Below are positions 1 to 64,000 of a DNA stretch of 64,000 nt, one piece after another (the first letter of the stretch is position 1; each line of letters begins with the position of its first letter). The notes beneath the pieces were generated by a model. That model ran no database searches, was not told the origin of the DNA, and saw nothing but the letters and a program-made list of their open reading frames with translations. Both the position numbers and the translations under genes were made by a program. This stretch comes from Triatoma infestans (Eukaryota; Arthropoda; Insecta; Hemiptera; Reduviidae). The stretch covers positions 124,001 through 188,000 of the forward strand of contig JAAEAF010000196.1 of NCBI GenBank assembly GCA_011037195.1. The letters are read 5' to 3'.

Positions 1-345
1 TATTCAGAGGCAGTCATACCGTTTGCTCTTTATCAGAGACAGTTTCGTGCTGCGTGATAACTCCAGACCACACACAGCTAGAGTTGTCACCCGCTTCTTG
101 GAGGAATTCGGTATAAATGAAATCGATTGGCTTGCACATTCTTCGGACATGAATCCTATAAGGCGTCAATTTGGAGCATGCAAAAAAGGCGTGTTAGAGC
201 TCGTGATCAGCCTCCAACTATTCTGCAATAGCCCTACAAGAAGAATGAGATGTCGTACGACAAGAGACGATTCAAAACCTGATTGCCTCAATGCCCCGCC
301 GTATAAGCGTCTTTACTATAGCCCAAGAAAGCAATACCAATACTA
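1..345 (+). pseudogene. Tc1/mariner transposase C-terminal fragment, decayed
   Basis: From base 23 the frame reads RDNSRPHTARVVTRFLEEFG then INEIDWLAHSSDMNPI. This is the conserved DDE-transposase segment DN.RPHTA...FL...GI....WPA.SPDMNPIE around the second catalytic Asp. After MNPI the frame is lost and the third catalytic acidic residue is not seen. A second frame resumes near 265 with ETIQNLIASMPRRIS, the usual C-terminus. The copy is non-functional and is cut by the window edge. The recognisable C-terminus ends near 345. Confidence 0.85.
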
Positions 346-467
346 GTGAATTTTTTTTAAAAAAGGTATCCAAATTTCGTAAATATGATTTTTAATTTTT
401 TATTTTTTAAAACAATCCAAAAGAGTTAGTGTACAAAATTGACACTTTAAGATAGTGAATGTATTCA

Positions 468-492
468 ATTCACTAGTGGCTAGTGAATTGTA
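468..492. repeat. 25 bp palindrome with 3 bp centre
   Basis: Two perfect 11 bp arms (caattcactag and ctagtgaattg) surround tgg. It lies about 120 bp after the transposase fragment, so it could be remains of a Tc1-type terminal repeat or a target duplication; this is unproven. Confidence 0.6.
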
Positions 493-529
493 TTAAAAAT
501 AAATTGTTGCAACAAATGTTATTTATTAA

Positions 530-1135
530 TGAAAAACATATATCCGGGAAAATTTAAAGGCACTTTTGAAGGAGAGGTGGGAGTTAGGTTTATCTAAAGT
601 GCTATTTCAGATTAATACACAATTCTATCATCTAAATAATATTAATTAGAATTAAATATGTTGAATTCCAAACTTGAAGAAAATCGGATGATCGAAAGCA
701 TTTTACTGAAAAGTATTTTTCAGTTTTCTGCTATTTTCTCTAAAACGGCTCCAACGATTTTCTTTAAACTACTCATATAAAGAGATACAACTATTATTTG
801 AAACATTTCTCTGGGTAAACTCATTTAAGGGGGCTTTCAGGGGAGGGGGAGGGTTATTCTTTTCTGTAAAGTGCTGTCTTAGTTAATTATATAAATCTAC
901 CGTCCAAACAAAATTAATTAGGAATAAATAGTTTGCCAAAATTCCGAGTTTCAAGAAAATTAGTAAACCGAAAGTGCGTTTTACTGTTGTTTTTTTAGGT
1001 TTCGCGATTTTCTCCTTAAAAAAAAACACCGACGAATTTAATTAAATTTAGTACGCTAACTATAAAATTTGTCAATTATAATTTTGTAAACTGCAATAAG
1101 AAAATTTGTGTGGGTGTTTCAAACCTGATTTTTTT
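530..1135 (+). repeat. Hairpin-capped modular repeat, partial copy
   Basis: Matches the family defined at 40473-41085 in the same orientation. Landmarks are ggcacttttgaaggagagg, a gattttctttaaact segment after ccaacg, the caattataattttg motif and the 3' hairpin end near 1105-1135. The 5' end is missing. Exon 1391-1503 lies 256 bp away. Confidence 0.75.
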
Positions 1136-1390
1136 TTTTGCTGAGTGTACATAACTAACACGTAAAAATTCAGCAATAATTGAAAAAGAATGTCCTACTG
1201 TAGATTTGGAAGTTTATCCTTCTGAACTGTTATACTTAACCCATATTTTAATATCAGCTGATTGGTACATAATTATCTGTACCAATACTAATTCTGAAAT
1301 AGTGCAATCTGATTGGCCGCTGTGAAATCAAAACCTTTTTTTATTTCATTTTATTTTTGTTTAATTAATTATTGATAACATCCAACTTAC

Positions 1391-1503
1391 TGGGCTATAG
1401 ACTGCTGGTATGTTTCAATATCCATATTATCCATATCCGGAGTTTTCCTTTCTTCCGTGAATCCATCACCAGATAACCACTTCTGTTCCACTTCGGTTAT
1501 GTC
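1391..1503 (-). CDS. Patronin: Patronin exon, helical region (last exon in the window), phase 0-2
   Basis: This 113 bp exon reads DITEVEQKWLSGDGFTEERK then TPDMDNMDIETYQQSIAQ. Acceptor is aaaattag and donor is GCCCA|gtaagt, a strong site. The KTPDMD...D...YQQSIA block is typical of Patronin. The exon ends mid-codon, so the gene must continue left of the window with further coiled coil and the CKK domain. Confidence 0.93.
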
Positions 1504-4500
1504 CTAATTTTGTTTATACATAAATAAATACTTTAATAAATTTTCATTCAATAAACAAATACAACTAACTATAAATTAAAAAGAAAAAATTTTTTTTAAA
1601 AATAAAACTTATTCACAACAACGTCATGCAAAATAAGTCTGTCTGTAAACATTTAGTAAAGAAAAACAGAGCAAATATTATTTTTTAGGAAATAACTGAT
1701 TAAACAGTTTATCATCAGAAATACAAAAAAAAATTGCTAACTGAAACTACAATAACTGGAGTACTCAATACAGTAATTTATAATGTTAAAAAAAAGATTT
1801 TGTGCACAATGGTTAATTTTGGAAAAATTAGAAACCAATGAGTTCCTTGAAAAATGAAATAATTAGTCATGAAGAGAAATTGTGAGCTGCTTGTTTTTAA
1901 ATTTAATGCAATGTAAATTAAAGAAACTTTGTCTCAGTATGAAAGCATTAAAAATGAAAAGCTTTAGTTTGTTATAAAAGTGAGTAGAGTACGCTTCCCC
2001 AAAAAATTTCAAAGCAATTGCAAATAAAAAATAAATCGCTTTTCAAAGAAATGGAATCTACATGCAATCAAAGCTGATCAACAATTAAAAATTATAACAG
2101 CTGTACAATAAAAAAAAGGGGAAAGATTGTAATAGAATTTAGTGTTAAACACGATTCTCACACTACTTTTTTTTACTACGAATCTCTAAAAATTTTGTTT
2201 TTTAAAGTTGAAAACTTTTACTGAATGCCTGAGAGGAGCCGCCGAATGACATAATTCCCTATTACGAAACATCAATATTACCTCAAATTTTGTTTTAATT
2301 GGTGGGCCAAGTTTAAGAGAAATACAATTAGAACCCCCCCTCCCATAAAAAAATACAACAGCGATTGGAATTAAAAAGAAAATTAAGTAAAGCCTCACTT
2401 GATAGTGATTTCTAAAAAGAATTCAATTTGAACTTGGTGCAATTTTTTTTTTTTTAGTGAATGAATATGATTTTGCTCTATAACTAAAACTAAAAAAAAA
2501 AAAGATTATTTACTTTTAATTTTACGATTTTAATTTAATTAGTTTTCTAAAAAAATAACTGATTCTCTGCTCGTTTTTTCCTCTATATTATTTATTTGAG
2601 AAAGCACTTTTCACATTTGAACATAACGTTTTAGTTCTGTTCTTATAAATATATAGGACAGTCATTATCATTATTGTAAGATATGAGATAGTTATAAAGC
2701 AGATTAATGAAAAAGCCTGAGAAGCGTTGAAGCGGAAATACTAAATAAATCCAAACTAATACTATTATTATTTGTCTGTGGGGAGGGCCAAAGCCTCACT
2801 GGGGCCATATAGCTACCCAAACTAATACTAAGAAAATTTCGAACCTATAATATTCCACAAATAATTATACTGTTATTTTCATATTTAACGTAATACTAAA
2901 TGTAGACCTAATTAAAAATTTCAACCTTCCCTTTTCTACTAAATACGTTTTCCCACTTATTTTTCGATTTAAGTATTAAAAAGTTTACTCCATATCTCGA
3001 TATATTTGTTATATCGATATTTAATTATTGATCAGCCTAGCTGTAATGTTACGTGAAGTTTTATTTTTAAATTATTTATTATTTATTTGGTTAACTGAAA
3101 ATTACAATAGACTTTGGAAAATCGTTTGGTTAGTATTAAAAGCTTAGTGCAATGTTTTAGGAAAAGTGTTTTGAAAGTTTTAAGAAAATTCTGTACAACG
3201 TTTTTAAACGTAATAAAAAAAAAAGTAAACAAAACAAAAATAAATAAATACCTGCAGTGAGAACGGCCTGGGTGGCTTATTCTCTTTACTGTGATCAGAA
3301 GCGGCTGCAGTCTCACGACCGGGATCAGATTCTGGTGACTTCACTACCTTAGCCTATAAAGACCGACACCACCAAAAGTGCAAAGTTAGACACAGCGCGC
3401 ACACCACCATACCCCAGAAGAAAAACTCATCCAAAACATACATTTTTTTTTTTCATCCAACATAATAATAATAATGACGCACCATGCAAAGAAAAAACAT
3501 TAAAAAATATTGTAACACATAGAAAAGTGCGGCGCGACGTGCGATAACTTTACAGTGGTATTTACAAAAAAAAAAAAACTTCAAGTATACTTTCAGCAAA
3601 AAAAAAAATATATATATAAAAAAAGGGAGGATATTTGCAAAACGAGGATTATTTGATGTGCAATTTAAGGGATCACGGCTAAATCAAATCTCCCCGGACG
3701 AATACACATATACAGACAGATAAACGAGGTTATACTGGACGTTGGTTTATTATCGCTTCTTTTCTTTCTACTCTTTCTTCTATTTGCCTTCTTCCTTCCT
3801 TTCCTTTATTTTTTTACTATCTTTTTTTTTTTTTTTTTTTTAATAAATAAGCCTGTTCATACTCAAGAAAAGCTTTCTCTTTTAATTTGTACATAAAAAT
3901 TAACACAAGGCGCTCAGTGATAGTTTAATAACCATGACACGAGTGGCGTGCCCAGCATACCGTGGAAACTTTTAGTGAAGAGTGGAAGTGCAAGAAAATA
4001 TTATACACACACACATATATATATATATACCCTCCATCTTCATCGCTAGTCGCTTCCTAAATGGGTCAATGCATCGTAATTTCTACATTTATCAATTATT
4101 TTACTTTTTGCTAACTATCTAAATGTATGTTTTTCCCACAAAAAGAATCCATTGTAATTGCTATAATTCTCCGATGAGCGCATTTTAATAATCATTAGCT
4201 GATTAAATAATTATTATTAATAACGCACGCTAATGAATAATTACGTAATTAATGGATAATAAAGGATCCTCTAGTTAAATAAAGATTTCCTACATTTTAT
4301 TGTAATTCCTTACTAACTATAATCCCATGTCCATTTTTTTGCAACTGTCCACTTCATTCAGAGCGTAAGAAAAAAAAAACCGCGAATTGAAAGAAAAATC
4401 TTGTGGTTACTCTACCTAATAAATGTTATCATACTTTTAAACTAGTAGTTGCATATTGTGTGTGTGTTCACCACTTCCAGATTGCATTTTTTTGGGCTTT

Positions 4501-7500
4501 GTGTTTTATGGCCCAAGGCTGAATGTAAATAAAATCTTTTAGAAATAACCTTACTAATAATCTGTGCTTATCACTGCTGTCTACGAAAGTGAAAATAAAA
4601 TATGCCCCTCCCTTTGGTAATGTTGCAGTAGTACTAAGCCTGACGATAGAAGTTGGAGCTTCTGGTGTGATCTCTCAGTTAAAGCTATCAGATTTTAAGA
4701 AAAAATATAAGAATCTAAGCGTACTGGACTCCCCCCACGCGGAGGGCCCGGGATCGAGTCCAGCTATGCTACCCTTAGATTTTTTCTTCCTAGGAGCCTC
4801 TACAGTTCACTGTACGATGATGGACAGTGTTGTCTGTAACGAAAGAACACTGTCCGGAGGGCGGCCACTGAGAAGGTTCCGGGCGCCAATGATCATAGAT
4901 TCTGACGCGCCTTAAAAAAAAAAAATGGAACCGCTCGTCGGGAAGTGTTCATCGATAGGATGTACGCTGCGTCAGGAACTAAGCTGACAATACGGCACTC
5001 TTCTTCCTTTGGTATTTAGGGGTACTGCACTTCTATGAAAACATCTACTGTGCCTTTCGGAGCATTGTCAGTGCACAATATACTCCGCGCAGCATACTTT
5101 CGCTACAGTACCGGGTGAGTAGTGAGCTGTAGAGGCTCCTAAGAAGAGAAAAATGTAATTGCTGATGGGCTCGAAGCCGGGATCCCCGCAAGAGAATCCA
5201 GCGCGGTACCATTGAGCTAAAACTTCCCCTTGATACGGTACTCACAATACATGTTTTTTCCAGAAGTATCCGAGGAAAAAAATTTTAGTAATCTAATTTA
5301 ATTTAACTGATCCAAAATTCTATTGATTCGGTAATTCGTTTATTTCTCCATAGGGAGAGAATTGGAATAGATATTCCTTCCGGGATTTTGGCGTCCCTAT
5401 CAATATCTCAGACTAGTAACACGAAACAACACTTACACTGATACCCCTGATATTCATACAATCAAAAAAAAGTCAGTAAAGATGGCTGTATTGTATGTAA
5501 GTATTTGTGTTTAGCGAACCCACAGGCACTGATTCACACTTTGCCGAGAAAAAACTCTCTACATATAAACACCTGACACAAAAGGGAATCAAAATGGATC
5601 TTTTTTATGTTGTAATGGATTTGGCTTGTTAGCATTCTTTACTTATCTAACATCTAAATCCGTACCATGTTTGCATAATATAATATTTCAGGTGCAATTT
5701 TATCGCATAAAAACAAAAAATTGTACTGTCGCACGATGCTCCATTTTTATGAAACATGAACATAAGGATATGAAACATAACATAAGAAGGTGTGATAAAT
5801 TTGACAAATCGAGAAGAGAAAGATAGTTCCGTGGGTCGGCATGGAAGAAGTCCATTTCCTTCAGTTACTTCCTTTTCTACAGTTACTCACAAAAAAAAAC
5901 TGGTCCAACTCCAAAAAATGCACTCTGCCATTGAGAGAGTACATCTTTCATGTAATTCGTGGTTTATTCAGAATTATGGAATTAATTTTAACTTTCTCTA
6001 GGCATTATTGAAACTATTTCTTTATATATGCTTCATTGCCGAACCAAAAGCAATATTTATAATAGTAAATCCAATTATAGTTTGAAACTAAATGTGAATT
6101 GAAAAAGATTATTTGAATGAAAATATGTCATGCTTGTTGAATATATGGAATTTAAAATTAAGTGAGTAGAAGTAGAACTTGAAAGATCTAAATTTGTTCT
6201 TTACAAAGAACAAGGAAAATTTACTGTCAGCAACTCCAACATTTATATTAGTTTATCCTATATAAGTGATATTGTTGATCTGATCTAGTTGGGCCAAATT
6301 AATAAGTCCCTTTTTTTTCTGCTGACATCACAAAACAAACAGAAGATAACTGTACATTAGCGTATTTAAAAAAAAAAAAAATATCAACCACTATAGCCTC
6401 ATTATGTTGTTTTGATCAATTCAGTAGTCATAAAAAGAATAATTCTACAATTACTTATTTATGTACAAGTTTTCGTAAAGAGAATGTATTTTCTAAAGTA
6501 AAATATACACAAATAAGCTTGTGGTAGCATAATCGCTATAAATTTGGACTCAAAAACAAACAAAAAAATATTAAATTTACTACTTCTACGACATTAAAGG
6601 CTGAACAATCTAGAGACTAAGAAAAAAACAATATTCAACCTTTAATGTTTTACAATAATCTAATGATGAAAACAAAAGGATGCTATTTGTGCAAATGACC
6701 CAAAAAGAAATTATTGAAAGAACGGAATGGGAAATTCCTAGATATATAAACACTCACCTTGGATACAGCCTGCAAAAATGCAGCTTTCCCTACTTTTTGT
6801 CGTTGCCTATTCAACTGGGCTTCCATTCTTCGCTTTTCACTTTCGATCCGTCTTCTTTTTTCTTCTAATTTCATTCGTATGTTCATCAACTGAGATCCCA
6901 TGATGCCGTTGTCAACTACATCGTTTACAGCTGTTAACAATTTTAAGAAATCTGGTATGAAACAGTAGCACTTTCTTTCTGCCAATCTCACAATCTGATT
7001 TTATACAAATTTTTGAAACTGGGAAACAGGGTATTGCTGTTTACAAACCTCCCACAAATGCGCTCACTTTCACTCTCTCAAAAAAAAAGACCAAAAACTA
7101 CAGAAGATTTACCATTATCAATAATCTGTTCACAATTCTGACTCGCTTTCGACTGTTGCTGCCATGTAGTTGTATTGTTGGGTAGGGCGGCAAATGTTGT
7201 CACCTTCTTCTCTTTATCTTGAGTGATTCGAGATTCTAAAAAAATCATATTCCAAAAAAAAGCAAAAATCAGGAATTTTTCAAAAATAATTTTTTTTTTA
7301 ATATATAATTATTTGTTGTGAAAATATTTCAATTTTTTTTTATATCTAAATAGACATGCATAAAATTGAGAAAATACTAGCTACATAACATTCATGCATC
7401 ATCACAATATAAATACAATAACACAATTTGTAACATTACATAAGAGTAAAACTGCTAATGAAACACAGAACCGAAGAATAGAAAATGAATTAACAGAAAA

Positions 7501-10500
7501 ATGTATACAGGTTTATGATCTTATAAAAGAAAGGATTCGTTCAATTTTTTTGTGAATGATACGGTAAGGAAGGGATGTTGTTCAATATTGTTAATATTTA
7601 ACATCAATATCTAATGATCGATGCAGCAATTGCAAATATAAGAACTTTGCTTCTTCTCTTTTTTAACACATTAAATCAGCATTTGTAAAAATCTATAATA
7701 GAAAATAATTAGGAAAATTGTTATTATTTAAATTCAAATGAATGATTAATAATAATAACCATTAAGTATAGGTGTTTGCGGTGGACTTGGATCCAATAGC
7801 ATCTGCTGTATGCCAGCACTACTTCTAGTCTGATCGGCTCTTCTCTGTGATTCGGTGAAACTGTTCGTCCTGGACAATGATACCCTCTGGGTGCCAATTT
7901 CACTAGCTATTTAAGCATATTGCCACAAGTTATATAATGCAATACTAATAAATAACGATGAATGTGATTAGTGGAGATCAATATTATTGTTTGAATAGGG
8001 GAGGGTCTCTTTTAAACAGTTTACATAATAAAATATCCAGCGTGTACTTATGTTCATTAAACAATATGAGCAGAGAATTAGTGGTTAATAATTAATAAAA
8101 TATACTTACCCATATATAAGCCTTGTTTACAATGGTCAGGTTGAAGGAATCAAGAAAAATGGACAAACTTATTCGGCTTTGGTCTAAAGAGATGGAGTCG
8201 GCGACAAAGATGTTATATTTTTGTAAAGAAAGTGGATATAAAGAGCTAGATCTACTGCAAGGTGAAAGATTCTGTTGTGACACCCTTGGTATGACAGTGT
8301 ATGTACATAGAATGTAATCATCTCTACTTGAAGAGTGTACAAGAAATTTTTGCTTTTAACTTCATTTCGAAGAGACATTAATGCCAATTTTATTTAATTT
8401 TTGTTAGCATATCTTGACAATTATATTACTCTCAATTTAAAAAAAAAATTGATAAGAAGTACTTACCACCAATCTCTTACTGAGTTACTAATTTGTCAAA
8501 TATTTATCGAATTTGGAATTTTTTTTTTTTTAATGGATTCTGTTTAGTTTTACAAAGAGCTGATCCGTGAAGTATATTGGAAAATCATTCTAGAGGAACA
8601 TCTGTTTAGCCAGGGCTCCCCCTCTACAACTCCCCTACAATCAATTTTCAAAAACCTATTCCGTAAAATCGCACTTTCGGTTAATTGATTTGTTTCAGAT
8701 TCGGAATTCTATCAATGCTTTTTAATGCGTATTAATATTATGAGATGGTAAAACCATATATTTTAAAGTAAAAAGAAAGTAAAGTCGTAATTCCGGTGAT
8801 GAATTTTGTCCGATATCGTCGGGCCAGATGCGGTCCAACAATTCCAAGTTTAAGCTCCTGCGACTTTTTGTTTTGAGATATTCTGTTAAAACACAGACAT
8901 ACATACATACATATATTCACACACACACACACACACACCTAAAAGCTAAAAACATATTTTTCGTATTCAGGGGCCCTAAACATGTATTCCCGGTTTAAAA
9001 CTCAATTTCGAAAATCTGACACGATCGTAATACTTCCTCTTGCTAGTAATCTTATTAGAGAAAGTAGATAGAAATGAAGATTAGAGGTTTTTCCAGAGTG
9101 GCCAACCTTGGATGGTTGGATTTTGGAAAAAATGTTCATGTCGGATCTTCTGGTGATGTATGACAGAATATCTAGTCTTGAAGTTTCTGTGATATGCAGT
9201 TTTTTAATTTTTTTATATATTCATACAAATATCTACGATTTTCTTTAGAATCGCTTTTTCTTGGACAATATTTGGTGAAAACCCGTAAACGAAAAGTCTG
9301 AAATTAATGGTCTTAACAGCATCAACCACCTAGCAACTCTACCACTGTAAACCAGGCTTAGATGATAATACAATTACACACTCTGGATTAATAAGGAAAA
9401 CAGAATTTTGTTAATTGTAAAAAAAAGAAGGGTATAAAGAAAATTTATTTACATATCCCTATTTTAATTTTAAGGAGGATTTAATTCAGCAGCGGGTACA
9501 TTATTCAGTTAATGTTTCAAATGTGATAAAATCCAAAAGTTTTTCTAAGGGATGTTATCGTAAGAAGCGTTGGAAAAGACGTATCTTTAATTTAATTTGG
9601 AGGTGATGAAACAAATTTGATCTCTGACTACCGTTTTTGAAGGCAGTGTTGTTAACAACATCCGGTTCCAGTAATGTTTCTTGTATTCCTGCACTGCTTC
9701 TAGTTTGATCAGCTCTACGTTGTGATTCAATAAGGCTATTTCTTCTGGACAGGTTTACTATTCTTGGGCTCGAATCAAATCCGCTGACTGTACAATAAAT
9801 ATTCTTGTTTTTTTTTTTGTTTTTTCACCCCAAGTTAACTCACAAGAATTTCTGAAAACTAAAGTAGAGAGTACCATTGTTTTGTATGGTCGGTGATTGT
9901 GGAGGACTTGATTCTTGTAATGTCTCCTGTACGCCGGCACTACTTCTAGTCTGATCGGCTCTTCTCTGCGACTCTGAGAAACTATTGTTCCTTGACACTG
10001 CCCTTTTAGTGTTACGAGTATCAATATCATCTTCGCCAGCTGGTAATTCATTGGCGCATACAAAATAATAGTTAAAGTTCTTAACAATTTATATGCAAAT
10101 CCACTGAGATGTTAGTACTAAAGCTATCTTGAATGAAAGGTGAATTTCTAATTATATGATATTTTCACCTACACCATTTTTTCAAACATATATGAAAGTC
10201 TGTTATATATATCAATGTTAACTTTTATTTAGCAAGATTATTATTCCTACAGAGTAGCAGTCTAAATGTTTGTAATAATATTTAGTAAACTTCATTTAAA
10301 TGAATTTCAATTATCTTATGAATTATAAACATTATCATAACAAGCACATTCTTGAATTTCAAAAGTATTTTTCTTGAATTTTATAAAGAAGAGATCCTTA
10401 TAATAAATTCATTCTACATTGATTAAATGTAAAGAGATTGAAAACGAAGACTAATTAATCATTATAAAAAATCAAACTCTAAAATTCAAAAAATCTTTTG

Positions 10501-13500
10501 AATATCTTAAGATTAATGTTATCATCATAAACTACATGTTAATTTCACCAAATATTAGTACAATAAAAAATTATTTAATAACGAGGAAGTTTAAAACATT
10601 TTAAATTACATTTTAAGTTCACAATAGTACAATTGTTTAACATTAGTTCCTATAATCGCAACGCTTGAGTAAGGCGAGAGATAAAATTGACTGAATCCAG
10701 TTTACGGTTCAGTCCCCGTTCATTCATAAAAAAAAAATCTGGTTTGGAACACTCACAAATTTCTCTTACTCCAGTTCTCAAAATTATAATTGACAAATTG
10801 TGTAGTTTGTGTACCAAATTTAATGAATCTGTCGAAAACTGAAAAAACTGTTCTGTAAAAGCGCAATTCCGGTTTACTAATTTCCTTGAAACTCGGAATT
10901 TTGGCCATCTATTTATTTCTAATTAAGTTTGTTTGGATGATGCAATTGTATAATCAACTATAATAGCACTTTAGGGAAAAACATAACCCCACCCCTCCCC
11001 TAAAAGTGCCCTTAAATGAATTTTCCCAGAGAAATGTTATGAATAAAAGTTGTAGATCTTTGTATGTTTAGTTTATATAAGGAGTTTCAAGAAAATCGTC
11101 GGAGCCATTTTTGAGAAAATTGCGAAAAAGTGAAAAAATCATTTAGTAAAGTAGTAAAGTTAACGCACTTCCGGTTATCCGATTTTTTCAAACTCGGAAT
11201 TTCAACAACATATTCAATTCTAATTAACATTATTTAGATGGCATAATTGTCTAATAAACTGAAAGAGCACTTTAGATGTAAACCTAGCCCCACCCTTCTC
11301 CCAAAAGTGCCCTTAAATGAATTTTCCCAGAGAAATATTTCAAATAAAAGTTGTAGCTCGTTGTATGTATAGTTGATATAATAAGCTTGAAGAAAATCGT
11401 CGGAGCCATTTTTGAGAAAAACGCAAAAAAGTAAAAAAAACTAGTAAAGTGGTACTGCCGGTTGAGGAATTTTGACAGATAACGTACAGTCAGATCCCAT
11501 GGTAATACCTAAACGGAATATCAAGTTTTAACTTTCTGCGGTTTTTCGTTTTTGAGCTGTGCTGTCCACATACTCACAGACCATTTGCTAAAAACCACTT
11601 TTTTGGACTCAGGGACCTCAAAACGGATATTTCCGGTGAAAACTCGATATCGAAAATTTGACACGATTACAATACTCTTCTTACTAAGAGTAAGGAAAGT
11701 AAAAAGTGTAGTTTACATTTGAACATCCTCCTCATCTGATGAAACAAACTTATGTTTTAAATCAAACCCCTTGCCATTAGATTTAGACAGAAGTTATTTT
11801 AACGACTGTTGGGAAGTATGCTATCATATTCTTAACAAAATTATGAAAACTAATCATTTTTTTGCTTAGATACATATAAGCACACATATTTCCACCACTT
11901 TCACGGCTTTACTTGTAGCAATTTCTTATTTTTTTTTTTAATAATGGATTTTAACTCTCACTCAGTGCTATTCAGCAATATCCGATTTTTAGTTGTTAGA
12001 CGTGTAAAGGAAATGGACTTAAAGCTAAAATCCACGTCGATCTAGAAGATACATTGAGTCAGTGTCAGTGTTTGATCATTTTAAGCGAATGTGGGTTTAC
12101 CTTGGGATCGCTAAATCGATAATTGTGTATACCACTAACTATATATTCCTTATGTGTAACGAAAAACACTTGAGTTTCCGGGTTGAGACCGCGTCAATGG
12201 TTTGCTAAAAACCGACGTTTTGCCCATGTTGCAATGAGCCTCTTCAGAGTTGTTACCCCTTGATAGCCAACAAGGCACTGAACCTTAGTAGAGAAGGGGC
12301 GTGGCTCCTTCCTTCGTCATCTTGATTGCCTTCTTCATCGCCATGTTTACTATAGGTGGTGGGCGGGGCTTAATTTTCTCTTCCTTGCGGTGGTGATCAA
12401 GAAGACAGTCAATATGGTGGTCAAGGTGGCGGATGAAGGAGCAGGCCCCTTCTCTACCAAGAGTCAGTGCCTTATTGGCTTTCAAGATGTAACGACCCTG
12501 AAGCGGATCATTGCAACATGGGCGAAACATCGGTTTTTAGCAAACCACTAACGCGGTCTCAACCCGGAAACTCAAATGTTTTTCATGAAAATGGCCGCGG
12601 AAACCTAAAAGATCTTATGTGTAATGCTGAATAATGGAATTATCAATGTAACTGTAACAATTATAGTAAAACAATGACAAAACGCACCGAGAACAATGGT
12701 CTCGCCTATAAATGCGTTCCTGTAAACTAATTGATCATGAAATCGTTAAAAAACGTTAAACTAAAGCGCCCTATTTATTATATTTATATAGATATCTAAA
12801 AATAAATTTTATAACGCAATAACATGAATGAATTATATACAGCGATGTCAATAAATGTCAATTCATAAATAAAGAAATGGAATAATATTAACAGGATTAG
12901 TCTTCTAAGATCTAGGAATAACCTGTTTTGCAAAATATGAAATGTATATTTTCATGCAAAATTGAAATTATAAATATTAGACATGCTCGAATTGTGATTA
13001 AAAACTGTATACAAAGAATTAATCTATACAATAGCAACTAAAACAGAAAACACAAACAATGTTACATATTTCAAATATCACATCTCTTATCAGATACTCA
13101 AAAAATAAAAAAGTAATTATTATAATAGTAATACAGGTTTGATGAAATTAATCCGCCTAGATCGAAAAAAATTAACACCAATAAATGAAAATGTTAAAAG
13201 GCATTCTGTTTACTACAATCTTTAATTAAAAAACTTCCCTCTTTTGGATTTCCATTCATAAAAATGTATAATAAGCTTGCGTTAACTCTATTACACACAA
13301 AATTTGTCCATAGTGAATTAGTTATTTGAATTTTAGTGAACTATTTATAAACAAGTTCATCTTCCTTTCAAAAAATAGAATCAAAGATTGCCTATTTAAA
13401 GAAAAACATTTATGCAGACCTATCTAATAATATGATTGTGAGTAAGCAAATTTTTTAAAAAAAATATCCAACCTCTGAAAATAAAAATCAGTAGACTATA

Positions 13501-16500
13501 TTTTTAAACTTAATAAATGACTGGAGAAATGGAACAACAATTAAATATAATTCCATAACAAACACATACTACTATATATGTGAGTGGACAATTTTACTAC
13601 ATGCGTAAAACATTTACATAAGTATAACAAAAATTTATAAAACATAAGTAAAACAAATACTTTTATAAAACAGCATGCAGTTTACCTTGTTGTTTGGCAT
13701 AAGTTTCCTGTAATGCACTAGTCAGTGCATCACTATTGTTATCAAGTACACTAGATCTAGACACTTGACTATCTCGTCTACCGCTATGCAATACCGCTGG
13801 CTCTTTATCCGGATTTCTTCCTAATAGATGGAGATTTTCTTGGGAACCACCAAAATTCTCTAATGTTAGCTGTATAAACAAAAAAAGTTTTTTTAATTTA
13901 GTTTATCAAATTTTATGCAATATTCATACTAAAAAAGTAGAATATTTGTTTACCTGTGATTCATCAGATAAAGAATTACGTCTTGATCTACGTCCGGCAA
14001 ACGTTTGTTTCCTAGGTTCCCAATTACTAGGTTTACCAGCCACTCTTTCATTTTGTTCCGCTTGCCGATTTCCATCACTTCCACTGCCAGTAACAGAACT
14101 AAGTGTTGGCACTGAACGTCCACGATGAACTACAAATTCATCTTCTTCATTTCTGAATTACAATATTTGAGTTATATTATGTTTGCAGACAAAATGAACA
14201 ATTTTTACATTTCCATATTTTTGTGGAACAACTATTTCAGTTGAACTTTACTTGTGGTCTACCCGAAAAAATAAAAAAGTTATCCACTTTTTTTTTGAGT
14301 TTGGCCGGCTAAAGGGTCTACGGGAGGTACACCCTCCCTCGTAAAAAGACGACTGAAGGTCCGTAAAATATTAAACAAATAGTGGAAGGGATCACTATGA
14401 GTATATTTTGACCACTATTTCAACCGTGCATTAGAAAAAGCAATTACAAGGCTATCTAAAGAACGTGATTTTAGATTTTGAACTGGAGTGTAGCCACTGG
14501 TACTTCAATGGTGCCTGATCCAGCCCAAAGTTAATTTCTATATTTTCATTCATCGTTTGCTTTAAATTCTGAATTTAGTTTGACTGCTCACAGGATTTCT
14601 AAATTATTACATTAAACAAAGTTCAAATATAATCAGAAAGTACAAGGTCATTATTTGAGTCAACAAAAAAATCTTGGAAAATCATCATTGTTACAAGTCT
14701 GTTGAGGCACACTAAACTTCAAATTAAACTATATTTTTCCACATAAGAACTAAGAAAAAAAGTATTTAGATGAAAAGGAATTGATTTGGTTTAAAAATAG
14801 TTACTTTGAACGAAAAAAGTTTTTATTTGATTGAAAATATTTCTAATTTTAATGAAATCGTTTAATTTGGCTGATTAAAAGTTTAATCTGAAAAAAAAAG
14901 GCAAAAATTAGAAGAAAATGCTGATTTTGGTTGATGAAAACGATTCACTGATGCGACGCCACAGCATCACATTGATTTGAAGATCATGCAATTTTCAAAT
15001 TACCTTTCAACACAATTTTCGTTTTGTGAATTAACATAAGATTTCTTCAAATTTCCAGCCGATAAAATTGGAGAACCTATAAAAAAATCAGAGTAATTAC
15101 TAATCAAATTTTATAAATGGATCAAATATGTACTAAAAAATCAAATTTAAAACTAACAGTATAGTATGCACAAGCTTGACATAATCACACAATTTTAAAA
15201 ACATTTATATGGCAAAACAATATAACGAAAAAGCATAAGTATTTAAAAAAATAATTACATACATAGTATCATTAAAATAAATGATATAATTTGTAACTGG
15301 TAATCTATAAAGAAATATTTATTTTATAAAAATTCTTTAAAAAATTAATATACTATATTTTTAATAACTGAATAATAAACAGCATTTAAAATACATAGGT
15401 ATTTGCAGACACAAATCACACAAATGTAAAAAACAAAAAATCCAGGTGATAAATGACAAAACACCTCATGCTGTGCTGTGTACAAACACAAACAAAATAA
15501 TAAAAAAACACGCTTAACCTTAGCCATCTTAATGGAAGAATGGAAATAGCCATGATGAATGTTTGTTTGGTTGTTAAATGCAATTTAATTAATACATTAC
15601 ATTATTAATGAGAACCAAACATTTCAGCGGGTCTGTTACGGCTTTAGTGTGTAACAGATAGTACTTTGTTATTGGAGCTAATTATTGTTATTAAAAAAAT
15701 ACTTTATTCACTTTAAAAATAAATTTTATACATAATATATGCAAAATCTAATGTTCTAATGTGTAGATGGTGAATCTGTTTTTTCAGTTCTAAAGCTATT
15801 TTCTAATTATGACCAAAAACATGCAAAAATAATAGGCTTCATGTGGGCCTCCTTATGAAAGGAAACCTACTTAACAGTTGTATTTAAATGTCGACGTGCC
15901 TTCAAAAATCAAGGGAGCATATATCTCGCTTCAAGGACCTGCTAGCTACCCTACTAACTCTCTACAAGATATTTGTTCACGCAAAGCAGCTTACAGCTGG
16001 CTGAATTTTACAATATCACAACATAAATACGGTTTTCCAGTTATAAAACGCATACACCATTCTTCGCAGAAAAACATTTCCTAGCATTGTAAACCTTCAT
16101 TTTATATAACAGTTTATGAACTGTTCTCACTTTTTACTTTTTCTTACAGCAGAAGAAAAAGATTGTGTGAGAGTTCCGCAATTGAGTTTCATATGATAAA
16201 TATATGTTCACAATTAATGACTCCTAAAAATGAAAAAAAAAATGTGTGCATGTGTCTGTCTAAGCAAAAATTTAAAAAAAAATCTCATGAAGTTCAAACT
16301 TGAAATTCCATTTAGTTCTACTATTGTGTTTTTTTTTTTACGATTTTCTTCAAACCTATACTTTGAAATGTATATTGTCCAGTCATCTTTATCCGAAACC
16401 TTTATTCTGGAAAAATAATTTTTTTTAAAGAGATCTTTGGGAGTCGGTAATCTCAGATTTTTTCGGTAACCTCTTAAGTGCTATTTCAATACACTATACG

Positions 16501-19500
16501 ATTCTACTAACTATATAATATGGAGAAGAATAGTTTTTGTTTTTTTAAATACCATTTGCTTGAAGGAAATCGTAAACCGGAAATCCAACTTTAGGGATGG
16601 AAATAAAAAATTTTTACTTAAACTTGCTTTATTTTCTACACATCTGTAGCTTATACTTAAGGTTATTGAGACGTTAGGCTTCTTGAATAATGCCACTTCA
16701 GTACAATGTGTTTCACCACCTAGTGAAAGTTAAGGGAAACTTAACACTTAATAAAAATGCATATTCTTAAGCAAATTTCAATCAGAACTTGAGAAGTGCA
16801 GCAAAGGGAAAGCATGAATGATGTTTTTTTTTGTAGAAGGGACCCACTGCACTGCGACATTCCCGGCCTATTATGCCATGCTCCTCGGCTGCCGCTGGCT
16901 GGTCAGGCCGCACCTACTCAGGTGCTGCAGGCGAGCATCTCGCCTACAGCATCCCACCAGATTAAGACTCCTTAGGAATCTCAATATTCTTGCGGGCTCT
17001 AGGGAGGTTCTATTCTCCTAATCTTCTTGGTAACTACTCGGGCTCCTAAATCTTCTCCTCGCAGTCCGGGAGGAGATGTGTTTACTCCGCCTTCCCGCAG
17101 AATCTGCACGTGCTATCACTCTCCAAGCCCAGCTGCGTCAGGTGTTCTCTGAGTCTACAGTGCCCCGTGAGGAAACCCGTAAGAATGCGGAGTTTGTTCT
17201 TGCTGAGACCAATTCCGATGGTTTTGGGTTGTGATTTCCCAAGCAGATATTTGCCTGTCTCAGTTCCGAGAGGGAGTTCCAGAGTTGCGTCTCCTCTCTT
17301 TCTCGTCTTTCTTAAGTTCCCCTAGCAGAAACTGGTCCCTGACTCCAAAAAGGGTTCAGGCCCCAAGAGTGGGGATGCAGCGCCTGTCTTTGCCAGAATG
17401 TTGGACGTCTTATTTCCTTCAACGCCCACATGCCCTGGCAAAAAAAGGCCCAGGTCACTGAGTTTGCCTAAGCATTCCCAAACCAACTTAGAGCTGACAA
17501 CATAAGAGCTCATCGCTCTAATGGCTGCCTGGCTATTAGAGCCCGAAGAATAACCATATCCTGATTCCAATATCCCCTCCATTGAGCACATCTTTCCACA
17601 GCGTATATTCCGCCTGGAAAATGCTGGGAAATCTTCCCATGGGTTCTGCGTGTTTGGTTCTTGGCCCGAATACTCCTGCCTCAGTTCCCTCGAGGGTTTT
17701 AGACCAGTCTGTATACTATTTAATAACATGCTCTTTGATAACTGTTAGGGCGGATTCGCTGCTTCTCTCCTTCTTGATTCAGCTTTGAGGAAAAATTTTT
17801 ACCAAAGCTATATCTCTTAATCATACCATCTCTTGGGAAGTTCCAGGTAGTGTGGGGTCGATGGATAAGGATGGCCACTCTCTAGCACCGAAGCCCCCTA
17901 CATTTACCATGTCCTCCCTATAAATTCTCAGAAGAGCTGCTCTCTCCACCGCCAGGTGCAGAGGATAACCTCAATCCCTGCTGAGGGACAAGTCCTCATG
18001 GCCCCTGTGATGCATAAGCTTGCAAGTCGGTGCACCCTGTCAAGGAATTTCTTGACGACTGCTACCTTGGTCTATTAAACCACGTCACTGCGCCATGGGT
18101 GATCATAGGTCTCACAATCATGGATGTTACAAGGGAGGTTTTGGTGGTGGTGTGAACGAAGTTGTAGCTTATCAGATTTTTTTTGTTTCACGTTGTATCT
18201 ATTATGAAAATAACAAAAATCTATGAATAAATTATATTTAAAATTTTCAAACTTTAAAATAGTGGCAACATAAATCTTATAACCTGAACTGATTAAAACT
18301 TAAATTGAAGGTTTTAGTTTACCAACCTTCTGCAAATGCAGACAGGAGAAAATTCCCAACAGACAATTCAAACTTTCCAAAATATTTTAGAAAATGCAAA
18401 ACTTAACTTTGACTTTTATAAATAATAATGTAATACGTGTATAAACAAAACAATAAAATTCACAAATGCAATCGCAGCTATAATCTAAATCAAGCGCTAA
18501 ATTTAATAAAATTAATTGATTTAGCAGTGGTGGCTCATCCATAGAAACAATAAATGATCAATTGCTCCATTTTTTTTAAGCTTTTTTTAATTTTTTGTAT
18601 TATAAAGAACCAGCAGAAGAAAATAGTGATAAAAAAATATACATCTAGCTGAAGTGAGCTAGATGGTATTAAATTGTGTGATTTAAATCACTATAAATGA
18701 ATATACTGAGCAGAATTTGTGACTTTCACTATTATTCAGGATCCGAACTTTTCCGAGTTTTAGCGAATATATAGAATGTGTAATTGTTTTAAGAACGTGT
18801 AATTACTGAAATAATGTCAAAATAAATTTAATTTAAATTTATTTACATTAGTAAATGAATAAAATAGTTTCAAACCTGTACGGATAATTATATTTCATTA
18901 ATTACAAAATCCTGTGTAAATTGTTAGCATGTTTAGTATCTTAGAGGCTATTTTATCTAAATGAGATCTATTATTTTGATAATTTGTTTTATAGAGTTAA
19001 AAATTGATTAATAAAATTGCATATTTTTTTTATTGAGAATATAATAAAAAAAATCTCCCATCTTAATTATAAAAGCATAAAAAAAAAATTTAAACACTGC
19101 CAAGCAATTAGTTTAGTAAAAATGAGTTAGTAAATGATGGAACGAATTCACTAAGAACTGTTCAGATAAGTATAAAACAACTAAAGAAGCAATGTAACAA
19201 ACAAACAATTATCAAACAAGCTGACAAAACACAAAATTAGGCAAGCATTGCAAACTTGAACATGTCATATATGGAAAAAATGGGTACTGACGGAGAAAAA
19301 CAGAATAAAAAAAAAAGATAATAAATTAATTACAAAAAAAAAATAATAAAGTGAAATGGTTTGGAAAATAGGGTCGTGCGTTATTGTTTTTTAATTTTTT
19401 TTTTCAAGGGATAGACTGGAAATAAAAAGGGGCAAATCAGATCACCTGAGAAGGAGGACGGAGTGTCGAGCGAGCTGCGCAGATCCGGTATGGCGGACAC

Positions 19501-22500
19501 GGTCTGCGGTAGGGACCGCTTGTGGGCAACTCCTTGGCTGTTCCTGCCTTCGGCTGCTGACACACACCAGCATGACCAGATAGAATATACCCCATACAAT
19601 ATATTACATACACAGTGATCATCACATATATATATACAATCATTAAATTTGCTAATCTTTTCTTAAATTTATATAAAGGTTGTCAGTTTTGTCTGTGTCC
19701 ATGTATGTATATTGCTGGCATATCTCCCTACAACATCGCTCAAGAGTTATTTTTTTAAATAATTAATTGCACTTATTTATGGATGGCTATATCAATTATT
19801 CCACCAACTTTTTGAGCATTTAAAAAAAAAAGTGGGTCTTTTTCACAGGTATCAATGCTATGTCTTTAGGTGATCCAAGCATTATCTGATTGGGTGACCC
19901 AAAATCTGATTCAGTTTCATGTTTTAAACTTCAATATCAGTTCCAAACGCTGCTTATTATTATTTTTTTTGTTGTAAATTTCTTTCTTTGCGAGAAAATC
20001 ATAGGGAACTCAAAACCGTTCCATCGTAATGCAACTTTACTTTCTGGGAAAATTTACTTTTACGGTTGCTGCTGAGGATTAGTAATTCTAAAATGCTATT
20101 TCATATAATATGCAATTCTATCTCAATAAAATATAAAAAGAATTAAACTTGTACAAAATAAAATATATTTAAAAAACATCGAGTCCAGCTGTGCTACGGT
20201 GATGGGGACGGTGTTGTCTGTAACGAAAGAACACTGTCCGGAGGCCGGCAGTGCACTGATGTTGACGCGCCTTAAATTTAAAAAAAAAAAAATTCGTGCA
20301 ACTTGATAAATTTTTCTTTTCAGTTTGTTATGATTTTTCGAAAAGACTATCAATGATTTCCTGTAAAGTTTGAAATACTAAGGAGGTTCCGTAATCATTT
20401 GTGTTGGAAACATTCTCGGCAGAAAGTTAAATTCAGCGGATTCTGATAGAGTAGCTACTCTTACTTCTTCACTGTATGCGCGGTGATGGCCATGCAAACC
20501 ATTAGAAACCTCGGATTGAGATAGCGTCAGTGATTTCGTGGTAAACCGACCTTTTGTCCCAATTAAAATAGGCTTCTTCAGGAAGTTCTTGCTTTGCAGA
20601 CCAAAAACTTTGTTCGTGTCACTTTAAAATTAGTAAACTTAACAGAAGTCTCGCTTTCTGAACACCCTACTAAAACACTTTTCCGCCATATTTCTTCCCA
20701 CTGCTGTACAGTTCGGTGTGAGACTTGACTTCCCTCACAACTGCCTTCAATATCTCAAAAATCCGGCCCTTGCTCTTACAATTAGAACCCACGGCATTCT
20801 CATCGAACTATAGCCCTATCTTTTTTTTCTTCTTGTACCAATAAACGGAGCAGTGCGTCAGATGTTCGATGCGCTCTTATAATTTTGATATTTTATTCTT
20901 TGCACTAGTGATCAATGAAACATATTAGTTCTTCGTCCATATTTTTCAATGCTTAGTAAAATGTATCAGCTCCATAATAATTACTGTACAAGTGTTTTAT
21001 AATGCCATATTATTTCTCATCGGTGTTTGCCCTCGAATATGTTTAATAAATAAAAAAAGTTTTATATTTTTTAACAGATGGGCGGAATTGCCTTTTCTTT
21101 TCAAATATTTAATGCTATAAATCTACTCGCCTTAGGCTTTCCCTTCTATCTCATCCAATTAAAATTCATGTATGGCATGAGTATGGCTATTGGAAATCTG
21201 AGCTTTCCCGAAAATCAGCTGATTTAAAACTGTCTAACAAAACTATGGAGATCACTGTGTAAGATGGATAGCACTGACAAGGTGCTGATATTGAATTAAT
21301 ATGTATTATTATTTTTTTTTTTCTAAATAATTTGGGGGACAATAATACTGACGGAAGTTGTTTTGTGTGATCGTTTTTCTGATTAGGATCTCTTATTACG
21401 ACAACTTCACCTTAAAAGAATATTGAAGAATACGCTAATAATTTGCAATTTTTGCTCAATGGACATGAATCCCTTAAAGACAAACCAAATTCAAAATAAA
21501 GCACCTAATTTTTAATATCTGCAAATATTTATAAAACCAAATTATTATAATATAATAATTAAAATTTCTAATATTATTGAAAATTAAAAAATAGTGAATA
21601 AGTAGTAGTTATAAAACTGATGTAATATATAATGATGTCTCATATGTAACACGTTCATTGAGTTAGTTCCTACATATGTCCCCTTTCCGGGGAAGTACTA
21701 GATTGCGTGCATGGTATTTGAGAAAGGATCTAGTTATCTGTAATTAATTGTTAACCAATTGTTTTAATCAACTACTATTACTAAGATATTATTAATGCTT
21801 ATTATCAATCACTGATAAGATGATAAAAACACATATACAAAATTATGTGCGAAACCCGAATTTTTCAAATTGTATTGATCAAAAACTAATAAAAAATAAT
21901 AACTTTAGGTCTTATTGCGAAGAATTGCCATCTTATCTAATTTTCTAATTAGAATAATCACCGAAAATATCTGTTTCTAGCGAGTAATGATCTAATATGT
22001 GGCATCTCTGAGAGAACAAAATATTTCATAAATGAAAATTCGCAAAAACACAAACTTGATATTCCAATCCAGACTCCATCGTTACGTTACAACCGACACA
22101 AAGGTTTCGGTCAAAATCCATCAACAAACCGGAAGTGCGATTTTACTGACTCATTTTTTACAATTTTCTGGAAAATGACGCCAACGATTTTCTTTAAACT
22201 AAGACAAAAACATGGGAGGCCTATCAACTTTTCTTTGAAACATTTTTCCAAGAAAATTGATTTTTTGGAGGTGTAGCGTGATGTTATCAGTAATTTCCTC
22301 TAGAGATTAAAATTGCGCTTACAAAAGAGAAGAATTATTTTTTAAAAAGGGGCTGCACTTTTCCCGTTCGGCTGACGCATCTTTAAAAAAAATGTCATTC
22401 GCATACAGTTTTACTAGTTTTAACGAGAAGTTGTATGTATGTCGGTGTATCTGGAGTGAATATTGGACCTCTCTGTCGCAGATGCAACAGAGACCGAAAC

Positions 22501-25151
22501 ACCAGCACATGTGCTGGGAAGCAATCCGCAAAATATGCTCCTCATTACGCGCCGTCACCACAGGGTAAAACACCTAATCATGGACCTTCTCATAGAAAAG
22601 GGATATGAATGCATGGAGGACCAGGTATGCTGACATTTGCATTCAAGGACAACTGTAAAATATCGTGGATCATAGACCCTACGGTGCGCCTTGTGCAACG
22701 ACCTAAAGCATGCCACAAAGGTTCACGAGGAGAGGAAGGCCATATACGATAGGTACATGCCTTTCTACAAGGAAAAGTTTAGAGCGCGGCTCGGGGAAAG
22801 GAAATATGTGGTCTGCGGACTGTGGTTCCTGAGGGTATGAGCATTCAACGGAGACAATTGACTTTCCTAGTAGAATCAATCATAATCGATTCTCCACATA
22901 TACGGTCCAATCACCGCATATATGGCTGACCTCTTAAGGGAGAGTTAAACAGAGTAATGTCGTTAATTAAATCTAATTACCAAATTGACTACGCCTTATC
23001 CATAGGTTGCGTGTTTGCTGACGATTTTATATGGACTTTGCTCTGCCATTTTTATCTATTCTACACAGGTTGGCTAGTAATTATCAATAAATTTTCTATC
23101 TCTTTCAGGAATGTCGTCAAGATTGTTATCAAGCTGTGTGCTTAGCAACTCAACATAGTTGAGCAGCCCCACTATATGTTTTTATAAAGTGCATTCTTCT
23201 TCTACCAAGGTCCCCTTAAAAAACGTTACCAACGCCATGCTTTTAATTCCTTTATAGATATCGCAGTGTGGAATACTTTTTCTTTCGGAGATTGTCCACC
23301 TAATTTCTAAAACTATTCCTGCTTTTTTTTATGGAGCACACAAAACAAGAGACTATAGGACCTTACGTCACGTAAAAACCGTTAAAAATAACTAAATTTT
23401 AGGCAATGAACGTGTTAAATAATATACATTCATTTTTAAAAATCTGATATACAATATAAAAGAGCTTTTTCCTAGAATTTGGTTGCTGTGAAATTCTATC
23501 GATATTATTCCAAAAATCACACATTTAGGAATCGAGTTGAATAAGTTTTATCCAGATTTAATTAATTTTTCTGATGATTAACGACTGAAACAATATAATA
23601 TAAACAAATTTTGCCTTGAAGTTTTTCCAGTAAAGAAAAATTTGTAACGCTGAAGGAATTTTTGTTTTATATTTGCAGAAGTATATTTATATAGTAACTA
23701 GAAGTAGTAATTATAGTATATTATAGTAAAATAGTAATTAAAAAAATAAATTTGAAGACTAAACTAAAAACGAAGTAAATAATGTGGGAAAGCCAATACG
23801 AAGCAAAAATGGTGCACAAAGTTGTTATTTAATTGAAAATAAAAAAGAAGAAAAGACGACAATAAAGCAAGCTGGCACATACATACCGTTTCGCGGCATT
23901 TAATGTCAGGAAAAGGGAGAATTAAAGAAAATTAAAATAATAATAAAAAAAATATAAGAAAGTGTTCTAAAACTAAATTTTTATGTGTTCGCTAAAAGTT
24001 GTATGTCTATTACTATAATTATCAAACTTGTATGTAATATTTTTTACCAGATCGTGTGACGTCTACTGTCATATTTGGAAAAGTGTATTAACCTAATTTT
24101 AAAAAATAAAAATATCTATTTTGGATTTTTTTGGGTGGAGGGGAGGCACATAATGCCAAGAACTATTTAAAAAAAATTCTATGAAAAAATTGAATTCTTA
24201 CTTCTTTTTTAATACGTGAAATTTGTGAATATTAGTTTTTTAAAAAATATAACTTCTAAAAGTTAAAATCGTTAAATAAATCAAATGATAAATTAACACC
24301 AACTACACACTGACCATTAGTCGTGGCCTTAGTCGGGCAACTGTTCAACGTGACGCATGGTGCTGGATGAATTTCTAACATGTTGAAGAGATCAGCTAAA
24401 AATACTACTAAGTTATGTTTCATCGACCTTAACAGAAAAAATAAATAAATATTATTATCACAAATAATAATATTGTTTTTATAAATTATGGGATTTTTTT
24501 TGGGGGGGGATAAATTATTACCTGGACAACTTTGTAAATATATCTCAAGAGTGAGCTTTCCGTTTACATTATAAAAGTGTTACTGGTAAAGAAAACAGCT
24601 GGCAATGTGTGAAGTCATTTAACTGCGTCCTAAATTTACTTTTTCTAAAGTTCTTTGAAATAAAAATACTTTTAAAATGCAAACGATGTGATGTAATGTT
24701 TAAACAAAAACGGAAAAAAGAAGAAGAAGCAATGGCTGTAAAACTGCGACTGCCAGCATTCATGTGGTATGAGTCGACCACGTACTGAACGAGTCTGAAA
24801 TATAAAAAGCGCACTCCCAAGCAGCTGGACAGATCGCTAGCTTTACCATAGACAGGCACTGGCTCAATTTCAAGGTATTGCGGTTTAAAGTATCTTCTTT
24901 AAGTAATGTGAGGCTACTGTCGGATCCCATTGGTAGAGTCTGCGAAGGCAAAGGCGAAAGACCCATTTATTCTTATAAAAACTGATTGGTTTATGAAGAA
25001 TCGGGTTGAAGACTTTTGCCTGGCAATATGACCTCTCTGGAAAAACTTAGACTTCCCTCTTAAGATTTCTATCCACTTTGGTAAGCTATTTGTGACTTTT
25101 AAATGGTACTTGGGATTAAATTTCTGATCTAGTCCCATTATTATTATTATA

Positions 25152-25196
<45 letters not shown>

Positions 25197-28100
25197 TGTC
25201 TGTGGGGAGGGACCAAATCCTATGCTATCCAAAGCCTCATTGGGCCCTTGCAGCTACCCCAAGAAAAACAACAACAAACAGGGTCTAGAACAAATATCCA
25301 GGATCTGGGTTCAACCCATCTAAAATTCACCGCAGTCTGAACAAACCGGACAATAATATTAAAAGGAAAAAGCCAAAGCTCTTCCATAGACATCTCGTTC
25401 CGACCAAAGGCCCTGAACCTAATTTTCTTACAACCCAAGCAATCTGTCATAAGATAGATGGGTGTTTCCTCCTCTGTCTCAAAGACTGATCTAGTCCTAA
25501 CTTGGGCCTATGCCTAGCGCAGTACTCTAATGTATGGAGCGTTATATCGGCTATTTCCAAATTTGACGCATTTCTGGTGCCGAATTTGAAATTGAATGAC
25601 TATTAATGTGATATAAAGAGGCTGTTGTGAGACGGATGGCCAATGTACAGTTTACTTCTATTGGAAGGACCTATGTTACATAACATAACCCGCATTATTG
25701 TTCTTTGTGGTAGCAACATGGCACCAAAATAGCGGGGCAATTTGAGCCACTCCCACAAGATAATAATTTATTTTTTTTTAATTTAAGGCGCGTCATGTGT
25801 GGTCATTGGCGCCTACTCAGTGCATTGCCGGCCTCCGGGCAGTGTTCTCTCGTTATAGACAACACTGTCCATCACCGGACAGCAAGCTGTAAAAGCTCCT
25901 AGGAAGAGAAAATCTAAGGGCAATACACCTGGACTCGAATCCGAGACCTCCGCTAACCACTGAACTAGTCCCTTCCCTACTCAAGATAATAATAACAATA
26001 ACAATAATAGATCCCTAGTTGGTTGCCCCGGTACTTGTAAATCTATTTTCAAATGAGTTTTAATTTTGTTTCTAGTGGTATTTTTCTTTCGGGACCAAAT
26101 AGCTAAAACACTCTCGCCTTATATGAAAGCGTCCGGGTTCGATTGCCAGTAGAATATGAAACGGTTAACTAAGCATCGTTTAGCTAGTAGTAGCAGAAGC
26201 TTATTCCACATGTCACAAACTCGCCATAGGAATTACGAATGACTACAACTCCCCATAATGAAAAAAATCGTCTGGAGAGTTAAGCCCCTAGAGAATATTG
26301 CGCCAAGGAGTGGGGTTCATTTTTTAAAAATTAAGACTATTAATGGAAAATGAAAATTAGACAACACCCGTTCAGTGGCTTTATTTAAGATATCAGTTGT
26401 TTTAATTGCAACTACGGCAAAAGTAGCTGAATCGCTATAAAAATAAAATGTCGCATATTATCTTTCTAAGTTGTTATAACCAAAACATAAATAAAGGGGC
26501 GCTGACAGCCCTGAGATATAAAAAATTTGGCATTTCAAACACATAGATTGACGGCCGCCTAACAAATATATAGTATGTGAAACTGATAGCTTGTCAAGTG
26601 AACTGTAAAAATAATGTTTATTCTAAACTCTTGAAATAAGTAAAAGGTCCTTTTTATGATGGAAAAGAATAGATTCGGAGATATCTTGTTTTATATACAA
26701 CATGGGAATTTATTCTTTGTAAACATGTCGTGAAAATTTTATATGTAGAATATTGTTTCGGGGGGGGGGTCGATCTGACATATACGTGTGTGCTAAGAAA
26801 AGGATATGATAAAGTTATATAATCTTTCAGGCTTCCACGGCCATTGTCATGTAAAACACTTAGGTTTTTGGGTTGAGACGGAGTCAGTGTTTGGTTGGCG
26901 ACATTATCCTGAAGAAGACTATTGTAATATGGGCGAACCATTGACTTGTAATAACCAACCACTGAGGCGGTTTCAACCCGAAGACCTAAGTGTTTTATAT
27001 GTTAAGGTTTCTTTTCTTTAAATAAAAATATTAATCAATTTAATATCTATTTTTTGTACTAACCCTCTCATATAATAAACATCCTCAGGTGACATATGGA
27101 AGATACAAGCTGGTAATGACCTGGCACAAAAATCATGGACTAGAGTTAAGTTGCGCACACAATCGGACACTGTAGGCACCTGTGATACTGATATACTGGG
27201 CCAAGGCAGTTCTTCTGGACAATAAAACGATACTAATCCGCATAATGAGACTCCGTCGCATAGATCTTGCAGTGAGCCCACTTTTGGAAACTCCGGACAC
27301 TTGACATTCGACTAGAGAAAAAAAATTAAGCAAAGTTAATTAAAATGTAAAACATCTTTTTATTTCTTTTTTAAGAAAATTTATAAAAAGAAAAAAGGAA
27401 TCCAAGTGGATAGTATTAAGACTGAAGAATCTGCGGAGCCAGTGGCGGCGGAATTTGAAAGAAAAGCCTTCTGCAAAGAATGGGTTAATTGAGATAGCCG
27501 AACAATCTTTTTCGGGGAGGGCTCTAAGAAGGACGGCAAAGATTGTCCCAATCATGAAGGATCGAGACGTTGAGAAGCTGGATTGGGAGCAGGATGTGGA
27601 ATGAGATTGACAACTGGAAATAAATCTTTGGATTTCTTGGTATTATTTTAATGGAAAACTTATTATATTCTTTTAAGTTACAATTTGAGAAGGTTCTGCA
27701 GGGAATTTTCCGCTGTTAGCCAGTGAAGCTTGCTACATGTCCGTTGGTAAACAAGCACAACTGTAACTATCTACATTTAGGTTTTCTAAATAGACTACTT
27801 TAAGCAGATTAATTGCTGTACAGTTCTAGTATAGTGTTACTGCCTAGCTCAGCAATCCCCACCATTGTGCTCAATACTGGCACTTTAATATTCTTTAAAA
27901 TGATTATATACATATATTGGTGAACTTTCAAATTTTTATTTGCAATAACATTTTCTTTTTAATTATTTGTATATAATGTACTAATAACTCTATACGAACA
28001 AAGTAAACCAGAAATAATTAAAATGATGAAAGCTTGAAGTTCTTTTTTCAATTTTTTTTAATAAAACTGAGTTATCAGGTTTTGTAGAATGAAAATTCTT

Positions 28101-31100
28101 CTTTAAAGGAAATGATCTTCAAAGAATTTATATATAGATAAATACATACAATATGCATCATAAACAACTAATTCACTTTTACACATTCGAGCGTTGGGTA
28201 CTAAGACGAAAAGCTATAAGCACAAATATGTGCTGATCGGGAGAAAGGCAGTCTTATAAAACATGTATAAGTGCTTTAGCAAAAAGAGGAAGGGGGCTGC
28301 AAGCATCTTCAGCAATACAAAATTATTAAAAAAACTAATTCCCCTAAAAAAAATTCCTCTCACCGTCCGTTCTTCCTGTTCTATCCTTAACCGGAGGGCG
28401 GAGGTGGCATGGTTGATCCAGAACAGTAGTGCGTGCTCATAATCCGGCGGTGGTTCTTCATCAACAGTACCGCTTGGCATAAACCTTTTCACAGCCGCAT
28501 AAACGAATTCCGGTGTGGCAACTTCCTTGGCGTACAAGGTCATTACTGCTTGCATCACCGTCTGATGCGCGCTCTGAAATGCAATAATGTTTTATATATA
28601 TAATGTTGTAATCTCTCTCCCTCTCTCTCTCTCTCCTATCTCTCTCTCTATATATATATATATATTATATATATATATATATCGATTTGAATATCTAAAC
28701 CAATGAACTGATATGTGAAATGCAATATTATATTGCACTTTCAGGTCCACTTTTTTGCTGCAGGCTGTCTCTTTCAAGATCGTTAGTATCCCTTAAACTC
28801 GTCTGAAATTTGCTAGGAAGCTTGTCTCTGCAAATTCTTCTGCTTTGTTTCTTCTAACCATAAACATGTGTTAAAGGATGTGTTGTAGACTATTCTAGAA
28901 GAAGAAGGAACTCTCTTTCTTGATACTGTTCTACACTGAGCACTAGATCATATGAGTATCTCGGGAAATAAAGAGAGTGGCCAAATTAAGCTCCTCTCTA
29001 TCTGTTGAGGTATCGGGCCTGCTGTGGACGAGCAGCTCATTGGGTTATCGCAGTCTAGGATGCTCCAATGGAGCTTTGGATAGCGTAGGGTTGATACCTC
29101 CCCACATCGAATAATATTAATAATAACAAGAGCTAATGACCATCGTAGTCGATGCGCTATTTAAAAAAAAAAAAAAAAAACAAACAAAAAAAAACATGAG
29201 CAAAATGATGGATGATTTTCTCGCAGTGTTGAATTAAATTTGATCTCAGTTAAAAGAGAAAAAAAACACGAAAGCCATCTATTAAATTTTATATAAATAT
29301 TTTGAGAGTAATCGAACGACATCATTCAATGCTTTTTGTGACTAAGGTATAAACTTAATAAAATACTTACTAATTTAATTGGTGTTGTCTGTATGAGTAC
29401 AGTTTCAGTGATATGTGGGTCTGAAATGTAGACCCCCTTTCTGGAGAGAGCCTGCAGTACCCCACAATGATTTAGATTATGGTAGTTTGGATCGGAGTAA
29501 ATATTTGACAAAGCCATGCAGTATAGTTCTGCGTTTGCCAACCAATGTACTAATTGAGGTTTTAAATGTTCTTGGTCCTGTAAAACATAAATACAAATTC
29601 AATGTGCGTATAATAACTAAATAATCTGGTGTGAAACACTTAGTGCCCACAACTTTCTCTTATTCCAGTTCTCAAACTTATAATTGACAAATTTTATAGT
29701 TAGTGCACTAAATTTTAAAAAAATAACTGTTCGGTAAAAGCGCACTTCCGGTTTACTAATTTTCTTAGAACTCGGGATTTTGGCCATCTATTTATTTTTA
29801 ATTAATTTTGTTTGGAAGATAGAATTGTATAATCAACTATGTTAGCACTTTAGAGAAAACATAACCCCACCCCTCCCCTAAAAGTGCTCTTAAATGAATT
29901 TTCCCAGAGAAATGTTTTCAACAAAAGTTGTAGATCTTTGTATGTGTAGTTTATGTACAAAGTTTCAAGAAAATCGTCGGAGCCATTTTTGAGAAAATCG
30001 GGAAAAAGTGAAAAAAAAATCATTTAGTAAAGAAAGTGCCGGTCGTCGGTCATCCGATTTTTTCCAAACTCGGAATTTCAACAACATATTTAATTCTAAT
30101 TAACATTATTTAGATGACAGAATTGCCTAATAAACTGAAATAGCACTTTAGAAGAAGCCGTAACCCCCATCGCTCCATCAGAAGTACCCTTAAAAGAATT
30201 TTTCCGGAGACATGTTTCAAATAAAAGTTGTAGTGCTTTGAGAAAATCACAAAAAAGTAAAAAAAAAACAACTTGTAAAGTGGTACTTCCGGTTGAGGAA
30301 TTATGACAGAAAACGTACTGTCAGATCCCATGGTGATGCCTAAACGGAATATCAAGTTTCAACTTTCTAGAGTGATGGTTTTTCGCTTTTGAGCTATGCT
30401 GTTCTCATACATACACACAGATATACCATTTTCTAAAAGTCACTTTTTTGGATTCAGGGGACGTCAAAACGGATATTTCCGGTGAAAACTCGATGTCGAA
30501 AATTTGACACGATTACAATACTTGCTCTAACTAGGAGTAAGAGAAAGTAAAAATTATCAGGATTATGTATTATGTTCTCCAGGGTAAAAATATTTAGTTC
30601 TCCGGTTGTATTGAGCTTTCAGTTCATTTCTTCTAACTCGCCGATTCATGAAACGACAAGACTATTTCATTAGGAGACATTTCCAAACGTCCCCAGTGAC
30701 AAGTTGAAGTAAAGGAGCTGACGTTTATCCAAGAGAATATCAGATTTCCTACCCGAATTAACGAATAACTTCGATGTAGGAGTCAGAGCCATCCTCACTG
30801 CCCTTGAGACTCCAAAGCAAGAACTGTGTTGATCCGTGCATGTGACCAGCGACGGAGGCTGAAATATGCTGAAATGTTAATCTTACTTACGTTAGTAATC
30901 TTAAAAAAAAGTGTCACCTAAATTATTGTTCAGTAAATTCCACAAAATCAGAGTATTGGGAAATGTTGGCGGAATGGGGAGTGAATGTTCCCGTTGGAAC
31001 ACATGCAACATTCATGAAATTTTGAAGTTAAAAGAATAATAAAAAGAGAGGGAGTGAACTTCATGCTGACTTGGGGAACATTATACGGCAAGAAAAAATT

Positions 31101-31521
31101 GTAATTGCCTGAAGGATGCTTCAAAATGTAGTCTTTCACGTGCTGGGAGGACAACTTGTAAGCAGGACTTGCACTAATTTTTTTGTGGTTACAGAAACAC
31201 TATTTAAATTTGAATTTCACATGCGATTTATTTTGGCCTTGAGTTTCTTGATGAGGACATTTGCCCACACAAATTCTTTTTATATTCGTCTGCAAGGGCG
31301 TTACGGTCGAAGAGTGTAACCAGCTCGGGAGGAGACTGACAGAGTTTCAAATCTATAGTTCTGAAGCAATAATCTGATGTTATACATCAATATAATATTT
31401 ATACAAACTAAATAAAGATAATCACCTCATGATTCCTATAAAATGGTTCATGGAGGTTTTCTGGTATCCGGTTGTTGAACGCTTTGGAAAGTAACCATTT
31501 TACTGTAGCTCTTTGTTTCGC
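1391..31521 (-). CDS. Patronin: Patronin / CAMSAP microtubule minus-end-binding protein, partial gene of 16 recognised exons
   Basis: Patronin/CAMSAP proteins bind and protect microtubule minus ends in the cytoplasm. The exons reconstructed here carry the family's order: N-terminal block (KQRATVKWLLSKAF), the segment with YCMALSNIYSDPNYHNLNH, the CH domain (YEHALLFWINHATSALRLR through LADLFNMLEIHPAPCV), a Ser/Arg-rich linker, and the coiled coil starting MNIRMKLEEKRRRIESEKRR. Using one of the three alternative cassette exons, the exons total 2138 bp, about 713 residues, with all splice phases compatible. The start-codon exon (upstream of 31521) and the rest of the coiled coils plus the C-terminal CKK domain (below 1391) are missing, the latter because the window ends. 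Identity comes from recognised family motifs, not a search. Introns range from 87 bp to about 5 kb and are full of repeats. Exon borders are my readings of AG/GT sites and are not transcript-confirmed. Confidence 0.93.
1504..2750. other. Intron sequence, nothing recognised
   Basis: AT-rich Patronin intron DNA with short poly(A)/poly(T) runs. I see no open exon with good splice sites and no familiar repeat. Confidence 0.5.
2751..2830 (-). mobile_element. 52 bp LINE 3'-end stub with 14 bp target duplication
   Basis: The 14 bp sequence ccaaactaatacta occurs at 2751-2764 and again at 2817-2830. Between them, read on the minus strand, is the last ~50 bp of the LINE seen at 25197-25560: gtgaggctttgg, cctccccacagacaa and then AAT units. 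This is an extreme 5' truncation, typical of target-primed reverse transcription. Confidence 0.85.
3252..3353 (-). CDS. Patronin: Patronin exon after the first coiled coil, phase 0-0
   Basis: This 102 bp exon encodes 34 residues starting AKVVKSPESDPGRETAAASD and ending ENKPPRPFSLQ. Acceptor is ctttatag and donor is CTGCAG|gtattt. It is clearly richer in G+C than the surrounding intron. [R]PFSL followed by an exon beginning DITEVEQKW fits the order known in insect Patronin. Confidence 0.85.
3354..4714. other. Intron sequence with low-complexity tracts
   Basis: Contains A- and T-runs, an AC/AT dinucleotide stretch near 4003-4030 and a pyrimidine-rich block at 3755-3840. No exon or classified element seen. 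Confidence 0.45.
4715..4925 (+). mobile_element. tRNA-derived SINE, 5'-truncated copy
   Basis: Begins around the B-box-like gggatcgagtccag, continues with the family block cttcctaggagcctctacag, the GC-rich segment with acagtgttgtctgtaacgaa, and ends gacgcgccttaa plus an A-tail at 4914-4925. It matches the complete copy at 25768-25981 on the other strand. Its apparent open frame from 4589 is an accident of the SINE sequence. Confidence 0.82.
4926..5245 (-). mobile_element. tRNA-derived SINE, related family, tail-to-tail with the preceding SINE
   Basis: Read on the minus strand from about 5235: a tRNA-like head with A-box-like ttttagctcaatggtacc and B-box-like ggcttcgagccc, followed by the shared block cttcttaggagcctctacag. 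The downstream part differs from the SINE at 4715-4925. I therefore treat it as a related family sharing the central block. The tail end is not sharp. Confidence 0.72.
5246..6757. other. Intron sequence, nothing recognised
   Basis: AT-rich Patronin intron DNA between the 102 bp exon and the coiled-coil exon. Short open frames here lack splice support and family similarity. Confidence 0.5.
6758..6951 (-). CDS. Patronin: Patronin exon, first coiled coil, phase 1-0
   Basis: This 194 bp exon reads DFLKLLTAVNDVVDNGIMGS, then QLMNIRMKLEEKRRRIESEK, then RRMEAQLNRQRQKVGKAAF and LQAVSK. The charged heptad-rich part is the CAMSAP/Patronin coiled coil, and GKAAFLQAV is highly conserved. Donor is AAG|gtgagt. 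A second acceptor 21 bp downstream (ttaacag before CTGTAAAC, exon end 6930) is in the same phase and would remove seven residues, so the exact start is uncertain. Confidence 0.95.
7113..7235 (-). CDS. Patronin: Patronin exon with conserved TTFAALPNNTTTWQQQ block, phase 1-1
   Basis: This 123 bp exon reads ESRITQDKEKKVTTFAALPN, then NTTTWQQQSKASQNCEQIID, ending at AATG|gtaaat. Acceptor is ttttttag. The T.LPN.TTWQQQ string is characteristic of insect Patronin immediately upstream of the first coiled coil. The phase fits all three cassette exons and the next exon. Confidence 0.92.
7760..7906 (-). CDS. Patronin: Patronin cassette exon copy C (147 bp), phase 1-1
   Basis: Third copy. It reads ASEIGTQRVSLSRTNSFTE, then SQRRADQTRSSAGIQQMLL, then DPSPPQTPIL. 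Acceptor is cttaaatag and donor is AATG|gttatt. Its core is almost identical in DNA to copy A (32 consecutive shared bases), and its C-terminal SPPQ[ST]P also matches A, unlike B. The acceptor polypyrimidine tract is weak, so inclusion may be regulated. Confidence 0.84.
8565..9070 (-). repeat. Hairpin-capped modular repeat, partial copy between cassette exons B and C
   Basis: Landmarks on the plus strand: cgcactttcggttaattgat, cggaattctatcaatg, a CA-dinucleotide tract at about 8920-8938, then acacgatcgtaatacttcct and a terminal tattagagaaagt near 9055-9067. Orientation is opposite to 40473-41085. It accounts for much of the ~1.7 kb between exon copies B and C. Confidence 0.7.
9632..9787 (-). 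CDS. Patronin: Patronin cassette exon copy B (156 bp), phase 1-1
   Basis: Second copy. It reads VSGFDSSPRIVNLSRRNSL, then IESQRRADQTRSSAGIQETL, then LEPDVVNNTAFKN. Acceptor is attgtacag and donor is AACG|gtagtc. The 16-residue core ESQRRADQTRSSAGIQ is identical in protein to copy C but differs at about nine bases, all synonymous. That argues for long selection on protein rather than a recent duplication. RRNS is a possible kinase site. Confidence 0.85.
9875..10039 (-). CDS. Patronin: Patronin cassette exon copy A (165 bp), phase 1-1
   Basis: First of three tandem related exons. It reads AGEDDIDTRNTKRAVSRNNS, then FSESQRRADQTRSSAGVQET, then LQESSPPQSPTIQNN. Acceptor is aattaccag and donor is AATG|gtactc. 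It starts with the last two bases of a codon and ends with one base, exactly as copies B and C do. Each copy can therefore be used alone, skipped or combined without breaking the frame. The 87 bp gap to copy B is short but adequate as an insect intron. Confidence 0.87.
10758..11700 (-). repeat. Hairpin-capped modular repeat, near full length with two internal modules
   Basis: Left end tttctcttactcc, right end taagagtaaggaaagt. Inside are two ~300 bp modules, each starting gcacttccggtta/caattccggttt and carrying ctcggaatttt, gcccttaaatgaattttccc and aagaaaatcgtcggagccat. A non-repeated end part follows (ggttgaggaattttgacag to gacacgattacaatac). Sits in the intron before cassette exon A. Confidence 0.82.
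12149..12624. mobile_element. Fold-back (inverted-repeat) element with 11 bp target duplication
   Basis: Target duplication cttatgtgtaa at 12149-12159 and 12614-12624. The two arms (about 12160-12345 and 12395-12595) are diverged inverted copies. Both contain gagtttccgggttgagaccg, tttgctaaaaaccga, catgttgcaatga and a long GC-richer segment around gtagagaaggggc. The centre near 12345-12395 is unpaired. The motif ctgaag...gggcgaaac in the arms resembles motifs of Penelope-like elements. Open frames across it are not genes. Confidence 0.8.
12625..13685. other. Intron sequence, nothing recognised
   Basis: AT-rich Patronin intron between the 184 bp exon and the cassette cluster. No further cassette copy or repeat family recognised. 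Confidence 0.5.
13686..13869 (-). CDS. Patronin: Patronin exon, Asn/Ser-rich linker, phase 0-1
   Basis: This 184 bp exon starts LTLENFGGSQENLHLLGRN and ends SDALTSALQETYAKQQ. Acceptor is tttatacag and donor is CAACAAG|gtaaac. The reading is open throughout and the phase fits. Its end (VSRSS.....A..S..QET) vaguely resembles the three cassette exons that follow, so it may be an older relative; that is speculative. Confidence 0.87.
13954..14152 (-). CDS. Patronin: Patronin exon, Arg/Ser-rich linker, phase 2-0
   Basis: This 199 bp exon reads NEEDEFVVHRGRSVPTLSS, then NWEPRKQTFAGRRSRRNSLS, and ends DESQ. Acceptor is gtaattcag and donor is CACAG|gtaaac. EFVVHRGRSVPTL and the basic RRSRRNSLSDES stretch resemble the Patronin linker. 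RRNS fits a basophilic-kinase or 14-3-3-type site, which is inference only. Both phases fit the neighbouring exons. Confidence 0.88.
15004..15076 (-). CDS. Patronin: Patronin exon, short linker exon, phase 1-2
   Basis: This 73 bp exon encodes GSPILSAGNLKKSYVNSQNE then NCVER across its borders. Acceptor is tttttatag and donor is GAAAG|gtaatt. Support is the exact phase fit on both sides, the good splice sites and the position. The sequence itself is not a strong family motif, so I am less certain of this exon than of the CH-domain exons. Confidence 0.78.
15077..16139. other. Intron sequence, nothing recognised
   Basis: AT-rich Patronin intron. Short open frames such as those around 15345-15527 and 15878-16084 have no family similarity or splice support. 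Confidence 0.45.
16140..16700 (+). repeat. Hairpin-capped modular repeat, degraded copy
   Basis: Starts ctttttactttttcttac, then shows ttcaaacttgaaattcc, cgattttcttcaaac, attttttttaaag and aaatcgtaaaccggaaatcc in the family order. Heavily diverged and without a clean 3' end. Confidence 0.55.
16820..18170 (-). pseudogene. Degraded non-LTR retrotransposon: RT C-terminus, RNase H, terminal CCHC-like region
   Basis: On the minus strand, 18130-17800 gives MITYGAVTWF and, in shifting frames, pieces typical of a LINE reverse-transcriptase C-terminus. A 135-codon open stretch at 17729-17322 ends in a recognisable RNase H segment (NSQAAIRAMSS, then LPGHVGVEGNKTSNILAKTG). Positions expected to be catalytic Asp read Asn. 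Near 17100-17070 a CRFCG...LLPDC motif marks the usual C-terminal zinc-binding region. Many stops and frameshifts; a dead insertion in a Patronin intron. Distinctly GC-richer than its flanks. Confidence 0.82.
18171..19445. other. Intron sequence, nothing recognised
   Basis: AT-rich Patronin intron, with a small pattern ctagctgaagtgagctag near 18645-18662. No exon or element recognised. Confidence 0.45.
19446..19556 (-). CDS. Patronin: Patronin exon, linker with conserved SLPQTVSAIPDLRSSLD block, phase 1-1
   Basis: This 111 bp exon reads AEGRNSQGVAHKRSLPQTVS then AIPDLRSSLDTPSSFSG. The RSLP..I.PDLR.GLD-like string is what Patronin carries shortly after the CH domain. Its base composition is much richer in G+C than the flanks, as expected of coding DNA. 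The acceptor is a CAGCAG tandem (NAGNAG), so splice forms with or without one alanine are possible. The donor is TCAG|gtgatc. Phases match both neighbours. Confidence 0.87.
20176..20292 (+). mobile_element. tRNA-derived SINE, short truncated copy
   Basis: Starts at the B-box-like segment gagtccagctgtgctac. The central block is deleted. It keeps ggtgttgtctgtaacgaaag and gaacactgtccggaggccgg, and ends tgacgcgccttaaattt plus poly(A). Same family as 4715-4925 and 25768-25981. Confidence 0.8.
20485..20600. mobile_element. Single arm of a fold-back element
   Basis: Contains gatggccatgcaaacc, ggattgagatagcgtcagtg, gtggtaaaccgac and ggcttcttcagg, matching one arm of the elements at 12149-12624 and 26822-27010. 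No inverted partner is visible nearby. Confidence 0.65.
20601..22019. other. Intron sequence, nothing recognised
   Basis: AT-rich intron DNA. Nothing recognised beyond simple runs. Confidence 0.4.
22020..22330 (+). repeat. Hairpin-capped modular repeat, internal fragment
   Basis: Order of landmarks: acttgatattcca, ggtttcggtcaaaatcc, aaaccggaagtgcg, aacgattttctttaaac, gaaacatttttccaag. Both ends are missing. Confidence 0.65.
22455..22840 (+). pseudogene. R2-like LINE fragment: C-terminal restriction-like endonuclease region
   Basis: Reading pieces in order: NIGPLCRRCN, then TETPAHVLGSNPQNMLLITR, RVKHLIMDLLIEKGYE, a stop, SWIIDPTVRL, and after a frameshift NDLKHATKVHEERKAIYDRY with MPFYKEKF and VVCGLWFL. 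CRRC...ET..H.LG...R..H..V...L followed by IIDPTVR is typical of R2-type elements with a restriction-like endonuclease. Stops and frameshifts show it is dead. No reverse transcriptase is attached. Confidence 0.8.
22841..24314. other. Intron sequence, nothing recognised
   Basis: AT-rich Patronin intron. No exon with acceptor plus donor found. Confidence 0.45.
24315..24427 (-). CDS. Patronin: Patronin exon, end of the CH domain, phase 2-1
   Basis: This 113 bp exon follows the acceptor tctgttaag. It completes the glycine of the previous exon and reads SMKHNLVVFLADLFNMLEIH then PAPCVTLNSCPTKATTN. The donor is AATG|gtcagt. LADLFN.LEIHPA is the family signature for the end of the CH domain. The short Cys-containing tail leads into the variable linker. 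Confidence 0.94.
24560..25137. other. GC-richer unclassified stretch, probably an old transposable element
   Basis: On the minus strand a T-rich cgcctttgccttcgcag and an open reading around TLPMGSDSSLTLLKEDTLNR looked like an exon. Its phase does not fit the flanking Patronin exons, and YMRG|SMK must be contiguous in this family. I regard it as unclassified, possibly an element remnant. Confidence 0.35.
25138..25560 (-). pseudogene. LINE 3' end with (AAT)n tail and C-terminal zinc-binding region
   Basis: On the minus strand from 25520: ETEEETPIYLMTDCLGCKK then RFRAFGRNEMSMEELW, the typical C-terminal His/Cys region of a LINE ORF2. It is followed by a short 3' UTR (aatgaggctttggatagcat, ccctccccacagacaa) and a long AAT tail, seen as ATT repeats at 25138-25196. 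The 5' part is truncated or too decayed to follow above 25560. Confidence 0.75.
25756..25993 (-). mobile_element. Complete tRNA-derived SINE with 12 bp target duplication
   Basis: Target duplication caagataataat at 25756-25767 and 25982-25993. On the minus strand the element begins gagtagggaagggactag, with A-box-like tagttcagtggttagcg and B-box ggattcgagtcc. It continues through cttcctaggagcttttacag and acagtgttgtctataacgag and ends gacgcgccttaaatt plus an A-rich tail. RNA polymerase III promoter boxes are inferred from the consensus. Confidence 0.88.
25994..26821. other. Intron sequence, nothing recognised
   Basis: Patronin intron between the 113 bp and 248 bp exons. No feature beyond a G-run at 26761-26769. 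Confidence 0.4.
26822..27010. mobile_element. Small fold-back element next to a Patronin splice donor
   Basis: Inverted arms at about 26852-26898 and 26954-27001: acacttaggtttttgggttg against caacccgaagacctaagtgt. The centre holds cctgaagaagactattg and atatgggcgaacc. The left flank ctttcaggcttccacggcc matches the outer end of the element at 12149-12624. It lies about 55 bp beyond the donor of the 248 bp CH-domain exon. Confidence 0.75.
27064..27311 (-). CDS. Patronin: Patronin exon, central CH domain, phase 0-2
   Basis: This 248 bp exon encodes the core of the CH domain. Visible motifs are GSLQDLCDGVSLCGLVSFYC, then CPEELPW, CVRNLTLVHDFCARSLPAC and FHMSPEDVYYMRG. Acceptor is tttctctag and donor is AGAGG|gttagt. 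It ends with GG of a glycine codon that is completed by the next exon, giving the family's conserved YMRGSMK junction. A fold-back element lies only about 55 bp beyond the donor. Confidence 0.95.
27312..28363. other. Intron sequence, one unclassified GC-richer block
   Basis: The block at 27400-27600 (plus strand) is less AT-rich and has a short open reading but no familiar motif. The rest is ordinary intron. Confidence 0.35.
28364..28573 (-). CDS. Patronin: Patronin exon, start of the CAMSAP-type CH domain, phase 0-0
   Basis: This 210 bp exon encodes 70 residues. It starts SAHQTVMQAVMTLYAKEV, continues through TPEFVYAAVKRFMPSG, and ends with the first CH-domain helix (YEHALLFWINHATSALRLR). 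Acceptor is atttcag and donor is ACG|gtgaga. The reading frame stays open past the donor, but the sequence there becomes low-complexity T-rich intron, so the donor is the sensible end. Confidence 0.94.
28616..28682. repeat. (CT)n-(TA)n microsatellite
   Basis: A run of CT repeats followed by TA repeats immediately upstream (in gene sense) of the acceptor region of the 210 bp CH-domain exon. Confidence 0.9.
28985..29130 (+). mobile_element. LINE 3'-end fragment with AAT-like tail
   Basis: The plus-strand segment aatggagctttggatagcgt, acctccccacatcga and then aataatattaataataa is the same 3' end as at 25138-25560, in the opposite orientation. Confidence 0.7.
29371..29577 (-). CDS. Patronin: Patronin exon, N-terminal region before the CH domain, phase 0-0
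   Basis: This 207 bp exon encodes 69 residues. It starts DQEHLKPQLVHWLANAELYC, includes SDPNYHNLNHCGVLQALSRK and ends TETVLIQTTPIKL. Acceptor is ttttacag and donor is TTA|gtaagt. The block is strongly conserved in CAMSAP/Patronin proteins, which makes this one of the safest calls in the window. Confidence 0.95.
29624..30548 (-). repeat. Hairpin-capped modular repeat, full length with two modules
   Basis: Left edge tctggtgtgaaacac followed by actttctcttattcc (from 29652). Right edge ggagtaagagaaagt at 30534-30548. The terminal 15 bp are inverted copies of each other with one mismatch. Two modules are visible (gcacttccggtttactaatt... and gtcatccgattttttccaaa...), then the unique end with ggttgaggaattatgacag and gatatttccggtgaaaac. 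One of the best copies for defining the family. Confidence 0.85.
30549..31425. other. Intron sequence with an unclassified stretch
   Basis: The segment 30940-31330 is less AT-rich and has several short open readings. I cannot match it to a transposon or host family. Confidence 0.35.
31426..31521 (-). CDS. Patronin: Patronin exon (N-terminal block), phase 0-0
   Basis: This 96 bp exon encodes 32 residues beginning AKQRATVKWLLSKAFNNR and ending FYRNHE. Acceptor is tgttacag and donor is GAG|gtgatt. It is the conserved N-terminal segment found just before the CH-domain region of Patronin. It is preceded by an intron acceptor, so the start codon lies in an exon further upstream that I could not identify. 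Confidence 0.93.
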
Positions 31522-33159
31522 CTGTAACAGTACAATAAAACATTATTTCAATAATTTACTTAACAATTTATACAATAAAAAAAATTAATACAAGTGACTA
31601 TTTAAATTTTTATAATATTCCAACAATGTGTAGTAAGATCGCCGTGACTGTTTTACTCACTTCACATCAATCAATATCATCAATATCATTCTTACTCAAA
31701 CTAAAGGCCATAATAGTCCTATCTTGGCTATTCTAATTGCATGAACCTCTACATAAAGTTCCTATTTAATTGTATTTGGCACTTAACCTTTCTGTAGGCA
31801 ATAAATTAATATTGATTATTTAGGAATTTTAGATTATCTGTTTGCGATCGCTTGATTTGTGTTGTCTTCTGGGAACTACTCTTTGGGCAGGTATGAGCGC
31901 GAGCTCGGAGACTGCCCTCGGAATGTGTATCAAACAAAAAATTACTTATTAAAACCTTTCTTTGTTTAATTAATCTGTTAAATGCATTTATGATAAACGA
32001 CTGGATATCTCATTATGCTTATTAAGTCAGACTAATGTGCGATAAAGAAATCCTTACTGTCTTTAGAAACTAATTGAAATAGCAATTATTCATTAAGAAG
32101 AAAGTTCTTAGTCAGTAAAACAGTGTCAATTTCATGACAGATGTATAGTTTAATGAATGAATTAATAGTAATGTCCTAGAAAAATGTTATTAGGTGCAAA
32201 TACCAAATTCCCCAATTGACCCAATTCGTCGAAAGATTTTGTTCTGGAAAAGCAGTGTGTTTACCGATGTTTTCCTACTGGAAGCTTAGACACTCTTAAA
32301 CAAAGAAGAAATCAAGACTACTAGTGAGAGAAACGCAAAAATTGACAATGCGTAAAGTGATTTCGTATTAAATATATAGACATTTCTCCAAAATTATTGG
32401 AATATGATACAGAAACATTTCGTGCTGGGATTGCAACTTACATGGTTGTAGTGTATATCTTTAACACACTGATATAACTTTAAAAAATGTTTGCAAACGT
32501 AAGAAAAGTTATTGAAAAGAAATGAACGAATAGAAACTGGGACGAACACAGGAAGATCTTATTTTTTTTTCTAAATATTTTTTATTCAAAAATTCCGTTT
32601 GAAGAAAATCTATTAAAATCATAAGATTCACAAAATACAGAGTGTTTCTTTACTATTTTTTTTTTTTTAAACTTTCAATTTCAAGTAGTTTTATAGGAGC
32701 TAAGAAAATAAAGTGCCATTTTTACAAACTGAGTTAAGGATTTATTTTATTTATTATTTAGTGAATGAAAGTATCACTTGCTTAAAGGTAACCTCCTCCA
32801 ACAGAACATTATCCATTGGATAATGAGGGATTGTCACAAAGATTATTGAACTTTAGTCTAAAGTTAGGTGTTATGTTTTTTGATATTTAGTTTATTTTAA
32901 ATTTAAAATGTTTAGACAAAAGTTTTCTTCTATACTTCAATATTATATATATTTAGGCAATTCCATCCAAACTTTAAAATTTCTTTAATGAAAGTTAACG
33001 CTGTAATTTACTTTTAATCTCCAGAGATTAAAAGTAAAATTTTAACCAATGCATTTAGTGGAATAACTGTCACCTCAATCAGCTGTTTTAGAATAAATAA
33101 ATTATGCTACTCAATTAATAAATAAATCAAATCTTTTTTAATTTTACTTGTATTACTAT
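31522..33159. other. Upstream of the first recognised Patronin exon; nothing recognised
   Basis: AT-rich DNA. Because the exon at 31426-31521 starts at an acceptor, at least the nearest part is intron. Confidence 0.5.
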
Positions 33160-33880
33160 TACAACGGCAAGGGTTTGCCACATTGGTAGAGGAAACAAAT
33201 AATAAACGGGAGGGAAGCTACCCAGTGGTAGCTTCACCCAGTAGATTCAATCGCGAGCAAGCCACGAGGCCATTGTCGCTTTAGACATCTAGGAGGATTG
33301 CCGGGGGAGTTTAGGAAGAGAGGCGACGGGCAAAAGAGAGTTAAGGGTTGTGCAATTTCTTATATCGGATGGGCATAAGTTGGGAAGGAAAGGAATACTG
33401 AGATCATTATGAATAGAATGGTAGGACAGATAGTAAGAAGCAGTGACGATAGTTTGAAGAATTTTGGACTGTGAGAAAGTTGGAATGTTTGGCAGCCACT
33501 CTTCGGCTTTGTAGGTCCATAATGGTTTAAGTAAAGTGTTGTATATGAGTCGTTTGTTTTCTAGTAACAGTTGAGATCTGTTGTCTACTAGTCCTTTCAG
33601 CTATAACGTGTATTCAGTTCAGGTGTGTGTGTGTGGGTTTCATGTTAATCTTTTATCGATGTACAGGCTAAGGTAGCAGACATCAGAGGTTGAGGGAGGA
33701 GTTTCGTTTTAATATACAGGAGAGAAAGTTATCTTCTAAACATGAACGAAATATGCTGGCATTTGCACTCATTTTCTCCAACTTTGAGAGGTGATTCTGT
33801 ATGTTTCTATGGAGTTTACTGTATCTGGAACATAGATAGGATAGCAGTATCCTATGCATAGGTGAAGTTATTTGAAATCC
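33160..33880 (-). pseudogene. Degraded Jockey-like LINE, RT C-terminal part
   Basis: On the minus strand: NTLLKPLWTYKAEEWLPN, then SQSKILQTIVTASYYLSYHS and IHNDLSIPFLP. This follows the Jockey-type pattern L.KP.WTYG..LWG...QSK.LR.I..AP.YVSN.T.H.DL.IP. Upstream in the same sense, HLSKLEKMSANASIF is another fragment. Stops and frameshifts abound. GC content is higher than the flanks. Confidence 0.75.
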
Positions 33881-35492
33881 AATCTAAAATCACGATTCGA
33901 TTGTATTAACAATTTTTATAAACAGTTTCCATAGAAAATTCGTGAATTAAATGTAGCATGACTATTTTCATGCAAAGTTCAAGAACTGACTCTCACAATT
34001 TTAATATTAAAACAGATTGAATTTTCACTTGGAAAGCATGGTATTACTATTATTATTATCTAAAAGAATAAACAAGCCTTACATATTTGTTCGAGATATT
34101 ACTTTTATCAATTAAACAGATAACATTTTATCATTTACACACCTGAGTTCGTAGTTTTGGAACAGTTTACTGATATACCTGCACATATACTTATAAACAG
34201 GAACAGCGACACAAGGACGTGTCTCGCTGGATATAGTCCAAAATTCTAAGAGCACACTACTTGGTGCACCTCCCTCTCTATAATGGTACAGTTTCCTGTC
34301 TACTGTTTACAAACCCACCAACATCCAACTTATCTAATAATTGTTAGTATTTAACAATATATATTTATAAAAAGAAGTCCTATCTGTTTTTCCATCGATG
34401 TTTATTAATGTTTCTTTCGCGTTTCACTTCTGTCTGTCTCTCTCAGTTTGTCAATCACTGTTATACGGAAACTAATTTGACAGAATTTAATCATTAAGTA
34501 ATAAGAATTTGGAATTCGATGCCATATTCCAGACTGCTGTACAAACTAGGAAGTTCCAGGATAACTTCAGATTTTGTCACTTATTTGGAAGATTATTCTG
34601 GGAATACTGAACTTGGGAAATTTTCTTTCGAGTTCTTGTATTATACTGAAAATACTTTTCTCTTCTATTTTCCGCAACACACAATTTTTCCACAATTTTT
34701 TCCGCAACAAAAATACCTGTCAACTAGCGGGCGGACAACCAAGCAGTTCTACTACAATATATTTATAGCAGAACATTATTTCTAAGCGGGCGATAAAAAA
34801 AAAAATCTAATAAATAAATAGGAATACGAATATAGTTAAGTACGCAGCGTATATGTAGAGTAAACCGGGGAGTGAGCTAAACATAAATAAAGTAGAAGTG
34901 ACAAAGCTCTCCAGGGCTTACAGGAGGTTTTGGCTTTGTAGTTGCACAACTTATTGCAGAACTTACAAATTTACTTATATATAAAGTTGGTTGTATTGGT
35001 TGGAGAAGGAAAGTTTGCTAGATTCTACTCTAACTGAACCCTAAATAGATTTATATCGACCTCACACACCAATTCTAGTTCAATGATGATGATGCACTGC
35101 CTCCCCCTCACAACTCCTAGCCGCAATATCATTTATTTTCCTCTTTTTCTTCTTTAGACTCTCTCGCTCTCACTCTCTCTCTCTTCTGCCGTGACTATTG
35201 TCTAGTTTGAGTTGTGCTGGTGTAAATAACACCACTGAACAGTTCGCCCGCATCCTTCCTGACAGGTATACTCTATTGCACTTCCAAAAAAACTTCTACA
35301 ACGATTCACGAACTTTCTCTTATTCCACATCCTAAATATCAATTGACAAATTCATTTAATTTACTGTTAAATGTACATGAGGTAATAAGAACAGCTGCAA
35401 TACAAGAACAATATATATCACACATATAATATAGAATAAGATCATACTGGAATGGCAGAAGCACAAATATGATTTTTTAAATAAAAAAAAAA
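33881..35492. other. Mostly unclassified; GA-rich less AT-rich block at about 35050-35280
   Basis: The minus strand at 35280-35050 has a GA-rich stretch, with ttcagtg resembling an arthropod initiator near 35243. This could be a promoter or 5' UTR, but no splice chain to Patronin could be shown. Confidence 0.25.
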
Positions 35493-36400
35493 GCTGGTGT
35501 GAAACACTCACACAACTTTCTCTTGCTCCAGTTTTCAAAATTGTAATTGACAAAGTTTATAGTTAGTGCACAAAATTGAATGAAATTCGTCAGTGTTTTT
35601 ATGGGGAAAAACTGGTAAGTAAAAAAAACACTTCCGGTTTAATACTTTTCTTGAATTTTGGCGATCTATTTCTAATTAATTCTGTCTAGATGGCAGAATT
35701 GTATAATCAACTAAGATAGCACTTCAGAGGCAAACATAACCCTACTCCTCCCCCCAATGAGTTTATGTATAGTTCAAATACTTAGTTTAAAGGAAATTGT
35801 TGGAGCCGTTTTAGAAAGGTAGCAGAACATTGAAAAATACTTTTCAGTAAAAACGCACTTCCACACATCTGATTTTCTTCAAACACGGAATTTCAACAAT
35901 ATTTTTAATTCTAATTAATATTATTTAGATGATAGAATAAACTGAAATAGTAATAAACTGATATAGCACTTTGGAGGACAACCCAACCTCCTTCTCTTCT
36001 CTAAAAGTGCCCTTAAATTCATTTTCCCGGAGAATTGTTTCAAATAAATTGTAGATCTCTGCATATGTAGTTGAAATACCAAGTTTAAAGAAAATCGTTG
36101 GAACCACTTTCGAGAAAAGCGCCAAAATGTGAACAAAACATTCTGTAAAATGGTACTTCCGGTTGAGGAATTTTGACAGATAACGCAGTGTCGGATCCCA
36201 TGGTGATACCTAAACGGAATATCAAGAAGTTTAAACTTTCTATGAGTTTTCCTTTTTGAGCTATGCTGTTCACAGACAGACAGACACGCACGCACGCGCA
36301 CACAGAGCTAAAAAGCACTTTTTTGGACCCTAAAAACGGATATTTCCGGTAAAAACTCGAAATCGAAAATTTGGCACCATTATAATACCTCTTCTTACTA
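35493..36400 (-). repeat. Hairpin-capped modular repeat, nearly full length
   Basis: Begins ctggtgtgaaacactcacac and actttctcttgctcc. Modules and the unique end (ggttgaggaattttgacag, gatatttccggtaaaaac) are present. The right-hand terminal repeat is eroded near 36400. Confidence 0.8.
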
Positions 36401-36549
36401 TAAAAAAATTGATATATTAAATCATTTGTTTAGAATTTAAACTTTAACCATTGGGATTGGACTTTCACTAATATTGTTAATTTTATTGCTGGATTATATC
36501 GCTAATAAGGTTGGATTTTGATGCTGCTATATGTCAATAGTAAAGTAGA

Positions 36550-36586
36550 CTATAGGGAACAAAATTACCGGGCCAACTATAATCTT
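36550..36586 (+). repeat. 37 bp sequence repeated at 41300-41336
   Basis: ctatagggaacaaaattacc plus gggccaactataatctt recurs at 41300-41336 in the same orientation with one mismatch. Confidence 0.85.
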
Positions 36587-36597
36587 AAAATTTTACT

Positions 36598-36723
36598 TTC
36601 TCTCACTCCTAGTAAAAAGGAAGTAGTATGATCCTGCCAAATATTCTAAACTGGTTTTCACCGGAAATAATGTTTTCAGATCCTCCGAATAAGAAAAAAG
36701 AATTTTTTTAGCGAATGGTCTTT

Positions 36724-36761
<38 letters not shown>

Positions 36762-37407
36762 CAAAATATTTAAAAAACAAACAAATCGTCAAACTTGATA
36801 TTCCGCTTAGGTACCACCACCGCATGTGATAATAAAGTTTCGGTCAAATTCATCCTACGAAAGTGTGAATTTACTGAAGGATCTTTCAGTTTTCTTTGTG
36901 ATTTTCACAAAAACGGCTCCGACGATTTTCTTTAAATTCCGTAGACACTCTGCCGCCACAGAAACGCCTTTCATTTTCATTTGTAACTTTTTTCCGGAAA
37001 AATTGATTTATTGGAACGCGCTGGGGCCAACAGTAGCGTTAAGCTTTCCTCTAAGGTACCATTTCCGTACAGTGTATGGTTCTACCACCTTTATAATATT
37101 AATATACATTAGAAGCGTTAGTAGAATCCCAAATTTGAAGTTACTCGGAAATACGATTTTAAAGAATACATTTTTTTGGACTTTCCTGTAGAGACCACTT
37201 CTCAATTTCCTTAAAACTTGAAATGGAAACTGCCCAGATACCAACCACTCTTACAAGCATTTTTATTTCAAACACTTTTTCGAAAACATTGATTCAGGTA
37301 CTCCTACGGGACTTGCGGCCTTATTTTTCAAATATTAAAATTTGTCATTTTATAAATAAATTGTTATCAGCAGTAAGAGAAAGCTGTATGAGTATTTCAC
37401 ACCTGAT
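36598..37407 (+). repeat. Hairpin-capped modular repeat with a (GT)n tract inside
   Basis: Starts ctttctctcactcctag at 36598. It has gttttcaccggaaataatg, a GT microsatellite at about 36727-36760, acttgatattccgcttag, acgattttctttaaatt and the 3' end cagtaagagaaagctgtatg with gtatttcacacctg. The GT tract sits where other copies have a short acacac/gtgtgt stretch. Confidence 0.78.
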
Positions 37408-38059
37408 TTTTAAATTTAACTTGGACACAAAAGAAATTTCACTTCCCTTTCACTTTTTCGACGGAGGATATATATAATATATATTATATATATATATATA
37501 TAATATAAGGGTTAAACCTTTTTTGGGGAGAAGATGATAGAAAAAGCTGTGCTCCCCGTTAAGGCAATTTTGAAAGTTATATCTGATATGGAGTGGGTAA
37601 GTAACTGATTGCTGCTAATCTCCGCAGCATTCAACAGAGCAATCTACCCCCTCCATTACCTTCATTGACTCATCAAATTTATAACTATATTATTTTTAAG
37701 CTAAAATTCCTTTATTGTCTGTTTTATTTAAAACTATTTAATTTATTATTATGAATTAAATATTTTAAAGCTTACATCATTATAAATATTATGATTATTT
37801 TTTTATATTCCGGCTCTCCTGTACTGGAACAAATAAATCCTAGCATGAGACCCTCTGGTGAAGTCTCCAATTGTGCAATTATGAAGAATTTGAGAATTAT
37901 AAATTATAATAATTATTCGAATAATTTGAATTTTATTAATTTTAATTTGTTATATCCTACAAGACATTAGACAGTACTAAATATAATTAATACTTTAATA
38001 GAAAGCTTATCGTCAAACAAGTACCAGCCATCGCCCGGACACCAATAAATATAATTTCC

Positions 38060-38370
38060 AGAAGAAATATTATTTAAGTGGTGTTTTAGAGGTCAGATTT
38101 ATGGCGTCCCTTCCATAGGATCTTCAAACAATCAATTTTCCTGAAAACATATTTCAAATAAAAGTGATAGGCGGTACCCAAGTGGTAGGCGGAATATCAA
38201 ATTTGAGCGTCTTGCGATTTTCCGTTTTGAAATATAATGTTCACACACACACAACCATTCGTTATAAAAAATTTGTTTGTCCTCAACAGACTTCAATACT
38301 AGTATTTCCATTACAAACTCAATTTAATCGTGTCTCTTTAATGGAATTTTATAAATCCTGTGGCTAGCAG
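38060..38370 (-). repeat. Hairpin-capped modular repeat, end fragment
   Basis: Contains gcggaatatcaaatttgag, cgattttccgttttgaa, a short CA tract and aatcgtgtctc, the family's unique end in minus orientation. Confidence 0.55.
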
Positions 38371-39559
38371 AGACCAATATCCCTCGTTTTCCTTTTACTT
38401 CTATAGAAAAATGTTTTTAAAAATTAATAAATTATTATTATTTAGATATATATTAGTAATCACAAACGGATGTTACTACTAAACGTAATCTCTGTCATAA
38501 CTACAATTCGCCCTTATGAGTTGAATAATTAGTCAGCATACGTCACGATAATTCCTCTTCTTCCAATGTGGAAAAAAACCCTGAAGGCTCTCTCCAAGAA
38601 CCGACAAGGAACTAAACTGGAAACACACCCGAATGCAACAATAAACGCGAACAGAGGGAAAACAGTATTGACGTTGGCGATTAATCTATTTGACTGCAAT
38701 TACAACACAATAATAAAGTAAAACAAAAAACAAAGTCTTGGCAATTCTATTGCTGGTAGTTTTAACAGATTGATAACTAATAATCTAATGTATTTAATAC
38801 GATTAATATTTTAATACTAAAGTCACATGATGGATTTTTGAGTAAGCATGACTCAAAAGATGACAGTAGACAGTCCACTTTCACCACCTACCGCCACCAC
38901 ACATCGCTTGAAAGTTATAAAGAACAAAGCTAGGGTGTATAAATCTACTTACTAAACACATACCGGCAGACATGGTTCATGAGTACTTAGTGATCTATGG
39001 AATTTAATTACTAAATATTTTTGCTTTCTTTTTTAATTTTTACCAGTAAATCGAGGGATCTATTCATAAAAATAAACTTTCTTTATATACCACATACATT
39101 AAATTGTTATATATAATAGAAATACATCTATTAGACTGTTCATGGAATTAAAACGGAAAGAAATGTAAGCCACATTCGTTAAGGTATAATGTCCGTAAAA
39201 ACAATAGTCTCTCTCTATTAATCCTATTGCAATCTACCATGAAGCAATGCTCTGTTCCAAATCATTTTGCACCAGAAATGACAAAACACTATTAACTTTC
39301 TCTTAACTGCACAAGAGGAAGGAAGTTGCATTCCAATCAGTGTTTCGTCATTGGTGGAAAATGTTTCCAACTACTTTGTATTGCAAATGCGCGGCGGCTA
39401 CATCAGAAAGTAATCCATAGTATTTATCAACAAATATTTTCTTTCCACAGAGTTACAATTTTCTTACGTCTTAAAATTATCGACTACGTTAAAGCATCCA
39501 GTATAATTATTATATATTGTAAAAATACTGAATTTGTGACTTGTGGGTATTTCACAACA
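38371..39559. other. Nothing recognised
   Basis: AT-rich, no exon or element seen. Confidence 0.4.
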
Positions 39560-40300
39560 TACTTTCTCTTATTAGTGGAGAGGAATTACTGCGATCGTAT
39601 TGAATTTTCTATTCTAAATCGATTTTAAGGTCCCCAGAGGCCAAAACGTTCGTGTGTAAGTAGGGTGATCAGCCCAGCAGCTCAAAAACAGAAAACTTAT
39701 AGAATATGCAAACTTGATATTTCGTTAGGTACTCTTAGGGCACCTGACAATAAGGTCTCGGTCAAAATCGTTCAACCGGAAGTATAACTTCACTGAATGG
39801 ATTTTTTGTAGCTTTTTTTTTGCATTTTCTCCAAAACGGCGCCAAAAATTTAAACTTGGTTTATGATATAATAAGAAAAACACATCACAGAGAGCTACAA
39901 CTTTCATTTCATTTTAGGGGTATTTGGGAAGGGATTAAGTTAGGCTTTCCTCTAAACAGCCATTTCCGTATATTATATTACACAAAACTAACATCAATAT
40001 AATATTAATAAGAATTAAATGTGTTAACCAAATTCCGTATTTGAGGAAAATCGGAAATCGGAGGCCGAGTAAGTGTCACTTTACTGAACTTTTTTCTCTT
40101 TTTCAGGCAATTGCGATTTTCTCGGTAAGGATGTCACCGAGTCAAGTTCAAGGTAATAAGTTCTTGGAACTAGTTGGCATACTTCCCTCAATTGTTATTT
40201 CTAGGTTAGGTTCTTCCAGCTATATAACTTTAGTAAAAACTCCAAGTTTGAAGGAAACTTGTCATTAACTATTACAGTAACAGAAAATCGTATGAACGGG
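39560..40300 (+). repeat. Hairpin-capped modular repeat, degraded copy
   Basis: Landmarks: tactttctcttattagtgg, aggtccccagaggcc, acttgatatttcgttagg, tcaaccggaagtataac, caaaacggcgcc. It is immediately followed by the better copy at 40473. Confidence 0.65.
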
Positions 40301-40472
40301 TGATTAGTAGGAGAAAATTTTTGAAAATGAGTTTTCAGAATCCCTAAGGAATAAGGAAACGATGTTTTTAGCAAACAATCTAGGATGAATGTGAAGAAAA
40401 TATTTAAAAAATCAAAAATCGTTAAAAAGTTCGCTAACCGGAAGTGTGTATTTATTAATGTCTTTCTTTTTT

Positions 40473-41110
40473 ACTTTCTCTCACTCCCAGTAACAGGAAG
40501 TGTTGTAATCGATATCGAGTTTTCACCGGAAATATCCGCTTTGAGGTCCCCAGAGTCCAAAAAAGTGTATGTGAACAGCATAGCTCTAAAACGAAAAACC
40601 GTAGAAAGCTGAAACTTGATATTCCGTTTAGGTATCACATGCGATCTGACTGTGCGTTATCTGTCAAAATTCCTCAACCGGAAGTACCACTTTACTAGTT
40701 TTTTTTTTACTTTTTTGGGTTTTTCTCAAAAATGGCTCCAACGATTTTCTTTAATCTTGGTATATCAACTACACATACAAGGAGCTACAACTTTTATTTG
40801 AAACATTTCTCTGGGAAAATTCATTTAAGGGCACTTTTGGGGAGGGGGTGGGGTTAGGTTTTCCATCTAAAGTGCTATTTCAGTTTATTGCACAATTCGG
40901 GTCATTAAATAATGTTAATTAGAATTAAATATGTTGTTGAAATTCCGAGTTTGAGGAAAATCGGATAACCGGAAGTGCGCTTTTACTGAATAGTTTCTTT
41001 CAGTTTTCGACAAATTTCATTAAATTTGGTGCACATACTATAACCTTTGTCAATTATAATTTTGAGAACTGGAGTAAGAGAAAGTTGTGTGAGTGTTTCA
41101 CACCAGATTT
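40473..41110 (+). repeat. Hairpin-capped modular repeat, reference copy with one module
   Basis: Starts actttctctcactccc. The terminal inverted copy ggagtaagagaaagt lies at 41071-41085 and is followed by the hairpin gtgtgagtgtttcacac. Between are tcgagttttcaccggaaat, cttgatattccgtttagg, cctcaaccggaagtacc, one module (ccaacgattttctttaatc to ggaagtgcgc) and caattataattttgagaac. Shorter than 10758-11700 because it holds one internal module rather than two. Confidence 0.85.
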
Positions 41111-41299
41111 TTTATATTTGTTTTTCCAAGATTCTCAAAAAACGTTTGTTGTTTGGCGTAGGCACTACTTTCATTTGGAACATTTTCCAGGCAATACTGA
41201 TATAAGAAAGTTTCTGGTTGAGCTGAGAAATTAAGCTGTCCAACTAAGCAGCTAATCAATTACAGTGATACCGTCTGAACAGAACTAAACATTCAGTAA

Positions 41300-41336
41300 C
41301 TATAGGGAACAAAATTACAGGGCCAACTATAATCTT
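41300..41336 (+). repeat. Second copy of the 37 bp direct repeat
   Basis: One mismatch to 36550-36586. Together the two bracket a 4.75 kb block holding several modular-repeat copies. Confidence 0.85.
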
Positions 41337-41661
41337 TCGAGTGTGAGTAACAAGTAACAGAAACATTATGTTGAACTGAACTCTCTACACGAACTTGGCA
41401 AATTTGCTCTGACGATGGATGAAAATCCGAAACCAGGCAGGAAGAACATAAATATGCACGCTACGACGGATAAAATACCAGATTTAGTAACTAAACTCAC
41501 ATTTTTAAGAACTAACTCTAATTATTTTTATCTGAACAGTGTGGACGAAAGAAGTCAGTCAGCAGTAAAGAGCGTAATTAGTTTATACAAAGTAATCAAT
41601 CTAGATTCAAAAATATCCACCAGCTGGAAGAACCTAATAACACAGTAGGATTATTAGTATA

Positions 41662-41746
41662 ATTAATGACTTAGTAATTGTGGTGGTTGGATCCGCAGAG
41701 CTGGAAAGCATCAGAGACATTTTCCGTGGTTCTGATTAATGACTTA
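41662..41746 (+). mobile_element. Short insertion (about 60 bp) with 12 bp target duplication, same family as 57961-58279
   Basis: attaatgactta occurs at 41662-41673 and 41735-41746. The insert begins with gtaa, then ttgtggtggttgg, and continues tccgcagagctggaaagc, atcagagacattttcc. This is the same outer sequence that starts the fold-back element at 57975. Confidence 0.85.
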
Positions 41747-42480
41747 ATTTAGTGATCTTATTCAAGGCAGTTAATTTGACTAAAGATACAATAAGATGAG
41801 GTCATTTACTTTTTACAAATTGGCAGTCAGTGTGAGGGGATATGTCCACAATCTAAATAGTTCACCAAAAATAAATAATAAGTAAAAATAACTTGGACTC
41901 TTAGTGTTAATATCCGATTAACAAATGCTACACTTCTATAAATAGTGGGCAGGTGTTTGGCGGTAACTTTCGACGGACAGCATATGAAATATGCTGAAAT
42001 ATGATCTACCTTAACATAGTGGTGGGTTGAGTTAGTTGTTACTACTTCAAAATAGTGGCGGAGTATTTATGAATTGAATGGATCTCTCAGTAACACAACA
42101 GCTGTTTTGGGTCCACATGTCAATAAGGAGAACAAATGGGACTGCAAAGGTGAAACCACTTACTTGGCTTTATAACGCAGTTCTGGTATAACACAAGCCA
42201 GGAAGGGGCGGCTCACTAAATGTGTTTTTGATTGCCGTCCATTAGCCCATTCTCAGCGGCCAGCTACCACTGTTTGGCTGAATTTTTCATACAACCGTTA
42301 GATTACATTAAAAGCCAAGAATGTTTTCAGCTAGGAAGGAAAAATCTATTCTACTCATGAAGACTGAAGATAGAAGCTTCATTCATAAATAACAGGTTTA
42401 CATTAATTTTTACTAATTAATAACATTAATTTTTAGATTAATAAGTTTTTCGTTCTCTTATCGTTCGTTATAAGAGGAAA
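41747..42480. other. Nothing recognised
   Basis: Unclassified, moderately AT-rich DNA without an open exon. Confidence 0.35.
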
Positions 42481-42720
42481 TATTGCGTCATGACAAATTT
42501 TCAACTGAGTTTTTCACCGGGAAACCAAAGTGCGTATTTACTACAATCAGTTTGTGAGTTTTTGGAGTTTTCAGAGACAATGGCTACAACCATTTTCTTT
42601 AAACTTGGAATATTAAGTACACAGATAAGAATGTATCACTTTTTCATTTTATCACATTTTTTCGCAAACAAAAATAATATTTTAGAGTTGTTTAGGGAAG
42701 CCTGTCCCTAGATAGGTTCG
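42481..42720 (+). repeat. Hairpin-capped modular repeat, short fragment
   Basis: Shows gaaaccaaagtgcg (degraded ccggaagtgcg), caaccattttctttaaactt and a poorly kept continuation. Confidence 0.45.
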
Positions 42721-43619
42721 AATTCAAACTGCTGGTTCGTTAAGTCAGAGGGCACTCAGGTATACAACCCTATCACGCTACCTTTTTTTAAAGGCCAGTC
42801 CAATCAAACGTACGTAACGTCACAATTATAAAGAAGTGTAAATTAGCTTGTAGACTTGTTTCGTGACATTAGATTTCAAAACTACATGTCCTTGTAAACA
42901 TGTAAAAATACCTGTTTGTCAATTAATTCGTCCATTATTAGCTTTACACCAGATTTTGCAATTGATGATTAAATGAAAATTAACGGTTTCTATACAATAT
43001 TCATTGCATAATGTTACTTTCATCATGATATCACATGATGAATTATGACAAGGTGTAGAAGAGAGAAACGTAAGAATTTTAAAACAAAAATAAATAAAAC
43101 TGAACCCATACAAGACACAAATCCCTGAAGGCAGGAAGCTCTAATGAGTGAAGGATCAACTAAATCCAACGTTCTGAATCAAGCCGACTTTACACGTAGC
43201 CAGAACACTGAGACTTCTACTAACATAATATAAACCTACATCTTATACGTTCCTTATTTCTAGACTCAACTATTTTCAAAGATACTATCTGTACCCATGT
43301 CCAAATCATTATTGGAAATGATTGTAAAGACGTTACCATGTAATGTAACATTTCTCGCTTCCATTGGTTACTAGGAAAACATCGCGGTATGAAACAGTTA
43401 CACGATTACCTCGTTAATAACACTATAACATTAACACACTTTCTTCCATCTTGGATATTTTCAATTTGCCCTACCATAGTAAATACGGAGGTTTATGAGG
43501 ATACATGTTACCAAAAACAGGTTGTAGCTGAGGTGATTATATTCAAATCCAAAAGAGACGTCAATAACACCGTACAGATCTACATGACATTTGAAATTTA
43601 ACTCGCAGATTCCTCGAAA

Positions 43620-43810
43620 CCCACTAAAATATTTGTGAAAATAGCATTCCAAGTTGTACAGAAATTGGTGTAGCAGTTTTAGAGAAAATTCGCAAAATCT
43701 AAAAAATCTATCTGGTAAAGTCTCTTTTCTATTGGGAAGTGAGCTGACGGTATAGCCATAGAATCCCCTCTAAAACTAGTTTTCCGGAAAAATGTTTTCA
43801 AATAGCAAAC
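43620..43810 (-). repeat. Hairpin-capped modular repeat, left part, interrupted by a minisatellite
   Basis: tagagaaaattcgcaaaatc and ctggtaaagtctc are the family module in minus orientation. Sequence resembling its unique end (cgacttttcctttttcaatt, gctgatcccatatacagaca) resumes at 44340 after the minisatellite. Confidence 0.5.
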
Positions 43811-44334
43811 CTTACTGCAGTTATCTTACTGACAGTTACCTTACTGACAGTTCCTTACTGACAGTTCCCTTACTGACAGTTACCTTTGACAGTTCCCTTA
43901 CTGACAGTTACCTTACTGACAGTTCCCTTACTGACAGTTCCCTTACTGACAGTTCCCTTACTGACAGTTCCCTTACTGACAGTTACCTTACTGACAGTTA
44001 CCTTACTGACAGTTCCCTTACTGACAGTTCCCTACTGACAGTTCCCTTAACGACCTTACTGACAGTTCCCTTACTGACAGTTCCCTAACAGTTCCCTTAC
44101 TGACAGTTCCCTTACTGACAGTTACTTTTGACAGTTACCTTACTGACAGTTCCCTTACTGACAGTTCCCTTACTGACAGTTACCTTACTGACAGTTCCCT
44201 TACTGACAGTTACCTTACTGACAGTTACCTTACTGACAGTTCCCTTACGACAGTTCCCTTACTGACAGTTACTTACTGACAGTTCCCTTACTGACAGTTT
44301 CCTTACTGACAGTTACCTTGGACAGTTCCCTTAG
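43811..44334 (+). repeat. Minisatellite, ~15 bp unit, about 35 copies
   Basis: The unit cttactgacagttcc alternates with cttactgacagttac, with a few shortened units (for example cctttgacagtt). Because the unit is 15 bp, one frame reads LTDSS/LTDSY repeats, which is an accident and not a protein gene. Confidence 0.95.
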
Positions 44335-44644
44335 TAGCACCAAATGAAATATTAAATAACTTTCAGCGACTTTTCCTTTTTCAATTGTGCTGATCCCATA
44401 TACAGACACACAAAACGAATACACGTAGTTAAGTCCACACATGTACAACAGCGAGCGGAGATGAAGAAGCCGGGCAGTGAGCGACACGGTCCACAGATCA
44501 ATGACAATGGACCATTATATCTTAATTATTTCTATATTTGTTATCGTTCTACATACATTACTTTACATGTATGTTCCTAACCATACATATATATATATAT
44601 ATATATAAAAGTGTACATGATATGACGATATGCATGTTATGTTT

Positions 44645-44745
44645 GAATTAATAACAACAATAATAAAGTTTATGTTTAAAGTTTAAAGGATTATTCTTAA
44701 AAATTGTACCTTAAACATAAACTTTATTATTGTTGTTATTAATTC
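44645..44745. repeat. Perfect 35 bp inverted repeat with 31 bp loop
   Basis: Arms 44645-44679 and 44711-44745 are exact reverse complements (gaattaataacaacaataat... against ...attattgttgttattaattc). TA microsatellites lie on both sides. It may be a tiny fold-back element or a hairpin-forming MITE core. Confidence 0.9.
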
Positions 44746-44778
44746 TTATATATATATAAAATAAGATTGAGGATATAT

Positions 44779-44780
44779 AC

Positions 44781-44811
<31 letters not shown>

Positions 44812-44830
44812 GTGTGTGTGTGTGTGTGTG
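44779..44830. repeat. (TA)n-(TG)n microsatellite
   Basis: TA repeats merge into TG repeats. Confidence 0.9.
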
Positions 44831-44999
44831 GTGTATTTTGGAAAGTTATATAAGCGACGTCATTAAAAAATATATTTCTGTCAGAGAAATAGAGGACCGT
44901 GGCTACAATCAAATCCACTTTATTCCAGATCCATTGTACAGCCTGTTACACACAATCATATCCAATTTTCGAAATTCAGTTTTAACATGTTTAGAGGGA

Positions 45000-45195
45000 C
45001 CCTGGCTATGAAATGGGCGATCCGTCAAATATTACGATCAAAATCCGTCATCGGAAGTGCAACTGTACTGAATAGTTTTTACTTTCTGCTGAGAAGCGGA
45101 AGAACTACGATTGTGTCACAAATTTTCGATATCACGTTTTCACCGAAAATAAACATTTCGAGATACTCTGAATGTACGTGTGTGTGTGTGTGAAT
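45000..45195 (+). repeat. Hairpin-capped modular repeat, fragment
   Basis: Contains catcggaagtgcaac, tttactttctgctgag, gattgtgtcacaaattttcg and acgttttcaccgaaa. It appears to be the 3' side of one copy joined to the 5' end of another. Confidence 0.6.
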
Positions 45196-45830
45196 AAAGA
45201 GACGTTTTTGAAGTGATAAGACTAATATTTAATAAACGAATTTTGTTTATTCAATTAGTTGTCATTAATTAACGGACATAAAATAAACGAACAATGAGGG
45301 TACTTGCTGATGGAGGCCATTTGTTGTTTTTATTTAAATAAAAGCCCCCTCGTATGTGGCCCCATAAACAAACACCTTATTCAATATTTTGGTAAACAAC
45401 AAAAAAATATCACGTATGAAAGACTGACAAGGCCTTTATCTGCCGTACCCATATATTCCTAAATGATCAAATTTCATCAGACTCCCAGGTTTTCCTAAAT
45501 ATTCACTTCCCTTCAATATTGTACCGCAAGGGAGTCTAGTGGTTTAGCAGAGAATAGGGAGACTTCTCCAGCTTCCATACAATCTTCCCAATATCATTAA
45601 GAAAAATACTGCAAACAAAAGTGATAGGTGTTTTTCTATGATAAGTTAGTATATCAACTTTGCAGAAATCCGGGTGAATTGTAACGACTGCTCAGGAAAT
45701 TTACACTGCTTATCAATCGATTTTCTTCAAACTTGGAATCTTTAGCACATTTTTAATTCTCGTTAACATTTCAAAAGATGAAGTAGTACTTGGAAACGTC
45801 ATTCCTTCCTCAGCACCATTGCCAGAACTC

Positions 45831-46038
45831 TTTTGTGTGAACCTATGGCGCAACAGCCCATGAAGGGCTAAAGCATGGCAGACGGCTATTAGGTGCGCTA
45901 CCAACTGGAGCTTCCCACTTTTTCTGACGATGTTATGTCAACATTGTCTTTGCCCTCACGGGAATCGAACCCTGAATTCTCGCACCAAAGACGAATGCAC
46001 TAGCAACTAGACTAAAACGCGTGAGGGTTTTGTGTGAA
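45831..46038 (-). mobile_element. tRNA-headed SINE with 11 bp target duplication, second family
   Basis: ttttgtgtgaa at 45831-45841 and 46028-46038. On the minus strand the head reads ccctcacgcgttttagtcta, with A-box-like ttagtctagttgctagtgc, an anticodon-loop-like ctttggt and B-box gggttcgattccc, then cgtgagggc. The body ends ggctgttgcgccatagg. The head is tRNA-like (the loop suggests TTG, Gln) but the T stem and acceptor overlap, so it is not a functional tRNA gene. Confidence 0.85.
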
Positions 46039-47295
46039 TACTATACTATAATACATGTGTGTAAATACGCCATAGAAAAGCTGAGCTCAATAGTTTCAGT
46101 AGCCGCATCAAGCGCCATATTCGCTCTGCCCAGCGAAGTTCAACCACGCATTTCATTCACTATCACGCCCATTGCAATGTATTGGGTTTCAACCGCGACA
46201 ATCTTTCACCTAGAAGCTGTCTCTAGCTGTAAGAAAAAGTGGTGATCTGAAAGGTTTACACAACGAGTTACAAATTCTACTTTAAACGTCAGTCTCTCCA
46301 ACTTTGCTTTAAAGAGTGAGACATGAGTTGCTACATCAATCTCAACCTGGAAATGTTCACCTCTCAAGCCACTCTACTAGCTCACTACCGTTTACATCAC
46401 TATTCAAGCGACTCGTACCAACTAACCATCATCACTCTACCCTCTCGCTCTATACACTCCTCTCTCTATACACTCCTCTATCATTACCCAATAAAATCGT
46501 AAATACATAAATTGTAAGTTCAGCGCCAGTTCGTGTGTTCTGATCCATTCATTATCAAAGACAAATTTTGTAAAAGCCTGGTGTCAAACATTCATACGAA
46601 GTTCGCTTACTGTAAATATTAAAAACTGATCTTAATACTTCAAGACTGAGAATCAATTATATCTACGCCAGTACAGACACACTCAAGCAAGACTGGAACC
46701 TTGGTGTGAGTGCTCACAAATATTAAAGATTCAGAGCCTAATTTCTAGTGTTTCTATATAAAAAAGTACAATTGTTAGTACACAAGTTGTTGTACTCAAA
46801 AAAAAAAGGGTTTAATTATACCAAACTGAGTATACCTGCTTGTACTATTTATTTAGTATTCAAGAGTGTGGTCATGTGGTGTGGAGCATGCTCGCCTGGG
46901 AGAGTGCCCCGTACTGTTACTTCCGCTCTATTTTATTACTGCATTTTTATTTTCTTACTCATTAGGATGTAATTTTGAAATGAAATTAATTATAAAAAAA
47001 AATAAAAACGCTCTTATACTCTTTTTTATTACAATTTTATTGCCCCTTCGCAGATAACCTAATATTTGAAAGCAGACTAAGTTAACAACAAAACTGTTTC
47101 TGTATACGTTCTTTGAGCTTTTAAAAAGGAATTACCCGACAGAATCCTCCTTGATCTTCAGTTCTTAATGATTCGTTTGTCTTCCTTCTTCTAATTTCCT
47201 ACTAGAGAAAGTGAATCCAATTAGTTTAGTATCGTTATTTTCTGTGGCTGCTGCAAGGAGATAGCACTGCTGCCAATATACCGCAAGAGTTTTCA
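46039..47295. other. Nothing recognised
   Basis: Unclassified AT-rich DNA. Short open frames have no family similarity. Confidence 0.4.
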
Positions 47296-47925
47296 GTGGA
47301 GAATAAATGTTTTGAGGTCCAATACATTCATAAACCGGTTTTAGAAATTTTGATCTACCCCCCCTCTCTCTGTGTGTATTTGTGGGGGGGGGGTCAATGT
47401 AATATTTTCCCCAATTTTCTCGGAAATTGCTCGAATTTCTTTAAACAACTTTACTATAATGATCTAAACTTTTACTTGAAAAAAATATTGTGGGAAAATT
47501 CATTATATAGCGGGATTTCTGCAGGTTTACGAATAATGCTACAGTGCTTTATACTGTACAGTGCTACATTAACTAGATACTATTTAGGGCAATTAAATGT
47601 TTTGCAAATATTATAGGTTTGAAGAAGATCAGCCAACCACCGGAAGTACTACTTCACTGATCAGATGTTTTAACTTTTCCCTAATTTTCTCCAAAATGGC
47701 TCAGTCGACACCAACAACCACAAACAAGTCTACTTGTTATTTAATTTTCCCGGGAAAAATCCTTTCCTAAGGTGTTCTGGGAAAACTAGGACGTTAGCTC
47801 ATCTCTTAGTTGACGTTTCAATCAATTCAATAAAAATTCCAACATTTCAGTTGCATTCCAAGTTCAGTTACAGCTGCGAGAATTGCAGGAACCGAAAGTC
47901 GTACAAGTGTTTCATAGCAGGTTTT
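47296..47925 (+). repeat. Hairpin-capped modular repeat, degraded copy
   Basis: Order kept: gttttgaggtccaatac, gaagatcagccaaccaccgg, aagtactacttcactg, cagttacagctgcgagaatt, and an eroded end gtgtttcatagcagg. Confidence 0.55.
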
Positions 47926-48756
47926 TGTAAAGATTTCTTTCCGTAAGGCCTGCTTCCGGATGTCCAGCTATTTGTCACAGCTGCAGACTACAATTTCAAC
48001 AATGTTATGCACTTTCTAACGCTGACACTAGCGCATACTACTTTAAAGCAACTTTCTTTCACAATAACATCCTTAAATAAAATATATAACAGTAAAAATT
48101 CTTTTGGAGACATTGCGCATTCGTCTTTGAACATTCTTATACATATCCCACTTTGGCTAACTACTCTCAACCTAAAGCACCTCTATCTCTTTCCATGATC
48201 TGGATGGTTCTAAGGTGAGAATATATACTCTGATTCGCAAGTGATATCTTCGTAGAGAGATGTATTGGAATTCCTTCTCTTCCCACATTTTCTCATCTGC
48301 AGGCATCATCGTGTTATCCTCCCCCCCAAGCTTCTTCAGATCTGAAATTTTCAATGACCCGTTACCTTGAGCAGCCTATTTTTGCTCAATTGTCTAACCT
48401 GGATAAGTCTTTCCCGAGAGGGTTCTCCTGAGCTATGCTGTATTAAGCTTTCTTCAAGTTTCTAATCTATTCTTAGAAAGACTGGCCGCTTTCTTGAAAG
48501 ATTTTCGGCCCTATGCTACACCTTTCCAAAGCAAGATTGTCGGCCATCTTGTTGCCCTTTAAGCCAACATGCCCTGGCAAATCTGTTTGGGATACCCTAT
48601 TATCCTACTAAATTCACTTTAATGTAAGAATTGTGAAAAGTTGTCAGCGTAAGAGGTGTTCGCGGTTTTGGTTATTGAAACAAAAAGATCCCCAACTTGG
48701 AAACTTTGTGTGAAACGTCAACATTATTGCATGCTGTAGTTGCATGTTACATGTCT

Positions 48757-49256
48757 ATTTCCTCCTACTGCTGGCAAGAAGAGGAACTGTTGGGGCTGTA
48801 TCATTTTCGAAATTAAGTTTTCACCACAAATACATACTTTATGGCCCTTTGAGTACGAACAAGACTTTTGTAGACAAAATATCTCAAAAGAAAAACTGCA
48901 GGAAGCACAAATATTCTGTTTATCACCTATTCGCATCTGACGGAAAATTTTAGACAAAATCGACCAATCGGAAGTACGACTTTAATGGATTTTCTTTCAG
49001 TCTTTCGCAATTTTCACTAAAATGGCTTCAACGATTCTCATAAACCTTTTATACCATCTAGAAGTAATTCTTCTGTATTAAATTGTAAAGGCATTCAGTA
49101 TTTGTAGCTGCCTTCAGTGGTAACCAATATACTTGACCCCACCCCAACTATAGTTATGTTGGGGGCCGCTCAGTAAACATTTCCAAAGTTAAAGGACTGA
49201 TTGTGGTCACTGTTGTAAAGCACTAAGAGAAGGACATGTGTTTCACACATCACATT
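48757..49256 (+). repeat. Hairpin-capped modular repeat, degraded copy
   Basis: atttcctcctactgctggc, gtatcattttcgaaatta, agttttcaccacaaatac, ccaatcggaagtacgac, caacgattctcataaacc, and an end with ctaagagaaggacatgtgtt then tcacaca. Confidence 0.6.
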
Positions 49257-50569
49257 TTCAACTCCATTAGAGTTCCAATTTTCCGAACTGAAGTGAGATC
49301 TTGAAATGTAGCAAAAGATAATATTAATTTCCATGCCAACAGTTTGAATATAACCCTATTGTCAGTTTTATATTCACATTTATGTATACATGGCGAGGGT
49401 GGTAAAGAGAGTAGGAGGAATAATAACTGAATAGGAATCGCTTGGCCGCAGGCTCCGCCGTACAGGAAGTGAGGTGTAAATTTCTAAAGTAATGAGTGGA
49501 GAACAGATTGAGAAATGTAACAGACTGGTAGGGGGGAGGAGTAGAGCAGGACAGCTGGATGCGGAGGGCAGGAGGGTAGCTTTAGAAATTAGCATTAATT
49601 TGCATTTATAATAATGGATTTAGCAATGTGAAAGTTCAACATTACATTAAAATAGATTTTCAGTGGTAGCGAGGTTATATTAACTCCTGGCTATAACAAT
49701 CCTACTTTTCACCGACTGTATCTGCCACTGAGACATGTCGGCCCGACAAACTAAATACACAAAACTAGATGATAGCAATGCCACCAGATATTAAACTGCT
49801 ATCAGTTAGCTATTTAAATTTTGGTATCATCATTTTTGAAGTCCTTCCCCTTCGATCAGACACTCTTCTTCACTTCTGCCCTTATTCTTGACTGCATCGT
49901 GGCAAACATCACCAAATTGATTTTGGGAGCGACATTTTATTTCAAACAATCGCGAAAAACTGAAAATAACTTTCAGTAAAGCTGCATTCTGTTTATTGCT
50001 TTTAATCGATACAGTTGGCGATAAAAAAAATGAAATCTCAAGTATTTAATCAGTATTATATTTTTAAACCGTTCCTTTAGAAGACAAGAAATCTAAAGAT
50101 TTTCATTGTTTTGATGGCTCTAAATAATTCCTGTATTAGCTGGTTCTCGACAATGTACCACAGGGGCGCTGCAGTACTAAGAATATTGAAGTGAATCAGG
50201 CGGAGGGAACAACAATAATAAAAGCAACAACATAAAGATAAGCGTAGCTACAACAATGAAACAATGAGAACAGCAGAATTATGAGTAAGAGAACGACAGT
50301 AAGAAAGAAAAGAATGAATGAGTCACACAGGGGGGAGGGGGGAGGGATTATTACAACAATATAAAACATGGTCAAGGTTGCCCTGTGTGAGTGGTGTTAT
50401 TTTTATATGTCAGAAAAATGTACCACTGATACACTGTACAGGACAGGAAGTGATCAGGTAATGTTGCTGGTTTACATTGTATGGACACTTTGGCGCGCAT
50501 CAGGCCACCACAGAGGCGTTTTCCCTTTAATTCCAGAATACTTGAGTTTTACGAACTGATTTTTAGGAA
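49257..50569. other. Nothing recognised
   Basis: No exon or classified element. A possible small modular-repeat remnant is at about 49920-50060. Confidence 0.35.
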
Positions 50570-50890
50570 AATATTTTCTCTTACTGCTAGAAGAGAAATT
50601 TGCGATCGTATCAAATTTTGAATTTCCACCTCAAATACATTATTAGAAGTATTCTGAATAAATACAAAAAAAAGTCTTTACATGTTCAGACTTCACAGGA
50701 ACTCATACCTAACATTCTGTTTTAAGTTTTATGAACGTAATGCATTCAACCAAGGTTTCGGACTCAAATTCTTTCTCTCCAAAAGAGCTCTTTATTAATT
50801 ATTTACTCCTAATAGGAGGAAGTATTGTGTAATCGTGGCAGAGTTATCGGAATAGAGTTTTTTTTTCTCCGGAAAACCGCTGTTTACAGG
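50570..50890 (+). repeat. Hairpin-capped modular repeat, 5' end fragments
   Basis: ttttctcttactgctagaag, gcgatcgtatcaaattttg and gaatttccacctcaaat, with a second end-like piece at 50800 (actcctaataggaggaagt). Confidence 0.55.
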
Positions 50891-51959
50891 AGTTGTGGAG
50901 AATCTGTGCTAGTCTTACCTATTTACACTCTCTGTATATTATAAGTTTTTCTTGGAAGCTGATGGAGGGCGTATTAAACGTTGTGGTCACATTCAGGTGT
51001 ATGTTGCACCTTAACTATATCCCTCACTTATATTATAGCCTGCAGTAGTACAGTAATAATAGAAATGAGAGGAGGTCAGTCACTGTTTTCACACCGCAGA
51101 TTTAATTTTAAAAAGTATACATACAACAGATGTAAACTTCATGTAGCTTCTTAGCATGTATACCAGATGTAACTTTTTATGTATAAACTTTAATTTATAC
51201 AAAGCTGATTTTTTCCTCATTTCACCTATTCTAACCCACCAACTGAATATCAATCTGTATATCTATAACATCTCGCAACTGAATATCAATTCAAATAAGG
51301 ATAAACAGGAAAGTGAAAGGACGAATTCAATGAAATAAATAATATGATGACGACGCTATCTGTAGGAGGGGAAATATCGTACGATATCTGTTCAGCACAT
51401 TACCTGATAATGTCCTACATAAAAGACAACGGGCGAGTACTACAAGTGTGACAATGGGGAGTTGGTCGTGTTAGGTTCAGCGCTCTCTAGTGACATTGCA
51501 CCATCAGCTGAAAACAGTATACTCTATACTAGGTGGGGAGGGGGAAGAGAGAGACTGCTACTGCTAACTATAATATCATATTGGCTACCTGATTACAAAT
51601 GAGTGAACTACACAGTTGATGCAAGTTAGTAAGCATGAGCGCAGCACGGAGATGCAGGGAGAGTAGTGCTAATTTCCTAAAGCTAGGAAACCATAAAACT
51701 AGAATACAATCAAATATAATAATAAATAAATGTGGTGAAACACTCATGCGACTTTCTCTTCCTCCAATCAATACAAATATAAATAAAATGACAACTTTTC
51801 ATTCAACATCAACGTTTACTCTTGTGTCCACATAAATATAGAATTGGGGCGGGGCGGGGGCGGGGGGAATAAGCACCTAAGCAGGCAGTTAATAGAAGCA
51901 ATTACATTGTAATCCAGAAGAGAGCGCCAATAATACTGAAACAACCTCATATACCATTT

Positions 51960-52365
51960 GAAATTTGACCTAGCGGAATTCCTCATTATCCGCTAAAAAT
52001 AATTTCTCCACGAAAATGTTACATAGGCCCATATTTGTGTAGTGCGTATATTCCAAATATAGAGGATATTGTTGCACTTGTTTTCGAGATTACGAACCTA
52101 CCTATTCTACAAAGTTTGCACTTCTGGTTAACCGATTTTATTCAAATTTGGAATTCTACCAAATTCTATGTGCTCCGCTGATTTCTATGTCCTTAGCTGT
52201 GTATTCGCATCGCAATATAGTTGTGCAGGCCCGCTATTAGAAATAAAGTGTTGTTTGACTGTATATACAGGTGGCAGAACTATAAATTGTACTCAAGTAC
52301 ATTATATATAATTATATTAACAGGAGTAAGAGGAAGTTGAGTGAATGTTTCACACCAGATTTTTT
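51960..52365. repeat. Hairpin-capped modular repeat pieces in mixed orientation
   Basis: 51960-52190 carries ctggttaaccgattttattc and aatttggaattctacc in minus orientation. 52310-52365 carries caggagtaagaggaagttg and gtgaatgtttcacaccag, the plus-orientation 3' end. Confidence 0.6.
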
Positions 52366-52780
52366 TGTATTCACCCAAAGATTTCACTCGCAAAAACAAA
52401 ACGAATAATCCAAACAGAATAATGCTTTAGCCAGGTAAGTAAGACAACTGGAAGCAAGTTGTAATTCAATTAGGTTACACAGATTACTTGTCTTGTGTGA
52501 CTAGGGAGGGAGTGTCTGTCTGTTTACTACTACCACCGCACCATCACTATTCCATGAATATTACATGAATTACATTTTGAAATTCAAATTGAAAATTCAA
52601 TTCCTACGGTTTAATACATTTAACAAACTTTTCTGTCAATGTGGTTAGGTTTCCTTATTTTTTTAGTTTCTTTTATAAACAAGAATTTAGCAATATTTTA
52701 TGACTATTAAAAATAAAGTATTTCTGTTTGTAAGCACTTGTTTTTCTCACCAGACACACACACACACACACACACAAGGT

Positions 52781-53478
52781 GCACAACATCTAAGGTCTTT
52801 CGCACCTGATAATCATCCTCAATGACACTGTACTAGCTGAACATAACATTAGATTATCTACAATTTGAATAGCCTTTCATAAATTACTACATTCTTAAAG
52901 AAACGGAGGTAGAGTACTAGGGTTCATTGATGGCCTAATCCTAAGAAGAAAAAACAAGTATTTACGTATTCATACTAATATATTTATACCATATACATTC
53001 ATCAAACATTCATCCTAATAAATACATTCATGCCTATAAATACGATCATACTATAAATACAGTCACACATATGTTCAAGCTTACACCCACTTAAAAAATT
53101 CAGTACTCGATATTCCTCCACCTCAGTAATAGCCTAACCTAATTTAAAATCCTATCTATTTACAATAAAACTTCACATTCATACGACAATTCATTCACAC
53201 ATGTGTCCGAGTGCCAATCCCGACACAGACCCACCCCTCCAAAGTACAGTGGCTCCCTAAGATAAGCGGGGAAGACGTCTCCGGAAGACTAGAAGTTTGC
53301 CACCCCTGCCCCGGGATTGACACCCCCCCACTTCATTCACACACACATGTACACACATTCTTACAGCCTTTCTTTAAACGTAATCCGTAAATACTACTCA
53401 AACTCTAATCCGAACGAACCCTATTAAATCTATCATTAACTATTTACATAAGAAATTACATTCGAATCTAGTACAGTG
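52781..53478 (-). mobile_element. 3' untranslated region of the LINE at 53479-55715 (boundary approximate)
   Basis: On the minus strand after the RNase H stop there is a GC-richer block (cttccccgcttatcttaggg, agccactgtactttgg) and then AT-rich sequence with tandem-like gaatgtatttatta motifs. The 3' end may lie near the CA microsatellite at 52752-52776. No clear target duplication found. Confidence 0.5.
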
Positions 53479-55715
53479 TCATATTAAGTTGAATACATTT
53501 ATATTTTTTAGAAACTGGAATGTTCTTCCTACACTTTCTTCGTTATCCTCCAGTATTTCTTTCATAGTATTGCTAATATTCAACCTATCTTTAGTGGATG
53601 CATTCGAACATTCCATGAAAATGTGTTGGACTGTTAATTGCACACCGCAAGTCTCACAGTTAGGAGGTCGTTCCCCTCTAAAAATATAACCGTGAGTTAG
53701 CATTGTGTGGCCAATTCTCAGTCTTGCCAATACGACTTCTTCGCGGCGGGAGTCTCTGCACGAAGTTATCCATTTCACTGGTATTGCCTTAACAGTTCTT
53801 AATTTATTTGTTAATGGGAGTGCTTCCCAGACCTGCTTCCACTGTGATAACACCTTATTACGCAACGCATTCTTCCAATCGTCCGGCAATACATATTCAT
53901 ATTGGGTGTCTATTAATGCTGCTTTTTTAGCGGCCTTGTCTGCTGCTTCATTGTATTTGATCCCAGTATGTCCGGGAGTCCAGAGAAAGGTAACTCTTTT
54001 ATAATTTTGTGCACAAAGATGCAGATAGTTATGTATTGCCTTGATCAATATATTATCATTATCTAACTTACATATCGCATCTAAGGCACTTTTGGAGTTT
54101 GTACAGATTATGAAGCTTCTCCCGATGTAATTCACTACATGTTCAAGAGCTTTGCAAATTGCGAATAATTCCGCCGCGAAGATACTGGAAATATTATTCA
54201 ATGAACAGCTATAAACTCTTCCATCTATCACCCAAGCACATCCCACACTAGATATTGTTTTAGATCCATCAGTGAAAATTTGTTTGTAATTTCTATAATT
54301 AGTGTCTAACCTTTCCAGAAACTTATTTCTATACACATAATCAGGCGTATTTCATTTTATATATTTACTGAGGGTAAAATCTACTGTAGGCTTGTTAAGT
54401 ATCCAAGGTTCTACCTTCTGGGTTTCGGTGCTATCTGCAGAAGGCATGACAATATTGTTTTGGATACAAAGGTTAGCAAAACGTATACCTAACGGCTTGC
54501 TGTTAGCACAGGTACTGTACGAATCCGCGAACTCGGGTGAATAGACATTTTCATAAATCATATGATTTTTGAATGGTAGCAACTTTGCCGCATAATTACA
54601 AATTAAAACATTTCTTCTAGTTTGTAACGGGTGTTCCCCCTTTCCGCATACAGACTTTCTACTGGGCTTGTTCTCAACGCTCCAAGAGCTACGCGGATTC
54701 CTTCATTATGTACTGGGTTTAAAATCTTCAGTACAGAATCTCTGGCCGAACCATAAATTATACTGCCATAATCGATTTTTGATCGGACATAAGCTTTATA
54801 AAAGTTCAATAGACTATGTCGGTCCGCTCCCCATGTAGTCCCTTTTACAAATTTAAGCGCATTCAGTTTCCTAATGCATCTTTGCTTTAAATCCTCTAGA
54901 TGAGGACGCCAACTTAATTTTGAGTCTAGAATTACTCCTAAGTATCTGACTTTATTTACGCAAGGTATGGTGGTACCTTCCAATCTTAGATCGCCAGTTG
55001 GTTGTACCCGAAATCGATGAAAATGCACGCAATTACTTTTTGTTGAAGAGAAACGGAGACCATTTTTATTCGACCATTCTTCGAGATTTTGGATGACGAG
55101 CTGCAAACTTTCTTCTACTACATTGAAACTGAGAGAACTGCTAAATATCACCAGCATATTTAGCATATTACTCCTAATATCATCTGCATAGAGCATTCCC
55201 TCTACAGAGGACTCCAATGACTCAAGTACACTGTTAATAGCAATAAGAAATAGAATCGGGCTGAGAATACTTCCTTGAGGGACTCCATTTTCTTGGATGA
55301 AAGAAGAAGAAAGGGCTCCTCTTAGTCGCACTTTAAACAATCGCAATTTTAAAAAGTTTTGGATAAAAATTGGAAGGTTTCCTCTTATGTTCCATTGATG
55401 AGCTGTTTAAGAATGCTATACCTCCACACCATATCGAATGCTTTTTCGATATCAAAGAAAACTGCTATAAGGTGTTGCTTTTTTAAGAAAGCGTTTTGGA
55501 TGGCACTTTCAAGTTTTACAAGAGGATCCAGTATACTGTGATTACTCCTGAATCCTGCTTGATATTTACTCAAAAGGTGGCGCGACTCTAAATACCATGT
55601 TAATCTTTTGCAGACCATTCTCTCAAGAGTCTTGCATAGGCAACTTGTCAGACTAATTGGACGATACGATTCCGGGTTTCCCGGATTTTGGAATAGGGAA
55701 AGATATTATGCATAT
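53479..55715 (-). pseudogene. Non-LTR retrotransposon ORF2 fragment: reverse transcriptase, linker, RNase H; dead copy
   Basis: Read from 55715 downward. RT starts with FPIPKSGK, a frameshift, then SYRPISLTSC, FDIEKAFDMVW, another frameshift, NGVPQGSILSPILFLIAINS, MLYADD, and YLGVILDSKLSWRPHL. After a frameshift near 54600 and one in-frame stop near 54350 comes RNase H (FTDGSK, AELFAICKALE, TNSKSAL, WTPGHTGI, ADKAAK) and a terminal CETCGV...QHIFMEC zinc-like motif. YADD is followed by an unusual eight-residue insertion before LVIFSSS, and the third RNase H acidic position reads Asn. RT plus RNase H fits the I/LOA/R1 branches of LINEs. It is 5'-truncated. Confidence 0.92.
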
Positions 55716-55839
55716 TATATATTTGTTATTATTAGTTTGTAAATTTTGTATATGTATATTCAATGCATGTAATGTATGTATCACGGAGCATGCTGTAAAT
55801 AAACTCCTTCCCATTAGGGTTACTTCTGGGAAGAAAAAC

Positions 55840-55873
55840 ACACACACACACACACACACACAGAGAGAGAGAG
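55840..55873. repeat. (CA)n-(GA)n microsatellite
   Basis: CA repeats joined to GA repeats just upstream (in element sense) of the truncated LINE. Confidence 0.9.
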
Positions 55874-55924
55874 GCTAAGTTGTCGACAGGAATTTCTTGG
55901 GCCCTGGGCTTTTAATGTTATTAA

Positions 55925-56565
55925 AACTATTGTTTTAAAACTTTGTTTTTGTTATTAAAATGCGAACACGGAAGTTCAGGCAAAAAATCCACCTACCGGA
56001 AGTTCGTCTCTGTGACTGCTTTCTCTCCTTTTTCTTTCTTCATTTTTTGCGATTTCCTTAAACTTCGTATAACTTGCACATACACATAAATACCAATCAC
56101 TTTTATTGAAAACAATTTTCCAAGAAAATCTTTTCTTTTTGGAGCAAGACAAGGTTTTTATCTTTAAAAGTGCCACTGGATGCCAAGATATGTCAAATGC
56201 ATTGCTAGAAGTCTACATTTAAATAACATCGGTTAACCAGAAGTGGAAACTTTAAGACAGGTTTTTAACAGTCCAACCACTTTCTTTAAACTTGGCATGC
56301 TTACTGCACAAAAATCAATCATTTTTATTCGAAACATATTTCTGGAAAGTGATTTCTAGGAGGGCTGGAACATGCCGGTAAATTGTTCTTTAATATAGAC
56401 GGCCGTTACAATGTTTGCCAAGGTGTTAAAACAAAGGGCCTTAAACAAGTCTAATTCCCACTATCTTTAGCTATATTGGGCGGTGCCCAATTAAACGTTC
56501 AATAAATATTGAAAATTTGAAGAAACAGTGAAAGAAAATCGTGTGAGTATTTCACGCCATATATT
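55925..56565 (+). repeat. Hairpin-capped modular repeat, degraded copy
   Basis: Landmarks: ctaccggaagttcgtctc, ttgcgatttccttaaacttc, gaaaacaattttccaag, gttaaccagaagtgg, and an end gtgaaagaaaatcgtgtgag with tatttcacgcc. Confidence 0.6.
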
Positions 56566-57960
56566 GTCCTAATATAATTTAAGGCCAACAGGGTGTGGTG
56601 AAACTACTCCCTTTACTCAAAACATAATTATTCATGACGAGGGGGCTTTCGTCAACATCTCACATTCTACAACTATCCCATCAAACGCGAACTAGTACCT
56701 CACAGAGACATCTCATCATCCCACTCAAAGCTACCACCGGAAGATGTTCCGCTCTCTCTCTCTCTCTGAGAGAAGTTATGAAAGCAAGTTTCTTCTATCC
56801 TTAGCAAGTTGGACAAGTGTTACTATGCGGTAATTTGAATCGAATGAAAAGGGAGAAGTTCTCAACGGAAGAATTAGTTTTAAAAAAAAGTCTTCAGCCT
56901 GTCTTTCACAGAATAGTCTTCAATCATCTAAAAAGTTATCTAGTTTCAGAAGCGTCATCAACTGGTATTCATCATCAAGCCATCTTTCAGCAAGTTTGTT
57001 ACTCGGTACTTAAGTACTCTAAGTACATGTATGTCTTTACCAATAATTGGTGAGCACAGATTTTTTTTTCTCGTTTCCGTACAATTCCATTTGGGACGGC
57101 AATTATTTCAATCTTGATGGCCTAATTTTACCACTTACTCTACTGCCGATCTGACTGGAAGATTGATTACTTTATAAGAGGCTTTTTAAAGCTGGTCATA
57201 CTTGAGTTGAACTGGATTAACCAGTGCTAGAATAATGGTATAACATGCGTGTACATTGAAAGGTGTAGGTAGAGTTGGTGAATGGTGGTATAAAACATAA
57301 TCATAATTAGTTCCACTCTGTTTGGTCGCACCATACATATATATATAGTAATATAGGAACAATGAGAGAGAGAGAGTGAAAGAAATGAAATATCGGTGTG
57401 AGGAGCACTGCTCCTCCGCTAACTAGCCACTAATCTCACAAATATGGGTTTCCTGCAAGCAGTATACTACAACTATTAAGCCTAGCTAAATAGTTATAGT
57501 TAGATAATTTCTCTCTCATGTGCTGTACGTGAGTGCGGCGTTGTTGGTGCGCTCGTGTGTACGTGCGAGTTAAAAGAGAAATGCGCGGTCAAGTAAAACA
57601 AAGGTGTTCCCTTTGTAATACATTTTACTAGTTAGGATTTGTACAAAGTAATTACATACTTTTAATATTATAATAGTCTCAATCCATAAATATTATCATT
57701 AAATCTGGCACTGGACTGGTATTGTTCAGCTATACTGGACAGCAATGTTAGGACTAATCAAGATTATTAGGTAAAACCTAAAATTTTGGTTACAGGTGAA
57801 AAGAAATGAATAGGAGGGGAAATTAACTCCCCATAGAGCGCATTTATCATCCATCTAGATTAGGTTTGGTTGATAAATTAACCAAATTAGAAAGTTTCAG
57901 CTGAAAATGAAAGCCCGACTCTAGCAGCAAACAGCTATTTCTTCAACTGGGGCATCAAAT
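56566..57960. other. Nothing coding recognised; small CpG-rich patch at 57530-57600
   Basis: The patch (tgagtgcggcg, ggtgcgctcgtgtgtacgtg) is unusually rich in CpG for this window and could mark a promoter, for example for upstream Patronin. There is no direct proof. Confidence 0.25.
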
Positions 57961-58279
57961 TGCTTTTATAGTAGTTGTGGTGGTTGGTTCCGCAGAGCTG
58001 GAAAGCATCAGAGACATTTTCCCGTGGTAGCCTGCTTCATTTTGTGGTCATCGACCGTTTCGGGCGTTCGCCATTTTCAGGATGCGTTTTTCAGACAGTG
58101 TGACAACACAGACTTGCACAGAGCAAACTTAGTTTACACACTCTTGAGTGTTGTACAAGTCTGTGTTGTCACACAATCTGAAAAACGCATCCTGAAGATG
58201 GGCGAACGCCCGAAACCGGTCGATGACCACAAAATGAAGCAGGCTACCACGGAAAATGTCTCTGATGCTTTTATAGTAG
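57961..58279. mobile_element. Fold-back, Penelope-like element with 14 bp target duplication and hammerhead-ribozyme-like core
   Basis: Target duplication tgcttttatagtag at 57961-57974 and 58266-58279. Inverted arms are 58005-58116 and 58156-58268, about 95% alike, with a 39 bp loop. The left arm is preceded by ttgtggtggttggttccgca, also found at 41674. In the right arm (plus strand) CATC-CTGAAGA (58188-58198), a stem GGGCG-AA-CGCCC (58200-58211) and GAAA-CCGGTC-GATG (58212-58225) form a hammerhead layout. Penelope-like elements are known to carry such ribozymes and variable target duplications. The open frame 58024-58308 is not a gene. Confidence 0.8.
58188..58225 (+). ncRNA. Candidate minimal hammerhead ribozyme
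   Basis: Invariant positions are present: CUGANGA as CTGAAGA (58192-58198), GAAA (58212-58215), and A-U closing stem III with C17 at 58221. Stem I is CATC:GATG (4 bp). Stem II is GGGCG:CGCCC with an AA loop. Stem III is only ACC:GGT with no loop, as in ribozymes that work as dimers. One oddity is an extra T (58199) before stem II. The opposite-arm copy on the minus strand has CTGAAAA and so lacks G8. Activity is inference. Confidence 0.55.
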
Positions 58280-60360
58280 CTTACCGGCCAGAAAAATCAC
58301 TATTGTAAAAAATAGCTAATTAGATCTGACTTGACACAATGGGACGTGGGACGATGCACTTGGCGATACCGAAAGGAAAGTCTCTCTGAAAGAGTGCGGA
58401 TCGGATAATCGAGAAAACCCCCTTGCTGGGAGAGTAACGTCTGATGTGATGTCTGGTAGGTGTGTATATCTGGAAAACAGTCGCACTTAAATAAAATTAT
58501 ATACTGTACTGTTATTTAACATGTACTGTTCCGCAGTGTGATTCTGATTCAAAACGGCACTAAGTGTTGAGAAGTATATCCAATTTCGCCCTATAGGTAA
58601 CTAAAGCCCCTATAGATTTGATCGCTTATTTTTTTAAAGGACATTTTGAAAATTATGAAGCAGTGCGATTAAGTTGCCAAGAGTTTTTTTTACCTCCAAA
58701 TCAAAGGAATGGTGCTACCATCATCAAATTGAAATATAAGATTCAAGAATGCTTTTTATATTTACTTTTAAATGAAATTGTTTTTATGTAACAAAAACTT
58801 ATCTAACAATGTTGCAACCAATCGCCTTCTGCATACAATAACATACAAAGTATCGTCAGCTCTACAAGAGTGTTATTATAATAACGCTGCTACTTGCCAT
58901 TAGTTGAACAGTTAGCGCAAGGGGCTATGGTATCGTGTATAGCCTGGGTTTGACCAGTCCGGCAGTGTTTCGGTTACGTGCCTGGACTACTACTGTAGCG
59001 AACACAACCTCCCTGGGGCTATGTAACTTTGTAAACCTGGCATTTCACCATTTCCTCTTGTAGTAGAATATCCGTCCAAATGTCACCATCCATTTTAGTC
59101 ACTAAACAATAAATCAATTACAATGTATTTTCCGATGATTTATAGAGCGGGAGATCTGCATAAATTCTTGCTGAAAAGTGAAAACTAAATACAAACCATA
59201 AACTAGATTTCAATGTTATTAGTCCCGAACCTGGTGGTGATTCGAAACCAATAAATTCGGAAAGCGGAGTCGTTTTGCCCACCATCATTAGTAGCCATTC
59301 TTACCTTGCATATCATTTTTACTACCTCCTTTTGATACTTGAACAGATTCAGCGCACAACACAATAGCGCGCTTAAATAGCAGCCGTAAGTCACGACAGA
59401 ATGAAATAGTCACAACAGGGCCGTCTATGCTCAGTACGTCAGTTAGTCGTCTCGCCATCCAATAACACAGTCTACTTTGTTTCTTACACACTACTTGTAG
59501 TGATATTTAATATGTACTTCATAAACTCCCTGGATATGTCAATAAAATCGATAAAGATCTCTTTATATAGAGAAAAACTGCTATTAATAAAATAATAATT
59601 TGTTCAAACATGCAAATATAAACTTCTTTTTTTTTCTATGAGAAGTTAATAATTAACACAAAAGTCTTAAATTTGGGCGACTACTTTCATTACGGCCTAT
59701 CCCACCATCAAAGGTTATCATACCATCACATATTTTATTTCTTTTGTGTCTGTACATAAACTGAAGTGGACAAGTCACAGGATAAGTTATTAATCGTCAA
59801 ATTCACTGTCAATTCACGTCAAAAAACCTGTTAAATTAGAATGATTTGGACGATTTCTTGGTTCTCCAATCAAACCTCTTTCAGTGATCTCTCTATTTTT
59901 TCCCTGTCCAAAAGCATTTCCGCTTAAAGACTCTGGTCCTGTAAGGCTTATCTTTATATCATTCAACTATTCTGGGTCTACTATCAACTTATTTCATTAA
60001 TCTTTCACTCTACTAAATCCATGGCCACTAGAGCCACCAGTGACACACACATTATTTTCTAATTGTTAGGATATTTTTTTCCCCGACCCCTACATCCTGA
60101 CCCCTACATCACTGTTTTTTGTCTTTAACTTCCTTAACCTCCTAGCTCCTCTACATCTGACCACCATTTCAACTGCAACAGTGTCAAATGAGATCAAAAG
60201 GTTTGGCCTGTGATACAGTGTTTGGTTTATCGTCCGCATTTCTCAACGACAACAGGAAAAAAGTGACCGCAGAAGAGACAATAATTAAAAAAAATAAACT
60301 TGTAAAAGCCAGTCTTGTGCTACATTTCTGCTGTTCTGAGGGCCACACAAGATTGAGTTT
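58280..60360. other. Nothing coding recognised; possible weak tRNA-like repeat near 58910-59040
   Basis: The segment at 58910-59040 is GC-richer (gttagcgcaaggggctatgg) and might be another SINE, but no B box or target duplication is clear. Confidence 0.25.
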
Positions 60361-60366
60361 AGAGCA

Positions 60367-60368
<2 letters not shown>

Positions 60369-60450
<82 letters not shown>

Positions 60451-60461
60451 TGTGAAAGAAA
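60369..60461. repeat. (TC)n-(TG)n microsatellite
   Basis: About 39 bp of TC repeats followed by about 50 bp of TG repeats. Open frames crossing it are artefacts. Confidence 0.95.
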
Positions 60462-61399
60462 GAAAACCTATTAGCTCCTAAATAAGAATAATCTGTGATA
60501 TCCTGGACCATAGACCAGGCCAACCAGACAGTTGTGAATATGAGAGCCAATAAGTACCAAGTTTAAAGTAAATTGTTAACTGTAAACAGAGAAATGCATT
60601 AAAGCGTTATAAACACACCATATTTATTCTAGCCTAATTTCGTTTTAAAATAAAAATACCAATCAAAATAAAGCAAGAAAAGCAAGGTCAATCAAGATGA
60701 ACAGAATAAAGGCAAATAATGGTGAGAGAAACAAAGGTAAATTTAATAACGAAATAGATACCATAAGAAATGAAAACAATGTTAAAAATCAAATATAATA
60801 CAAAGTGTCCTGATAAAGGAAAGACAATGGTAACTGAGAATATAAGACAATGAACAACTAAAGAAGACAATAAACATAAGAAAAAACAAGATTCAAAAAT
60901 ATATTCTATGAAAATTCAATAACAGTTGGAAAAAAGAAGAAAAAAGAAAATGCAGCTCCGCCCACTGGGAACGAATGTGGGAGAAAGAGGAATAAGGAGG
61001 AGGATAAGTTACAGCTGAGAAGATATATTTGGAAGTTAAGTAAGCAAGCGGTAAGCCAAGTAACAAGATTAAACTGGAACATTCCCTTTAAGGAGTATTT
61101 GCGGAGGGGATGGTGGGGGCGGTCTACAGCAAGGGATAAACATCATTGTACCAGCGAGATTAGTGCTTTTCCCCTATTTTTTTTTTTTTTTAAATGCTTT
61201 AAGAAGGAGCTGAAAGTGTTCACAGCTCCCCCCTCTATAATCGAACTAAAATAAATTTTACCAGAAAATATATATATATATTTACGTAACTATATTATAG
61301 TATTTAGGTAAATATATATATTATTTTATATATATATAAATATATAGGCAAACAGAACTTTGCAATGAGGAACTTAAGTGATAATTGAGGAAAGCTTAA
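60462..61399. other. Nothing recognised
   Basis: A-rich DNA with TA dinucleotide tracts at about 61268-61345. Confidence 0.4.
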
Positions 61400-62215
61400 T
61401 GTCATCCAGAACCAATAAGAAACAAGTGTTGTTGTAAAAATATTTTCAATTAAAGTGATAGGTCTTAATGTCTCAGTTGGTATGGAAATTGTTAATGTCA
61501 TTATTAGAAAATTACGAAAACCAAGTAAAAAAGTCATTCAATAAAGTGGCATTCTGAATGGCGGATATAGACCAATACTTTCGTGTCAGATGCGATTATC
61601 TTATCTAAACGAAATGTCCAAATTTGAGCTTCATATGATTTGGATCTTTAAGATATTTTGTATTGTTATGGGTTGGCCTTCCAAACTTGGTTTTAGTCGG
61701 AAATATGTGTTTTGCGGTCCGCTGATTATAAAAAAATGTTTGCGTGAAACTCTCACACGGCCTTCTTTTATTGCTAACCTTGTACTAATCTAGCCCCAGG
61801 TGGAGAAGTGAACATACAGCAAGCATTCCAAATTTAAAAAAAAATCGATGTAACGGCTTTCCAGGACATTCCAAAAAACTCAGAAATCTATTCTGTAGAA
61901 TCGCAATTCCGCTTAATCGATTTTTCAAATTTGAAATTCAATCAATGCTTCTAATGTGTATTATTAATATTATGTAGGTGGTATATCCGTATATTATACT
62001 GAAGTGGACTTCATAGAGGAAAGCATATCGCTACTGTACCCCCCCCCCCCCAGAATCCACAAAAATAAATTTTCCCGGAAATATTACCAATAAAAGTGAT
62101 AGATATTGTGTATGTAGATAGTACACCAAGTTTAAAGAAAATCGGTGGACCATTTTCGAAGAAGATCGTGAAAAACTGGAAAAAAAACATTCAGTAAAGT
62201 GGTACTTTCCGGTTG
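61400..62215 (-). repeat. Hairpin-capped modular repeat, cluster of degraded pieces
   Basis: 61400-61800 has gaaatgtccaaatttgagct and gcgtgaaactctcacacgg. 61850-62215 has ctgtagaatcgcaattccgc, caagtttaaagaaaatcggtgg and gtaaagtggtactttccgg. Mostly minus orientation; order is disturbed. Confidence 0.6.
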
Positions 62216-62819
62216 AGTGAACAAATAAGCCTAAATAAAGGGTGAAACCTAACCGATTTTAAATTTTTTTTTTTTTTTTTAGAGGCTCAATTACTATAAA
62301 AATATGCAAAAAAAAATATAATGTTCCATTTGAAAAAAAAAAGTTGGATGCTGTATCTCGGGATATTGGGGTATAAAAAAATGGATCAATCACTGAAAAT
62401 AAACTAGACTAAAAATGATTAAATACGTGTTTTCTGTTTTTTCGAAATTTCCCGCCGTTTAAAAAAAAAGTGGGTGGAGCATATAACTCTGGTCACCCTG
62501 TATATCTGATGTGAAACAATTCACACACTTTCACTTACTATAAGTATTGGAGTGTGATTGAAAAATCTGGTATTTTTACGAAATATTTAGTCCAGCACTG
62601 AAAAATACACTAAGACGTGGATGGTTGAAAAGCAGAGTACATTGCAACTGTTAGGTTTTAGGACATAAGACCTGAACCTGACCAACCTGTATACCGCCAC
62701 AGACACAGCGTTACTATCAATCCTTCAACAAAACTTGAAATAACGTTTTGATGTTAAGACTAATATGTCAAGACCTACCAGAACGATCCCCAGCACTAAA
62801 TTCGGGGGAATGTTTGAAA

Positions 62820-63080
62820 TATGAAATGTATTAGACTTTGTATATGTGTATATTTATAGCATCCAGTTCCACGTGTCGATTCTAAATGTATTATCAAATT
62901 TGAGCTTCCGGTGATTTTGGAATTATGAGATATTTTGTTCACAATACACACAAGAAGTGACTTTACACCACGCAAACCTACTAGAGCCACAGATGTTATG
63001 AACTAAGTTTTTGATATGTTTCTGATTCGACACGATCGCTTACTGACTCTTACAGTAGCTAAAGGAAGTAAAAAATGAAA
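62820..63080 (-). repeat. Hairpin-capped modular repeat, unique-end fragment
   Basis: tcaaatttgagcttccggtg, gagatattttgttcacaata, cgacacgatcgcttactgac and agctaaaggaagt, in minus orientation. Confidence 0.6.
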
Positions 63081-64000
63081 CGTCACTACTTCTAGACTGA
63101 ATCAATAAAGACGAAACGAACTTTCCTGCTTTGCCACATGTCGTGAGAGAAATAGCCTATTTCAAATTCATGTCATTCTATGGACGACATCATCCAGTGA
63201 GAGTGCACATGTCCTGTTTGCCAATAACATATGTGTATATGTATGTGTGTGTTATGGTACTATAGTGTTCCATACAATTCCATTGATATTTATCGTAATA
63301 GTATCTACTACAGAGTTTACAAACTATATTTCTATGTTTATATAGATTCTGTTTATATTGAATTTTAATAGGAAACCTTGGGTTATTAGCATTTTCCCCA
63401 CAGTTACGACAATTTTGAGTTCATAACATCCCTGATCCCTCGTCTGATGTAATTCCATTTTATTTCACATTTTAGTTATTATTTATCAGAATTTATGATA
63501 GAGGTGTCCATTTTTTTCACTTTGGAAATTTTTAAAAATACTACACAATATAAAAAGGATCAACAACATGGTGCATAGTGACCGAAATAGGAAATGTAAA
63601 ACATAATATTATACACAAAGAGGCGGGAAAAGAAGATCTCTTTAAGGCAAAGTACCTGGATATGATTATACCATACACTACGAGTACGTCTGATTGGCGC
63701 ACTAACAGTATGTCACAATACTGCACCATTTCACATCAATTTAATTAATTTAAGTCTATCTTTGTAGCTAACTTTGTATCTGTAACAATTTCTCTTTAGA
63801 CAATTTAACAATATTGCAATACGAAAATAAAAATCCGGTGTGAAACACTCACAACACTTTCTCTTATTCTAATTAATAGAATTTAATAAAGCATTTTTTT
63901 TTTAATTCTTACGTTACTACAATGTTTAGCTGGGCGGGCCATAAACACAGTGGTGGGGATTTACTTGTATACGTGAACGGCCTCATGTGGGGCGCTCTGT
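63081..64000. other. Nothing else recognised to the right edge
   Basis: AT-rich DNA apart from the terminal repeat piece at 63830. No exon seen. Confidence 0.35.
63830..63885 (-). repeat. Hairpin-capped modular repeat, terminal hairpin only
   Basis: ccggtgtgaaacactcacaa followed by cactttctcttattcta. This is the 3' terminal hairpin and inner repeat of the family, with no body attached. Confidence 0.65.

Follow-up and report, generated by a model that had tools for sequence, protein, structure and literature searches.

Among the described systems that bear on the locus reported here, the arrays formed by exons 4, 6, 9, and 17 of Dscam consist of tandem homologous exons of equal phase that are used in a mutually exclusive manner (PMC1397879). 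In mouse CAMSAP3, also called marshalin, splicing alters a region lying between or close to the CH and coiled-coil parts of the protein, and the long and short splice forms make different microtubule bundles (PMC3828766). These forms arise through an alternative 3′ splice site located in exon 13 and through exons 5 and 6 of the CH region, rather than from tandem copies of a linker exon (PMC3828766). Alternative splicing in a variable linker likewise gives rise to the isoforms of CaMKII (PMC5882894). The locus considered here is a block of three homologous exons, A, B, and C, in the gene of Triatoma infestans (Hemiptera; Reduviidae) for Patronin, a capping protein of microtubule ends, located in the linker between the CH domains and the coiled coil. 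The variable linker of CaMKII, by comparison, is not known to be composed of tandem copies of one exon. Unlike the Dscam arrays (PMC1397879), the Patronin block exhibits modeled joint inclusion and skipping, with no docking/selector pairing detected in its flanking introns.

The closest counterparts are Patronin isoforms of Rhodnius prolixus and Rhynocoris fuscipes, in which the same gene carries three modules in the same order and with the same joins to their neighbors. The database entries for both species are protein models, which come without gene structure or any account of a triplication. A preliminary description of the locus knew of no earlier one. This holds for papers, as we found no published account of a Patronin/CAMSAP exon triplication in the open-licence literature (a description elsewhere is possible), but not for public protein databases, where the Rhodnius and Rhynocoris isoform entries already contain these exons.

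The analyzed stretch of 64,000 nucleotides, hereafter the window, carries the following parts of the gene:

24315-31521, minus strand: N1-N5, five exons with the CAMSAP CH domains, from domain matches and tblastn with Rhodnius Patronin

13954-14152, minus strand: E4, linker exon upstream of the block, from tblastn and the 16-exon model

13686-13869, minus strand: E5, upstream linker exon and donor exon for the block, from tblastn and the 16-exon model

10039-9875, minus strand: exon A, 165 nt, phase 1-1, module copy 1

9788-9874, minus strand: A-B intron, 87 nt, from the exon coordinates

9787-9632, minus strand: exon B, 156 nt, phase 1-1, module copy 2

7906-7760, minus strand: exon C, 147 nt, phase 1-1, module copy 3, probably the old exon

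7113-7235, minus strand: D, downstream exon and acceptor exon for the block, 123 nt, phase 1-1

6758-6930, minus strand: F, coiled-coil exon (CAMSAP_CC1), from a domain match and the 16-exon model

The identification of the gene as Patronin, and of the block as part of the linker between CH domains and coiled coil, was proposed from the letters of the sequence and is borne out by domain matches and exon-by-exon mapping against Rhodnius. In the protein spliced from the window under a 13-exon model, PF25532 and PF11971 (CAMSAP CH domains) precede A-B-C and PF17095 (CAMSAP_CC1) follows; tblastn places Rhodnius Patronin exons across the window; and the CH domains, CC1, and C-terminal CKK that mark members of the Patronin/CAMSAP family occur in that order. 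Correction of one donor and addition of three exons yielded a 16-exon model of 805 residues without a stop. When the whole assembly (941 Mb in 13,959 contigs) was searched with Rhodnius Patronin, 27 of the 28 matches fell on the window's own contig (C189, 95991-155524, minus strand), extending through residue 1759 and including the end part that carries the CKK (PF08683 is listed for P0053, the Rhodnius X5 isoform). The remaining match, covering residues 1-48, lies on contig C1856 at 19601-19744. Patronin looks to be single-copy in this assembly, with its first coding exon on another contig, in a search that scored the best candidates only and that a weak extra copy could escape. Two more Patronin exons, at window 19553-19446 and 3353-3252, look optional, and the peptides of both are missing from the Rhodnius X20 model (P0055). 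Minus-strand open frames at window 53482-54351 and 54606-55406, which encode RNase H and reverse transcriptase domains, belong to a retrotransposon lying upstream of the Patronin exons located here. Within the E5-A intron lies an inverted repeat (window 12161-12303 and 12442-12584) whose 143-nt arms are 88% complementary and 138 nt apart, and which looks like a small transposable element. ARAGORN finds no tRNA genes in the window.

Read and translated on its strand, each of the three exons is preceded by AG and followed by GT, opens with two bases finishing a codon, closes with a single G, and is free of stops in the phase 1-1 frame. All three share ESQRRADQTRSSAG, identical in every copy, and over 109 nt the DNA of A and B is 79% and 61% identical to that of C, respectively. 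The coordinates first given for these exons of 165, 156, and 147 bp proved right to the base, and the shared core, separate AG and GT, two-base start, and lone-G end reported with them were seen in all three. The claim that any combination preserves the Patronin frame also holds: all eight on/off combinations of A, B, and C are open and without a stop in the corrected 16-exon model, as are all 16 combinations of A, B, C, and D in the earlier 13-exon model. Adjacent homologous exons with their own splice sites and equal phase are what defines a tandem exon duplication, and A, B, and C show all of these features. Relaxed tblastn reveals no fourth copy of the core in the 64-kb window, the next matches having E values of 1.2 or worse.

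The likeness of the copies exceeds chance: over 28 aligned core codons, pN (A-B 0.14, A-C 0.13, B-C 0.11) is far below pS (A-B 0.94, A-C 0.52, B-C 1.03). Synonymous sites near saturation in the A-B and B-C pairs, with the amino acids kept, point to old exons under selection; judged by these codon comparisons, the copies are of old date, and selection on the protein has kept them. A and C, with fewer synonymous differences between them than either has from B, share a 32-nt identical tract within their cores (~9992-9891 and ~7871-7770, read by eye from the codons), which may record a later copying between A and C or gene conversion.

Three protein searches define the distribution of the module. 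The first, which returned 52 proteins of 0.55-1.75 times the length of the 709-residue query, held no relative with the full core. The second (10 proteins) recovered Rhodnius prolixus isoform X5, at 84% over 99% of 166 residues, and Rhynocoris fuscipes, at 68% over 92%, followed by weaker matches; the third contributed the best 120 of 677 matches. When the resulting 168 proteins were scanned with a hidden Markov model of ten cores at a cut-off of 20 bits, 11 of them, in a set that includes those best 120 of 677 matches, contained at least one copy at or above the cut-off. Only two of the 168, on the same footing, carry three copies, namely P0053 (Rhodnius) and P0054 (Rhynocoris). The other nine carry one: P0055 (Rhodnius X20), P0056 and P0057 (Rhynocoris), P0058 (Lygus), P0059 (Cimex), P0060, P0061 (Halyomorpha), P0062 (Nezara), and P0071 (Clastoptera, a spittlebug). 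Among matches under 20 bits, segments selected from Bemisia (a whitefly), a leafhopper, and a psyllid score better than 500 of 500 shuffles, and an aphid segment better than 497 of 500. The single copy in representatives of other true bugs is C-like. Such single copies, with weaker ones in whitefly, leafhopper, and psyllid, indicate that the exon is old in Hemiptera. Three copies are seen in reduviids alone among the relatives scanned, which are representatives of 90% clusters, behind which members with other exon combinations may be hidden. The C-terminal end of P0054 carries, after its CKK part, a second, diverged CKK-like stretch, which may be a gene-model fusion or a partial duplication.

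Rhodnius belongs to the Triatominae and Rhynocoris to the Harpactorinae, both within Reduviidae, and Lygus and Cimex belong to the Cimicoidea. Judged by the protein identities, the window's species most likely stands closer to Rhodnius than to Rhynocoris. By BLAST, the window's A and B best match the first and second modules, respectively, of both P0053 and P0054. C best matches the third module of P0053; in P0054, it scores 67.0 bits against the first module (A) versus 63.5 bits against C. Rhynocoris B and C share RADLTRSS, where the window's copies read RADQTRSS, and this variant may reflect conversion between copies. A tree of 13 exon peptides supports the A group at 88/88 and the B group at 98/96, and weakly, at 60/35, the C group, which is placed next to the single copies from other bugs. 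In their DNA, A and C resemble one another more than they resemble B, a pattern that the protein tree does not have. These relations are consistent with C being the original exon and with a triplication that preceded the split of the Rhodnius and Rhynocoris subfamilies. An optional exon probably existed first, and A and B were added next to it in reduviids.

How the three exons are used can be read from predicted isoforms of the relatives; database models of this kind generally rest at least partly on RNA reads. In Rhodnius, X5 (P0053) is modeled as E5-A-B-C-D, X20 (P0055) as E5-C-D, and X19 (P0064) and X21 (P0063) as E5-D, with all three exons skipped. For Rhynocoris fuscipes, P0054 follows the order E5-A-B-C-D, and P0056 and P0057 run E5-C-D. 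A without B appears in no representative isoform. The Lygus isoforms P0065 and P0066 pass directly from E5 to D, which indicates that the block is optional there too, and the likely older state, on these models, is one optional exon. Inclusion and skipping with the frame kept, the behavior of an optional cassette, is found in the Rhodnius and Rhynocoris database models and in the frame of the window. The preliminary description had left the choice between a mutually exclusive and a combinatorial cassette. The combinatorial half stands, with A-B-C, C alone, and none all modeled, and the mutually exclusive half falls with the joining of A-B-C in P0053 and P0054.

A cluster in which exactly one of A, B, and C enters each mRNA, enforced by RNA pairing, steric limits, or reading frame, would account for the tandem likeness and equal phase that are the usual marks of such arrays, and is nonetheless very improbable. 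The models of two reduviid genera include isoforms that join all three members, and the openness of every combination means that the reading frame enforces nothing. The 87-nt A-B intron would be long enough for an insect intron. In a duplex scan of the flanking introns for docking/selector pairing, the energies are slightly better than the null means; however, 1, 1, 1, and 2 of 12 Markov nulls are as good in the four scans, and the signal is neither clear nor significant. The splice sites themselves fit optional use: by an approximate donor-matrix score, the donors of A (−1.5), B (−1.1), and C (−1.1) are the lowest three of 16, the others ranging from 1.9 to 7.9, a placement expected once in 560 by random rank. 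The 16 nt before the AG contain 7, 8, and 7 pyrimidines in A, B, and C, respectively, which is few, but a count of 8 recurs in three of the other exons, and a further one has 6.

These weak donors also tell against nearly constant inclusion, by which the module would be a tandem protein repeat built through exon duplication, as do the C-only and none models of Rhodnius and the C-only models of Rhynocoris. The Rhodnius A-B-C cluster does hold 18 member sequences versus 2, 1, and 1 for the other three, numbers that reflect annotation, not expression, and we regard constant inclusion as unlikely. The fragmented assembly, with the first coding exon on another contig, raises the thought of an assembly artefact or a recent segmental copy. 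This is excluded in effect by copies that differ at about half to all synonymous sites, by flanks of A, B, and C that show no homology beyond shuffles over 80 nt on each side, and by the same A-B-C order in Rhodnius and Rhynocoris. What the comparison confirms, at the level of sequence and of the relatives' gene models, is that the tandem triplication of this exon is real, conserved, and specific to the lineage, its copies being used both optionally and jointly in those models.

We consider it quite probable that an older optional Patronin linker exon, now C, was duplicated twice in the line toward assassin bugs to give A and B upstream of C, and that all three act as ordinary phase 1-1 cassettes with weak splice sites. 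The spliceosome could then include all three, only C, or none of them without ever breaking the frame, and every exon included would add one disordered-linker module to the stretch that separates the CH domains from the coiled coil. The duplication order and a regulated choice in Triatoma infestans itself are what we infer, the evidence on exon use coming from database models of relatives.

The module has the consensus SRxNS[FL]xESQRRADQTRSSAGxQxxL, one copy per included exon. The charge-hydropathy index lies slightly on the unfolded side for the linker (−0.084) and for A+B+C (−0.079), and no solved structure matches at an E value of 0.01. AlphaFold2, given exon C with A and B as the alignment, returns one helix at residues 10-29 with a mean pLDDT of 62.9 and a pTM of 0.27, values too weak to lean on. 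As to the origin of the core, common descent with the E5 tail (219 of 500 shuffles as good) or with a termite linker (110 of 500) is not supported; against the E4/E5 junction, SRRNSLSDESQ, the core scores 7.6 bits with 1 of 500 shuffles as good, a hint only, as this was one of ten segments tried. In Rhodnius each copy carries a serine of LxRxxS type (motifs at 539, 592, and 642), with further pattern matches at 406 and 535. Sites of this type would suit basophilic kinases. In human CAMSAP2, serine-835 is phosphorylated by MARK2, which changes a partner (PMC12058119). The function of the triplication may be to supply more copies of a possibly phosphorylated linker module, the number of which may tune a phosphorylation- or partner-dependent property of Patronin.

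A different duplication is present in another true bug. At residues ~457-570 of P0058, from the mirid Lygus hesperus, between E5 and the single core, lies a second copy of parts of E4 (47% over 75 residues, E 4.8e-15) and E5 (70% over 40 residues, E 6.4e-14). This duplication sits at the same join as reduviid A and B, and P0065 and P0066 skip the whole block. The true-bug Patronin linker might then be a recurrent site of exon gain, through tripling in reduviids and E4-E5 duplication in Lygus, both adding serines after arginine, with splicing setting the number of phosphorylatable modules and so tuning non-centrosomal microtubule anchoring by tissue. We hold this broader proposal to be possible, if rather doubtful.

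The triplication is an exon duplication of a familiar kind, not an either-or switch, and may amount to a tidy but ordinary lineage-specific case unless one of two prospects is realized. With the parallel gain in Lygus, the linker would exemplify exon gain recurring at a single join. To our knowledge, the role of Patronin's disordered linker between the CH domains and the coiled coil is poorly defined, and if splicing sets zero, one, or three modules, the reduviids would offer a natural dose series for that role.
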